NCBI GenBank assembly: GCA_964036195.1
Contig: OZ038456.1
Coordinates: 10,912,001 to 10,976,000 of the forward strand
Source of the DNA: Sphaerolaimus hirsutus
Taxonomy: Eukaryota > Nematoda > Chromadorea > Monhysterida > Sphaerolaimidae
Length of the DNA stretch: 64,000 bases
Direction: 5' to 3'
Shown: piece after piece, positions 1-64,000 of the stretch
Layout of the letters: the number at the start of each line of letters is the position of its first letter
Numbering within the stretch: position 1 is the first letter of the stretch
Position numbers and translations under genes: made by a program
The notes under the pieces: model-generated
Database searches by the model: none
Told to the model about the DNA's origin: nothing
The model's input: the letters and a program-made list of their open reading frames with translations, nothing else

Positions 1-584
1 GCGGGAATTAGAGCTCAGCGTCGATTTGACGTGAAATGATGACGTGAAATGACGTCGTGAAATTAATTACACGAGTGTGGATCATGCTACGGGTCTACAA
101 TTTTCTAAGGATAATATATGAATCAATACCTTAATCGTGTCCAATACTGAGTGTTATCAGACACAACTAACGATGGCAAAAAAAGATTTGAAAATTCGAA
201 AACATTTTCGAATTTTCGAATTTTTTCGGAATTTTCGAAATTTTTTTCACCCTTGGAAAAAACACTTAAAAATCGATTTATTTTTCAAAAAATTCGAAAA
301 TTCGAAAATACTTTTCGAATTTTTTCGGAATTTTCGAATTTTTATTTCACCCTTGGAAAAAACACTTAAAAATCGATTTATTTTTCAAAAAATTCGAAAA
401 TTCGAAAATACTTTTCGAATTTTTCAGGGAATTCAAGGCCACAAAATACATTTCTGAAGTTCAACGTCTAGATCAATTGAGATTGATATGTGGCACATAT
501 GAAAAAGTGTAATGTAATGAAAAAAAACATCAACAAAAAAGTTGGAAGCCGCGGCGGCAGAGGCGGACCCATAGATAGACTGTA

Positions 585-969
585 TATTCTGCGGACAGAA
601 TACTCTGCAATCACACTCATTTATGTCTCACATAGGAAGCGTGCCAGTTATGATGAAGCATGCGATTTTGTATAAAAAATGACTGTAAACCCATAAATCC
701 TCAAATAAGTCTTCCTCCCCTCGAAACCCACCCCCCTGTTGTGAACTTGAAGAAAAAATCACTCGTCCCTCATTAAACTCCTACCTCAAAATATTCTAAG
801 GAAAAAATAACTCCCCGGGGGACTTCTGTATCGTTCCAATTTTAGTATATGTCCACGAGGGACTTATTCAAGGATTTACGGAAATGAATATCATTATAAC
901 AGAGATGACTTTTTCAACTTTTCATGAAAATCGCATGGGCAAAAAAGGGGGTTTAAAGTGACTGGAGTA
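585..969. mobile_element. degenerate E-family (TA-TSD) element E5
   Basis: The left end matches the E family (ATTCTGCGGAC, then aatactctgcaatc and tttatgtctc) and the right end reads gactggagta. The flanking dinucleotides are partly decayed. About 673-890 holds a nested piece of the cctcaaataag / ttattcaaggatttacgg repeat (relative of the H family). Assignment rests on similarity to the cleaner copies at 20689-20941 and 34638-34877. Confidence 0.5.
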
Positions 970-1037
970 AATGTATTGTAGTATTTTTTAGGACTGGGGT
1001 GGGCGGTAGCCACAGAACACGTAGTATTAGCTCAGAA

Positions 1038-1787
1038 CAGAGTTGCGAAAGCGTATTTACGCTTACCCGAAATACCCGGGTAAATGGGTATTTATATTTA
1101 CGCTTACGCTTACGCTTTCATAAAATACCCATACGCTTTATTACGCTTTCCCGGCCGAAATACTCGGGTACTAAAAGCGTAAAAAACGTTTCAGACGGTA
1201 CAGTTTTACGCTTTTGAAAAAGCGTAAAACCACAAAAAAGAAAGTGAAAGAGAAGCGAGCGAGGAGGCGTACTAAAAAAATGACTGCGTGTGTGCAATAA
1301 CGCACTGAACATAGCGGCACATGTAAAAAATGTCTTGAAACACAAATGTCTAGTGAAATTTGTGCTGTCAAGCGTAGCTTTATATTAGGAATACTGGGGC
1401 CATTTTAGTAGTACGACGACGATTTTTTCACCGTCGACAGGGCCTTATCTGATTTAGAAGGTGAAGCATTTTCTGGGGGGGGGGTGGCTGAGTGTCTGGG
1501 GCTTCTGGGAATCAATAGGTACTGAGCCTCAGGAGGATCGATAGCTGAGCAACGTCTGGGATAAAAAGTTGGGTTTGGGCATTTTATTTGGGCAACCCAC
1601 AATCCCCCTACTAGACTGCTCAACAGCAAGACCACTTCATAAAAAATTTTTACGCTTACGCTTGTTTTACGCTTTCCTAGGTATTTAAAAAATACCTTAC
1701 GCTTACAGTATCCACACTTAAAATTTAGAAAGTGTATTTACGCTTACGCTTACGCTTTCCAAAAATACCGGTATTTTAACAACTCTG
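1038..1787. mobile_element. hAT element B1, TSD GCTCAGAA
   Basis: The TIR is CAGAGTTGCGAAAGCG / CAACTCTG with a perfect 8-bp TSD GCTCAGAA (1030-1037 and 1788-1795). The subterminal arms are arrays of GCGTAA / TTACGC ending in CCGGGTAT-like words. No intact ORF is present. It is inserted within R1, so A1, R1 and B1 form a three-level nest. Confidence 0.92.
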
Positions 1788-2480
1788 GCTCAGAACTGTA
1801 TGGCAAAAATTTCGATATATAGGTAGGCTTTTTTGAAGTGTAGAAGGAAGAAAATGGAGAGAAAGTGCTAAAAGTAGGTGTAAAATAGCACAAAATGGAT
1901 ATATAAGCATATACCTAGTACTAAAGATAGGTAAATAGGAACAAGAACTAGTGATTTTGGAGGTAAATATCTATAAAAACGTATGAAAAATAGTGATTAT
2001 GAGCAAAAATTGGGGTTGTGTTTCTCAAAAATTGCTCCAGATAGGTAGATAGCTGAGCAATTTTGGGGGGTTTAGTTTAGGGGGTAGTAGCCCAAAATTT
2101 TGCATCTGGTATAACTAGATTGCTGAGCGGCCTCCGGGACAGATAGATAGTTGGGTGGTTTGGGGGTTACCCCCCCCCCCCCATTGGAGACACCTTGGTC
2201 CACATGAGTGCTTCCACCATTTGTGATGCTAAATTGCAGTGAAAAAAGGTTCAAATTCAATACTTTTTTGAAAAAATTCGAAAACTAACCGAAAAAATTT
2301 GAAAACTGCCCAAAAAGATTCGAAAATTGCACAAAAAGATTCGAAAATTCAAAAATTCGAAAATTAAATTCGAAATTCGAAAATTAATTTGGAGAAAAAT
2401 TCGAAAATTCGAAAATTCATTTTGGAAAAAACACTTAAAAATTTAAATACTTTTTTTCAAAGGGTTTGCCATCGTTAGAC

Positions 2481-2690
2481 ACAACTAGAGCGAATTGAAA
2501 AATTTAATTTTTATCATTTCACGTCATCATCATTTCACGTCACAGTGTCAGGGAACAACTTGACATTTCACGTCAGACTGCTGCTTGCAATAGTCTGACG
2601 TGAAATGTCAAGTTGTTCCCTGACACTGTGACGTGAAATGATGATGACGTGAAATGATAAAAATTGAATTTTTCAATTCGCTCTAGTTGT
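2481..2690. repeat. 210-bp near-perfect palindrome
   Basis: The left arm beginning acaactagagcgaattg (2481) pairs almost base for base with the right arm ending caattcgctctagttgt (2690), around a loop of roughly 12 bases near 2581-2592. The arms repeat the motif TTTCACGTCA, which is also the subterminal word of this Harbinger-like family. It lies between R1 and the right terminus of A1. Confidence 0.9.
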
Positions 2691-2856
2691 GGCTGATAAC
2701 ACCCAGTATTGGACACGATTAAGGTATTGATTCATATATTATCCTTAGAAAATTGTAGACCCGTAGCATGATCCACACTCGTGTAATTAATTTCACGACG
2801 TCATTTCACGTCGTCATTTCACATCGAATCGACGCTGAGCTCTAATTCCGGCTTAA

Positions 2857-3269
2857 GCTGTTTCAGCCTTCAAATTGCTACAAAGAAAGTGGGACTTCCA
2901 GTGGGAAAGAAATACCAGTGGGATAAAATAAAATGCAGAGCAGAAAAATGATGGGAAGATGTCAGAAAACTGAAAATCTAGCCAGAAAATGGAAAATTGG
3001 TCTGGAAAAATGGAATTGGATCTAGCCAGTAAATGGAAAAATGGTCCGGAAAAACAAAAATGTACCTAGCGGAACACAGAAAAATGGTCTGGAAAAACGG
3101 AAATGGAAAGGGTAAAACTTTTTAGCTTCCGGAAAACGGAAAGGGTAAAAATTTTCAGCTGCCGGAAAACGGAAAATGGAAAGGGTAAACATTTTCAGCG
3201 GCCGGAAAATGGAAGGGTAACAAATTTCCTCCAGAAAACGGAAACGGAAAACTGAAAGTTGACACCCTA
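2857..3269. mobile_element. hAT element K2 (one end), with the tail of a BEL fragment
   Basis: The right end is GTTGACACCCTA (3269), the K-family TIR. The arm repeats CGGAAAACGGAAAGGTAAA-type words. Its left part (about 2890-2985) encodes a decayed match to the end of the BEL/Pao segment found in K1, and the junction of that segment with the K arm is the same in both copies. The left end is missing, apparently broken by A1. Confidence 0.65.
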
Positions 3270-3988
3270 GTCGTTCGAAACTTAAAATGATCGGCACAAC
3301 CTGTAGATTCCGTTTTTGTGGTCGAATTAGTGATGTCTATATTCCTTATATCGATTTGAATCGGTTTTTCAACACGAAAATTTAACTTTTCTGAACGTGC
3401 TATCATATAGACGAATGGTCCAAATCGGCTCAGAAATGGCCGAGTTATTGATGTGCAAAGTTTGCATGTTCTGGGCGACACCCAAAAATTTCGCAAAAAG
3501 TACCTTTTTATAGACCCACCCTACCTCCGGTCAGGGGGGTCGTAGCGAAATTTCCTCGGACTTGTAACTAGCCCCGACCTGATACCATAATATATCCAAA
3601 TGTCAACATTTTTCACGAAGCCGTTCCCGAGTTATAAACACGTGCTCGGGGGCGGACCACCCCCCCCCCCTAAAATGCCACCCTCAAAATACCCTATGGG
3701 CCCGTCTCATGTGGATGTGATAATCATTCATTCATTCTCCAGTATTGTTTGCATTTATTTATATCAGTAACAAGAAAAAAAAAGAATGGAACCGAATATA
3801 ACCATTTCCACTGGGATGAACAGGGCTACTATATTGGAGTGTTGTAAGTCTGAATCAAAGTAATTAACAAACCAAAAAAGTACAGACAATATATCTCAAT
3901 GGTGATGTTTTGCATACTAACAAAGCTTTATTATGTAGCACTTAAATACTTCACTAATTTCAGTGAAATATCTCTCATGTGTTCTTAT
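3270..3988. other. 3' flank of the receptor gene, with dispersed repeat Y
   Basis: About 3285-3680 shares short blocks (for example tttttatagaccc and cggccgagttattg-like runs) with 33640-33930, so it is probably a copy of a dispersed repeat. A C-run lies at 3660-3671. About 3700-3988 is AT-rich and would hold the 3' UTR of the minus-strand receptor gene. I see no independent gene. Confidence 0.35.
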
Positions 3989-4506
3989 TTATTTTACAAC
4001 CTCTGTTGACACTTTCTTTCTGCTTGACAAAACATTTTGCCAGTCATGTCTGAAATCTGGGAATTTACCCACAATTAAATTTCCGCATGAAACAATTAAA
4101 CACTCAACAGCAAGAGCACAAATAGCTGAAAAGAAACCAATTAGGAACAAATAAAACAGTGCCACAAAGTATTTAAGCTGCATTGATGTCACTTTCTCAA
4201 ATCCATGTCCCTGCAAATGATGCTGCATTGGGTGAACAGTCATATTCATTTTTTTCAACTGCCTTGCTAGACCTTGAGAACCGGATATTATTGCATCCTG
4301 GTAGATTCTATATAAACTGTGTTGCCCAGAAATCATCATTGATGCAAAATTGAGAGCCTTCATTTGGGGAAAATCCCTCCTACACATGAAACTGTGCATA
4401 ACTAAATTATTCGCGAGTGGAACTAGAGATGGTTTACATCCACCAGTAAACATCAACGTCATGCAGAACAATCCTTCCAAATATGAAGTGATCATAACAC
4501 CATTTC
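3989..4506 (-). CDS. Last exon of probable ionotropic receptor (S2 lobe and TM4)
   Basis: Reading on the minus strand, a strong acceptor (cttttttcag) precedes 4506, and the frame runs 171 residues to a TAA stop at 3989-3991. Only one of the three frames is open, and it needs a preceding exon ending in phase 1, which the exon at 6008-7063 supplies. Residues about 112-137 form one long hydrophobic helix (starting YFVALFYLFLIGFF) ending in an acidic residue, the pattern of TM4 in insect and crustacean ionotropic receptors (IRs). The upstream 100 residues would be the second ligand-binding lobe. The C-terminal tail is short and basic. IR identity comes from the order of segments across the gene, not from a database match. 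A different ligand-gated channel is possible. Confidence 0.6.
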
Positions 4507-4537
4507 CTGAAAAAAGTGGATGTTAACATTTGATTCT

Positions 4538-4778
4538 GAGGGGGCCATTGGCGCTTGGCGCTGGGGTTCAGAAAAGCACCATGTCGCTTTTGGCACTTGG
4601 CGCTTTTTGTGTGGTGCCAGGAACAAAATTCCTGGCGCTGGCTCTTGGCGCTAGCGCCAAAGAAAGAAGCGCCATGGTGCTTGGCGCCATTGGTACTTGG
4701 CGCTGGGCTGGGGTTCGAAAAAGCGCCACGGCGCTTTTGGCGCTTGGCGCCAAAATCCAGGCGCTTTTTCCATCACTA
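4538..4778. mobile_element. hAT-like element F2 (GGCGC-word family)
   Basis: The right end is CCATCACTA (4778), complement of the F-family TIR TAGTGATGG. The body is made of GGCGCTTGGCGCC-type palindromic words. The left end is decayed, so no TSD could be confirmed. It lies in the intron upstream of the last receptor exon. Confidence 0.65.
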
Positions 4779-4830
4779 GTCTTTGGGGATGTGGGCCTCT
4801 GCGCTGCCCCACATCTCATCCAACTACCTA

Positions 4831-5706
4831 CCGTATTTCCTCGAAATACCCCCCCCCCTTGAAATATCCCCCCCCTCGTTTGACCCCCCCCCTCTCGGGA
4901 CCACTATGAAACAATCACCCCCCCCCCCCCTCGAAATACCCCCCCCCAAATTGAGTGTAAAGGAACGTACATGACAATAACTGTAGTTTGTGTTCTGTGT
5001 ACTGCAGAACACACGTTAAAACAATGTCGGTGTCACGTTAGAACAGTGTACATACCATCTACCGTATTACCTCGAAATACCCCCATGGGGGTTTATTATT
5101 TCGCCAGCAAAATTTGAGGGGGGGTTAATTCGAGGGGGGGGTTTATTCGAGGGGGGGTCTTATTATTTCGTCAGAAATTTTCGTAAGGATCATAGTAAAT
5201 GTAGGCATTTGCATGCCCAAAACAGGTAATAAATGTGTCCAAACAAGATATATTTGGACAGAAAAACGTAGATTAGCTGCACAAACATGTCCATGTGTAG
5301 CTGCAATACAGATAAACAGTAATATACATCATGTACATTGCATACATGACCTACCTATTTATTATGTACATGACATACATCATTCCGAAGGGGGGGGGGT
5401 ATTTCGAGGGGGGGGGTTTATTATTTCCCCAGCCGATTTTGAGGGGGGGTTAATTCGAGGGGGGGGTTAATTCAAGGGGGGGGGGATAATTCGAGGTAAT
5501 ACGGTACATTCTAATATTAGTCTACAGAACCTTATAAATGGCGCTTTTTGTTGCTTTTTTCGACGTCTGCGTACGTTTCAAACGACAATTTCGTACATGG
5601 TTTTCAAAAATTTTCTTGTGAAATAATAACCCCCCCTCGAAATACCCCCCCCTCTCGGGACCACTATGAAACAATCACCCCCGGGGGGTATTTCGAGGAA
5701 ATACGG
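4831..5706. mobile_element. TA-TSD element H1 (CCGTATTTCCTCGAAATA ends)
   Basis: The termini CCGTATTTCCTCG and CGAGGAAATACGG are flanked by TA on both sides (4829-4830, 5707-5708). Long C- and G-runs follow the TIRs. A second, slightly different element (5062-5504) is inserted inside. The interior block around 5510-5620 is shared with copies at 16173-16628 and 33145-33543. TA duplication fits the IS630-Tc1-mariner group, but no transposase is present. Confidence 0.85.
5062..5504. mobile_element. TA-TSD element H2 nested in H1
   Basis: The ends CCGTATTACCTCGAAATA and TCGAGGTAATACGG are flanked by TA (5060-5061 and 5505-5506). The related element at 16173-16628 preserves the unoccupied site in inverse orientation, confirming that the insertion duplicated exactly TA. 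The interior holds G-runs and an acatgtaca-type spacer. Confidence 0.88.
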
Positions 5707-6007
5707 TATATGTAATTGCTTACGCTGCAAAATGCCCCATCTAAGTTCTCAGCGAGCTGTCAGCAAACTAATTTGTGTTGTCAGCGAGCTGGCATATTTT
5801 TTGTGGTTGGCAAGCAAAGTGTCAGTGAGCTGCCAGCATTTTGGTGTTTTCTATGAATGTTACTACGATATGGCATACCATGCATCTAATACCCAAACGG
5901 CAGTGGCACTTCAATTGGGAGAATGAGAAAAACTTTTCTCCCTATCAGGAATTTTTCACTGGAGTGTATCTAGAAATAAAAAAATAGCATGAATAATTAG
6001 CACTAAC
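5707..6007. other. Receptor intron between interrupted exon and last exon
   Basis: It contains short reiterations of agcgagctgtcagc / agcgagctggca (5738-5832) and otherwise AT-rich sequence. The minus-strand donor GTTAGT lies directly at the exon edge (6002-6007). No gene is visible. Confidence 0.5.
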
Positions 6008-6106
6008 TGTGTGTGATGGCTTTCATAGAATCACGTAAATCATAAAAAATTAGAGGTTGATTTTTCCTTAAAGCTCTATCGAGGCTATTGGATCGATATT
6101 TGTCTG
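6008..6106 (-). CDS. Receptor exon, 3' part (interrupted by element A2)
   Basis: On the minus strand this continues the exon piece at 6994-7063 across the A2 insertion. Dropping A2 and one copy of its 3-bp TSD gives a single 169-bp open exon in phase 0 to phase 1. The donor GTTAGT follows at 6007. The join to the last exon (which starts with two bases of a codon) is then in frame. With A2 present, unspliced read-through meets a stop nine codons inside the element. The peptide is polar and charged (it includes KNQPLIFYDLRDSM), fitting a segment of the second ligand-binding lobe after TM3. Confidence 0.65.
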
Positions 6107-6109
6107 TAA

Positions 6110-6993
6110 AGCCGGAATTACAGCTCAGTGGCGTTTGACGTGAAATGATGATGTCGTAAAATTGATTACATCAAAATAGACATAGGTACAGCGTTGAAAT
6201 TTCAGAATTTGATAGTTCTAGTAATTGTGTGTAATGTCATTAAAAAATTAAGAAAATAATTATTATTTAATAAGTTATTAATTCTACATCAAAATTTAGG
6301 CTATTTACACAGGTCCTGGCCGGGGACCGGAACCCGGCAAAAAATATTTTTTTTCAAAAATAAATAATTGGCGTGTATGGGTTGTTTGCATGTTAATTAG
6401 GTGAATTATCACCAAATTAGAATGCACTAAATTTTTGCGAGACGGTGACATGCGCTTATGCAAATTTTTTTTGGGGGTGTATAGTTTTTTTCGATTTGTC
6501 TCAAATGTGGCATGTGTGTACTCCTTTGTTTACTGAGTACACATGCCAAAATTCAGACAAATCGAAAAAAAACTATACACCCCCCAAAAAAACACGCATG
6601 TCACCATCTCGCAAAAATATTGTGCATGCTAATTTGGTGATAATTCACCTAATTAACATGCAAACAACCCACACACGCCAATTATTCATTTTTGAAAAAA
6701 AATTTTTTTGCCGGGTCCCGGTCCCCGGCTGGGACCTGTGTAAATAGCCCAAAATTTACACATCCTATGTCAACATTTTACGTCAAACATTTTACGACAC
6801 CAAAAAAATTTGATGTTAAATTAATAACTACTTAAATAATGATTATTTGATAAAATGTTTTTGGGACATTACACACTATTACTAGAACTATCTAATTCTG
6901 AAATTTCAATGCTGTACCTTTGTCTATTTTGATGTAATCAATTTTACGACGTCATCATTTCACGTCAAACGCCGCTGAGCTGTAATTCCGGCT
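6110..6993. mobile_element. Harbinger-like foldback A2 inside a receptor exon, TSD TAA
   Basis: The TIR AGCCGGAATTACAGCTCAG and its complement are flanked by TAA (6107-6109 and 6994-6996). Most of the 884 bp is two complementary arms rich in TTTCACGTCA, with element D1 (6299-6749) at its middle. The flanks on both sides are coding on the minus strand, so A2 interrupts an exon. Its minus-strand 3' end, CCGGCTTTACAG, is a good splice acceptor. Confidence 0.92.
6299..6749. mobile_element. Foldback element D1, 9-bp TSD CAAAATTTA
   Basis: The TIR GGCTATTTACACAGG is followed by GGGGACCGG-type palindromes. The two halves are complementary along almost the whole 451 bp, with the turn near 6520-6535. 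The 9-bp direct repeats CAAAATTTA are at 6290-6298 and 6750-6758. The unoccupied sequence is visible at the equivalent place in A3 (about 34945). A 9-bp TSD suggests a Mutator-like (MULE) origin, but no transposase is present. Confidence 0.88.
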
Positions 6994-7063
6994 TAACAGC
7001 TTCACCTTCAAAATAGTAAGTTCCATCATGCTCAACAAGATGTAAGTTAGCATCCTCTATTGC
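6994..7063 (-). CDS. Receptor exon, 5' part (interrupted by A2)
   Basis: The minus-strand acceptor aatacacacag precedes 7063. Only the phase-0 frame is open (starting AIEDANLHLVEH). It runs into A2 at 6993. Within it, AAG|GTGAAG at 7005 is a near-consensus donor. Splicing from there to the acceptor formed at the far side of A2 (TTTACAG, 6104) removes A2 and exactly five codons, keeping the frame. It lies between the TM3 exon (7397-7600) and the last exon. Confidence 0.65.
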
Positions 7064-7396
7064 CTGTGTGTATTATCAAAGTTTATTTTTATTGATAATT
7101 TCTTATTTGCAAATTCTAAATATATATTCAAGTGGCTTGAATTAATATTTACATTTATCTACAAAATAAAAATTTTGACTTTAATCAGGTTGGGTGGAAA
7201 AGGGTAATTAATCAGTAAGATTATGTTAACTTTGAATTCTTCATTTAGATACTTTTACTTGGTTCAATGAAGTGCATTATGTGTTAGTGCAAAATGTTTG
7301 GGAAACGTTTTTTCATGCTTCATGAATGTAGCATGTCAGCATTTTCTGACAGGTGATTTGAAAAACACAAAGGAAAAAACCACATGCCTCAATGAC
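7064..7396. other. Receptor intron
   Basis: AT-rich sequence with no element ends, no ORF and no repeat that I recognise. Confidence 0.4.
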
Positions 7397-7600
7397 CGCT
7401 TCAGCTGTGCCAGAAAATGGATCGTAAACTTGGAGATACTTTGTGACGAGAATCTTCTGATACAAGCTGAGAAACAGGAAGCAGGAGACCACGGTGACGA
7501 AGCCAAAGAGCCTGGCCGCGGTTGAGCTCCTGTGCGTGATTCTGGGGGGGCTGGAATGGGGCAGCACCAAACGCAGCGCCGACCACAACTGACTGCCTTC
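7397..7600 (-). CDS. Receptor exon with pore region and TM3
   Basis: A 204-bp exon (68 codons, phase 0 at both ends). The acceptor caccttccag lies before 7600. The proposed donor is GTCATT, which is weak, so the 3' edge is uncertain. After a short pore-like stretch (LVLPHSSPPRITHR) comes a basic turn and a hydrophobic helix (ARLFGFVTVVSCFLFLSLYQ) followed by KILVTKYL. An R, then TM3, then a Tyr-rich exit is how ionotropic receptors look in this region. The codons here are GC-richer than the surrounding intron, supporting real coding sequence. Confidence 0.62.
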
Positions 7601-7841
7601 CTGGAAGGTGACACTCACCATTTGTGGTATAACAAAAATTGGACAGGTGACGAATAGTTTGTTCTACCCAATAATCGGTCATTGTTGGCACTTTCAAAAA
7701 AACTTGTGGGTCTTATCAAAAAATGAAAATTGCCACACTTCAATAATCGGTTTGATGGCTGCACAGATTTTTATTACTTTCACTATTTTACCAAATTTGA
7801 ATCAATGTTTAGTCATTTTCTTTAAAAAAATCATTACTCAC

Positions 7842-7862
7842 AGTTTGAGGTCTCATCTCAAC
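7842..7862 (-). CDS. Seven-codon exon tail left beyond the M insertion
   Basis: On the minus strand, CAG|GTTGAGATG... continues the TM1 exon after removal of M and reaches an excellent donor (ACT|GTGAGT) in phase 0. The next exon (7397-7600) also starts in phase 0. The acceptor for this short exon, TTCACAG, is supplied by the TSD copy of element M. It encodes VEMRPQT. Confidence 0.6.
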
Positions 7863-7869
7863 CTGTGAA

Positions 7870-8701
7870 TAGGGTTCGGACGATATCACTTTTCGATATA
7901 TTTTTTCTGAAATACTATATCGATATTCGATATTTTTTCCTGAAACTCGATATTCGATATCGATATGAGATGAACCTTCGATATCAATATTCAATATTAA
8001 AAAATGCCCGATATTCGATATCGATATTTTGATATTTTCAGTATTTCGATATTTTGCTTTGGGTACTGCAAGGCATATTTTTAGTGGCATATTGTATTTT
8101 CATGTAGTTGTAAACATGGTTGATCAACTCTATACTGAAATGTAAATGGTGATTTTAACAAGAAGGTTCACAACATTCAAAATGAGAAAATGGAAGAAAA
8201 ACAAGGTAAACACTAAACACTGGTCATCCAAGTAAAATCAAACCTTGTTGCTGGGTGTGGACTGCCATTGCTCTGACCCATGCCCACAACATCATGTCGC
8301 AAGAAGAGCAGCATATCCACCTTTTCTGGTAGGTAGGAAACCAAACCAACTACAAAGGAGAAAGCACTCCAACCAAAATGAAATTGTAAATACTTAACTT
8401 ATACTTATCAACTAAAATATTATAAACACATCACATCAATCACAAAGATATCTCAAATTGAAAATAATACCTTAATTTGGGGACACAATACAGGTTTTGA
8501 TATATCACAAAAATGGTTGATATTCGATATCGATATTCAAAAATAGTCAATATTTGATATCGATATTCAAAAATGGTCAATATTCAATATCGATATTTGA
8601 TATTCTCTCAAAATGGTCGATATCGATATTCAATATTTGATATGAAAAGACAGTCGATATCCGATATTCAATATTCGATACGATATATCATCTGAACCCT
8701 A
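7870..8701. mobile_element. hAT element M, TSD CCTGTGAA, sitting as an intron
   Basis: The TIRs TAGGGTTCGGACGATAT and ATATCATCTGAACCCTA are flanked by perfect 8-bp repeats CCTGTGAA (7862-7869 and 8702-8709). The arms are arrays of ATATCGATATTCGAT words. About 8240-8340 on the minus strand retains a transposase-like peptide (LPEKVDMLLFLRHD), matching the C-terminal motif of BED/hAT transposases. The insertion point is within a receptor exon. The minus-strand boundaries G|TAGGG and TTCACAG|G create a GT...AG intron whose removal restores the exon exactly. Confidence 0.9.
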
Positions 8702-8702
8702 C

Positions 8703-8857
8703 CTGTGAACAGTTGCATTTAGAGAAGAAATAAATTCCCATCACAAAAATGGCCAGACATGCAGTGATGACGAGCCACACTGTGGGCTGGTAGATTGAGA
8801 TGAAGTGTTTTATGGGCTCTTCCAATTGTTTCTGAATATCACATGCTATAAAAACAT
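8703..8857 (-). CDS. Receptor exon with TM1
   Basis: A 155-bp exon with acceptor attatttgcag before 8857. The only open frame uses two leading bases to finish a codon, so the preceding exon must end in phase 1, as the exon at 11435-11591 does. The peptide runs from the end of the first ligand-binding lobe (KQLEEPIKHFISIY) into a hydrophobic helix beginning WLVITACLAIFVMG, the TM1 position in ionotropic receptors. It ends CAG at the boundary with element M, which provides the GTAGGG donor. Confidence 0.62.
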
Positions 8858-9399
8858 CTGCAAATAATATAATGTGGTGGTTGGTGTGTATGAACATCCT
8901 ATATTTGGCTTGGCTGTGGGGTCTAAACACTGATGGCAATTCACAACACTTTGCTGTAAAGGCTGGCCGATGGCGAAATGCGTTGAGTGGCAAAATGTGT
9001 AAACACTATCAATGCGATTCACACTTTTTCTAATAAGTGGTCATTTTGGCAATCTGTTACTGTGTATACTTGCATTGCATACTGCACGGGAATTTTTCAC
9101 ATACATTTTATATTTATTCAAGTCTTTCAAAAAATGCAATGATTTTTTCCCAAACCAAACACAATTTTATGATTTCATATACATACTGCACTGATTTGAC
9201 ATTTGCTGTGAAACATGTCCAAAGACTACCGTATTTCTCCGATCAAAGCACCCCCCATTCAAAGCTCCCAGGATGCCTTGCTGTGCAAAATGTTCCCTGT
9301 AAAGCACCCGGGTGCTTTACTTCTCATCTGAAAAAATTGCCATTAAAATTTAAAAAAAAACATTAAAAAATTAAAAAAATTGTGTGTGAATGTGATTAT
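8858..9399. other. Receptor intron
   Basis: Mostly AT-rich. About 9228-9312 contains a fragment of the H-like family (accgtatttctccgatc followed by C-rich words). No exon is recognised. Confidence 0.4.
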
Positions 9400-10561
9400 C
9401 AGGTTGGTTTTATAAGATTTTTTTGTGTACAAATTGTATACAACTTGTATTTTTTATATATTTTATTCTTATTTCATCTTATTTTACGTTATTTTATTCC
9501 CAAAAGTTGTTAATAGAATAAAATGACACCATTTTACAAAAAAATTTACAAAAATTATACAAAAAATCAGAATCATACATGCAAGGAGAGAAAAATGTTA
9601 TCATTATACCTTTACATGAATAAAATAAAATAAAATACCTTTAAAATGTTATCATTATACCATTATACCTTTACATGTTATCATTATACCTTTACATTCC
9701 ATTACTTTACAAAAGCTGCATGCAGTAAGGATTGTTAGCTAACTGCAAGTGTAAACTTACAATTATTGATAACAATGGTTTGCTTTTGTAAAATGTCATG
9801 CAAAGTGACAATTGTCCTGACAAATGTAAAGTAGTGTGAATTGTCATGCAAAATGTCATGTTTCATGTCAAATGTCAAGTAAAGTGGCAATTGTCATGTC
9901 AAATGTCATGCAAAGTGTAAATTGTGTATCCAAATCTTATGTTTTTGTATCCAAAGCTTATGTTTTGTATTCAAATATTTTTTTTGAATCCAAATGTTGA
10001 CATAAGATTTGGATTATGAAACATCAAGATTTAGATACATAACATAATATCTGGTCACAAAACATAAGATTTGGATACAGAACATAATATATGGACACAA
10101 AACATAACATTTGGATACAATTTGCTTGACAATTAACACTTTAATTTATATTTGTCATGACAATTGACACTTAACTTTACATTTGTCATGACAATTGACA
10201 CTTTGCATGACATTTTACATGACATTTGACACTTTACAAAGCTTCAGGACTGCCCCCAGTTCTGCGAATAAATGGGTAGAAGCTCAAGCAACAACATAAT
10301 TTTTTTACAAAAAATATGAATTTTTATACAATTTTACAAAAATATGAATTTTTAGGCTATTTACACAGGTCCCGGCCGGGGACCGGGACCTGTGTAAATA
10401 GCCGAATTTTTATACAATTTTACAATAATTTTACAAAAATTTGAATTTTAATACATTTTTATTTTTATTTTGAAATTTTCCATTTTATTTTATTTTATTC
10501 TTACATTTTCCATTTTGTTTTTATTTTATTCTTTATTTTTTCTGACATTTTGCCAACCCTG
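9400..10561. mobile_element. hAT element C4, TSD GTGATTAT/GTCATTAT
   Basis: The ends CAGGTTGGTTTTATAA and GCCAACCCTG are flanked by 8-bp repeats differing at one base. Arms of AAAATTTTAC / ATTTTATTTTATT enclose arrays of TGTCATGACAA-like and TTTGGATACA-like words. It matches the copies at 22667-23730, 28141-29206 and 39710-40915. The 49-bp element at 10355-10403 is inserted in its right arm. Confidence 0.85.
10355..10403. mobile_element. 49-bp minimal D element, 9-bp TSD GAATTTTTA
   Basis: Two 21-base inverted repeats (GGCTATTTACACAGGTCCCGG and its complement) are separated by 7 bases and flanked by perfect 9-bp repeats GAATTTTTA (10346-10354, 10404-10412). It contains nothing but the two termini of the D family, yet shows a complete transposition footprint. 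Confidence 0.95.
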
Positions 10562-10569
10562 GTCATTAT

Positions 10570-11200
10570 GATCTAGGGCTTTGTTGTACTTCTCTACATT
10601 CTACTCCTATTCACAAGTTGTAATTACATTCTATTTACCACAGTTCAGTAGGTTTTGGTAATTGTGCTGAACCCCTAAACTTTATGTTTCAGCCAACATC
10701 TGTAGTTGCCTACTTGGGTATTTGATTCAGTGGATGTTCTCCCTCAGTTCATTTGCCCTACATGGTGGCCCATTAATGAATTTGAGATGTTAGCACTTTG
10801 AGATCCATGTCACTGGGCGACGTTGGTCACACAAAAGCAAAAACACCCAACTCAAACAGTCCTCCTCGTCAAGTTGTTGGCCCCTGGCAAACTCGACACT
10901 TGTCAGCTGAGGTTTGCATGGCCAATTAGCACTCTGGGAGTAGACTGCCTCACTGCTCTGTCCCAGGCGTGCTACAGCTTATATCTCATGTAGATGCAAA
11001 CTAACATGTGTCATAGCTGACAGGTGCAGTGGTGACCACTGATTCATTTCCAAAACCAGCCAAAATGTCATACTGTGCTCCAAACAGACAATCCACTGTG
11101 TCATTCTAGGAAATGTCAAAAGGTCATATGGTGGCTTGCAGTGTAGATTTTCGTAATGGAATGCAGATGTGACAAATACAAATAAAACGTTACCATATCA
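10570..11200 (+). repeat. Dispersed repeat J, copy 1
   Basis: Blocks such as gaacccctaaactt, catgtttcagccaa and gagatgttaaactttgag recur in the same order, in reverse complement, at 17640-18055, at moderate identity. No terminal repeats, ORF or tail were found. Its class is unknown. The rest of 10562-11434 is AT-rich intron. Confidence 0.55.
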
Positions 11201-11434
11201 ATAAAAGGAAAAATCTGCTCTAGAAATTTTATATAACAAGGAAACGTTTGAAAGCTGATAATTGGATTGACAAATACAGCAAAAAATTCCCAACAAAGTG
11301 CTATATATATATATTCATTTTTTGTACACTCTTCAATTCAATATGCATTTAATGTAAAATATGTCTTCACACGCAGTGCAATGTGCATTGTTTTTTACAC
11401 AACAAGTGATAATTATTTGAGGATTTTTGTTTAC

Positions 11435-11591
11435 AAATGGACTTAACCAGCAAGAAATCGATGGCGCTTCTCTTGTCAACATATTTATTGACAACATGTG
11501 CTTCAAATCCGACATCCTTCATTATGCCAATTTTAAAGATTGACTCCAGCATCTGAATGTTGATACCCAGTGGAAAATGAGCCAATAATAG
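11435..11591 (-). CDS. Receptor exon, first ligand-binding lobe
   Basis: A 157-bp candidate exon, phase 0 to phase 1, with acceptor tgatacctag and donor GTAAAC. An alternative donor, GTTAAG, lies at 11447. The peptide includes GINIQMLESIFKIGIMKDVGF, resembling the start of lobe S1 in ionotropic receptors, where a Gly-rich turn precedes a helix that begins the ligand pocket. Its phase joins directly to the TM1 exon, but the resulting lobe would be short, so other exons may be missing. Confidence 0.5.
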
Positions 11592-11786
11592 CTAGGTATC
11601 ACGTTTTTCGTAAGGAGATCGACAGGGTTTCAGTCGAGTTTTCAAATGGGAACCATGAAAACTAGCTTGTGTGGCGCCATTGTGACACCCCAAAAATATT
11701 GTTTAGGGGGGAGTTATTCGAGGGGGGTCTTATTCGAGGATTTGCGGTAACTGTATATTTGCCTACAAAACTGTATCTGAATCAAC
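11592..11786. other. Intron with an H-like fragment
   Basis: About 11700-11750 has gagttattcgagggggg and ggatttgcggta, the right end of an H-like TA element. Its left end is not recognisable. Confidence 0.4.
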
Positions 11787-13759
11787 TAGGGTGTCAAAAA
11801 ATTTTTTTTACGGAAAACGGAAAACGGAAAGGTAAAAATTTTTCACTTTACGGAAAACGGAAAACGGAAAGGTAAAAAAAAAATTTCTGCCGGAAAACGG
11901 AAAACGGAAAGGTAAAAAAATTTCACTCAGCGGAAAACGGAAAACGGAAAGGTAAAAAAAAATTGTCGGCCGGAAAACGGAAAACGGAAAAATGAAATGC
12001 CGGAAAATGGAAAACGGAAAGCAAAATTTTCACGGAAACGGAAAAAAATTAAGTGAAATTAGCACGGTAATAGACAAATTTGCAGAAGGAAAACCTGCAT
12101 GCAGGTTTGCCTGTTTGGCTTTGATGCTGGTAGCTGTACATTCTGCAACTATGGATCATGCCTGTAACTTCACTTGTAGTTCAAGCTTAACTGAACCAAC
12201 AAAAAATCATCAAAAAGTAGCCATAGTGGCCATAGGAAAGGAAACACTACGACAATTTCACAGTCTAGAAGCAGTGGGAATCACTGATGACCCCTATGCA
12301 ATTGATGACAACATTGCAGAGGAGATGATAATAAATAGCATAAAATTCAACAACAACAACAAATGATACTATATTGACTGGCCGTATAAAGAGAGTATCA
12401 GTGACCTGCCCACGGGAAAAGCAGAAGCCTTGGTGCGGTTTAAATCACTGATAAGAAGATTCAACAAAGATCCAAACTTATTTGAACAATACCAGAAAGT
12501 TTTGGATGACCAACTGGAAAAGGGAATAATTGAGATCTGTGACGACAAAACAGACAACGAGGGGATTCATTACCTGCCACACCAGCCAGTAATCACGCCG
12601 GGCAAATCGACATCATGCAGAATCGTGTACGATGGGTCGGCAGGTAAGCCCAGTTTCAACGAGTGCCTTTTTAGATTACCAATTACAACACCATTAGCAC
12701 TGGGCCTACTCCTGAGGTTCAGGGCAGGCAATCTAGCATTAATTGCCAATATTGAAAAGGCATTTTTGCAAATAGGATTGCATGACCAACCTAGAGACTA
12801 CACACGATTTTTTTGGCTGAAAGATGCCTCAAAACCAGTAACTGAAAATAACTTAATAGTACTTCGTTTTAAATGCATACTGTTTGGACTTGTCTGCAGC
12901 CCAGCAATTTTGGGAGCAGTCATAAAATACCATTTAAATGTGACAATAAACAACATGAATGAATATGAAGAAAATGAAGGGGAATGAAACCAGTTGGCAA
13001 TGATAATAAACAACATTTACGTCAATAACTTCATCATGAGTGTCACGAATGAAGTTGAAGCTTTAGAACTATATTACAAAGTAAAAGCTTTATTTAACCA
13101 ATGTTCTATGAACATGAGGGAATGGCTGTCAAACTCCAGATCAGTCATGAATGAAATAGCAGAAAACGACAGGAGTCCAAAGGTGAATAAAATTGTCGCA
13201 GTAATGGGCATGAAATAAAATCACCGAATGGACTTGCTGGCAATATCAACACCAAAATTGCAAATTGACAGCATCACAACACCAACCAGATGAAACTTGA
13301 ATAAATTATTGGTGTCAGCATATGACCCAATTGGGTTCACAGCACCTGTTTCACTGACCCTGAAATCCCAGTTGTCAATGCTGCTCCAAGAGACAAAAAC
13401 AACACAATGGAATGAGCCAATTGAAGATAAATACAGATTGGAAAAACAATGGAAAAATGCCAGAAAACTGAAAATCGAGCCAGAAAATGGAAAAATGGCC
13501 TGGTAAAACGGAAACGGAAAGGTAAAAATTTTTCAGCCGGAAAACGGAAAAATGGGCCGGAAAAACGGAAACGGAAAGGTAAAAAACTTTCAGCTGCCGG
13601 AAAACGGAAAACGGAAAGGTAAAAATTTGTCGGCTGCCGGAAAACGGAAAACGGAAAGGTAAAAATTTTTCGGCTGCCGGAAAACGGAAAACGGAAAGGT
13701 AAAAAATTTTCCTGCGGAAAGGCGGAAACGGAAAACGGAAACGGAAATTTGACACCCTA
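11787..13759. mobile_element. hAT element K1 carrying a BEL/Pao fragment, TSD GAATCAAC
   Basis: The TIR TAGGGTGTCAAA / TTTGACACCCTA is flanked by perfect 8-bp repeats GAATCAAC (11779-11786, 13760-13767). The arms (11800-12045 and 13450-13745) are arrays of ACGGAAAACGGAAAGGTAAA. Between them lies about 1.37 kb of BEL/Pao pol. The same pol-arm junction recurs at 2970-3000, indicating that the chimera moved as a unit. Confidence 0.9.
12062..13440 (+). pseudogene. BEL/Pao pol fragment (linker, reverse transcriptase, connection) inside K1
   Basis: One reading frame runs through the whole fragment, interrupted by point stops at 12364 (TGA), 12985 (TGA), 13216 (TAA) and 13294 (TGA) but by no frameshift. 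In order: a linker (FHSLEAVGITDDPYA), the RT fingers and palm (LPHQPVITPGKSTSCRIVYD, then IEKAFLQIGL and FGLVCSPAILG), the palm motif at 13018-13029, the MREWLSNS segment, and the AYDPIGFTAPV motif typical of BEL elements. The catalytic YVDD is YVNN, so both metal-binding aspartates are lost. No gag, integrase or LTR is present. It is a dead, captured fragment. Confidence 0.85.
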
Positions 13760-14013
13760 GAATCAACCCTGTCCTCACGTCACTCAGTCATTGGTCTTCA
13801 CGTGTGTTCTGCATTATACAGATCACAAAATGCTGTAAGTATTTGTAATGTACCTACTTTCTCTTTTCTTTACCCTCTATATGGGTGGGAGTATTTCGAG
13901 GGTAGGGGGAGGGGGGTGTATTATTTACACAGCTCGCGCAGACCTGGGAAGCATTTTGAGGGGCGGTTAATTCAAGGGCGGGTAATTCGAGGTAATACGG
14001 TACATACAAGATA
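13760..14013. other. H-like fragment
   Basis: 13890-14002 has gggtatttcgag-type and ttaattcaagggcggg words ending tcgaggtaatacggta, the right end of an H2-like element. The left end is not clear. Confidence 0.4.
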
Positions 14014-14379
14014 CCGTAAATCCTGGAATAAGTCCCCAGGGGAGTTATTTTTTCGTCAGAACAGTTTGAGGGGGAGTTAATCGAGGGGGGAGTTATTCGG
14101 AGGGGGGGAAGTTGTTTTTTCGTCAGAATATTAAGTGCATAAGTACTACATAGCCACTTTCGGTAAAACATTCTTTTGTGTTTACGTTGCATACGCTGCA
14201 CTGCCTTTGCATTCGATGAACCTGACCCTGGCTTTTTTGTTCTGTCTGGCTTCATCGAAATGTTTTTTAATGTGGCACGACTTATTTGTATCGATCATAG
14301 GGGGGAGTTATTCGAGGGGTGGAGTTATTTTTTCCTTACGCTCGCAAGAGGGGGGAGTTATTCGAGGGTGGATTTACGG
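14014..14379. mobile_element. TA-TSD element, CCGTAAATCC ends
   Basis: CCGTAAATCCTGGAATAAG and GAGGGTGGATTTACGG are flanked by TA (14012-14013, 14380-14381). The interior has repeated gggggagttattcgag words. It is a sister family of H with a shifted TIR sequence. The interior block (14160-14280) matches nothing I recognise. Confidence 0.7.
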
Positions 14380-14415
14380 TAATCAAAGCTAAAAATAAGT
14401 AAAATTATGCATACC

Positions 14416-14876
14416 TAGTGATGTAAGAGCGCCATGGCGCTGGCGCCTGGCGCTAGCACCAAAGCAAAAAGCGCCATGACGCTTTTGGCGCTTGGCGCTA
14501 TCTTGTTGTGGCGCCGTTGGCGCTTGGCGCCATGCCCATGAATAGCGCCATGGCGCTTCTGGCGCTTGGCGCTATTTTTGCCTGGCGCCAGGAACAAAAT
14601 GCCTGGCGCTGGCGCTTGGCGCTAGCGCGAAAGCAAAAAGCGCCATGGCGCTTCTGGCGCTTGGCGCCATGCCCATGAATAGTGCCATGGCGCTTCTGGC
14701 GCTTGGCGCTATTTTTGCCCGGCGCCAGGAACAAAATGCCTGGCGCTGGCGCTTGGCGCTAGCGCCAAAGCAAAAAGCGCCATGGCGCTTCTGGCGCTTG
14801 GCGCATTGTTTCTCTGGCGCTATTGGCGCTTAGCGCTGGGGGTCGGAAAAGCGTCATATAGTCTTGGCGCTTTTCA
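14416..14876. mobile_element. hAT-like element F4 (GGCGC-word family), imperfect TSD
   Basis: It begins TAGTGATGTAAGAGCGCC, with about 400 bp of tandem-like GGCGCTTGGCGCTA and GCGCCATGGCGC words in partial duplication (14510-14600 resembles 14650-14740). The flanks tgcatacc / cgcatacc match at seven of eight bases, but the right TIR has lost its last bases. Confidence 0.65.
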
Positions 14877-15266
14877 CGCATACCTATACCAGAAATTTGC
14901 ATATATCATAAATGAACAGAATACATTCATTATTCGCACGTTTCTCCACCGGGTAATTCGCAGTCATTTTTTACATAATCTAAATTGTCTAATCTTTTGG
15001 CACGTTTCACTGATTCAAGGCCACATGGGAAAACGAACGGCGGGTACGGCCGGGGGCGAAATTCAAATTGCCTAGAATTTTTATGGGCAACTCAATTCAC
15101 TTTTATTTAAACTTTGACGTGATTTTCGTCGTTTTGGCATCTCTCCATCGGTTGACAAGTTTGCAATTTGACAGGTGATATGACAAGCGCGTGCTAAGCA
15201 GTAAGTTAAGTGCCAAGGTGTAGGTTAAGACCGTTAAGTGTCAACGTGAAACTGTCAAGTGACAAC
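14877..15266. other. Unassigned intronic sequence
   Basis: Short reiterations of taagtgtcaa / aagtgacaa occur near 15195-15260. I see no gene or element ends. Confidence 0.4.
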
Positions 15267-16027
15267 CAGAGTTGTTAAAATACCGGTATTTTTGGAAAGC
15301 GTAAGCGTATGCGTAAATACACTTTCCAAATTTTGAGTATGAATACTGTAAGCGTAAGGTATTTTTAAAATACCTAGGAAAGCGTAAAAAAAAGCGTAAG
15401 CGTAAATTTTTTTTGAGAGAGCGCTCTTGCTATTGAGCATCGGAAAATACCCTTGCTTTCACATTTAGATCAATGCATCACAGATTCTGTTCATTTTTGT
15501 AAAGTGAATACTTTCACAATCAAGCTCTCAGCGACATTTTTTCCACTTGGTAGTCTGCTCTTTGATGTAGATGGCAACTTATGGACAGCGACACTCAATT
15601 CCTCCTCACCTTGTAACTCGGAGTCGGTGCTGTCGATGGCGACAACATCGTTGTCGGAATCCATTTGCACCCCCAAAATTCCTAATCTGAAGCCACGATA
15701 TTGCAAAGCGATACAATTTAAACCACACATTTGTATTTCGACACAAATTGTGCATGCGCCGCTATTTTCAGTGTTTTACTGCACACACGCAGTCATTTTT
15801 TTGGTACGCGTTGTCGTTCATTTTCATTTTTGTAGTTTTACTCTTTTTCAAAAGCGTGAAACTGGACTGTGTGAAAAGTTTTTTACGCTTTTAGTATCCG
15901 GGTAAATTGGCCGGGAAAGCGTAATAAAGCGTACGGGTATTTTATGAAAGCGTAAGCGTAAGCGTAAGTATAAATACCCATTTACCCGGGTATTTCGGGT
16001 AAGCGTAAATACGCTTTCGCAACTCTG
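15267..16027. mobile_element. hAT element B2, TSD GTGACAAC
   Basis: CAGAGTTGTTAAAATACC and GCTTTCGCAACTCTG are flanked by perfect GTGACAAC repeats (15259-15266, 16028-16035). The arms repeat GCGTAA and end in CCCGGGTAT words. The interior shares a block with B1 (gcacacacgcagtcattttttt in B2, complement in B1). The minus-strand interior has a short open stretch (about 15491-15700) of unknown origin. Confidence 0.93.
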
Positions 16028-16172
16028 GTGACAACTGACAAGTAAAACTGAAAGTGACGCGAAGTTGTCTAAAAATGTATTTTGTATTTTTCACTCGACT
16101 TGATTTTCATATTTCACTTCAGTTGATCACTTTTTCAACTTCTTTATTCATTCTTAGTTAGGTACTTAACTA

Positions 16173-16628
16173 CCGTATTTCCTCGAAATACCCCCCGGGG
16201 GGTGATTGTTTCATAGTGGTCCCGAGAGGGGGGGGGGTTAAACGAGGGGGGGGGGGTATTTCGAGGGGGGGGGTTATTATTTCACGAGAAAATTTTTGAA
16301 AACCAAGTACGAAATTGTCGTCTGAAACGTACGCAGACGTCGAATTTGCAACAAAAACCGCCATTATTAAGGTTCTGTAGACTAATATTAGTATGTAGGT
16401 GGTATGTACACTGTTCTAACGTGACACCGACATTGTTTTAACGTGTGTTCTGCAGTACACAGAACACAAACTACAGTTATTGTCATGTACGTTCCCTTTA
16501 CACTCAATTGGGGGGGGGGTATTTCGAGGGGGGGGGTGATTGTTTCATAGTGGTCTCGAGAGGGGGGGGGGGTCAAACGAGGGGGGGGGGGGTATTTCGA
16601 GGGGGGGGGGGATTTCGAGGAAATACGG
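16173..16628. mobile_element. TA-TSD element H3
   Basis: CCGTATTTCCTCGAAATA and the complementary end at 16628 are flanked by TA (16171-16172, 16629-16630). Long G-runs flank an interior (16290-16500) that is the inverse of the H1 interior without its H2 insertion, so it serves as the empty-site reference. Confidence 0.88.
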
Positions 16629-16934
16629 TATTTGCCGAATTTACCTCTGAATGAATAAAATTAATACTATTGTATACAGAAAAAACTCAATTTACACTGA
16701 ATTGGGTCACCCAAAAAGTCTTCGAGCAAATTGAATTTCACACCAGATCAAGAAACGAAAAGGCCGTTCTCTCACTGGATGCGACATGTTTCTCAATTTT
16801 TGTTATTTTATTCTCATTTCTCAGTCTAATAATCTGAAAGTGTATGGGGGCTGGTCGAATTGCAATAAATTGATTGCATTTGAAAATTTTCGTAGTTTAA
16901 GGTTTCACATTCTTGAGGTGAAATGCATGTATTA
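16629..16934. other. Unassigned intronic sequence
   Basis: AT-rich, with no element ends or coding signal seen. Confidence 0.4.
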
Positions 16935-17320
16935 CCGTATTTCTTCTAATAATACGGCATACCTCCAATAGAACGGCGCCTCCAATAGAACGACCAGTTT
17001 TGGCACGTTTTTGCACTCACGAAAACAATAGAACGACACCTCCAATAGAACGGCAGGCAGAAATTACGTTGGGAGTGCGCCAAAACACAAAAACGAATCA
17101 CAAACGGATTGTGAGAATGTTCAAAACATTCAAATGGGTGTTAAATCTTAAATTGATGATCTGATTAAAATTTTGCTCTAGCTTCTTAAAAATAAAGCTA
17201 TGTTGAAATGCGAGATCTGTGAAATAGGCATCCTCCAATAGAACGGCACCTCTAATATAATGGCAGGTAAAAAGTGGATGAACAAAATAGAACGCCGCTC
17301 TTCTATTAGAAGAAATACGT
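16935..17320. mobile_element. TA-TSD element V1 (CCGTATTTCTTCTAAT ends)
   Basis: CCGTATTTCTTCTAATA and TATTAGAAGAAATACGT are flanked by TA. Subterminal repeats of cctccaatagaacggca occur on both sides of a spacer. A second copy lies at 45693-46030. Confidence 0.78.
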
Positions 17321-17639
17321 TAACCTTGAATTTTTCCATCCACGTGAAGCTATAAATAGTGCATGTGTCAATTAAATTAATGAGTTTGCATTAGCCTCTT
17401 GCCCTCGCCGCAATGAAATTCGAACCAGTCACCTTTTCTGAAATGAAACTTTACCCGTAGTGCGAAACGTGCAAGACTATGCACACTTTAAAAAAATGAA
17501 AAAGATAAAGTTGGAGTTGGGTACATTCGACATTGCTTCATGTGTGAAATCATTAAATTTTTTGGAAGTGTTTTTTGTCAATGTTGATGTTATGGTGGAG
17601 CGTTTAAGGAAAATGCATATAAATTGTTTAAACTGTCAT

Positions 17640-18055
17640 TACTGTCGTGTGCATGGGAAACAGGGCTCACGGTGAACTGAGTCCGTGGCACACATGAGAA
17701 ACGTGGATTGGGGTCCAGCTGGATTGGCATGTGGACCTTGGGCAAGAGGTGAAGCCAACTCCACTAAGCAAACGACCAGAGGAGATTTGCATTTGAGATG
17801 TGGTGTCATTGCATTTTTGGGTGGAACGTTGCTCAGTGACACAGGTCTCAAAGTTTAACATCTCATATTCATAGATGGGCAACCCCCAAAGCGGACATGA
17901 ATGATTAGGGAAAATGAGTTAATGAACATCAACTGACCTAAACACCCAATTAGTCACACCCAGTAGTCCAAGAAGATTGGCTGAAACATGAAGTTTAGGG
18001 GTTCAGACCAATCATCCAAAAACCTATACAACTGTGGAAATACAAGTGTATAGAA
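17640..18055 (-). repeat. Dispersed repeat J, copy 2
   Basis: Reverse-complement relative of 10570-11200, sharing ordered blocks (tgaacccctaaacttcatg, catgtttcagccaa, atgagatgttaaac). On the minus strand two frames stay open for about 70 codons, but there is no splice or start context. 17321-17639 is AT-rich without recognised features. Confidence 0.55.
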
Positions 18056-18060
18056 TTTAG

Positions 18061-19129
18061 TGGACTCCAACTACAACATTACTCCCACTAGAGACAAAAA
18101 CTACACAAGTGGGGTGAAATAATACATGGTCAAATGAAGGGTGTGCTTCTAAAAGTACCGATCTACGAAAAATCAATTTTGAGATAATTGCAATTGAAAG
18201 TTTGGAGTAAACTTGGCAGACATGAAACAAATCAGCTTTCCTTCTTTTATGTACAAGTAAGATATGTCTCAAGTTCGAATTCGAACAGATGAATTCCGTT
18301 CGATTCAAAGTTAATTTGAACCAATTGAACTTTCAAACGTGAAAAATAAATGGATTAAGCATGGATATAAAAATACACAGTCGGAAAGCTAGATATCTCG
18401 CTCAAACAGTGCTAACGAATTCATAAAAAGCCTGAATGTGATAGATATCCGTTATGTTAATTTGGCACGCATCGGGTTACGTATTATACGAATGAGGTAA
18501 AAGACGCAGGATTTACGTTTGCGTTACTCATTACGTCTGTGGAATACAATTAAGCGACTGGAAATGATCGCAAATGTGTCAGCTAGTGTACAGGCCGCCA
18601 TTTGTGATCATTTCCGGTCAATTTTTGCATTCTGCAGCGATAATCAGTGACGCGAACCTGCGTTTTTCGCTCTCATTTGTCTGAAACGCAGCGCGACTTG
18701 GACGTGGGCCAAATTCACATATGACCCTATCGTTAGTTTATACCACACTCGTACAAAAATTCCTTTGACCATTGACTTCCATAATGTCCGCCGAGTATAT
18801 GCAATACCCATACATGGTTATCGGGTATGGGAATTTTGGGTATGGGTATTTTGGGCATATTGTTGGGTATCCACATGCATGGGAATAATTGTTTTTTTAA
18901 ACACATAACACTAGCTATATCAAATTTAGTGAATTTTTTGTATAGTACAGTACATTTTAAAGGAACAAATTGGTAATAGGATGTAGAACGAATGGTACCT
19001 TTAAAAGCACATTTTCATTACATGTAGATTGGCATGTTTACCCATACAAAAAAAAACGCAAAATTAGGTTAGTTTTTTTAATGTACTGATCTCACATCGG
19101 TACTTTCAGAAGCACAAAAAAATGTGCAG
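18061..19129. other. Unassigned intronic sequence
   Basis: The minus strand of 18057-18308 is open for 83 codons but has no convincing splice sites or family resemblance. 18800-18870 has imperfect gggtatgggaattttgggtat reiterations. No gene is claimed. Confidence 0.35.
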
Positions 19130-19678
19130 ATTGGTACCTTTGATTTGTCTCAATTTTGGCACGCGTGTACTCCTTTGTTTACTGAGTATGCATGCCAAAT
19201 TTCAGCTAAGCGTGGTTACCAGTTCTTATTTTTGTTACATTTAAATTTTTGTCGTTCACTGTACTTTTGTCCCCAGTGGCAATAGAAATGGCCCCGATTG
19301 GGGTTATTTCTATTGCCACCGGGGACCGGTCCCCGGTGGGATTTGGATCACTCAACAAAAATACAGTGATCAACGAAAACAAAAGTGTAAATAAAATACT
19401 ACTCACTAACCGCTCTGAGCTGAAATTTGGCATGCATACTGACTAAACAAAGGAGTACATGCATGCCAAAATTGAGACTAATTGAAAGAAAAATTTTGCA
19501 CCTCCCAAAGAATATGCATCAGCACATGTAACTGTCTTGCAGAAATTTTGTGCATGCTAATTTGGTGATAATTAACCTAATTAACATGCAAACAACCCAT
19601 ACACACCAATTTTTGACTTTTGAAATTTTTTATTTTTTGCCGGGTACCGGTCCCTGACCAGGGCCTCTGTAAATAGCC
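19130..19678. mobile_element. Truncated D-family element D2
   Basis: The right end is CTCTGTAAATAGCC (19678), preceded by the D-family ggtaccggtcc palindrome and the conserved block cctaattaacatgcaaacaacc. The turn near 19150-19200 (cctttgtttactgagta) matches D1. 19274-19347 holds two extra hairpins (gtggcaatagaaat ... complement, and ccggggaccggtccccgg). The left TIR is missing. Confidence 0.65.
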
Positions 19679-19787
19679 TGCAAACTGGTGTATGTAGGCA
19701 AACAGTGTATTTTATTTCTGTGCGGGGTGCATCTTGTCTAGCATTCCAAAAATGGCCAATTTTAAGAAAATATAATTAAATATAATC

Positions 19788-19918
19788 GGCTATTTACACA
19801 GGTCCCAGCCGGGGACCGGGACCCGGCAAAAAATAATTTTTTTCAAAAGTGAATAATTGGCGTGTATGGGTTGTTTGCATGTTAATAAGGTGAATTATCA
19901 CCAAATTAGCATGCACAA
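19788..19918. mobile_element. D-family left-end fragment D3
   Basis: GGCTATTTACACAGGTCCC and the following 115 bp match the left arm of D1, then similarity stops at the tgcacaaa point. It may be the displaced left half of D2. Confidence 0.65.
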
Positions 19919-20688
19919 AGTCGAGTCTCAAGTGAAAATCTTGAATCTTGAGTCAGTGGGAAGTGTTACCTTTTGGTATGATGCTTCCAAGACATTTTCA
20001 ATACTGGTCCACTTTACCCATGTTTTCACACGAAAATAATGAAGTCTTAATGCCAACACTTCAATTAAATATCAATACAATCAGTTTTGGCACCCATTTT
20101 TACCCACATGTAACAAATCGAGTCACATCAACTTCTAGCCCTAGTAGTTACTCCAGAATCTACAGTGTGTTGAATCAACTTTTGATGTCAATTTGTATTT
20201 TTTTTGTTTCAGCATTGTGAAAAAGCATCACACCAGGCGCCAGCGGTATGCTATCGAAAATCTGAGGAGATTCTCAAAACTATGGTGGTGATTTGTTGGT
20301 GATTCTTTGGCATCGTGGCAGGTGATTGTGGATTCCACAACTTCTGCAGCTGCTGTATTCTGAATCAGAATGTTGTGAACCATTTAGTGAATTGTATACT
20401 GTTGTGAATTGTTTAGTGAATCCATGTTTATAGATTCTAAATGTCTATCCCTATGTTGTTTTTATAGTCTTTACTTTGGTTGTTGTGAAAGTTAGCAATG
20501 AAGAAGAACAAAAATAACTAACAAAAATTTAGTTGACATGGAATAATTTTTAAAATGAAATTAACTGGACATGTAGCTTCGATTTTTGCACATTTTGCAT
20601 CACATATTTTTTAAATGTAACAAAAAATGGGAGTAATCACAATAAACAGGAATGAGTAAATATTTTTTGAGTAAAAAATCTGCCTTTA
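19919..20688. other. Unassigned intronic sequence
   Basis: AT-rich, with a local ttgtgaattgtttagtgaat duplication (20370-20425). No gene signal. Confidence 0.35.
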
Positions 20689-20941
20689 TACTCGGCGTAC
20701 GTGATACTCTGCCCTCGCACTGATTTATGTCTCGTGTTGGAAGTGTGCCAATTATTGTTAAATCATGCGATTTCCACAAAAAGATGTTAAAAAGTATCGA
20801 TGTGAACATGTGTAATGAAGAACATTATTACAACAATCAACTTTGTCATGTTTTTATGAAACTCGCGCCCATTAACCATCGTTGGCACTTGGCACACTTC
20901 CAGCGGGAACCACGCGTGCAAGGTGTAAAGTAACCGGAGTA
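20689..20941. mobile_element. TA-TSD element E1 (TACTCGG ends)
   Basis: TACTCGGCGTACGTG and GTAACCGGAGTA are flanked by TA (20687-20688, 20942-20943). The subterminal words gtgtgccaa.ta and ttggcacacttcc are complementary. It is related to 34638-34877 in inverse orientation, and its outer TIR matches the ends of the 9.15-kb unit. Confidence 0.82.
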
Positions 20942-21024
20942 TACATGAATCCAGCTACATCTGCGTTCAATTGAAAGACAAAAATTCATATTATCATCTT
21001 TAATTAACTGTATTGAGTGATGGT

Positions 21025-21233
21025 TAGTGATGGAAAAAGCGCCAGACTTTTGGCGCCAAGCGCCAAAGCGCCATGGCGCTTTTCTGACCCTCAGCGCCAA
21101 GCGCTAATGGCGCCAGAGCAAAATGGCGCCAAGCGCCAAAAGCACCATGGCGCTTTTCTGAACCTCAGCGCCAAGCGCCAATGGCGCCAGAGCGTAATGG
21201 CGCCAAGCGCCAATAGCGCCAGCGCCAAAAAAA
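21025..21233. mobile_element. hAT-like element F5 (GGCGC-word family)
   Basis: It starts TAGTGATGGAAAAAGCGCC and continues with GGCGCCAAGCGCCAA words. The right TIR is not visible. Confidence 0.6.
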
Positions 21234-21744
21234 ATTTTCTGCAATTTGTTTGTAGAATTATCAATTCGTAGCTGTGACATACCGCTGATGTAACAGTATT
21301 TGATTTTAATTTTGCCATTAAAGTTCAATCAACCACTGCAATGTTTCATACATCGTTAAAATTCCAACGGATACACCTATTTTTCAGCCAAACAGTTGTA
21401 CATTGATAGGTCCTAAATATTATATCCCATTTTGGCAATATTTATTACCAGTTATGGGTATGTAAGTAAATACACATTTTGTTTACACGATCCTTTACGA
21501 AAACTCCTGGCGAAATAATAAACCCCTCTTGTCGAAATACCCCCTTAAAATTAGCACTCTGAAAAAAATAAACTCCTTGAGGGTATTTCGAGGAATATAT
21601 TTGCCCCAAATATTACCTAATTTATATTTTATTTATATAAATGTACCCTTATACCTTTATATCTATCAATATTTATTCAGTCATTCTCAAAATTGATCAA
21701 CTGGCTTGTCTATTTTCACTGAATCATAAGAATTTTATAATCAA
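21234..21744. other. Intron with an H fragment
   Basis: 21510-21600 contains gtcgaaatacccccttaa ... ggtatttcgaggaatat, an interior and right-end piece of the H family. The rest is AT-rich. Confidence 0.4.
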
Positions 21745-21967
21745 GGTTATCGCTTTTTTGGCGCTATTTTTAATGCCGGCGCCAGGCGCCAATAGCGCCA
21801 CCAGAAAATAGCGCCAAGCGCCAAAAGCGCCATGGCGCTTTCTCAGATCCCGGCGCCAAGCGCCAATGGCGTCAGAGCGTTTTAGCACCAAGCGCCAAAA
21901 GCGCCATGGCGCTTTTTGCTTTGGCGCTAGCGCCAGGCGCCAGCGCCATGGCGCTTTTCCATCACTA
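21745..21967. mobile_element. hAT-like element F6
   Basis: GGCGC-word body ending GCGCTTTTCCATCACTA (21967), the F TIR. The left end has decayed to tatcgcttttttggcg. 21968-22465 is AT-rich without recognised features. Confidence 0.6.
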
Positions 21968-22465
21968 GTCATGGTCTCAATCAATTGTTTATTACTCTAT
22001 TTGATTTGATTTGAATTGTTATAAGAAATATGAAAATAGTGGCATTGTATTATATTCTTGCAACCAAAAAGTAAAAACTAAGCATTCAATTTTGTATTTC
22101 AACTGACACATATGAAAACTCAACAAACAGCTAAACTTAAAACAGGCACACAAACTTCAGGAGTCTTTATCCACTTCAGGATTTGTTCTCACAAGCACAG
22201 TTGTTAAAATGTAATTATATTTACTCAAAAATACATTTACTGGAGTAATGGGTAAAAACATTTACTTTACTTTTACAAGTACCTGTACTCACCTGTATGC
22301 ATACTTTTGAAGAGTACAGGGGTGGGCATTTTCAGTTACCGCTGGAAAAACGCGATAGCTTGAGCTACGGTTGAGCTAACGCAGTGAAATTTTTACACAC
22401 TAGAGTAGACTCCATAGAACGGGTCGGAATAAATTCTAACGCAGAGCAAAATTGTGTCGCGCAGG

Positions 22466-22661
22466 TAGTGATGGAAGGGGCCGTGACGCTGGCGCCATTT
22501 AAGGGCGCCAGAGTGTTGTACGATTGCACCACTTGTGCACGACACACATTTTGTCGCGCAGTTTTTTGCGCAACAAAAGTTTGTTGTGCACAAGTGGTGC
22601 AATGGGTACAACACTCTGGCGCCCTTAAATGGTGCCAGCGCCATGGCCCCTTCCATCAGTA
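22466..22661. mobile_element. Foldback element F7
   Basis: TAGTGATGGAAGGGGCC ... GGCCCCTTCCATCA. Almost the whole element is one hairpin (ggcgccagagtgttgta pairs with tacaacactctggcgcc, and ttgtgcac with gtgcacaa) with a second hairpin in its loop. It abuts a G-family TIR at 23732, and C1 was inserted exactly at that junction. Confidence 0.75.
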
Positions 22662-22666
22662 GTGAT

Positions 22667-23730
22667 CAGGGTTGGTTTTATAAAAATTCATTTTAGTAAA
22701 ATTGTATAAAAATTGTATTTTATTTTAATTTTATTCTTGTTTCATTTTATTTTATTCCCAAAAGTCGTTAATAAAATAAAATGACACCATTTTACAAAAA
22801 TTTTACATTAATTTTACAAAAATTTTACAAAAAATCGGAATCATGCATGCAAGGCCAGAAAAATGTTATCATTAGACCTAAACATGAGTACCTGTGACAA
22901 ATTTTCCCATTACTTTACAAAAGTTGCATGCAGTAGGTATTGTTAGCTCGCTGCAAGTGTAAACTTACAATTATTGATAACAATGGTTTGCAATTTTAGA
23001 AGAAGGACTACTGGACTATGTTGGGCGCATTTGTAAAATCTCATGCAAAGTGTCAATTGTCATGACAAATGTAAAGTAGTGTCAATTGTCATGCAAAATG
23101 TCGAGTGTCATGTCAAATGTTGAGTGTCATGTCAAATGTCAAGTGACATGTCAAATGTCATGGAAAGTGTAAATTGTATATCCAAATGTTAGGTTTTTGT
23201 ACCCAAAACTTATGTTTTGTATCCAAATCTTATGTTTTGTCTTCGCATGTTCACATAAGATTTGGATTCAAGGACAAGATTTGGAAACAAAATGTAAGAT
23301 TTGGATACAGAACATAAGATTTGGATACAAAACAAGATTGGGATACAATACATTACACTTTAATCTATATATTTGCCATGACAATTGACACTTCACTAGT
23401 CATTTGCCATGACAATTGACACTTTGAATGGCATTTTACATAACATTTGACACTTTACAAAGCTTGGGACTTCTCCCCAGTCCCACGAATAAACAAGTAG
23501 AAACTCAAGCAACAAGATAAAGATTTTACAAAAAATATGAATTTTTATACAATTTTACAAAAATATGAATTTTTATACAATTTTACAAAAATTTTACAAA
23601 AATTTGAATTTTTATACAATTTTTGTTTTTATTTTGAAATTTTCCATTTTATTTTATTTTATTTTATGCTTAAATTTTCCATTTTATTTTTATTTTATTT
23701 TTATTTTTTTCAGAGATTTTGCCAACCCTG
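22667..23730. mobile_element. hAT element C1, TSD GTAGTGAT
   Basis: CAGGGTTGGTTTTATAA and TTTTGCCAACCCTG are flanked by perfect GTAGTGAT repeats (22659-22666, 23731-23738). The interior has TTGTCATGACAA and ATCCAAATCTTATGTTTTG words. No ORF of note. Confidence 0.93.
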
Positions 23731-24088
23731 GTAGTGATGTTAAAGGCACTGGGCATTCTGAAAAAATGGCACCGGTATCTAAGGGCACCGGAGGGTTGCA
23801 AGTGCTAGCACCAAAAGGCACCGCACCAGGTAAAATTTTGTGTAGTGATATTAAAAGTGCCAGGACCTTGGCGGGAAGTGCCAAAAGTGCCCTGGCACTT
23901 TTCCAGCCCCCAGCACCAAAATCTATGGCGCCAGTGCAGTATGGCGCCAACTGCCATGGCGCTGAGCACCAATAGCGCCACAGCAAAATGGCACCGGAAG
24001 CCAAAAGAGTCATGGCGCTTTTTGTGTTGGTGCCAGCACAACGCCATGCGTTTGCAGGCGCCAGGAGTTCTCGGCGCCAGGACCAGGA
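23731..24088. mobile_element. G/F-type hAT-like mosaic
   Basis: It starts TAGTGATGTTAAAGGCAC, then mixes GGCACCGG and GGCGCCA words. A second internal tagtgatattaaaagtgcc (23844) suggests one element inside another. The right end is undefined near 24088. Confidence 0.5.
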
Positions 24089-25513
24089 TGTTTGTTTGAT
24101 TTTAATAACATGCTCCTTTCTGACACGTCGGAATCACTTTTACCCGACTCAGAATCAATCATTGTATTGTTTAAAATCACTAGTTTTTATGTTTGTCATA
24201 AGAAAATCAATAAAAAAGTGGCTGTGGGCACATGTTCAACGTGAATTTGATTGGGTCACTTTTTAAATGAACACACATGTCCTGCAATATTGGCCCCACA
24301 CAAGCTGGTTTTCAAGGTTCCCTCTGTGAAAACCCATTTTTTTGTTTTCAAATTCATTTAAACAGTCTGTTTAATGAGCCAAACGGCCACCATCTTTGTT
24401 TTTTTAAAATATTTTTCCTCCAGAAGAACACATATTTGAAAACTCTGGTAAAATGCTGCAGACAAAATATTTTTTTGTCAGATAAGTACAAATTTGTAGG
24501 ACAAGCTGTAAGCGGCATGTGATGCAGAAAATTATGCTTGATTTTTGGGACTGTATTGTATATTTTTAGCGCTGTTATACATATTTTTTAAAATTAATTT
24601 GTTTTATAACTATAAATATTTTTAAAAATTTGGTTTTACATTATAAATTATATCTGTCTCAGATATATGTCCAGTTCATTTTTCTCTTTCATTTGATACC
24701 ATGTTTTGCAATAGAAGTTCAAAGATGATGGAGAAATTGGTGTGATGCTCAAAACATTAAATAATTTTTTTAAATTACATCCCTGTATCTGTAATTATCC
24801 CATTATCACAGTAAAAAGCCCTTATTTTTTCACATAAAAAAAACTGAATTCAAAAACATTTATGCAAAACAAATAATGATATTGTTATACAATCCACTTA
24901 ATAGTTTTTTTTAAAATCACAAGTGCAATTCAAATAGCTGATTTTGTATGTAAATGAAAGCCAAAAAAATGAACAACAAGTGAACACTGCCTGCAACAAT
25001 GTCACATTCAATACACTAGCACAAAAAAATAAAAACAATTTTATTGTATTGTTTTCAGAAATGTTTTTATTTAATATTACAATCTGTCACAAAATTTAAC
25101 ATTAACATGAACCTTTTTGAAAACTCAAAAGTTATCTGGGTCTATCCATGGAATTGAGGAATTGAGTGAAAGTCTTGTAGAAGAAAAGTAAAGATGTGAA
25201 AAAAGGCTTGGAAAAATCACATAGTCTTTTTATGTTTCCAGAGATTTTTTTCAAAATAACTTACTGTATGTGCACAACTTCCAAGTGTCAGTGCAAAGGG
25301 TATAAATTAACTACCAAGCACCCAGTGGGGCCATTACAACACTCCAGCCTGCAGCAAAAACACCAAAAACTCCAGTCCAGCTGAGCCAAGCAGTGCAGCT
25401 GTTAAGCAAGGAAATTTAGAGCTGCGCAGGAAAACTCAGCTTAGTAAATGTGATGCAAGGTGGAAGTGCACAAAATAAGACATATGTAATATGCATAAAA
25501 TCAGGTTTGGCAC
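24089..25513. other. Unassigned intronic sequence
   Basis: Very AT-rich. No element ends, coding stretch or repeat family recognised. Confidence 0.35.
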
Positions 25514-25619
25514 CTGGCCAGATACTGTTTAGTTGTTTGGTCACCTTGGAGTGTTGATGCTGGTATTGACCCAAAGATTGTGCAAGCAGTTGGTCATACT
25601 GGATGAATTCACCAATGAC
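25514..25619 (-). CDS. Possible receptor exon (extracellular part)
   Basis: The minus strand between an acceptor (gctcaattgccag) and a donor (CCAG|GTGCC) is open for 35 codons (starting IGEFIQYDQLLAQS). Composition is more protein-like than the surroundings. It needs a preceding exon in phase 1, but the signal-peptide exon ends in phase 0, so at least one linking exon is unseen, or this is chance. Confidence 0.25.
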
Positions 25620-26676
25620 TGGCAATTGAGCAGTATGTCAGGTATTGAAAGTTGCATATTGGATGTAAGCACACTGATAGAAGTCTGCCAAATGAGGTGC
25701 TAACTGGTGTACAGGTGTAAACAGGAATGCAGATGTGCGTAAGTGTGTGTATGTGTACTGTAAGTGTGTGTATACACATGGCAGACTCATGGCACCTCAC
25801 GTCGCAACCACATAAATACCATAAATATAACATCAACTGCGAATGCCCACTTTACAACATCATAAATCTAAAACTTTTCAAAATTGGTAATAACTTATGG
25901 AAACAGGTGACATATTCAGTTGTCACCTGAAACGTTGCCACAGCAACGTTTTAAAAAAAAATTATTTTATTTTATATAAATAAATAAATAAGTTTTCTAT
26001 GACCCCATCATTAGATGCAGCATAAAATACACTCTTAATTTTACATTAACCCATCCATCCAGTGTTTTTTAAAGGATTTTGGAGTAAGTTGGCAAAAATC
26101 TGTAAACTAGTGATGCCTGGCAACGATTTTGCTACTTTTGGTGTGTACAGCAACACATTTTCACATATGTTGCACAGATATTGAAATACAGCCGTATGTC
26201 GCTCTACATCTCTACATTGAAGGGTGTGTCAAAGAGACTTTGTGGGTTTTTGGGAGCCGGAGGGTGCGTCGAGTGCCGCGCAGATGCCTCACCAAAACAT
26301 AAATAACTGTAAAATGGAAGTCACAAATTCGTGCACTTATCACCAAATCTAACAACATTCACCAATGTTCTGCAAATTTGAAAACTGTAATGTACATTTT
26401 TGAAACTACATTTTTTCAATTTTAAGTTTTCAAAATTGTCTTCAGAGTATTATGTTGGCGACGCGTCGCCATACAGTTTTCAAAAATGTTCTGCAAATGT
26501 GAACTTTGAACGGCAAATGTGACTTGCCGAAACCAATATTCACATATTCTTTCACTTATTGAAAAATAAAAGTGCAAATTGCACACTTTTGAAAAGCAAG
26601 CAACACGTTGCCCAGAAGAGTTTTCAAAAAGGAACATTGAAAACCAGCTTGTGTGGCCACAATAACCACAGTTCAC
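25620..26676. other. Unassigned intronic sequence
   Basis: Contains gtgtgtatgtgtactg microsatellite-like sequence (25740-25780) and an AT-rich tract. No gene recognised. Confidence 0.35.
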
Positions 26677-26897
26677 ACCCTTGAAACCCTGCCAGTGTCT
26701 TTCCCGGTGCCCCACTTTTTCTGGCCGGTGCTGGCACCTAAAGGCACCCTCGAAAAAGGCCTTTTGAAAAAAATGGCACCGGCACCGGCAGCGGCAGGGC
26801 ACCTCTGAAAAATTGCGAGGGCACTGCACCAGCACGTGCTGGTGGCCTTCGGTGCCCAGCACTGGGGCACCGGTGCCCCGGTGCCTTTACATCACTA
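26677..26897. mobile_element. hAT-like element G1 (GCACCGG-word family)
   Basis: The right end GGTGCCTTTACATCACTA is the complement of TAGTGATGTAAAGGC. The body is built from GGCACCGGTGCC words. The left boundary is placed where similarity to 30657-30925 stops (cttgaaaccctgcc). TSD not confirmed. Confidence 0.62.
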
Positions 26898-27237
26898 TCC
26901 ATCACTACCTGCGCGACAAAATTTTGTTTGGCGTTGGAAATTCCCGTGAGCCCCAGGTGTACCGTATTTCTCCGTGTAAACCGCCCCCCCGTGCACAACA
27001 CCCGGGGCGTTATACAGCTTTATAGCGCCCCCGGGGCGCTATGCTAGGTTTCAAAAACGTTAGCCGAGTTGTAATATTTAAATGACAAATCATACTGAAC
27101 GGTGATGAAACGTCAACTTGGTTTGAACTGTTTGAATGTTGCGTATTGCGGTGCTCATTATTATTCCACTGAATGCACTATTTTTGCATTGAATTCGCCT
27201 GCACGCTGGAAGGCGTCACAAAATATGTAAATATTTA

Positions 27238-27743
27238 CCGTATTACCCCGAATTATCCGCCCCCTTGAATTAACCCCCCCCCCCCCCCCCCCCCCCCTCG
27301 AAATACCCCCTAAAATTGAGTGTAAAGAGAACGTACATGAAAAATGCCGTAGTTTGTGATCTGTACGTTAAAAGTGATGGCTAAGTGACGTTAGGGAAGG
27401 GTTTATGTGTACAGTTATATTTTTATGCCTATAAACACATATACTGTACATCTACGTAATTGTTCTATTTTTCTACGTNNNNNNNNNNNNNNNNNNNNNN
27501 NNNNNNNNNNNNNNNNNNNNNNNNNNNNNNNNNNNNNNNNNNNNNNNNNNNNNNNNNNNNNNNNNNNNNNNNNNNNNNNNNNNNNNNNNNNNNNNNNNNN
27601 NNNNNNNNNNNNNNNNNNNNNNNNNNNNNNNNNNNNNNNNNNNNNNNNNNNNNNNNNNNNNNNNNNNNNNNNNNNNNNGGGGGTGGGTTGCAAATTCATT
27701 GTGGCCATTTTTTTTTGGGGGGGGATATTTCGAGGAAATATGG
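27238..27743. mobile_element. TA-TSD element H4 with the assembly gap
   Basis: CCGTATTACCCCGAATTA and TTCGAGGAAATATGG flanked by TA. 27479-27678 is 200 N. A run of about 25 C follows the left TIR. The gap falls at the turn of a G/C-run foldback. 26898-27237 before it contains another TIR-like fragment (ccgtatttctccgtgt, 26962). Confidence 0.7.
27479..27678. other. Assembly gap
   Basis: Two hundred N bases, a round number, so probably an estimated or default gap length. Confidence 0.95.
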
Positions 27744-28140
27744 TATTCGAAGGAGGGCGGGGTGGGGTGACCTAGGGGGGTTATTATCCTGTCAAAAAAG
27801 TTCAAGCGTGTTTCTATCAAGTATCAGCTCCTTTCTCAAAATATGCTTGATAAATAAAATAACCTGCTATTTTTGTTCAAATTATATATACTCAGCGGAT
27901 ATCACACCTAGTATGGAAACCTACCAAAAAACATCTGAATAATGAACAATTTTTTACAGTTTTTCATCATATATATCTTTGAAAAATTCCTCCCCCTTGA
28001 ATAACATCCCCCCTTGAATAACATCCCCCCTTGAATAACATCGCCCCTTGAATAACTCCCCCCTGTTGGCCAGGTGAAGAAAAACAACTCCCCCTTGAAT
28101 AAGTCCACCCCCTTGAATAACTCCACCTGTTGGCCAGGTG
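27744..28140. repeat. E/L-like and H-like fragments
   Basis: 27886-27975 (tactcagcggatatcacacctag ... tttttcatcatatata) matches the left part of L at 61919 and 48235-48311. 27985-28130 has tandem-like ccccccttgaataacatc words of an H relative. Confidence 0.5.
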
Positions 28141-29206
28141 CAGGGTTGGCAAAATCTCAGAAAAAAATAAAAATAAAATAAAAATAAAATGGAATATTCA
28201 AGAATAAAATAAAATAAAATAAAATGGAAAATATAAGAATAAAAATAAAAATTGTATAAAAATTCGAATTTTTGTAAAATTTTTGTAAAATTGTATAAAA
28301 ATTCGTATTTTTGTAAAATTGTATAAAAATTCTTATTTTTTGTAAAATTTTATCTCGTTGCTTGAGTTTCTACCTGTTTATTCATGGATCTGGGAGCAGT
28401 CCCAAGTGTTAAGTGTCCAATGTCATGTAAAATGTCATGCAAAGTGTCAATTGTCATGACAAATGTAAGGTCAAGTGTAAATTGTCATGACATGTAAAAA
28501 ATAAAGTATCAATTGTCAAGTAAATTGTGTCCAAATCTTATGTTTTATATCTAAATCTTATGTTTTGTATCCAAATTATGTTGTTGTTGTATCCAAATCT
28601 TATGTGAACATTTGGATACAAAAACATAAGGTTTGGATACAAAACATACTATGGATACAAAAACACAAGATTTGGATACACAATTTACACTTTGCATGAC
28701 ATTTGTCATGACAATTGCCACTTCGCTTGAAATTTTACATGACACTTGACATTTTGCATGAGAATTGACACTTTACTTTATATTTGTCAAGACAATTGAC
28801 AAATTGCATTACATTTTACAAATGTGCCCAGCACACTCCACTAGTCCTTCTACTGTAAATGCAAACCATTCTTATCAATAATTGTAACTTTACACTTGCA
28901 GCTAGCTAACAATACATACTGCATGCAACTTTTGAAAAGTAATGGAAATGTTTGTCACAGGTTTTTCATGTATAGGTCTAATTATAACATTTTTTTGGCC
29001 TTGCATGCATGATTCTGATTTTTTGTAAAATTTTTGTACAATTTTTGTAAAATTTTTGTAAAATGTGTCATTTTATTTTATTAATGACTTTTGGGAATAA
29101 AATAAAATAAAATACAATGAAACAAGAATAAAATAAAAATAAAATAAAATTTTCATACAATTTTTATACAATTTTACTAAAATGAATTTTTATAAAACCA
29201 ACCCTG
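28141..29206. mobile_element. hAT element C2, TSD GCCAGGTG
   Basis: Inverse orientation copy of C1, CAGGGTTGGCAAAATC ... AAAACCAACCCTG, flanked by perfect GCCAGGTG (28133-28140, 29207-29214). Same internal TTTGGATACA and CATGACAATTG arrays. Confidence 0.93.
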
Positions 29207-29669
29207 GCCAGGTGAAGAAAAACAACTCCCCCTTAAATAAGTCCCCCCTCTTGAATAACTACCCCTTTGGGTATTTGATATGTGAATCCACATTTTGTAT
29301 TTAATGATTTGGATGCTGATTAACACAGATTTTAGTATAAATACCTTGTTTTTGTTGTCATTGAACTGTTAAATACCTCAACAACATGAGTTGACAGAAT
29401 GCATCCATACGATGGAAAATGTGCAAGTTCTGAGGAAAAATAACTCCTCCCCTTGAATAACATCCCCTTGAATAACTCCCCCCCTCCAAAACATCTGACG
29501 AAAAAATAACTCCCCTGGGGTCTTATTCAAGGATATACTGTATTTCATTTTCACCATGAAAAAATTAATTACGAAATGTATCACATGATTGCATCCATAT
29601 TTACAACTCGAGCTGTATCAAGCAAAATGTTTGGCAGTTTCTGCCCACAAATGTGATCAAAGAACTTAC
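29207..29669. other. First receptor intron, with H-like fragments
   Basis: 29215-29270 and 29440-29535 carry ccccttgaataa and cttattcaaggatata words, an H-like element whose TIRs have drifted. The minus-strand donor GTAAGT lies at 29664-29669. Confidence 0.45.
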
Positions 29670-29870
29670 ATGTGCTTGACACTCAGTGGTGAAGTGCTCT
29701 GTAAAGTAAGTCCATCCATCATTGAATGCAATGTAGCATGAGCCCATGTGGTAGAGTGACGGTTCTGATGCCTGTTCACACAATTTCCTCAGCTCTTCAG
29801 TGGTGCCTTGGCACGGCGCCAACAGGAGATGGCACAATGCCAGAAATTGGAATGTCTTGGCAGTTGACAT
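29670..29870 (-). CDS. First exon of receptor gene, signal peptide
   Basis: ATG at 29870 opens 67 codons that end at a perfect donor, CAT|GTAAGT, in phase 0. The N-terminus (MSTAKTFQFLALCHLLLAPC) is a typical signal peptide with probable cleavage after CQG. The mature start has several cysteines and aromatic residues. A TATA box lies about 160 bp upstream. Its assignment to the same gene as the membrane exons 18 kb downstream is inferred from strand, order, a secreted N-terminus and absence of another promoter between them. A separate small secreted protein is the alternative. Confidence 0.5.
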
Positions 29871-30026
29871 TTTGATGCTTTTTCTTGATAGTTGTCTGAG
29901 AAATTGGTTATTTTTACATTTCTACCTTGACAGTATTGATTGATAGTGATTTTTTTAGTGTGGGTGCATCCAACTAAACGTTGTCACAGTTATTCTAACA
30001 GAATGGCACCCCTTCTTTTTAATCTA

Positions 30027-30034
30027 CTTTTATA
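30027..30034 (-). promoter_or_regulatory. TATA box of minus-strand gene
   Basis: TATAAAAG preceded by GC-rich gggcggg on the minus strand, about 160 bp before the ATG at 29870. Spacing puts the start site near 30000. Confidence 0.5.
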
Positions 30035-30417
30035 CCCGCCCTTCTATGATTTCATCACTCTTTCAGCCATTGTTTGAAACTCTGCCAATATTTTTCAAAG
30101 TGTTCACAGAAATTTGAAATAAAGTGATTCATAAATTTCGATCAATATTTGCAATATTCGTTCAAAAGCACAAAAGCACAACATCAATGGATCAATGCCA
30201 GTAAGTAAGCCGGCCCGCTAACATGTTATTTAGGTTCTTTTTTGCATGTGACACAATTTCAAAGATTTGACCCGCTTTTCTATTAGAGTAAATATGGTTT
30301 GCTCTATCATGATGATATTGTTTAATAGAATCAAAATTGTTCCAAAATATGTATCAGGAAAAGACATTTGTTGCTTGTCGCGGCTGTCAATTTTTAAATT
30401 CAAAGTGCAAACATAAA

Positions 30418-30656
30418 GAGCACCATGGCGCTTTTGGCGCTTGGCGCTAAAATGCTGTGGCGCCATTGACGCTTAGCACCGTGCGGTCAAAAAGCGCCCG
30501 CGGCGTGACCTGGTGCCAGTTGCGCAAAATGAGAAGTGAGAAGTGAAATGGCAAAGGCGAAGTGAAACGGCAAGTGAATTGGCAAGTGAAATAGCGAGAG
30601 TGAAGATAAGTTACTTTTTATTTTTATTTTTTTTGCTTCACTTTACTTTTTTACTT
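30418..30656. repeat. F fragment plus T-type foldback fragment
   Basis: 30418-30510 has GGCGCTTGGCGC words. 30513 onward has gtgccagttgcgcaaaatg and gagaagtgag, the left arm of the T family (40092-40250, 51471-51690). Confidence 0.5.
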
Positions 30657-30925
30657 TAGTGATGTAAAGGCACCGGGGCACCGGTGCCCCGGTGCTGGGC
30701 ACCGGTGCCCTGGTGCTGGGCACCGAAGGGCACCAACACCGGTGCTGGTGGGGTGCCCTTTCGATTTTCAAAGGTGCCCTGCCGGTGCTGGTGCCATTTT
30801 TTTCAGAATAGCACCGGTGCTGGTGCGGTGCGATGCCAATTTTTGGCCGGTGCCCAAGGTGCTGGCACCGGCCGAAAAAACTGGGGCACCGGGAAAGGCA
30901 CTGGCAGGGTTTCAAGGGTTAAAAA
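30657..30925. mobile_element. hAT-like element G2
   Basis: It begins TAGTGATGTAAAGGCACCGG and contains about 250 bp of GCACCGGTGCC words, ending near ggcagggtttcaagggtt where G1 also ends. Used as the unbroken reference for G4. Confidence 0.7.
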
Positions 30926-33144
30926 ATGTCACGTTTCAGAACATGCGTGTGTACACTTAAAAGATGACGCTGTACCTTCTAAAGTGCCAGTGGTGACAAA
31001 ATGTAAGATGGCGAAAATTATGTAAAATTTATGAGTGAAAATATGGGCCTGGTTGTGGCACTTTTAGTTCCTGACAAATAAATGTGGTAGGCAATCAGAC
31101 AAAATGGAACTTTAGGTACAGTTTTAAATATGGCCCATATAAAATTTATGTTTTCCTTTCTATTTGATTTTTGGGTAGTTGAAAAAACTGTTTTTGAGAA
31201 ATATTATTCTATATTTATTTAGTAAGTGTATTTGTAAGAAAAACTATTGACAGTTACTTTTGTTTACAAGTTTTGAGAGTATATTTACAATGTTTTCACA
31301 TAAAAAAATAGTACAATGGAAAAGTGTACAAACTTAGCATAAATACACTACTTAGCATCTAATGTGTGAACCACACAAATCACTATTGTGGTTCACACTT
31401 ATAATTTACAAAATTCAAATGCACGACAGAATCATAACCTCTATGCTATGATTCAAAGTTAGATATACACTGGTTCAATGATAGAAATGAAAGGGGCAAA
31501 AGCCCAAAAACAAATGTAGAGTACAAGGAGCAATAGCAATATACATATAGCAATAGAATGAAACAATCATAGAATAGACATAAGTAAATAAATAGCACAG
31601 GAACAAGTAGAAGTGTTGAAGTGAAAAACTGTAAGTGATGCCTTTGCTTGCTTTGCCACCCATATTTATATGGTTCAGGGCTCATACATGTATACAGGTA
31701 CTATTACAGTAACCCAGGCATGAAACAAAGCAAAGTGCTTCTTCCAGCCTAATTAGATGTGACCCCTATTGAAACACAACTTTAGTTAGCACAGGGCAAA
31801 TTGGATATGGTAGTTGTTTACACAGAGAAATACAAGGTATGTGTGTACCTACATACACTTTGCATTTGACAGAAAGTCCCCTGCACAAGTCAAGTACCAG
31901 TGCATTCTCAGGTATGCTCAATACATGGAAACTCTCTCTGTCAAGTACAAAGTACATGCATACATAAGGTATATGGTAGATGTACAGAGGCATGAAATAT
32001 TTTAAAACTTTCTGCCTGGCAGAAATTTGTGTGTATGGGTAAATAAATACATAGGTATGTACTCACACCACTGCACCTGCATAGAGTTTTAGTTTTTGAC
32101 TACCAGTCTGATGCAGGTCAATACTTGTTCAGATCATGCATTGAAGTTTTATTTAAAAACTTCCTGCCTGGTAGAAGTCTGAATGTATGGATAAATACAT
32201 AGTATGTACTTGTCCAGATGCACATGCAGACAAAGTTTTTGTGTTAGTCTACCTGCTGGGCAGAAGTAGTGAAAAACATATGTATTTACACCCCATACAT
32301 GATCAGTAAACAAGTACAATTTCAATTATGGTAGAATATATAGTACACACCATACATAGATACATAAATGCCCATGTACTGCACATCTTACATATGAACA
32401 AGTAATTTTTCCATATGGGCAAGAAAAACATAATTAAATGGTAGTTTCTTTTACTCAAAATTATGTGAATTTGGGGGGTTATGCGGGGTTTATGCATTGC
32501 ACAGATGTTTTTAAAGGGGAATTTTCAAAAAAAATGCATGGCAAATTGATGCAAATGCACAAAAAAATGAAAACAGTGGGAGGTTTTTTTGTTGTTTGTT
32601 TTTAAATATTTATTTGGGTTATTTTTTTATGCCAAACAGCCTAACCACTAAATATGTTTCCTTTAAATGGAATTTTTACCTTTATTTATTTGTAGTCCCA
32701 GTGAAGCAGAGTTTCAATTTCTTTGTCTTACCAAAGCACTGTGTCTACCCACATAAGCAGTGGTCCGATCTCACTGTTTGGAAATACAAATCTGTCACTT
32801 GAAATGAGACAATTATATAGAGTTTTATGAAGGTATTTTTATGAAAAATGAGTAAATGTTGTGTTGTGTTTTTGTTTGTAAAATGGAAACATATATAGGG
32901 CTGAGGCTTAAAATTTGGCCCAAATAAAAAAATAAAATATGATTATAATATTTATTTCTTCACATAATATTTTTAAAACATTTTTGAATACCTGTACTTA
33001 GAAGTTACAACGCAATGTAATGGATGTCAAAACATGCTTGCGATGCCTTTTAACGACATTGTTCAAACATTTACATAGTTGAAAAAGGAATGTAGGTCAG
33101 GTATGAGTGATTCCGACGTTTTGTGATGCCACAGTCTCGAGATA
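30926..33144. other. Unassigned intergenic sequence
   Basis: AT-rich. 31680-32290 has loosely repeated acataggtatgta and cctgcctggcagaa blocks. No coding exon or element end recognised. Confidence 0.4.
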
Positions 33145-33543
33145 CCGTATTTCCTCGAAATACCCCCCCCCCTCGAAATACCCCCCCTCAAAATGGACAC
33201 TATGTACCCAAATTTAGTGTATAGAGAATGTAAATGACAAAGGCTGCGGTTTGTCATCTGGGTAATGCAAAACACATGTTAAAAACATTGACTCTGTTAT
33301 GTGAGAACAGTGATTATACGTCTACACACTTATACAAGTCTTTAGAGTCTTATAAATGGCGATTTTTGTTGCATTTTCGACGTCTGCGTACGTCTCAGAT
33401 GACAATTTAGTACTTGGTTTTCAAAAAATTTCTGGCAAAATAATAACCCCCCCCTCAAAATACCCCCCCCCCTCGTTTAACCCCCCCTCAAAATTCTCAC
33501 TCTGAAACAATAAACCCCCCGGGGGTATTTCGAGGAAATACGG
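33145..33543. mobile_element. TA-TSD element H5
   Basis: CCGTATTTCCTCGAAATA ... TATTTCGAGGAAATACGG flanked by TA (33143-33144, 33544-33545), with C-runs and the shared H interior (gacgtctgcgtacgt). Confidence 0.88.
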
Positions 33544-33639
33544 TAAGCTCTAATAAAAGTTGTCATTTATGATATGGTAGGTATATGTTCAGACAATAAA
33601 ATTGGTGTTGGAAAACAGGGTGAAATGAGCATACGGAAA

Positions 33640-33930
33640 ATAGGCATCACTAATCCGACCAATAAAAAAAATACAGATTGTGCCAATTATTTTAAGTGTT
33701 CAACGGTCTAAATCGGTCAAGTTATGGCAGAGTTATTGCGCTTCAAAATCGATTGGCCATGTAAAACGATCACTTTTTATAGACCCCATTATCTCGGGAC
33801 TGGGGATTGGTCCACGGGGATAACACAAACGTCTGGTGGACCCCCCTCCCAAAAAACCCTCCCCATCTATCCTATGCACAGGAAAAGCTCCGTCATCGCA
33901 CTACCTAAAGCCGTGCAGATTAGAAAATTT
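33640..33930. repeat. Dispersed repeat Y, copy 2
   Basis: Shares catcactaat.cgacca, taaatcgg..aagttatgg and tttttatagaccc with 3285-3680. No termini seen. Confidence 0.4.
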
Positions 33931-33939
33931 GACCCGTTG

Positions 33940-34137
33940 AGGTGCCTTTCGGTGCTAGCACCGGCGACCAGCCGGTGCCCTTCGGTGCCATGCCATTTTT
34001 TTCGGAATGGCACCGGTGGCGGTGAGGTGCGGTGCCATTTTTTGGCCGGTGCCCCAGGGTGCCAGGTGCCCTTTTCATGACATGTTAGAGGTGCCGGTGC
34101 GGTGCGCTGCTTTTTTTCCTGGTGCCTTTAACATCAC
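33940..34137. mobile_element. hAT-like element G3
   Basis: GGTGCCGGTGCGGTGC words ending ggtgcctttaacatcaca, a decayed G TIR. 34138-34523 after it is unassigned, with an H-like right-end fragment near 34485-34515. Confidence 0.5.
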
Positions 34138-34523
34138 ATTTACTTCTCACTTCTCATTTTGCGGAATTGACCCCTGGGTCCCGTAAACGGGAGTCTACAA
34201 ACAGCCGAAAATGCGTACAATGCGGTACGTTGCGGAAGGAGAACTTAAAATATAATTTCACGTGGGAATTGTGAAAATGTGTCCAAATACTCAAACACTA
34301 ATTGGTAATATTTAAGAAAGTTGCAAAAACTCCATATGTCCAAAAAGGGGGCTCAGTACTCGAGTATACGTATCTATCGATTATACGTTTTAACAACTAT
34401 GGTTTTTACTGTAAATGCTCTCTCAATGCGAAATTTTTTCCCTCACTCCTCTAACAGGGGAAAATCATTTGAAAGTAAATATTTTTCTAGGGGGAACTAT
34501 TCGAGCAAATACAGTAGTTGTTA

Positions 34524-35189
34524 AGCCGGAATTACAGCTCAGCGGCGTTTGACGTGAAATGATGACGTCGTAAAATTGATTACATCAAAAAAGACATAGG
34601 TACAGCGTTGAAATTTCAGAATTTGTTAGTTCTAGTATACTTTACAACTTGCACGCGTGGTACCCGCTGGAAGTGTGCCAACGATGGTTAACGCGTGTGA
34701 GTTTCGTAAAAAGATAACAACATTGATTGTTGTTATAATGTTATTCAGTAAAATTTTCACATCAATTAATTTTTCATCTTTTCATGGAAATCGCATGATT
34801 TGATAATCATTGGCACGCTTCCAACACAACACGAGACATAAATCAGTGCGAGGGCAGAGTATCATGTTTGCCTAGTATAATTGTGTGTAATGTCCTAAAA
34901 AAAATACGAAAATAATTGTTATTTAATAAGTTATTAATTTTACGTCAAAATTTACACATTCTACATCAACATTTCATGTCAAACATTTTACATCACCAAA
35001 AAATTTTTTACATTAAATTAATAACTACTTAAAAAATGATTATTTGGTAAAAAATTTTTGGGACATTACACGCAATTACTAGAACTAACCAATTCTGAAA
35101 TTTCAATGCTGTACCTTTGTCTATTTTGATGTAATCAATTTTACGACGTCATCATTTCACGTCAAATGCGCCGAGCTGTGATTCCGGCT
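34524..35189. mobile_element. Harbinger-like foldback A3, TSD TTA
   Basis: AGCCGGAATTACAGCTCAG ... TGATTCCGGCT flanked by TTA (34521-34523, 35190-35192). The arms are complementary. Element E2 lies in the left arm. Confidence 0.92.
34638..34877. mobile_element. TA-TSD element E2 nested in A3
   Basis: Flanked by TA (34636-34637, 34878-34879). Comparison with A2 and A4, where gttctagtaattgtgtg is uninterrupted, shows the precise insertion and TA duplication. The sequence is the inverse of E1, with the first TIR about ten bases shorter. Confidence 0.88.
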
Positions 35190-35642
35190 TTATGTCCAAC
35201 TGCATGATCAGCCACTTGTGTATATTGACACAGAAAACTGCGCGATTTTATATTTATTATTAGCAACCAACTATAAACTCAATCATATTTATTGCGCACA
35301 ATGCATTCTGTGCTAACTAAATGTCATGTGATATTTTCGATTTCCCCCATCATATTGAGTTGAGGGTAAATTAGAATCAAATTGCAGTTAAAATTTGAAT
35401 ATTTTTCTATGATAAACGTTAATGCGCAATGACAAATTGCGAGATAGTTTCGAACATAATTTTTCAACTGACAACAATACGAATGACCGTTACATAATGC
35501 AATTACAAAACACTGCACAAATTATCAGCAAAATGTAAAAAATCATTTCAGCAATGGAGAAAACTGATATGCCAGCTAGAATACCCAAATTGCCACCAAC
35601 ATAGGACATGAATGTTGTAATCTGAGAGTTGATTTTTGTTTA
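35190..35642. other. Unassigned intergenic sequence
   Basis: AT-rich, no recognised element ends or gene. Confidence 0.35.
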
Positions 35643-36047
35643 TGCTGCGATTACAGCATGGGCATAAAATTGACCAGGTGTAAAATTGATTTTGGGCGTA
35701 AAAGTTATTACAGATGAATGGATAAAGATATGACATTGTCATTTCAGTCAAAGAAAGCTTAGATGCTGACGTTTCTTGTGTCCAAAGCTCATGAGTTTAT
35801 TTTAATCGTACTGGAATTATGAATTTTAGCACAATTTTTTCAATTATGCGCTGTAAGTGGCAAAATTCATGACTTCTAGTGCAATTAAAATAAACTGATG
35901 AGCTTTGGACACAAGCAACATCTGCATGTGCACTTTCTTTGACTGAAATTACAATGCCATATCTTTATCCATTCACCTGTAATCAATTTTATGCCCAAAA
36001 ATCAATTTTACGCTGGTCAATTTTACGCCCGAGCTGTAATTGCAGCA
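35643..36047. mobile_element. Harbinger-like foldback N, TSD TTA
   Basis: TGCTGCGATTACAGC and GCTGTAATTGCAGCA are inverted and flanked by TTA (35640-35642, 36048-36050). The 405 bp fold on themselves (agctcatgagtttatttt pairs with aaaataaactgatgagct). The word GGGCATAAAATTGA repeats near the ends. Distinct from family A apart from the ATTACAGC core. Confidence 0.88.
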
Positions 36048-36321
36048 TTACAGAACAACACCTCAGTTGTAGAGCACTGTGTAGTTATTGGCACTGTGTG
36101 TTTTTATTTGCCAAAAGTCAATAAAAATAATTACATGTTCAAACTTGTTTGATTGATTGCTTATTAAACTTGGAACTTGAAAAAGTTGTAAAAATTTTAT
36201 TCTTCTGTTGGGTTTCAACAAAACTAAAAGGTGTTCTTGAAAATACATTAAAACACATTTCTTTTACATTTTACATGTGAAAAGTATCCCAGCACTCAAT
36301 GTACATTTTCACAAATTATTA

Positions 36322-36778
36322 CTGTATTTCTTCGAAACAAACCTCCCCCTCGAAATACCCCCCTCCCCTCGAAATACCCCCATCTCGAAACCCCCCCCCC
36401 TCAAAATAGGCACTATGAACTTATAACCCCCCTCGAAACCCCCCCCCCCCCCAATTTAGTGTATAGGAAACGTAATGCGGTTTGTGATCCGGGAAACGCA
36501 GAACACATGTTAAAAACAATGACAATGTTATGTTAGAACCGGTTATATACTGTCTACGTACATATATAAGTCCATAGAGTGTTATAAATGGCGGTTTTTG
36601 TCGCATTTTTCGACGTTTGTGTATGTTTGTAACAACATTTTAGTATTGGGATTTCGAAAAATTTCTGGCGAAATAATAAACCCCCCTCGAAATACCCCCC
36701 TCTCGTTTAACCCCCCTCAAAATTTTCACGCTGAAAAAAAACCCCGGGGGGGGGGGGGGGTAATTCGAGGAAATATGG
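36322..36778. mobile_element. TA-TSD element H6 (decayed)
   Basis: CTGTATTTCTTCGAAAC ... ATTCGAGGAAATATGG with C- and G-runs and the H interior (gcatttttcgacgtttg). One TSD copy reads TA, the other CA. Confidence 0.78.
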
Positions 36779-36826
36779 CACTTATTTTACTAAATTTACA
36801 CTTATTTTTCTGTCTCTGAGCAGCTT

Positions 36827-36946
36827 TCAACAGCTGCACAATGCAAGTTTCTGAAAAATTCTGAATGAAGTTACAGGCATAGCTGGATCATCCTGAAAAA
36901 CTTTATAAATCGGGTCTTCAACATAAACATTGATAGTCGCAATCGT
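36827..36946 (-). CDS. Terminal exon of unidentified gene 2
   Basis: Acceptor ttgttcgctctag precedes 36946. A 40-codon phase-0 frame ends in TGA at 36827-36829 (TIATINVYVEDPIYKVFQDD is the start). It follows the phase-0 end of the exon at 37177-37354. No family was recognised from this piece. Confidence 0.5.
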   Translation of the reverse strand, partial: TIATINVYVEDPIYKVFQDDPAMPVTSFRIFQKLALCSC

Positions 36947-36969
36947 CTAGAGCGAACAAAAATTTTCTG

Positions 36970-37131
36970 TGATGGGATGATGTAAAAATACAAAAAAATT
37001 CATACATTAAAACGGTAAGCAAAAAGGTAAAATGTCTCACTTGATGGAAAATGGAAGGCAAAAAGTAAAAATTTGTCCTTCAGCAAATAGTATCATACCG
37101 GAAGAAAATTAGACTAAAAGTTTACACCCTA
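36970..37131. mobile_element. hAT K3 right-end fragment in an intron of gene 2
   Basis: GTTTACACCCTA (37131) with decayed aaaacggtaagcaaaaaggtaa words. The left end and TSD are not found. It lies between two exons. Confidence 0.5.
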
Positions 37132-37176
37132 TGCAGAATAGACCACATTTTGTCTGGTTGGTGGTTGTCTATGTAC

Positions 37177-37354
37177 ACTAGCGGTCAGAATGGTTGAGAC
37201 TCTCCACCCTTGTCTCATAAGTGAAATTTGTTCAGGCGAGGTCCGACTGTGTTCGCGTGCTCGTCGGTGAAGTTCCATTCCCATTGGATGAAAAACAATT
37301 TCCCAATCCGGGCTCATGGTAAAGTGACACATCATGCCTGGTATTTTAGTTGGG
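37177..37354 (-). CDS. Internal exon of unidentified gene 2
   Basis: Acceptor gacactttttag before 37354, donor AGT|GTACAT at 37176. The 178 bp complete a codon from the upstream exon (phase 2) and finish in phase 0. The peptide (CHFTMSPDWEIVFHPMGME is the early part) is basic later on (HRRAREHSR). If the donor is ignored, the frame continues to a TAG contributed by K3. Function unknown. Confidence 0.5.
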
Positions 37355-37533
37355 CTAAAAAGTGTCATCCAGTGTGTGGTATACAGGCTTGGCTGCTAGT
37401 GTAACATGTTGCATTCAAGGGTTTAATATGGGGTTCGGGGAGGGGGGAGAGTTACCACCGCCAAAATCTGCCAGCTATTTATCTATCCCGGAGCCCACAC
37501 TGGTACTCTTCTCTTCACTTTAAAAACAGTTAC

Positions 37534-37742
37534 TTAAACAGTTGTACACACTTTTCAGCACATGGTTCCCCCTCAAATAAGCACCAATTTGGCAGATTTA
37601 CTGGCAAATAGTCAGCCAACTGCCAGCTGGCACCGAGGCGATCTGCCTCACTCAGCAATGCTACCACATCTTCTGCCATTGTATCCGTAACTTTGATAGA
37701 AAATGCCATGTCATCTTGTATCCCCGGTGGCAATGGTGATGC
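37534..37742 (-). CDS. Internal exon of gene 2, weak BTB-like helix pattern
   Basis: 209 bp, phase 0 to phase 2, donor AA|GTAACT. It joins in frame to 37177-37354. The stretch MAEDVVALLSEADRLGASW followed by CLFEGEPCAEKCVQLF resembles the helices at the C-terminal part of BTB domains (MADDLLAAADKY..., then an alanine-rich helix), but key positions are diluted and no kelch or MATH motif is seen. The 3' splice acceptor GCAG|G is formed by the TSD copy of hAT element Q. Identity is tentative. Confidence 0.45.
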
Positions 37743-37746
37743 CTGC

Positions 37747-38679
37747 TAGCATTGAAAAAATCTCTGGGAGATTTATATTTTAAAAATCTCAGAAAATCTC
37801 AGAAAATATAAGATTTTCTGAGATTTATATTTTGTCCATAATTTTCCAGAGAGATTTAATTTTATTTTCTTCTGATTGAGAAAATCTCTCGAGAATATCT
37901 CTCTATATTTGTATATTTTGACTTTCAAATTCACTAGTTCATATGTTTGTTTGTTTTTGCAAATTTTCATCTATTTTTAACTATTTATTATTTGCTATTT
38001 TCCCCCATTTTTAGTTCTTTCTCCAATTTTTCTGTTCTATGGCATGAAAGAGCCAACAAAAAGTCTATCCGAAATACATTTCAGTACTCAAGTACTTTCA
38101 AAAAGTATATATAAAATAGAGTACTGGTACTTTTTTTCAGAGAAATTTAAATGTATTTACTTAGTACTCAAGTGTATGTACCGTTGAGTAAACGTAAATA
38201 TGGTTTAACAACCATAGAGTTGACTTCATGCTTTGAAAATATAGTTACAAAAGTTTGGTGAAAAAACTCATCTGATAAATTATGTGGGAATTATCACACA
38301 TGAAAGTTATGTATTCTATTATGAGGAAAAATGTACCTCAATCATAATAATGTGCTTAATATCAAGTCTCAATTGTTCAAACACCTTGAAATATCGATTG
38401 AATCATACCGCATTTGCTTGAATAATTCACCCCCTTGAATAATCCCCCCTCAAAAAAGTCTGATGAAGTAATAACCCCCCAGTAGGATTTTTCAAGCAAA
38501 TATGGTACTTTAAGTTGAGAGATATTATGAGATATTTTGAACTGCAAGAGATTTTCTCAGAGATTTAATTATATTTTCGAAAATGACCCAAGAGATTTAA
38601 TTATATTTTTTTCTTGAGAGATTTTCTGAGATAATATTTAATTATATTTTCTCAAAATCGGTAGTTTTTTTCAATGCTA
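37747..38679. mobile_element. hAT element Q, TSD ATGCCTGC, on a splice acceptor
   Basis: TAGCATTGAAAAAATCTC and TTTTTTTCAATGCTA are flanked by perfect ATGCCTGC repeats (37739-37746, 38680-38687). The arms repeat GAGATTTTCTGAGATTTA. 38403-38507 is a nested H-like piece (ccgcatttgcttgaata ... caagcaaatatgg). The TSD contains the minus-strand acceptor dinucleotide of the exon at 37534-37742. Confidence 0.92.
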
Positions 38680-39131
38680 ATGCCTGCTCAATTACAATTA
38701 CTATTCAATTTATTCAGAAATCTGCAATTTGTGAAAATTATAAAAAAATCAGCCATTTACATATGGATTTAATCCCATTGAATAGAACTTTTTGTCCACT
38801 GAATGGCCCTACACACACTAGTTTTCACCATGACCGATGTGAAAACTGAAATGGCGACATGACGACATCCAGCCTACTCTTTTTGTATGCTTTATGTGTT
38901 TTAGTTTTCAAATTTTCAAATGTTAACTTTCATTAATTAAAATTCAAGTTTAAATCAAATCAAATCATTCAACCGTGTTCATTAATTTGCATTTGAAAAA
39001 ATTTCAGTTTTTACACAAAGTCACGGTGAAAACTAACACGGTGTGTGTAGGCACAATCTTTCATTCCGGCTTCTGAAAATTTTTGTTTACTTTTCTCAGT
39101 CCATCAAATGAAAGTGTTTTAGACAAGATTC
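38680..39131. repeat. Foldback fragment and flank
   Basis: ctacacacactagttttcacc (38809) pairs with ggtgaaaactaacacgg.gtgtgtag (39030-39052), a possible 240-bp element with unclear TSD. Confidence 0.4.
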
Positions 39132-39709
39132 CAGAGTTGTACAAATACTGGTATTTTTAGAAAACGTAAACGTAAACGTAAATACCTTTTCCAAATCAAA
39201 AGTATAAATACTTAAACGTAAGGTATTTTTAAAATACCAAAAATACATCAAAAAGCGTAAACGTGTAAATGTTATATGTCGTATTTGCCACTGTGCTTTG
39301 GAAAATACCATTATTTTTGCCTTTGGATGGGTCAATCGCTGATTTCCATGCAATATCTTCATGTTTTTAGCACTACATACTCACCATAATCAACAACATG
39401 AGTGAGACAACTATTATTATTATTAATTTTTATTAATTATCAACTAAGTATTTTAGCAAATTTCACAAGCCCATGGCTAAATTGTCACTCTACAGCTACC
39501 GATATAAGGGGAACAGACAGTTATTTCAGTGCATTGAAACTTTTTAAACTGTTTTTAGTCTATTGTGGAAAAACACTCCATTAAATATACTGTGAAATCT
39601 GCTACACCTATCTGGAGAAGGTACCTTGAATTGTGTTTAATTTTTAATCATAAATATGATATTTCCATCACCATTTTGTTCATAATTTGTTGTCAGTTTA
39701 TGTCAAAAT

Positions 39710-40915
39710 CAGGGTTGGTTTTATAAAAATTCATTTTAGTAAAATTGTATAAAAATTGTATAAAAATTTTATTTTATTTTTATTTTATTCTTATTTCATT
39801 TTATTTTATTTTATTTTATTCCCAAAAGTCGTTAATAAAATAAAATGACCCGTTTTACAAAAATTTTACATTAATTTTACAAAAATTTTACAAAAAAATC
39901 AGAATTATGCATGCAAGGCCAGAAAAATTTCATCATTAGACATTATACATGTGACAAATTTTGTGACAAACTTGTGACAAATTTTTCCATTACTTGACAA
40001 AAGTTGCATGCAGTAGGTATTGTTAGCTAGCAGCAAGTGTAAACTTACCATTATTGATAACAATGGTTTGCATTTTTTAAAGGACTACTGGTGCCAGTTC
40101 CGCAAAATGAGAAGTGAGAAATGAAATGGCAAAGGCAAAGTAATCGAGCAAAGGCGGAGTCAGAAAGGCTGAAGGTGGCGGCTTGGCCTTTGCGCTTTTA
40201 CTTCGTCTTTGCCATTTCACTTCTCACTTCTTATTTTGCAGAAGTGGCCCCTGGACTGTGCTGGGCACATTTGTAAAATATCATGCAAAGTGTCAATTGT
40301 CATGACAAATGTAAAGTAGTGTCAATTGTCATGCAAAATGTCAAGTGTCATGGAAAATGTAAATTGTATAACCAAATCTTAGGTTTTTCTATCCAAATCT
40401 TATGTTTATGTATCCACATTTGGATACAGAATGTAAGATTTTGATACAAAACATAAGATCTGGATACAATACAGAAGATTTGGATAAAAGAGAAGATTTG
40501 GATATAAAACATAAGATTTGGATACAATTTGCTTGACAATTGGCACTTTAATTTATTTTTGTCATGACAATTGACACTTTACTAGTTATTTGCCATGACA
40601 ATTGACACTTTGCATGGCATTTTTCATGACATTTGAGACTTTACAAAGCTTGGGACTGCTCCCAGTTCCACGAATAAACAGGTAGAAACTCAAGCAACAA
40701 GAAAAATATTTTACAAATAATCTGAAGTTTTATACAATTTTACAAAAATATGAATTTTTATACAATTTTACAAATTTTTTACAAAAATTCAAATTTTTAT
40801 ACAATTTTTATTTTTATTTTGAAATTTTCCATTTTATTTTATTTTATTTTATTCTTAAATTTTCCATTTTATTTTTATTTTATTTTTATTTTTTTCTGCG
40901 ATTTTGCCAACCCTG
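39710..40915. mobile_element. hAT element C3 nested in B4, TSD GTCAAAAT
   Basis: CAGGGTTGGTTTTATAA ... TTTTGCCAACCCTG, with perfect GTCAAAAT (39702-39709, 40916-40923). It contains the T foldback at 40092-40250, which is absent from C1 at the corresponding place. Confidence 0.93.
40092..40250. mobile_element. T-family foldback nested in C3
   Basis: TGCCAGTTCCGCAAAATGAG ... TTTTGCAGAAGTGGCCC. The arms repeat gaagtgaaatggcaaag. Comparison with C1 (about 23005) shows where it inserted. The TSD is short (CTGG or TGG) and not certain. Confidence 0.65.
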
Positions 40916-41329
40916 GTCAAAATACAGTTAACTTTACCTACATTCTCTGTGCGGCATCGACTATGGTCGGTAGACAATGGTGAGGTGACTATGTATCGGA
41001 GTGTATAAAATGTTTTAGCTTTTGTTTGTAATCATCCTAATCGCTGCACTCAAGTGATCGCCACATTATTCAGATCATTTTAAGTGCTCAACGATCAAAA
41101 TTTGTAGAGAATTCATGGAAATATGCAGTTCCCTCTGAGGGCGCGGCTACTGAGAAACTACTAAATATCAGAATTTTTACGTTTTCCCTAGTGCCCAGGT
41201 ATTTTGGTCAGGAAAACGTAATAAAAAAATGTAATGGTATGTTTGGAAAATGTAAACGTAAATATAAATACCCAAATAATCGGGTTTTTCGGGTAAACGT
41301 AAATATGTTTTTCCAACTCTGCAAGATTC

Positions 41330-41691
41330 ACATGGGTTTTCTGCAATAACAAAATTTTAGAGTTTTAACATCTTTTGGTCAAAAATGAGGTATTTGATAA
41401 AATATGTGTGATGATGTCTCAATTGATAATGTTCATCATGATGATGACAATGATAATAATGATAATTATTGATAATGTTAATGATTTCACCAGTGGCCAA
41501 CCTGACTGTAACAACAAGCAAAATTATGATTTTTAGATGGTGTCCATGAATGATGATCAGGTCATCTATGAATATTGATGTTTGTTGTAAGCAACTAGAC
41601 CAATTAAATAATGATCAATTTGTGTGTCACTGCGCCACTGTGTGCCTCTGATCTGAGCCATGTGAAATAACTTGTGAAGGTCAGTGGGTAG
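41330..41691. other. Unassigned sequence with ATGATGATAATG microsatellite
   Basis: 41430-41480 is an irregular gatgatgacaatgataat tract. No gene. Confidence 0.5.
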
Positions 41692-42467
41692 CAGAGTTGC
41701 AAAAACGTATTTACGTTTACCCAAAATACCCGGTTATTCGGGTATTTATACTTACGTTTACGTTTACGTTTTCATAAAATACCGTTACGTTTTGTTACGT
41801 TTTCCTGGCCGAAATACCCGGGTACCAGAGAAAACGTAAAAAACGTTGTGAGACCCAATTTTTTTTGGCAAAATGTAATTTCCGTCATAAATTTCCGACA
41901 ACTTTAAAAAATTTGCGCGCCAGCGCACACTTTTCCTCCACAGAAGCCGTATTTTCAAAATAGGTATATTCAATATTCAAATTATTCTATAGTTAGACCC
42001 CACCTCCGTGCAGAGTATTACGTATTACTTCCCAAACTCGAATTGTGCCAAATGCTTATTAAAAAAGTCAGCGGATGCTGTTATTTAGTGGCTTCCGTGG
42101 ATTGATTTTGAGCTATTTGAAGATCAAATGTTAATCAACTCGATGAATCGCCATAGTATAAATTTTTTGTGACAACACTTGGGAAAACGTTGACAGAACG
42201 TGAAAAATTGATTGAAAAACCGGCGAAAAAATAGAAGGGCAGCTTCCAAAAGACGGTGTCTCCATAATAGAAAGTCGGTGAAAAATACAAGGGCGCCCTT
42301 CTATTAGATGAAACACGGTAATAATGTTTTTACGTTTACGTTTTATTTTACGCTTTCCCGGGTATTTTAAAAATACCTTACGTTTTAGTATTTATACTTT
42401 CATTTTGGAAAAGGTATTTACGTTTACGTTTACGTTTTCCAAAAATACCAGTATTTGACCAACTCTG
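41692..42467. mobile_element. hAT element B3, TSD GTGGGTAG
   Basis: CAGAGTTGCAAAAACG and TTTGACCAACTCTG are flanked by perfect GTGGGTAG (41684-41691, 42468-42475). The arms use the ACGTAA word. A V-family right-end fragment (ttctattagatgaaacacgg, about 42295-42313) is inside. Confidence 0.93.
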
Positions 42468-43261
42468 GTGGGTAGGGTTGAAATTTCCGGTGGGTAGGGT
42501 TTAAATCTTCTGACTTCCAGTTTCTGCAGGCAATTTTCCATTAAATTCGCTCACAATGAACCTGCAATACTTATAAATATTGTATTACCTATTTTTCGCT
42601 TCTAATCCCATGTCAAGCAGTAACTAAAAACTAAGGTAGATTCATCAATAATGTGTGTTTCAATACTTTAGGTCTTTTGTTCAATTTTCACTTTTTGTTT
42701 CATTGATCTTTTGATCAACAAAGCTTGGACATTATAATGGTCAAAATATACATATATATTACTTGTATATTAACATAGGTAAACTGTATTTGCTCAAATA
42801 ATTCATATGCATAATGATCTTTTCATCAGACTATGTTAAGGGGGTAGGACTATTCAGGGGGGAATTTTGAAGCATGTTTTTTCAGCCCGTTTCATTTAAT
42901 ATGCTTTATTATCGAGAATAGGATTTATTCAGCAAATGTGGTAAATGATATGCATACAACAGTTGTTCAGAGTGTCTAAGATCACTGGAGCAAAAAGCTT
43001 CACAAAACTTATTGCTTTATATGATCAACTTTGTTAATATGTATTATTCTGCAGTGTCATGATAGGTAATCTACATGCACAGATATCGGACAGATATTGT
43101 GTGCCTGATGTTAATAATGCATGCAACTGTTCTGAATGAATATAAATATTTGTTGATGTTAAAACAAGTATACCTATTTATAAAAACATGACTATTTTAG
43201 ACATGTTTTTCTTTCTTAACATGTCTATTTATTTTAATAGTTTTAACTACTGTAGGCATCC
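42468..43261. other. Unassigned sequence
   Basis: AT-rich. 42782-42942 has an H-like pair (ctgtatttgctcaaata ... ttattcagcaaatgtgg) that is badly decayed. No gene. Confidence 0.35.
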
Positions 43262-43580
43262 ATAGACAATGACACGAGTTCATAGACAATGACACGAGTT
43301 CATAAACCACATGGAAGTGGTCTGTATGCGCGTGAAGTGGCGTGCTTTGACACGATTCAACTAGCATCATGAAATTTCCATTACACCTAGCTTCACTGCC
43401 ACTTCACGCGCTTCCAAAACTGTTGGGGACACTTCACAATGTTGGCAATTCAACACGCTTCACCACATATACATATTCGCTTGTCAACACCCTATACCTA
43501 GAAGACATAGGTACTCTGAAGTACAAGTGGAAGTGCTAGAAGTGTCAGTGTGAAGCCACTTCACGGCGCTTTATTATGCT
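43262..43580. repeat. P-family foldback (CTTCACGCG words)
   Basis: gcgcgtgaagtggcg / cacttcacgcgcttcc words in both orientations, with a direct agttcatagacaatgacacg duplication at its start. A second copy lies at 46105-46445. Exact ends are undefined. Confidence 0.45.
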
Positions 43581-43601
43581 TACAACTTCCATCTTTGGCG
43601 T

Positions 43602-45552
43602 CAAGGACGTAGCCAGGGGGGGGGGGGGGGTGGGGGAGCGGCCGCCTCCCTCCCCCCCCCTTCCCAGGTAGGACAAGAAAATATGCTCAAAATGGCACGT
43701 CCGTAAAGCGATATTGTCGGCAGTTCGGAAAAATTTTATATATCAAGATATCATGTCGGAATGTGAAGTACAGTTTCATACGTGTTTGAACGTGGTGCAC
43801 AGTTTAAATCATCTAAAATGTCATCTTAAATTAATTTAAATTTTACCAAAGCACCAATTCTTCATAAAATTAGTCCAAATTTGGCATGAAAGTAGATAAA
43901 TGTACCCCATTTTATATGTCAATTTGTCAGCTTGACCGCATCTTGAGCATTTTCTTGAGTTCAGCATTTTGCTGTTGCTGTTCAATTATATGCACCGCAT
44001 GCACGTCCAAACACAATGGGACATAAACACCTTCCCGGTCACGTCCGGCACCCATTTTTTGATTTTAATTCTTACATCCTATCCCCAGTTCTAGGGCACC
44101 CCAGAGGCTGAAACTTGGGGGAGATATTGGCGCAACCCCCTCTACTTCGCATGAATTTGGGGAGTCGCGGCGACAACTCTCAGGGTGGGTCGCCCTAAGT
44201 GCAAAAATTTTTTTTGGCTTTTTTGGTGTCCCACAGCAGGTCCGGCACCCGCTGATTTCTGAGCTGTGGGAGGAGTATAAATCTAAAATTTTGGAGATGT
44301 GTTACCGACACCACTCCCCTACTATACACTATTCAATAATGTAAGATAAATGTGAAAAAGTTCTCAAAAATTCGCTTATTCTCTAAAAAACACCACTCCC
44401 CAATAGATGGATGGCAAAAAATTCACTTTTTCGAACTTTTTTATAAGACACTTGAAGAGCTGGTTTATGATACTTCAAAAGGAACGGTTTGATGTCTAAA
44501 GTTATGTAAAGAACCATACCTCTAAAATGTATGCATTGCAAAATTTACTTGGGGGAAATTTTATGACATCATAATGACATCATTGCAGGAACAAAAATTT
44601 ACAAAATTTACACTTTGAAATTCCCCCCAAGTAAATTTTGCAATGCATACATTTTAGAGGTATGGTTCTTTACATAACTTTAAACATCAAACCGTTCCCT
44701 TGAAAGTATCGTAAACCAGCTCTTCAAGTGTCTAATAAAAAAGTTCCAAAAAGTGAATTTTTTGGCATCCATCTATTGGGGAGTGGTGTTTTTTAGAAAA
44801 TAAGAGAATTTTTTAGAACTTTTTTGCATTTATCTCACATTATTGAATAGTGTATAGTAGGGGAGTGGTGTTGGTAACACATCCCCAAAATTTTAGATTT
44901 ATGGCCCTCCCACAGCTCAGAAATCAGCGGGTGCCGGACCTGCTGTGGGACACCAAAAAAGCCAAAAAAACATTTGCACTTAGGGCGACCCACCCTGAAA
45001 GGGGTCGCCGCGACCCCCCAAATTCATGCGAAGTAGAGGGGGGTTGCGCCAATATCTCCCCCAAGTTTCAGCTTCTGGCGCGCCCCAGAACTGGAGATAG
45101 GGTGTCAAAAGTAAGATCAAAAATAGGGTGCCGGACGTGACCGGGAAGGTGTTTACATGTTCAAACACATATGGAACTGTCCTTCACGTTCCGACATGAA
45201 ATCTTGCAGTATGAAATTATGCATTTAACACAACAAATGGGGGACATTTATTTATTCCCATACCAAATTTGAGCACTTTTCATTCAAAATTGACGCGTTG
45301 GGAGCCAATTGAAACCGTGCGCCTGATGTGCGCCACCCGGTACATACAAGTAAAACACTATTTGGCGCCAATGCCAACGCCAATGGCGCCATGGCGTCGC
45401 GCCTACGAATGGCGCTGGCGCCAAGGCGCCATTAGTTTACCACAGCGGTCAAATCTTAGGGGGGGGGGGGGGGGTGCCGCACCCGCCCCGTTCGCCGAGC
45501 TCCGTATACAATCCGCCCCCCCCCCCGCTCAAAAATCCTGGCTTCGTCCCTG
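43602..45552. mobile_element. hAT element O, 1.95 kb foldback, TSD TTTGGCGT
   Basis: CAAGGACGTAGCCAGG and CCTGGCTTCGTCCCTG are flanked by perfect TTTGGCGT (43594-43601, 45553-45560). The inner part is a very large inverted repeat: 44030-44570 pairs with 44620-45150 around a spacer near 44590 (gcacccgctgatttctgagc pairs with its complement at 44915). G/C homopolymer runs follow each TIR. No transposase ORF. Confidence 0.9.
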
Positions 45553-45692
45553 TTTGGCGTGTACAAAAATGAATTATGGCCAAAATCCTACATATATTCA
45601 CAGAGAATATTTGTTTCAGACTATGCGTGGTCAATAGCAAGTAAAATAACACAACATTACACCCGTTGGCAACATATTCCTAATCATAAATA

Positions 45693-46030
45693 CAGTATTT
45701 CTTCTAATAGAACGGCATACCTCCAATAGAACGGCAGGTTTTGGATCTTTTTTTGCACTCACAAAACTATAGAACAGCAGCCTCCAATTGAATGGCACCT
45801 CCAATAGTACGGCAGGTGGAAATTATGTCGGAAGCGTGCCAAAACACGAACATAGAGAAAATTGGAAAACATTCAAAACGTTCAAAGATAGATTTTAAAC
45901 TTCAAATTGATGATCTGACATTAAAATTGTGCTCAAGTTTCATTAAAAATAAACGTGTGTTGAAATGTACAATGTGTGAAAAAATTGGTTGAAAAAATAG
46001 AACAGCGCACTTCTATTAGAAGAAATATGG
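45693..46030. mobile_element. TA-TSD element V2
   Basis: CAGTATTTCTTCTAATAG and CTATTAGAAGAAATATGG flanked by TA. cctccaatagaacggca words inside. Confidence 0.75.
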
Positions 46031-46104
46031 TATGTATACTGTGCAGACTGCATGCTATGCACCTTTCTGAAGGAAACACTCCATCAAGCACAGCAAAAAA
46101 TGAA

Positions 46105-46445
46105 TGCATGAAGCGTGTGGAAGCGGGCTGGATGCGCGTGAAGCGGCGCGCTTCCACACGCTTCCACCAACATCACGAGATTCTGGGTGAAGTGTCTTCC
46201 ACACGCTTCACCTATCTTCACCGCACACTTCACGCGCATCCAAACATGTGGAAGACACTTCACGGCGCTGGCACTTCCACATGCTTCCCCCGCGTATACA
46301 TTTGCGTGGGAGCGCCATATTAAGATGCGAGAAGTGCCTTCACGCAGATTTTCGTGATGTGTGTGGAAGCGCTGGCAGCTTGGTGAAGTGTCCGGGAAGT
46401 GTTGGCGTGAAGACACTTCCCGACGCTTCACCGCGCATCCACACA
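46105..46445. repeat. P-family foldback, copy 2
   Basis: Dense gcgtgtggaagcg / cgcttccacacg and gtgaagtgtc words in both orientations. One minus-strand frame is open across the repeat only because of the repeat unit. Confidence 0.5.
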
Positions 46446-47245
46446 CCCATTTTTTGCTGTGAAGGAATAAAAACCGGTTCACGAAACAAACATTCATTTC
46501 CAGTATGTGACTCCGCCTTTTTCTTTTTGAAATTTTTCTTTTGTTTGAAAGTGCATGCAAAAGCATACTGCTCACACATAATTGCCTAATACACAAGTAC
46601 TTTTGGATGCATACTTTGCGGTCCACTGAGTATAGTAATTTCAAACGTTGGTGAGTTGTGTTTTCTTCATAACTTACTAAGTGGTCAGAAAAAGCGAAAA
46701 CTTGATGTAGAAAATGTCCTAAACTAAATTCAAATTAGAGGTGGCAAACAACACTGCCCGTCAAAGCGAAACACGACACTCTAAATCATCACCTCATATT
46801 AGAGTAAAAAATAATTATCAGGCCCACAACTGCAGCCACCCAGAAGGCACTTTTGCCAAACGCCGCCCTATCAGCATATTCCTCAAAAATCATATTTTCT
46901 GGGTCCGTTGCATCAGGCTGGGGGCAGTCCCAGACCCTGTAAAATGCCCCGTAAAATGTCAAATGTCATGCAAAGTGCCAAAAGAAATGTAAAACGCCCT
47001 GCAAAATGGCAACTCGGCAATTTTACGTGACTTTGACACTTTACTTGACATTTGACATTTTGCAGGGCAGTTTACAGGGTCTGGGACTGGCACCTGGATT
47101 GCGTTCGGTGCGGAGCAATGCATCACGGACATTATGCATTTGAGGGTCACCTCGGAATATGCAACGCAGTGGCACAACTCGGTTGTCGTGCATTTCCTGT
47201 GCGCGGCACGTAAATACAATAATGCCAAAAAGCAATAGTCTGAGC
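46446..47245. repeat. Unassigned flank with S-type inverted repeat
   Basis: 46929-47087: cagtcccagaccctgtaaaat pairs with the complementary cagggtctgggactg end. Interior has atgtcaaatgtcatgcaaa words as in family C. A relative lies at 62565-62735. The rest has no recognised feature. Confidence 0.5.
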
Positions 47246-47479
47246 TAGTGATGGAAAAGCGCAATGGCGGTGACGCCTGGCGCTAGCGCTAAAGGAAAAA
47301 GCGCCATGGCGCTTTTGGCGCTTGGCGCTATTTTTGCCTGGCGCCAGGAACAAAACGCCTGCCGCTGGCGCTTCGCGCCATTTTGCTCTGGTACTATTGG
47401 CGCTTGGCGCTGGGTTCGAAAAAGCGGCATGGCGCTTTTGGCGCTTGGCGCCAAAGTCCTGGCGCTATTTCAATCACTA
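47246..47479. mobile_element. hAT element F1 (GGCGC words), TSD GTCTGAGC
   Basis: TAGTGATGGAAAAGCGC and GGCGCTATTTCAATCACTA are flanked by perfect GTCTGAGC (47238-47245, 47480-47487). This copy establishes that the F family is hAT-like, with an 8-bp TSD. Confidence 0.93.
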
Positions 47480-48128
47480 GTCTGAGCCAATAAACCATGG
47501 CATTTTTTCATTATTGGTTTGTTGCTATTCTTCCATCAGCATGACAAAAATACTAATCAATGTTACAACAGTACTATTTTTACTACTAAATACTAAAGGA
47601 ATTTAAAAGCTTTATATTGGAATAGCATTATCAAATGGGTAGTATTCTGGCACCTGGCACTATATTTTCAGATGGTGTCATCGTGAGTGTCGCATCTAAA
47701 TTGAACTGTGCTATCCAAAGTTGTTAAATGTACCGAACTATTTTCAAAGTAAAAGTAATTTTAAGTATTTTTACTCTCCCCCATATTGGTGATGTAAGAG
47801 CGCCATGGCGCTTTTGGCGTTTGGTGCTGTTTTCGTCTGGCTCCATTGTGGCCACACAAGTTTTCATGGCTCCAATTTGAAAACTCGTCTAAAAACTGAT
47901 CGATTGCGCTAGTATTAGGATGCAATTTTTAGTTTACAGAAATGATCAGTCCATGAACCACTGTTTAAGGAGAACGACAAGGTCTTACTTGTGTTTTTGA
48001 ATTTGAAACATGAAAACTAGCTCGTGTGGTACCATTGGAGCCTGGTGTTTGGGGTCTGAAAAGCGCCGCATGGCAAACTACCTATTTATAAGAATTCAAT
48101 GAATGCTATAAATAAAAATGTTACTCAC
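47480..48128. other. Unassigned sequence with an F left-end fragment
   Basis: 47790-47835 (gtgatgtaagagcgccatgg) is an F fragment. The remainder has no recognised feature. Confidence 0.4.
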
Positions 48129-48209
48129 CTAACACAGTCCAAAACATTTCCTTCAGTTGTCGTGGAAAAAGTGATGTCAGGATGTGGACGCCAGCCCTTT
48201 TCGGTCCGA
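48129..48209 (-). CDS. Possible 81-bp exon
   Basis: Excellent acceptor (tttactaatgcag) and donor (TTAG|GTGAGT) bound 81 bp that are open in two frames (one starts GPKRAGVHILTS, the other GWRPHPDITFST). Strand matches genes 1 and 2, but no link could be shown. The protein is not recognised. Confidence 0.3.
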
Positions 48210-48234
48210 CTGCATTAGTAAATATATAAATAAT

Positions 48235-48311
48235 AAATACATCACACTTAGTGTGAAAACCTACCATAACCCATCGGATTAATGCAACAAAATTTACACA
48301 GTTTTTCATCG
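48235..48311. repeat. L-family fragment
   Basis: catcacacttagtgtg ... aacctaccataacccatc ... tttttcatcgta matches the left part of the element at 61919-62103. E3 lies directly beside it. Confidence 0.5.
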
Positions 48312-48313
48312 TA

Positions 48314-48502
48314 TACTCGGCAGACATGATACTCTACAAATAGATATGATTTATGTCTCCGGCTGGCAAACGGCCAACCGAAAACTTATGAACCGACTAA
48401 CCACAGAAAAAGAAGATTTGCGCGTACGCTGACTGTTTCGGGTATGACGTCATGATGGAGTGTTTCCTCCGAAAAAATGTACGGAGTAATGTCATCCGAG
48501 TA
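48314..48502. mobile_element. TA-TSD element E3, short relative of the 9.15-kb unit
   Basis: TACTCGGCAGACATGATAC and GTAATGTCATCCGAGTA are flanked by TA (48312-48313, 48503-48504). The first 50 bases nearly match 52680-52730, and the last 45 resemble 61790-61831. It looks like an internal-deletion derivative of that unit. Confidence 0.85.
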
Positions 48503-48585
48503 TAATATTTTGCTTTTACTATGGAATCAATTATTACGAAATTTATCACAATATTCCATACCATTAAATTATGAAAGGATTCTGT

Positions 48586-48779
48586 GCAAGTGATGGAATG
48601 GCGCCATGGCGCTGACGCCATTTGAGGGCGCCAAAGAGCGCCGCGCCATGGCGCCGTAGGCGCTTGGCGCCCTCTTTCTGTGGCGCCCCTGGCGCCTGGC
48701 GCCCATATTCTGAAAGGCGCCATGGCGCCCTTGGCGCGTGGCGCCCTGCCCTAAAAGGGCGCCAAAATGGCGCCAGTAT
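48586..48779. mobile_element. hAT-like element F8
   Basis: agtgatggaatggcgcc start and GGCGCC words to 48772. Right TIR lost. 48780-49235 after it is unassigned. The minus strand of about 48840-49003 is open but without splice context. Confidence 0.55.
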
Positions 48780-49235
48780 GATTTCAAGGTGACCGTCTGT
48801 AGATAATCAAAATTCACCATAAAAATGTACGAAATGGCGCTATTGGATATAAATTTTTGTCCAACGGGTTCATCAGACGCGTCTGACCGATCAGAAACTG
48901 CGAAAGATGAACCGTCGAACTTGCAAACCCATGAATCAATAGATTCAAATCTTTGAATTTGTGTTTTTGTCCACTTCAAGAAACATTTGCGAGCAGAAAC
49001 CAATGAAACATAATTTGCGCCATATGAACTGAATGAATTTTTTGTTAAATGGCAATTTTCATTATGTTTGAATTGAATGTCATGTGGGGGTATGATTTTA
49101 TGGTTGACTTTTTTGTCTCATTAGTCTTATTTTTGATGATTAGATCTTGGAGAATGTGAGTAAAGATGTGAATGTGTGCGTTAGAGTGCTATAAAGATAT
49201 TTTTAGCACACTCTAGGTACCGTACGCACATATTT

Positions 49236-49464
49236 AGCCTGGCGCCCTATTTTTCAAATGGCGCCATGGCGCCCTTGGCGCTTGGCGCCCTCTTTCTGTG
49301 GCGCCCTTGGCGCCATGCGCCCACTTTCCGCATGGCGCCATGGCGCTCTTGTCGCCTGGCGCCCTTATTCTGTGGCGCCCTTGGCACTTGGCGCCCAGTT
49401 TCCAAATGGCGCCATGGCGCCATTGGCGCCTGGCGCCCTTTTTTCTGGCGCTTTTCCATCACTA
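49236..49464. mobile_element. hAT-like element F9
   Basis: GGCGCCCTTGGCGCTTGG words ending GGCGCTTTTCCATCACTA (49464). Left end decayed. 49465-49742 after it is unassigned AT-rich DNA. Confidence 0.6.
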
Positions 49465-49742
49465 TTCTGTGCACACTTTGCGGTCCACCGGGTATACCTA
49501 CATTGTGTTTGTTTCGTCACATCTCATGATTAAAATGAAGAAAAAACATGACCGTTTATATCATAGTTTAAACGCACCTGAAAAATCTTGTAGATGTATA
49601 CAGGTTGTTCTTAGCTGAAAAATGGATGTTTTGTTGATAATAAACCTTGACATTCAAAAATGGTAGTCGGTATAAAATAATGGTGTATTTCTAAGAATGA
49701 AAATGTCTAGGTCATTCATTCACCCATACGAATTGCTCTTTA

Positions 49743-50167
49743 AGCCGGGATTACAGCTCAGCGGCATTTGACGTGAAATGATGACGTCGTAAAATTGATT
49801 ACATCAAAATAGACAAAGGTACAGCATTGAAATTTCAGAATTAGATTTTTCTAGTAATTGTGTGCAATGTCCCAAAAAATTTTTACCAGATAATCATTAT
49901 TAAAGTAGTTATTAATTTAACGTCAAAAATTTTTTGGTGACGTAACATGTTTGACATTAAATGTTGACGTAGAATGTGTAAATTTTGATGTAAAATTAAT
50001 AACTTATTAGATAATAATTATTTTCTTAATTTTTTTAGGAAATTACACACAATTACTAGAACTATCAAATTCTGAAATTTCAACTCTGTACCTATGTCTA
50101 TTTTGATGTAATCAATTTTATGACGTCATCATTTCACATCAAATGCCGCGGAGCTGTAATTCCGGCT
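49743..50167. mobile_element. Harbinger-like foldback A4, TSD TTA
   Basis: AGCCGGGATTACAGCTCAG and GAGCTGTAATTCCGGCT are flanked by TTA (49740-49742, 50168-50170). The 425 bp are one long hairpin. This is the cleanest, uninterrupted member of the A family. Confidence 0.95.
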
Positions 50168-50269
50168 TTAGATACGAGTTTACAGCTTGACAATTAGTAC
50201 AATAAAAAAGTGTTACGGTAGCATGAAATAAAAAAAGTTACTGAAAATGTATTATGGAAGAGTGGTGAG

Positions 50270-51420
50270 AAACGATGGCAAAGAAAGGTTCGAAAATTCG
50301 AAAACGTTTTCGAATTTTTGAATTTTTCTGGACTTTTCGAATTTTTGAGCACGTGGTGAAAAAAATACATAAAAATCGATTTTTTTCAAAAGATTCGAAA
50401 AGACTTTTTGATTTTTTTTTTGGGAATTCGAGGTATTAATTTATATTTTCAAGTTCATGTTCTAAATCAATTGACGATTGACTTGCAGTGTGTCTGAGCT
50501 GTAATACAAACATAAAAACATTGAGTCCAAGTTCTCTAGACAAAAATTTGCGTTGTTTTTGAAAATAAACCAATCTTCCGTTGACTCGGGGTTAACGTTG
50601 AGTTCAAATATAACCTCAAATATATAACGATGGCAAAAAAGATTCTATAATTTTGAAAACGTTTTCAAATTTTCGAGTTTTTTCAGTCTTTTCGAATTTT
50701 TGAGCATGCGGTGAAAAAATACATAAAAATGGATTTTTTTCAAAAGATTCAAAAAGACTTTTCAAATTTTTTTTAGGTAATTCAAGGCATTGATATGTAT
50801 TCTAAGTTCAACATTCTAAATCAATTGGTTATTTACACGGGCCCCGGCTGGGGACCGGCCCCGGCGAAAAATTAAAATTGTCAAAAGTCAGTAATTGGTG
50901 TGTATGGGTTGATTGCATGTAAATTAGGTTGATTAACACCAAATTTGCATGCATAAAATTTCTGCAACACGGTTACACACACACATGCATATTTTTAGGG
51001 GTGTGTGTAGATTTATTTTGATTTGGCTCAAATTTGGCATGCATGTAGTCCTTCACTTAGTGAGTTCGCATGCCAAATTTCAGCTCAGGGCGATTAGTGA
51101 ATCCTACAGATTAGACAAATCAAAAAAACTTATACACTCCCCCAAAGAAAATGCATCAGCACGTGTAATCGTCTTGCAAAAATTTTGTGCATGCTAATTT
51201 GGTGATAATTCACCTAATTAACATGCAAACAACCCATACACGCCAATTTTATACTTTTGTAAAATTTTATTTTTTGCCAGGGACCAGTCCCTGGCCGGGA
51301 CCTGTGTAAATAGCCAAATCAATTGACAATTGACTTGCAGTGTGTCTGAGCTGTAATAAAGACGTAAAACGTTGAGTTCCGAGTTCAATTAAGTTTTGAA
51401 TTAAATTTTTTTCAAAAAAT
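50270..51420. repeat. Tandem duplication of an R-like unit, second unit split by D4
   Basis: Unit 1 (about 50270-50626) and unit 2 (50627-51420 minus D4) share the order acgatggcaaa, TTCGAA-type arm, aagttca, ctaaatcaattgac, gacttgcagtgtgtctgagc. The R TIR (AACGATGGCAAA) heads each unit. Confidence 0.75.
50827..51315. mobile_element. Foldback element D4, 9-bp TSD AAATCAATT
   Basis: GGTTATTTACACGGGCC and GACCTGTGTAAATAGCC are flanked by perfect AAATCAATT (50818-50826, 51316-51324). The other unit of the surrounding duplication keeps the empty site at about 50464. Confidence 0.93.
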
Positions 51421-51470
51421 TCACTTGTATATTCTCGTTTTTGCTCCACCATTTACAGAGAAAACCATGG

Positions 51471-51690
51471 GCCAGTTCGGCATATTTAAAAGTGAGAAGT
51501 AAAATGGCAAATGCGAAGTGAATTGACAAGGAAATTGGCAAAGGCAAAGGGGAAATTACTTTTTTATTTTTTGTTTTACTTCGCTTTTGCCAATTTACTT
51601 GCCATTTCACTTCGCCTTTGCCAATTTTCTTCTCAATTCGCTTCGCATTTGCCATTTTACTTCTCGCTTTCCTATTTGCGGAACTGGCAC
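51471..51690. mobile_element. T-family foldback
   Basis: GCCAGTTCGGCATATTT ... TTTGCGGAACTGGCAC. Arms of gaagtaaaatggcaaatgcg and complement. A further related hairpin occupies 51700-51860 (tgacaagtgagaa / ttctcacttgtca-like). Confidence 0.6.
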
Positions 51691-51860
51691 CAGGTAACAA
51701 TTGCGCAATTGGGCAAGTAAACAGCCCACATGAGAAGTAAAATGTAAAATGACAAGTGAGAACCAAAAAATGAACATGAAATGAAATATTGACTTGTCAT
51801 TTCACTTGTCACTTCTCGAATGTTCTTTTTACTTATCCACTTGCGGAATTAGCTACTGCA

Positions 51861-52326
51861 CTTGGCTACTTGCAGAAATAGCTCACTTTTTGCGTAATCC
51901 GCCAGTGGCACGCGATATTCGCACACCGCTCCTTTATTTGAGTCTTGGTTGACGTCGAATAGAGCGCCCCACGAATTACTGTTTGCCTCTGAAATTGTGC
52001 ATTTGTGGAGAAAAGGGTTTGCCGTATTGCCTCAGAATATCCTTGAATTGATCCCCCTTGAAATACTCCCAGGTCTGAGCGAGCTGAGGATAAATATCTA
52101 TTCTCTGTCTATGGCGCTCTTTGGCGCCCGGCGCCAATTTTTTTGAATGACGTCATGTTGCCATTGGCACACGGCGCCATTTTTCTAGGCGCTTTTTTAA
52201 CTGTAATTGCCACACCTAAGTGGGTATTTAAAAGCATGAATAATGATGTAAAAAGCGACAGTACTTTGGCACCAAGCATCAAAATGGCCATGGTGCTTTT
52301 CCGGCCTATGTCTCCAATGGTGATGG
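51861..52326. other. Unassigned sequence with an F fragment
   Basis: 52100-52200 has ggcgcccggcgcc words of F type. Nothing else recognised. Confidence 0.4.
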
Positions 52327-52730
52327 AAAGGCATTGGGGCACCGGTGCTTCGGTGCTGGGCACCGAAGGCGAACGGCACCGGTGCTGGTGCGGTGCGCTG
52401 CCCTTTTTCGAGGGTGCCCTGCTGGTAACGATGGCAAACCCTCCAAAAAAAAGTATTTAAATTTTTAAGTGTTTTTTCCAAAATGAATTTTCGAATTTTC
52501 AAATTTTTCCTAAAATTAATTTTCGAATTTCGAATTTACAAATTTTCAAATCTTTTTTGGCAATTTTCGAATTTTTTTGGCTATTTTTCAAATTTTTTCA
52601 AAAAATTTTCAAATTTTTTTAGAAAAATATTGAATCTGAAGCTTTAAACATGGAATTTGGACTGTTTTGGAAGTGGCTATACTCGGCAGACGTGCTAATC
52701 TACAAATAGATATGATTTATATCTTTGGCT

Positions 52731-53555
52731 ATAACAATGCCAATTACGTATACTTTCGTAGATTGCACATGCTTCCAGTGAAATTGCTGGCCATTTGCTT
52801 TGGGTTGTACCTAACTTCCGGCTGTAAAAGGCACATGCATGTAGTATTTTTTCGTCCTCTGCTCGTTGTGCTAGCACGCCTGCAACAGCAATTTTAGAGG
52901 CGTCCGTGATAATTATAAACATATGTTTAGGATCGGGAAATTGCAAACATGGGCTTCCTAACAATGCTTCCTTGAGCTTATGAAAAGCTTCCAGTGCCTT
53001 AGGTTTTGCTGTCAAATCCACTGGGGTGTCGCTATTGTAATTTTCTCTTGGTCCCGTACGCGTGAGATTTGACAAAGGTACGGCTAACTCTGCGCATCTG
53101 TGAATCATGCATCTAAAAAAACCTATAGCTCCTAGAAAACCCTTAACCTCTTTTACGGTAGTGGGTACCGGCCAGTCCTGAATTATGTGCCGTTTATCAT
53201 CCGGTACGCACACGCCGTCACGGCCAATCATAAATCCCAGAAAACGTACGGCTGTGACGCGTGCGAAAAAACACTTTTTCGGACTAATTTTGAAATTATT
53301 TCTAATTAATCTTTCCAACACCTGCCCTATGTCGTATAAATGTGTTTCCCAGGTTGCACTATAAATTAGTAAATCGTCGATGTATAATAGCACATTTCGA
53401 TGTATTAAGCCGGCCATAGCTAATTCAAAACAGCGCTGCGCTAAACTAGGTGAGCATTTTAATCCCATTGGTAAACGTTTCAGTTGAAATTGTCCAAAAA
53501 CATTTCTAAATGACGTAATGTGTCGATCATCTGGATGCAAAGCAATGTTAGTTAT
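52731..53555 (-). pseudogene. Ty3/gypsy reverse transcriptase and start of RNase H, inverted
   Basis: On the minus strand a single frame encodes RT from the palm entry (LHPDDRHITSF) through the catalytic YIDD (about 53373-53384), the FLGFMIGRDGV segment and the thumb/connection, to the first half of RNase H (TDAS with the first catalytic Asp, then SLEACAIYESIRNWHCY). It stops abruptly at a tyrosine codon (52731), and the protein resumes on the other strand at 53556. The RT fingers, protease and gag are missing. The segment is inverted relative to the rest of pol, so no full polymerase can be made. The catalytic aspartates are intact. Confidence 0.88.
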
Positions 53556-54530
53556 CTGGCGGGACGGCCCTTTGAAGTCTGGACTGACGCCAAGAGTATT
53601 TTGTGGGTAAAGAATCCTAATTTAGAGACTACCCCGCACGCCATGCTACACAAGTTCGCTTTAGCAATTACGCCGTATCAAATCACGTTCAAGCATTTGA
53701 GGGGAAAAAGCAATGAATTAGCAGATGCATTATCTAGAAGACAAGACGCGCCAGTGGTATTCGATGAGAAAAAGGACCTGGATGAGGCTTTTGAGCAGTT
53801 TGCACAAGTTACGTGCCGTGAAATCGCTATCCCGCACGATAAACAGGTTACGGTAGCTGCGGCGAGCAGGGCAGCGTACCAGCCAATCAGCGAACGAAGC
53901 GGCGTAAACGAGGAGGCAGAGTTACTGCGACCAATCAGCGACCGGACGCGCGGGCGAAAAGAGGCGGAGTCACCCGGGCTGCGAGAGCGGCAGCGGAATG
54001 CGGAAGCGCCTGGAACTGGAACAATGGCTGGTGGTTCAGGAGCCGGAAATGAAGTTGTTCCGGGTTTAACGAGTGTAACCAAGCATAGTACAATCATGGC
54101 GCTACCTCCCATGACTTCGGTTGATAAGTTGAAGCAACTACAAGCAGAAGAACTGTACATAGCCACAACTATAGAAGTGTGTCGCGCAGATAATTTTTAC
54201 AGTGCCGCGCCGTATTTTATTGATCAATACGGTCTATTATGTCGCCAAGCGGGAACGTCCCAGATACCAAGTATACAGTTATACGACCCAGTGTGTATCC
54301 CGTCGGAATTAGTTCCATTCGTGTTAGAATTAGCTCACAATCACCCCACGGCGGGCCATTTAGGAATAATAAAAACATTTGAAAGGTTACAGGAGTTCGC
54401 GTGGTTTCCAGGAATGCGGCCAGAAAGTGCACGCTGGGTTGCTACTTGCCCTTTGTGCAATGCCAAGAAAGGTCTCAGAGCGGCAATGCGAACTCAAATG
54501 GTGTGCCTCAAACTCCCGCCAGGTAGCCAA
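53556..54530 (+). pseudogene. Ty3/gypsy RNase H end and integrase zinc-binding domain
   Basis: The frame begins at the exact point where the inverted segment stops (LAGRPFEVWTDAKSILWV, third catalytic Asp of RNase H), continues to the ADALSR motif, a variable linker rich in Arg/Glu/Ser, and the HHCC zinc finger (HNHPTAGHLGIIKTF ... CPLCNAKKG). The frame then shifts by one near 54475-54530, before the catalytic core. The Tyr codon at the breakpoint is present on both sides. Confidence 0.85.
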
Positions 54531-55347
54531 AAGGCCAGGTGATGTGATAGCAGTAGACGCAATAGGACCTTTACTAACCACGAAACGCAGAAACCGACAT
54601 GTGTTACCGAAACCTATATTTAGTGTGCCGGCTATTATACTCAGTGATAATGCCCCTAGCTTTACTGAGGGCACTTTTGCCAAGCTTTTACAATATTTGA
54701 ATGCGACCCAACACACGTCTTTTGCGTACACCCCCAAGAGTAATGGAATGGTGGAACGTAGGAATGGTGTTCTGATGGAAATAGTATCCCACTACGTAAA
54801 TCGTACACATGACGATTGGGACATACATTTAGGCGCCGCTGTACATGCGTACAATACATCAAAACACCCTTCTTTGCAAACCACCCCCTATGCGTTGCTA
54901 TTTGGCAAGCCTGCTGCGTCCATGTGGGAGCGTATGATCGAGCCTCCCCCTGACACTGAGGCATTGCCTTCATTGCCGCATAAGCGCGCTCTTATAAATG
55001 AATTAGGCGCGCGTCTGACCACAGCACGTGAAGCGGCGCACACCGCTTTAGCAAAGGCGCAGCAAAAGGAACAATTTTACGCCAATCGCCGTGCGCGTCG
55101 ATTGAATGTGCAACGCGGGCAAGCGGTACGCGTGTACACGCCGCGTATTACTCAGTTGACGGGCCCTAGTAAGAAATTTGCGCCTCGCTTTATCGGTCCG
55201 TATGAGTGCATTGATTATGCCCACCCATTAGTGACTTTGTTCAACAATATTAATAAGAAAATATATGTAGTTCATGCAGATCGTTGCAAAGCAACCAGTG
55301 AATATTTAATTCCCCCTTCTTACAGTGAATTATACGGCGACGACTAG
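54531..55347 (+). pseudogene. Ty3/gypsy integrase core and C-terminal domain
   Basis: The catalytic triad is readable: Asp in VDAIGP (54556), Asp in LSDNAPSF (54646), Glu in GMVERRNG (54754). The last two are 35 residues apart, the classic DD35E spacing. The first two are only 29 apart, against roughly 55-60 in relatives, so about 25-30 residues after RRNRHVL are deleted. The C-terminal domain (APRFIGPYECIDY ... VHADRCK) is intact. Stop at 55345-55347. The zinc finger is in another frame upstream. Confidence 0.85.
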
Positions 55348-55575
55348 AATTAATTAATTGTGCGTTAATTAGCCGTTACGATAGCAGCCGTCACGCCACA
55401 TCACCCAGACCAAGGTAGAAAAAGCGTGATGTGTGTGTAAAAGTGTGTGTGTGTGCGTAGGAAGCTCGTGCACCCCTTTTGCCCACGGGCAACTGGACCG
55501 CACGAGTCTTTATTACTTTCCCCGTTCATTAAAAAACTTCGCAATTAATTATTTTATCACATTGTTATATTTATA
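55348..55575. other. Spacer between pol and the 584-codon ORF
   Basis: Contains a gtgtgtgtgtaaaagtgtgtgtgtgtg tract split by aaaa, ttaattaattgtgcg repeats, and an AT-rich leader ending ttatatttata directly before the ATG. It might include a promoter or an LTR remnant. No matching copy was found downstream. Confidence 0.4.
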
Positions 55576-57330
55576 ATGGCTTCGGCCTCTCGCAAACGCC
55601 CATTTGAAGGTGCAGACGCCCCGCCCATCAAATCCAAGGAGACAAATACACATGGTGCCTGCGGCGGTGGAACCATTCCCCCGCGACAACTTTACGGCGC
55701 GCAGCAGATGCAAAATGGACCGGAAATCTACCCCAGCAGAGGGAAATTTGAAGGTTGGGTAGATCGAGTGTATATTGACACGGGCGCCGACGGGCATGTT
55801 GAGTATCAGTGCCATGTGAGAATTTCTGAGCAAACGATGGCAATACTCAGTGAAAACGAGCAGTGGGTGAATGCGGATGAGGCATATCCGTATTTTTACT
55901 ACTCAAATAAGCGGGCCAAGGCGGCTAGAGACAAACGGACTACCCAGCTGGTGGATCTGTGCGCAAGAATTCAGAAACAACACCCCTCGATGTTTTTGCC
56001 CCTGGTGCGCCACGGAATGCGTTTTTCGGCGACCGCGATCACACAGAAAATAGAAAACCCAAGATACTGGGAGTTTACTGGCGTCGCGATATGGGGTAAT
56101 CAGACAAAATGCCCCTTAAATGTTGCCGCCCCAGTGGTAGTGAGTACGCAGGGCACACAGCGCGTCACTCAAGCGGCACGTACATTGACGCGCGGCGACA
56201 CTTCCGGCTACCAGCCCTATACGAGCAACTGGAAAACAGCGCGGCTGCGGGCGGCCTTCACGCCGTCGAATTACAAGAATCTGGAACCACTGGGCGCGGC
56301 GGAGCGGGGCGATGCCTGGCCGGAAAAGTTGGTCATTTTGCACCACGAATATGTAAGTGACAGCAGAGTGGAAAATTTGAGTGCTGGACAGTTGGGGCTG
56401 GCCCACGTCGAATATCACGACCTGAACGATTTGGACGTGTTTGGCGACGAATTTTACGGCCATGCGTACGGGCTGCAGGTCGCCACGGCCGAGGACATCA
56501 GCACAACGGGCGTCCAGCCGGACACAGAGAACCGAGACAGCATGGACGTATTTCTCAGGTACAAATTGAGTATTTTAGCAGCAGCCCACTGCTACAACGA
56601 GTCATTTCTGCGGTTTCGGGCGAAACGCGCAACGGATGTGTGCGCGCATGTGTTCTGGGAGCACACGCCGCAGGGCACTGCATGCAACATTATGGTGCGC
56701 CGCCCGGACCCCGAGGAATTACAAGCTGACACTTTTGAGGGACCAGAAGAGCAGCGCGTTCGTTTACTGGAGCAGGTGAATACGCAGACACAGCTGCTGA
56801 ACCAGGCGACGCCCATGTCAGTGTTGAGTTTGGTGCAGGCCCGACAAGACGAAGACAAACCAGCGGCGGGCAGCCCCAACTTATCAGTGAGAATTACCAG
56901 TGTGGAATCAGAGCCAACCACTACAATGCTGCGTGCAAAATTGGACATGGCGGCGTCGCAATCAGCACTGCCCCGTACCTTGGAGAGTGGAAGGTACATG
57001 GTGTGCGGCTCAAACGACTTGCCCAATTATGACCGAACCATGTGGTCACTGCAGGCCGCCCTGAACAAAGCGCCGGTCGGCTGGGTGCCAAAAGTGGTTC
57101 AGGGGTCAAAAGTACTCACCCTGGAGGCGCAAATCCAATTAGCAGTGATATTAAATTTGCGTCTGCTGGATGACGAAACTGACTGGGCGCTAATTAGCCG
57201 CGAGGCTAATGAGCTGTACGAATCATTGTTCAGGGGAAAAAATGAACAAATGATTCAGGCCAAATTAGGTGAGTTTCTGCCGCAACAAGGACAGGTAGAA
57301 GTTTTGGGAGCTGTGATCACAGCCGTGTGA
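55576..57330 (+). CDS. Unrecognised 584-residue protein of the E4 unit
   Basis: ATG at 55576 starts an uninterrupted frame with strong coding composition. I do not recognise it. The N-terminus is basic and proline-rich (SASRKRPFEG), then comes a mixed alpha/beta region with many aromatic residues (WVNADEAYPYFYYSNKRAK, about residues 91-110), a second basic segment (DKRTTQLVDLCAR), a central part with acidic patches (EYHDLNDLDVFGDEFYG, about 277-293), a Glu/Gln-rich predicted coil (EEQRVRLLEQVNTQTQLLNQ, about 395-414), and a C-terminal helical part. No zinc knuckle, signal peptide or membrane segment is visible, so it is not an obvious gag or env. It ends TGA, and the next base begins the ATG of the helicase frame. 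A structural (capsid-like) or DNA/RNA-binding role is possible, but nothing in the sequence decides it. Confidence 0.8.
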   Translation: MASASRKRPFEGADAPPIKSKETNTHGACGGGTIPPRQLYGAQQMQNGPEIYPSRGKFEGWVDRVYIDTGADGHVEYQCHVRISEQTMAILSENEQWVNADEAYPYFYYSNKRAKAARDKRTTQLVDLCARIQKQHPSMFLPLVRHGMRFSATAITQKIENPRYWEFTGVAIWGNQTKCPLNVAAPVVVSTQGTQRVTQAARTLTRGDTSGYQPYTSNWKTARLRAAFTPSNYKNLEPLGAAERGDAWPEKLVILHHEYVSDSRVENLSAGQLGLAHVEYHDLNDLDVFGDEFYGHAYGLQVATAEDISTTGVQPDTENRDSMDVFLRYKLSILAAAHCYNESFLRFRAKRATDVCAHVFWEHTPQGTACNIMVRRPDPEELQADTFEGPEEQRVRLLEQVNTQTQLLNQATPMSVLSLVQARQDEDKPAAGSPNLSVRITSVESEPTTTMLRAKLDMAASQSALPRTLESGRYMVCGSNDLPNYDRTMWSLQAALNKAPVGWVPKVVQGSKVLTLEAQIQLAVILNLRLLDDETDWALISREANELYESLFRGKNEQMIQAKLGEFLPQQGQVEVLGAVITAV

Positions 57331-59504
57331 ATGCGCAGACCCCTTTTGATTATGTGTGACTCGCCTTTCGGGTCCGGGAAGACGACCACACAAAATCAAC
57401 TGGCGTATGTGTGTTCACGCGGCTATAATTACTACAACGCGAGACCCAGGGTGCGCGCGGGCTCCGACTTGCCATCGGACAAGCAGCCAAACGCCAAATA
57501 CCATTCGACGCTCATCACGTGCACGGTCAACTCGGCGGACGAAGAAGGAGCGCGCAGGGCCCTGACCAACCTGAATAAATTAGGGCAGCGGGATATTTTT
57601 GGGGCTTTGGAAGTTTTGTTGCGGGAACGCGCGAAATGGACCGCTATGGCTGATACGCCATTTTCTGAAATGAAAAAACTGGAGGGTTTCGAAGAATTTT
57701 TGAAATTAAGAGCGGCATTCCCGGTGCGTGTTTTGAGCCCCATGTGGGAAAGTGATCCCTCTTATAGCACCCCCCCGCGACCCAATTACCAACCCTGCAC
57801 ACCCTAGCACAGCGAACCGGCCACAACATTGTCCGCCTCAGCCCCGAATGGACGGCAGCGCTGGAAAAGTACGACGGCGCCAAGAAGGACTACGAGCTGG
57901 TAGACGAGATTATTAACAACTGCACGGACGACGCCGTTATACGCGCGCAGCTGACCGAACAGGTGCCATTTCTCACTGCCGAAGATGGAGACGAACAGCC
58001 ATTCGATGACTTCGAGGCAGGCGTGGCGGGCACCCGGGCTGGAGAGGCTAGTTTAGCTGACCAGGGATTTTGGGGTAAGGTGCTGCGTAGGGCGCAGTCT
58101 AAATATGTCAGGGCTACGGTCAGGCTGCACCGGGTGTTCTTGGAAGTGGTGCAGCCCGGTCAAATCCATGTCACTTTAGACTCCGCCCACGACGCCCGTA
58201 TAAAAAGTGTGACGGCGTGTGCGGTAATTGTTGATGAAGCGTCTTTGGCATCTGACGCTGCCGTAATTAGCGTGGTTCAGGCGGCTCAGCTCCCAGTGAA
58301 CGGCATGCTACTTCTATTTGGAGACAGTAAACAATTGACGCGTATGATTCGCGTGCAAGACTGGGTGGAGCCCGTCCTGAAACCTGACCCCACCCTCATT
58401 GATAGGCTCACACAATATCAACTATGTCCCGTGGTTCACTTGGAAACAGTGTTCCGCGGGCATCGCCAGCTCATTCAGGCTAACTCTGTGGCGGCGTACA
58501 ATGGACTGCTACGCGCCTACAATGACACAGCAGTGCACGGCGCCACCATGTTGCCCTCGCCTGGCGACTTCGAGGACGGCGTCATGCTGTCATCGACATT
58601 GGTGCACCAGGGCTGCGAATCGAAAGAAGGCATGTCCATTATCAACAAGAAGGAACTGCGCATCATCCTGCACCTGTACGATTACCTTGTGGCCACGGTG
58701 AAAGAAGACCCCACCCTACCCTGGGCAGATCTCACAGATCCCGCTAGTTTGTTAATTGTGTGCTTTTATGCGGCGCAGGCACGCGCCCTAATCAGTCGAC
58801 TAGTAGCCCATACAGAACACGACGCGGCCTACTGGGCCACCCGCGTAATTACCGCCGACAAAGCACAGGCCCGTGAAGCGGAAGTGGTCATCATTTCCTG
58901 CGTGCGCGGCAGCCCGCCAACCGACTCCGCCCAGCTGGATGCCGATCCCAAGAAGGCGTACGGTAGAGTTGGATTTGTAGCAGAGTTGCCCCGGGGAAAC
59001 GTAGCCACCTCCCGCGCCAAATGTGTACGCATCGTGGTGGCCAATGCCGAGACCATGTTGTGGTCAACTTTTTTCCACCGGTTTCTGACGGTCGAGCACA
59101 GGGCCGACCGAATTTATTCTTACGAATCGGGCCAAATCTGGGGAAATGTGCTGGTATTCTGGCCACCGGAATGGCGCCCGCGGGCCGACTTGAAAGAACT
59201 AGTCGGACCGGATAGATACCCGGCCCTTGAAGAAGAACTGCAGGCGGAAGTTTTATCCAATATTGAAACCGCCTCCTCAGGCTCTGACTCCTCCGCGGAC
59301 GCGCGGGAGGAAGTTGTGCCGGTGGTGGAGGAAGTAGTGCCCGTTGTTGAGCCAGTTTACCGCCCTAATGAAGAATATTCCCCCATTAGCAACGACATGG
59401 CGGCCATGGCACTGCAGAACGTAGCCGAGCCCCCCTTGCCGCCGCCCGAGCACCACGACGCGGTCGAGGCCATCCCACTGCCACCGGATGATGCTCCAGC
59501 GTAA
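57331..59504 (+). CDS. UPF1-like superfamily 1 helicase, split by a -1 frame change
   Basis: The ATG at 57331 abuts the TGA of the preceding ORF. Walker A is CDSPFGSGKTT (residues 8-18). The first frame closes at 57807. The continuing frame is reached by a -1 shift at the C-run 57770-57776 and runs to TAA at 59504, giving about 724 residues. In the second part: motif II VIVDEAS (about 58227-58247), motif III LLFGDSKQL (about 58314), motif IV-like LLIVCFYAAQARAL, motif V TADKAQAREAEVVIIS, and motif VI GNVATSRAK (about 58995). This order and spelling match the UPF1/AAA_12 branch of SF1, with Ala replacing the usual Gly in QG of motif V. There is no Cys/His zinc domain of the cellular UPF1 type. 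The C-terminus is acidic and proline-rich. Function inferred: ATP-driven nucleic-acid translocase of the element. Confidence 0.8.
57770..57776 (+). promoter_or_regulatory. C-run at the helicase frame change (possible -1 slip site)
   Basis: The codons agc acc ccc ccg contain C CCC CCG, which has the X XXY YYZ form of a -1 slippage heptamer. Slipping leads exactly into the downstream helicase frame. A single lost C (mutation or base-calling error) explains it equally well. Confidence 0.4.
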
Positions 59505-59673
59505 CAGGTAGAACACCACATGGAAAATGGTAATTGGGAAAATTGATACGAGACAATTTTTGGTCAAAACCAATTATAAAAGTTTTAAGGTGTAATAATT
59601 TATGCACAACTTTTGTCATCAGGAGAAACAGACAACTTTGTAACAAAAAAATCAGTAATTGAAAACATACTTG

Positions 59674-59803
59674 TTAATATTCCATTAAAACAATTAGAAA
59701 GTCTTGTTGACGATCAATTTTCACACGCACGAACTGCGACATGTCGGTCGAACAGGTAATTTGAATGTTGATCCCAAACTGCCCGTCCAACAGTGGCACG
59801 ATG
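59674..59803 (-). CDS. Terminal exon of a spliced gene inside E4
   Basis: Acceptor tattacttcacag before 59803. The exon completes a codon with one base and runs 43 codons to TAA (59674-59676), starting IVPLLDGQFGINIQITC. Alternating hydrophobic residues suggest beta-strands. Its phase matches the donor of 59878-60113 exactly. Not recognised. Confidence 0.55.
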
Positions 59804-59877
59804 CTGTGAAGTAATACAAATTAGTAATCTACTTAATTAGTTCTTGAAAAATCAAAAAAAAAAAAACTTTTTCTCAC

Positions 59878-60113
59878 ATCGAGCCCTGTGTGGGAACCAA
59901 AATTTCGAAGTTTCGGGCACAAAAACCTGGCACGGCAGAAAGCTGATGCCATAATTCGAATGAAGACGAGCCATATTTGCACCCCCAGGGCATGTGACTG
60001 CCACGGCCATCCACCGAAAAATGCAGAGAAGGCATGATTTTTGAATAACCAAAAACGGTGCAAGACACTTTTTCTGAACATGTCGTTTTTAGCCCGGAGG
60101 TAAAAATTAATGG
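59878..60113 (-). CDS. Middle exon of a spliced gene inside E4
   Basis: 236 bp between acceptor ctacaatcccaccag and donor GAT|GTGAGA, phase 0 to phase 2. The chosen frame (FSVDGRGSHMPWGCKYGSSS within it) is more protein-like than two other partly open frames, and it alone gives a sensible continuation in the last exon. Gly-, Ser- and Cys-rich. Not recognised. Confidence 0.55.
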
Positions 60114-60169
60114 CTGGTGGGATTGTAGGTGGAAATATGGCTAGCCAATCATGCGTAAAAACGTAACGA

Positions 60170-60339
60170 CAATTTTGTGCAGACACTCCGACGACTTGAG
60201 GACGACCATGTGTGACCGAATGATGGCCCGCGGTGCACAGGGAAGTCACAGTGAACGTGCGGTTCGCTGTGCACTGCAAATCCGCCAACGAAGCCGCAGC
60301 CCCAGGACGGTACGCCCGAATGGACACTACTGCGGCCAT
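60170..60339 (-). CDS. Probable first exon of the spliced gene inside E4
   Basis: ATG at 60339 opens a GC-rich frame (MAAVVSIRAYRPGAAASLAD ...). Its donor is not certain. To join 59878-60113 in frame it must end in phase 0, and TCG|GTCACA or GGA|GTGTCT are candidates. The approximate 3' limit is given. No signal peptide. Confidence 0.4.
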
Positions 60340-60956
60340 GATTTTATTAAATAATTTTCTTTTCCGTTAATTACGTAACTACTTCCCGTGTGATGTTAGT
60401 TTTTTCATTTCCTGTTTTATTAATTAAGCTAATTAAGTTACCCACATTTTTAAGTTAATTAAGTGATTGCCCTGGCTTTTCAAATGCATTTTCTGATATG
60501 TACGTTCGAATGTTATAATTTTTAGGCTTTTATCAAGTTTACATATTTGGTCAAAAGGGTGCAGTGTCTGGGAATGGGTTAGAAAAGCTTTAAAGTTTCT
60601 TGTTAAGCTAAAAGGTGTTGACTCTGTTAAACACCTAGACGCCCCGATAGATAACATTCAGAAAATTCCCCGACCAAGTGCATTTTTATTTAGGACTAGG
60701 TAATGGGTGGAAAAGTGGCAAACGGCAATTATTGTCGACATACGACTGCAAGACACATGCAGAGCACAGTTTACAGTGAAGAGCACAGCAGTGCCAATTA
60801 ATTATTCCCATCACCCAGGGTGATTGGTGAACTCGCAAGTGCTAGTGTCTTGTGGCGTGTGTTCATGCCCAAAGTTCCAACCCTTACCCGGCAATGCAAT
60901 AACCTTGACCAACCCCCGCAAATGAGTGTTCTTTCTGTGGCCTTGGTCGGGCGCGC

Positions 60957-60965
60957 TATAAAATA
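60957..60965 (+). promoter_or_regulatory. TATA box in the right part of E4
   Basis: TATAAAATA immediately after GC-rich ggtcgggcgcgc. It has the shape of a core promoter pointing right, away from the ORFs, as expected for a promoter within a 3' LTR. Confidence 0.35.
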
Positions 60966-61599
60966 TTTTTCACCTAAAGGGGCGCAGGTTGATAACACGT
61001 GTCACACCACCTGCTCTAGAATGTACCGTAACCTCTGAATAGAAACCCAGTTTATGACACTCACCTTTGAGATAATTTGTATTTTAATTACGTCATTGAT
61101 AATCACAGTTACTTCACGTCTGGTTTAATTCACGTTTGCATCCTTTTTATCCAATTTCCCGTATTTAATTAATTTTCCCGTGCCTTGTATGTTATGTTAA
61201 TGGTTTTTACAGTGATCATTAATTTTGTCTTATAATTTTCTTATTACAGTTAATTGTTGTGTCTCAGATTTGGTATTCATTTCTATTATGGTAGATTTTT
61301 GGTGATTATAAAATGCGCTGATTTTACATTTTTTCACCCACTAGAGGCTATACGACTCACTTGAGCTATTGTGAAATTGACTCTGATTATATTGCTAAAT
61401 AAAGTTCCCGTGAATCCAACTTGGTCCCCCTGAAGCATACTAACTGCTTGAATTTTTATTTGAATTTTTATTAATTACGGCTTTATTTTATTTACGGCTT
61501 ATTAACAAGTAATCGAAGTAAACCGCCGGCTGCAGTTACGAAAGGGATTGGTAAGTTGCCGTGTCCGTCCTCAGGAACTGTCAGGACCCCAAGGGGTAC

Positions 61600-61606
61600 T
61601 GGCGCC
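61600..61606 (+). promoter_or_regulatory. Possible primer-binding-site start
   Basis: TGGCGCC shares its first seven bases with the tRNA-Lys primer-binding sites of many retroelements, but the following bases (gttcctga) differ, and no CA-ending LTR edge precedes it. Confidence 0.2.
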
Positions 61607-61918
61607 GTTCCTGATTTGCGTGTAAAATCCCCGTACCATAAAAACAAACATTTATTTAATTACGCACGCAATTAGAAGCGCAAAGGGACCGGAATTTACA
61701 ATTCTCCGCCGCGGCAAATTCGACGAGTGGCGTATTTTTTGTGGTAAAAACGGAAACTAGTAAAATTAGTAAAAACGTAAAATATCTGACATTACCTCCA
61801 GAAAAATGTAGGGTGTAATGTCGCCCAAGTATAGCACACTGAGCGTACTCAGTGCATACAGTGCTAACTTCACAAAATACAAGTACTTCTCAAACCAATA
61901 CTCGAAACCACTCTTTTA

Positions 61919-62103
61919 CTCCAGCGATATTACACCTACAATGAAATCTACCATAACCCATCTGAATAAAAGAACAAAAATAAAAAAAATTCATCATTTT
62001 TATCGAAGCAGTTTGATTTATATGATGAAATCTTTTCAATGTTTGTTCTTTTATTCAGATGGGATATGGTTGATTTCATTGTAAAGTGTAATGTCACTGG
62101 AGT
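61919..62103. mobile_element. L-family foldback (TACTCCAG ends, TA flanks)
   Basis: TACTCCAGCGATATTACACC and GTGTAATGTCACTGGAGTA are inverted repeats. Arms aatgaaatc.accata and tctgaataaaagaacaaa pair across a short turn. It shares the TACTC...GA.ATTACAC end with E elements. 61832-61918 is unassigned. Confidence 0.75.
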
Positions 62104-62137
62104 ATATATTTGATCACATCTTTTTTAATTATAAATA

Positions 62138-62547
62138 CCGTATTTCCTCGAAATACCCCCCCTCAAAATGAGCACTATGTATATGTGGTCCGGGAAATGC
62201 ATAACAGACATTCAAAACACTTACTGTGTTACGTTAGAACATTGTTTATACAATCTACATTCTTATATAAGGCTGTAAAAACTTATAAATGGTGTTTATC
62301 ATAGGCGGCGGAAGTGCTTGTGTGCTTGTGAATGTCACAAGCGGAATTTTCGGTGTCACAAGCAGAAATACCTATGTTTACCTAGTAAAAGTGTCATAAG
62401 GTCAAATTTTGGCCAATGTGATTGTGAATGTCACAAGCACAAATTGGGACCTTGCGCCGCCTATGGTGTTGCATTTTTCACTTTTTTCTCTCAAAATTTC
62501 CACTCTGAAAAAATAAACCCCCTGGGGGTATTTAGAGGAAATACGGT
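62138..62547. mobile_element. TA-TSD element H7
   Basis: CCGTATTTCCTCGAAATA and TAGAGGAAATACGG flanked by TA (62136-62137, 62548-62549). 62300-62465 carries an unusual gtgaatgtcacaagc reiteration and an inverse pair (ggcggcgga / gccgcctat), likely a nested short element. Confidence 0.82.
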
Positions 62548-62849
62548 ATGTGCAGTTCCTATGTGCAGTCCCAGACACCTGTAAAATGCTCTGTGAAATG
62601 TCAAATGTTATACAAAGTGTCTAATATCATGGAAATGCTGTGGAAAATGGCAAATATGTTAGCCATTTTTCCAGGGCATTTTCATAACTTTTGACACTTT
62701 GCATGACATTTCACATTTTACAGGGGAGTTTACCTTTCAACGTTTTTGGACGTTTTTTTCTGTTTTGTTTCGCTTTTTCAGAAGCACCACGTATCAATTG
62801 TGGTTGTATTTAGTACGTTGAACTTAAGAGTGCGTTCTGTTGCCTTGAC
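62548..62849. repeat. S-type inverted repeat and flank
   Basis: cagtcccagacacctgtaaaa (62565) pairs loosely with cattttacaggggag (62720). The rest is unassigned. Confidence 0.45.
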
Positions 62850-63130
62850 TTGCCTGAAAAATTATTTTCGAATTTTCGAATTTTTTGAAAAATAAATCGA
62901 TTTTGAAGTGTTTTTTCTAGGGGTGAAATAAAAATTCGAAAATTATGGAAAATTCAAAAATTCGAAAATGTTTTCGAATTATCGAATCTTTTTTTGCCAT
63001 TGTTACCTGCCGGTGCCAGTGCAATTTTTTTAAGAAAAGCACCGGTGCCGGTGCGGTGCAGTGTCCTTTTTCTGCCGGTGCCAAAGGTGCTAGCACCGGG
63101 ACCAAAGTAAACCGCACCGGTCAAGTCTTC

Positions 63131-64000
63131 ACCGGGTGCAAAACATTCGTCTATGGGATGTATTTACTTATTCGTATTTATAAAGCAACAATATACCCAT
63201 CTGTTTTTAGTCTAGGTACTTTAGAAAAAACACCCCATCAAATATACCTACTTCTGAAGAAGGAACAAAAGATTGTGTAGATTCTGATGAAATGTACGGA
63301 AACACTGTACTTCTCGTGCTTCGAACCCACATACACATGCTTCATGAGCTCACTGTCTGCTGTACGCGACTTAAGACTCGCTTCGCGTAAGAACCAAACC
63401 TGTGAAAGCACAAAAATTTTTTTGTTGCATTTTTCATCGTTAGTTTTGAATCTACATATATAGAAACTCAAAATTTCCTTCCATACATATATCCGAAAAT
63501 GTCATCTTCGTACTGAAAAGTTTGATCAATTTTTCAATTGATCCTTCATTTTTTGGGCTGTTTTTTGGAAATTCATAACTTTTGCTTGACATTATCTATC
63601 AATATAATATTTCGGTTATTTATAAAGATAGATTTGGAGATTAATTGGTCCATACAAATAAACTTCAGCAAATTTGTATTCTCACTGTAAATGATGGCTG
63701 AAATTTTGAACATGGACCCAAATCTTCAGTTTGTAATTGAGAGCTTAGCTTTTTTTACAAAAACTGTGCTCAAGTGCATAGCTTATGATGAAAATATAAA
63801 ATATAAAAACTAGGCCTGCACTTTTTTTCCAGAACAGTTTGAATCAGCCCAACACCCATTTCACCATCACAGTAAATCCCACTCTGAAGACTCAGATGAA
63901 GTTGTATGAAAAAAGTTTTTATCATAAATTTATAAAATACACTTATAAATGAGTTATTTATTCGTGGTCTTTCATTTGTATATCTCCATTTTTATTCAAC
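63131..64000. other. Unassigned right edge with one candidate exon
   Basis: On the minus strand, an acceptor tttgtgctttcacag precedes 63399, and the frame (VWFLREASLKSRTADSELM start) is open to about 63240 without a clear donor. The rest to 64000 is AT-rich without recognised features. Confidence 0.3.

Follow-up and report, generated by a model that had tools for sequence, protein, structure and literature searches.

We examined a window of 64 kb, by which we mean the whole stretch of DNA that was analysed, and found that an 832-bp transposon-like element, here called element M, interrupts a probable coding exon of a receptor-like gene read on the minus strand. The features of the locus are listed below in window coordinates, with slashes inside sequence motifs marking splice junctions; target site duplications are abbreviated TSD.

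3989-4506, minus strand: probable last exon, presumably of the same gene, with the C-terminal membrane span and a stop codon
7391-7600, minus strand: next exon, with a pore-loop-like stretch and the second hydrophobic span; its acceptor, CCTTCCAG, ends at 7601, in phase 0
7836-7841, minus strand: presumed native donor GTGAGT of the next conventional intron
7842-7862, minus strand: downstream remainder of the interrupted exon, presumably coding (VEMRPQT), a 21-nt microexon after the insertion
7862-7869, no strand: TSD copy 1, CCTGTGAA, which gives the minus-strand 3' splice site TTCACAG/G
7863-8702, minus strand: candidate new GT-AG intron of 840 nt (GTAGGG...TTCACAG), donor score 4.88, acceptor score 1.55
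7870-8701, no strand: element M, a hAT-like, non-autonomous transposon of 832 bp whose ends are TAGGG...CCCTA and whose two shoulders are filled by subterminal repeats rich in GATATC and ATCGATAT
8350, minus strand: best-scoring of the 3' splice-site candidates inside M (position of the last intron base), score 6.27, which competes with the terminal acceptor
8326 and 8135, minus strand: other internal 3' splice-site candidates in M, scores 4.73 and 2.04
8702-8709, no strand: TSD copy 2, CCTGTGAA, whose last G on the minus strand is base 1 of the new intron
8703-8857, minus strand: the 155 nt of the interrupted exon upstream of the candidate intron (...QPTVWLVITACLAIFVMGIYFFSKCNCSQ), carrying the first membrane span

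Three minus-strand exon stretches carry hydrophobic spans, namely M1, a loop that appears pore-like by eye and M3, followed by M4 and a stop codon, as would be expected from the layout of an ionotropic glutamate-like receptor. The upstream exon (8857-8703) codes for the hydrophobic span VWLVITACLAIFVMGIYFF, ends in ...SKCNCSQ and has a good acceptor of its own at 8858 (4.93); its 155 nt and the 21 nt of 7862-7842 are open in one common frame. Position 7391 is the end of the stretch examined rather than a located 3' exon end, and the protein queries were made with a partial protein containing a guessed junction between 7391 and 4506. When these queries were compared with Pfam, Lig_chan was retrieved at 8.4 bits with the 304-residue form and at 11.6 bits (E 0.24) with the 127-residue form, the better of the two lying below the curated cut-off of 30.8 bits. 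The domain appears only for versions that include the seven residues VEMRPQT, a dependence that may be taken as a slight hint, because the scores are far below the cut-off, the 127-residue query with these residues matches SieB about equally well (E 0.21), and the version without them yields the unrelated ELO (E 0.04) and Coa3_cc (E 0.13). Among about 5.8 billion proteins, from which candidates of 0.55-1.75 times the query length were taken, the partial query produced 597 candidates, none of them at E <= 10. The receptor query gave one irrelevant match in the PDB (E 1.2), no paralogue better than E 1 was found in the window, and inspection by eye of the minus-strand frames of at least 38 aa within the window revealed no convincing set of upstream receptor or ligand-binding exons. 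A preliminary description of this DNA had spoken of a receptor exon; the order of the membrane spans fits, but Lig_chan is sub-threshold and these searches returned no homologue, and we regard the receptor identity as a reasonable, tentative reading. We may also be dealing with a pseudogene or with a loss-of-function allele.

Element M and other hAT-like elements in the window

We found that the two TSD copies of M are identical at 8 of 8 positions (7862-7869 versus 8702-8709) and that its terminal inverted repeats (TIRs), TAGGGTTCGGACGATAT and TAGGGTTCAGATGATAT, match at 15 of 17 positions (2 mismatches), both of them starting with TAGGG. The extent of the element and its flanking duplication, as given in the preliminary description, are thereby borne out at base resolution. 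M is present once within the 64-kb window, and its terminal pattern has no exact match in viral contigs or genome contigs, both of which are collections unsuited to an animal. The 8-bp TSD and the short TIRs are those of a hAT element, for which the end motif is [CT]AGGG-like. The maize element Ds1 is described as beginning with TAG (PMC5432752). Upon searching the six frames of M against Pfam for a transposase or its remnant, just two matches were obtained, both unrelated and sub-cut-off, and no hAT family was among them, which is to be expected, because M appears to be a non-autonomous copy. The hAT identity proposed earlier is thus well supported by the ends and the TSD, on which it is based, but not by a transposase remnant.

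One candidate for such a remnant was considered and rejected, namely the minus-strand frame 8216-8398 inside M (LPEKVDMLLFLRHDVV), which we take to resemble the C-terminus of hAT transposases. It found no support in Pfam, PDB sequences, proteins or viral contigs: the PDB sequences gave one match, to a hypothetical protein (E 0.039), the proteins gave no relative, and none of 31 pattern-matching stretches in the viral contigs was confirmed. The same frame overlaps two good acceptor-like sites. Rfam returned zero matches at gathering scores.

Next, pairs of identical 8-bp flanks with YARRG..CYYTR ends no more than 4 kb apart were sought throughout the window, and 100 block shuffles of the window served as the control. 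The window contains 10 such TSD-flanked pairs with hAT-like ends, compared with a mean of 0.33 per shuffle. M is the best of the 10 (2/17 TIR mismatches), while the best pair in the shuffles had 7/17 and no shuffled pair with an identical 8-bp flank reached two or fewer mismatches in 17. Rescanning out to 5 kb recovered the same 10 pairs, and allowing one TSD mismatch (with at most 6 TIR mismatches) added no further pairs in the window. The nine further TIR elements, all with perfect 8-bp TSDs and hAT-like ends, lie at 1038-1787, 11787-13759, 15267-16027, 22667-23730, 28141-29206, 39132-41321, 39710-40915, 41692-42467 and 43602-45552, with 39710-40915 nested in 39132-41321. Their end types are CAGAGTTG, CAGGGTTGG, TAGGGTGTC and CARGGACG, and several of them have end sequences in common (CAGAGTTG..., CAGGGTTGG...), from which it follows that the genome is rich in hAT-like elements. 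Among the 10 elements, M alone would exactly restore a minus-strand frame.

Several further observations concern the rest of the window. The TSD of element 28141-29206, GCCAGGTG, would allow exact GT-AG restoration if that element were transcribed on the plus strand. Arrays of ACAATTGACACTTT- or TTTGGATACAAAACATAAG-like units occur at 9787-10237, 23080-23456, 28411-28820 and 40289-40646, that is, near 10 kb and within three of the elements with CAGGGTTGG ends. Tandem arrays rich in GGCGCC/TGGCGC, with units of 137 and 74 bp, recur at 14518-14804, 21051-21221 and 49241-49451. The region 52695-59504 encodes reverse transcriptase/RNase H on the minus strand and integrase parts on the plus strand, together with a 593-aa frame without a Pfam match, a frame in which a P-loop-like motif was seen by eye, and a frame of 578 aa that matches the AAA_12 helicase family (2.9e-25); no repeat pair of at least 40 bp brackets this region between 50000 and 62000.

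Splice geometry and splice-site quality

On the minus strand the interrupted exon reads ...TGTTCACAG/GTAGGGTTCAGA ... CGAACCCTATTCACAG/GTTGAGATGAGACCTCAAACT/GTGAGT, and the candidate intron runs from 8702 to 7863 as GTAGGG...CCCTATTCACAG. At the donor, CAG/GTAGGG, intron base 1 is the last G of the upstream TSD copy and is followed by the element end TAGGG, and at the acceptor, CACAG/G, the AG falls inside the downstream TSD copy. Both junctions agree with the preliminary description, which had derived one splice site from a TSD G plus the element and the other from the second TSD copy, and its claim of base-for-base restoration also holds: the computed product of removing 7863-8702 is exactly the empty-site sequence, the predicted empty allele being ...TTCACAGGTTGAGATGAGACC.... 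With TAGGG/CCCTA ends, 3,295 of the 65,536 8-bp TSDs (5.0%) allow exact GT-AG restoration, that of M included, and within the interrupted exon the exactly restoring insertion positions number 7 of 169, all around the same AGGT. Exact restoration is unusual, not extraordinary, and it is expected of surviving exonic insertions. Retention of M adds VGFR and then a stop, with 13 stops altogether, so that the protein would be truncated four codons into the element. As in introners, a transposable element lies here in what is probably coding sequence, with splice sites that are predicted to be usable.

We then considered the quality of the sites, which were scored with approximate metazoan splice-site frequencies rather than with frequencies trained on this genome. 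The donor of M (4.88) ranks among the top 0.4% of the 3590 GTs on the minus strand and second of the 94 GTs within 7300-8900, and the terminal acceptor (1.55) is in the top 9% of 2819 AGs and tenth of the 74 AGs in that interval. The 20 bases preceding this acceptor contain 65% pyrimidines. There is one branch-point-like motif, GTGAT, whose A lies at -24, and no AG intervenes before the acceptor. The AG of the other TSD copy (8703) scores higher than the terminal acceptor (2.32 versus 1.55). The best donor within 7300-8900 is ATG/GTGAGT at 7618 (5.94), which precedes the 7601 acceptor by 17 nt and has no role in the gene model, and the second-best acceptor, at 7467 (6.06), lies inside the next exon and is likewise unused; scores alone therefore do not settle usage. 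Calling the candidate intron perfectly spliceable, as had been done, was an overstatement: the restoration is exact and the donor good, but the acceptor is mediocre, three better ones lie inside M, and the 21-nt microexon, whose in-frame skipping had been overlooked, is left behind. A fair description of the splicing of M is that it is exactly restoring and plausible.

Readings of the insertion

M has inserted at this site, duplicated 8 bp and left the splice geometry described above. The explanation that we favour, and hold to be fairly probable, is that a hAT element inserted in a coding exon and is able to act as a new GT-AG intron. Under this explanation, the receptor-like gene on the minus strand would have received a non-autonomous hAT-type transposon in a coding exon, at TTCACAGG, with duplication of these 8 bp. 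CAG/GTAGGG and CACAG/G now lie 840 nt apart, and joining them would rebuild the empty-site frame exactly. The gene would survive, with the spliceosome removing M as a new U2-type intron, and a 21-nt microexon would separate this intron from the older one. Part of the transcripts would probably skip this microexon, in frame and with the loss of seven residues, or use acceptors inside M. That M is spliced, that the gene has survived and that the insertion is recent are points we infer.

Much depends on the 21 nt downstream of M. The GTGAGT that begins at 7841 ranks fourth of the 94 GTs within 7300-8900, although its exonic side, ACT, is poor, and the earlier claim of a strong donor in the right phase is accordingly upheld for the hexamer, which is good, and for the phase, the next exon at 7600 being in phase 0, but not for the exonic bases. 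ACT/GTGAGT scores 2.19, compared with -2.49 for the alternative CAG/GTTGAG, a difference of 4.7 bits, and for this reason the coding reading is favoured; the 21 nt are probably coding, as judged mainly from donor quality. Joining the CAG at 8703 straight to 7600 is also in phase 0, and skipping of the microexon stays in frame. A 21-nt exon is hard to define, and even if M is a new intron the microexon may often be skipped.

The same two donors bear on an alternative that we regard as unlikely but deserving of weight, in which M struck an existing intron at its 5' edge: the exon would have ended at CAG/GTTGAG with the TSD overlapping its donor, CAG/GTAGGG would now be joined to the acceptor at 7601, and the old intron would have been enlarged and given a better donor. 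Both junctions being in phase 0, the frame fits without the seven residues, the present donor is strong, and microexon skipping in the favoured explanation would give identical RNA today. However, the supposed ancestral donor is matched or beaten by about 31% of the GTs on the strand, M would need to have landed by chance on precisely that donor, and Lig_chan appears only when the seven residues are included, though far below its cut-off.

The acceptors inside M bear on another alternative, to which we give slightly less credence still, namely that M did insert in coding sequence and is poorly spliced, being retained or partly exonized through 8350 or 8326, so that the allele would be null or hypomorphic and perhaps present in one haplotype only. 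Three acceptors inside M outscore the terminal one, and retention leads to a stop after four element codons. When the three nearest donors were tested, the pseudoexons after 8350 (29, 72 and 106 nt) and after 8326 (5, 48 and 82 nt) proved open in the entry frame, those of 72 and 48 nt being frame-neutral as well. Yet the donors that would close them are weak (8243: 0.10; 8277: -0.96) or produce exons of at most 29 nt (8320: 2.35), the tested pseudoexons from 8412 and 8135 carry stops, and an exactly restoring TSD is what is expected in a surviving insertion.

A broader version of the favoured explanation, which strikes us as improbable, is that M represents one copy of an animal hAT family acting as a true introner, whose TAGGG end would turn any NNNNNAGG target into AG/GTAGGG...AG/G and which would have seeded many exact, frame-neutral introns across the genome. 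Finally, we consider it very improbable that the flanking frames belong to no functional gene and that one of many hAT insertions produced the splice geometry around M by chance. In favour of this view, the search of about 5.8 billion proteins with the partial query yielded zero homologues and the PDB gave no relevant match, the ten hAT-like insertions within 64 kb amount to many trials, and 5% of TSDs restore by chance. Against it, three exon stretches carry hydrophobic spans in ionotropic-receptor order with a stop codon, and splice phase is consistent between the two exons nearest M.

Comparison with known transposon-derived introns

If M is spliced as in the favoured explanation, the birth of an intron would have been caught with the transposon ends and the TSD still intact, and the introner mechanism would be linked with a hAT in a probable animal genome. 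A simple rule would also emerge, by which TAGGG-ended hATs at NNNNNAGG targets yield exact introns, and this rule is testable genome-wide, given ten hAT-like insertions in 64 kb.

Maize Ds elements are known to be spliced from exons, as for Ds1 in Adh1-Fm335 (Dennis 1988), Ds1 (Wessler 1991) and a Ds de novo intron (Giroux 1994), all cited in PMC3260210. M resembles maize Ac/Ds in its hAT superfamily, TAG end, 8-bp duplication and position within an exon, as well as in its intron-type removal, which is a prediction for M, whereas Ds splicing is reported from RNA work. For Ds1, donors are described at 12, 22 or 33 bp from the terminus and element residues can stay in the message (PMC5432752); in M, by contrast, the predicted donor spans the boundary between TSD and element while the acceptor is contained in the TSD, which would make restoration exact.

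Introners, described from copepods to protists, draw either or both of their splice sites, in whole or in part, from the TSD and leave mRNA length mostly unchanged (Gozashti 2022, PMC9860276). Like them, M is a non-autonomous DNA transposon with TIRs and TSDs and with splice sites derived from the element or the TSD, but introner families comprise 5 to >2,000 copies per genome (PMC9860276), whereas M has one copy in the window. In the accessible part of that article the word hAT occurs 0 times and no hAT family is named. The introner elements of Amoebophrya, as described in PMC7789003, similarly contain inverted repeats within the intron, which is bounded by short direct repeats, although they form many families with largely non-canonical splice sites, in contrast to the GT-AG sites of M.

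In Drosophila sechellia, intron 3 of GM26034 is derived from Doc1053 and belongs to a set of gained introns, and the same source cites transposon-made introns in maize, rice and Oikopleura (PMC3296678). In both GM26034 and the case of M, one transposon inserted in an animal gene and became, or for M would have become, an intron that has TSDs at its ends or close to them, but Doc1053 is a retrotransposon within a gained-intron set (PMC3296678) and M a DNA transposon known from the sequence of one genome. The combination of a TAGGG-ended hAT, a donor straddling the TSD/element junction and exact restoration is somewhat distinctive; we did not meet it in the accessible parts of the open-licence literature, and no priority is claimed. 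The preliminary description had proposed an introner-type mechanism in a hAT, and the geometry fits this proposal, but the mechanism is not new, as maize Ds illustrates, and M is single-copy in the window. With maize Ds and the introners as precedents, M would add to what is already known and not mark a departure from it.
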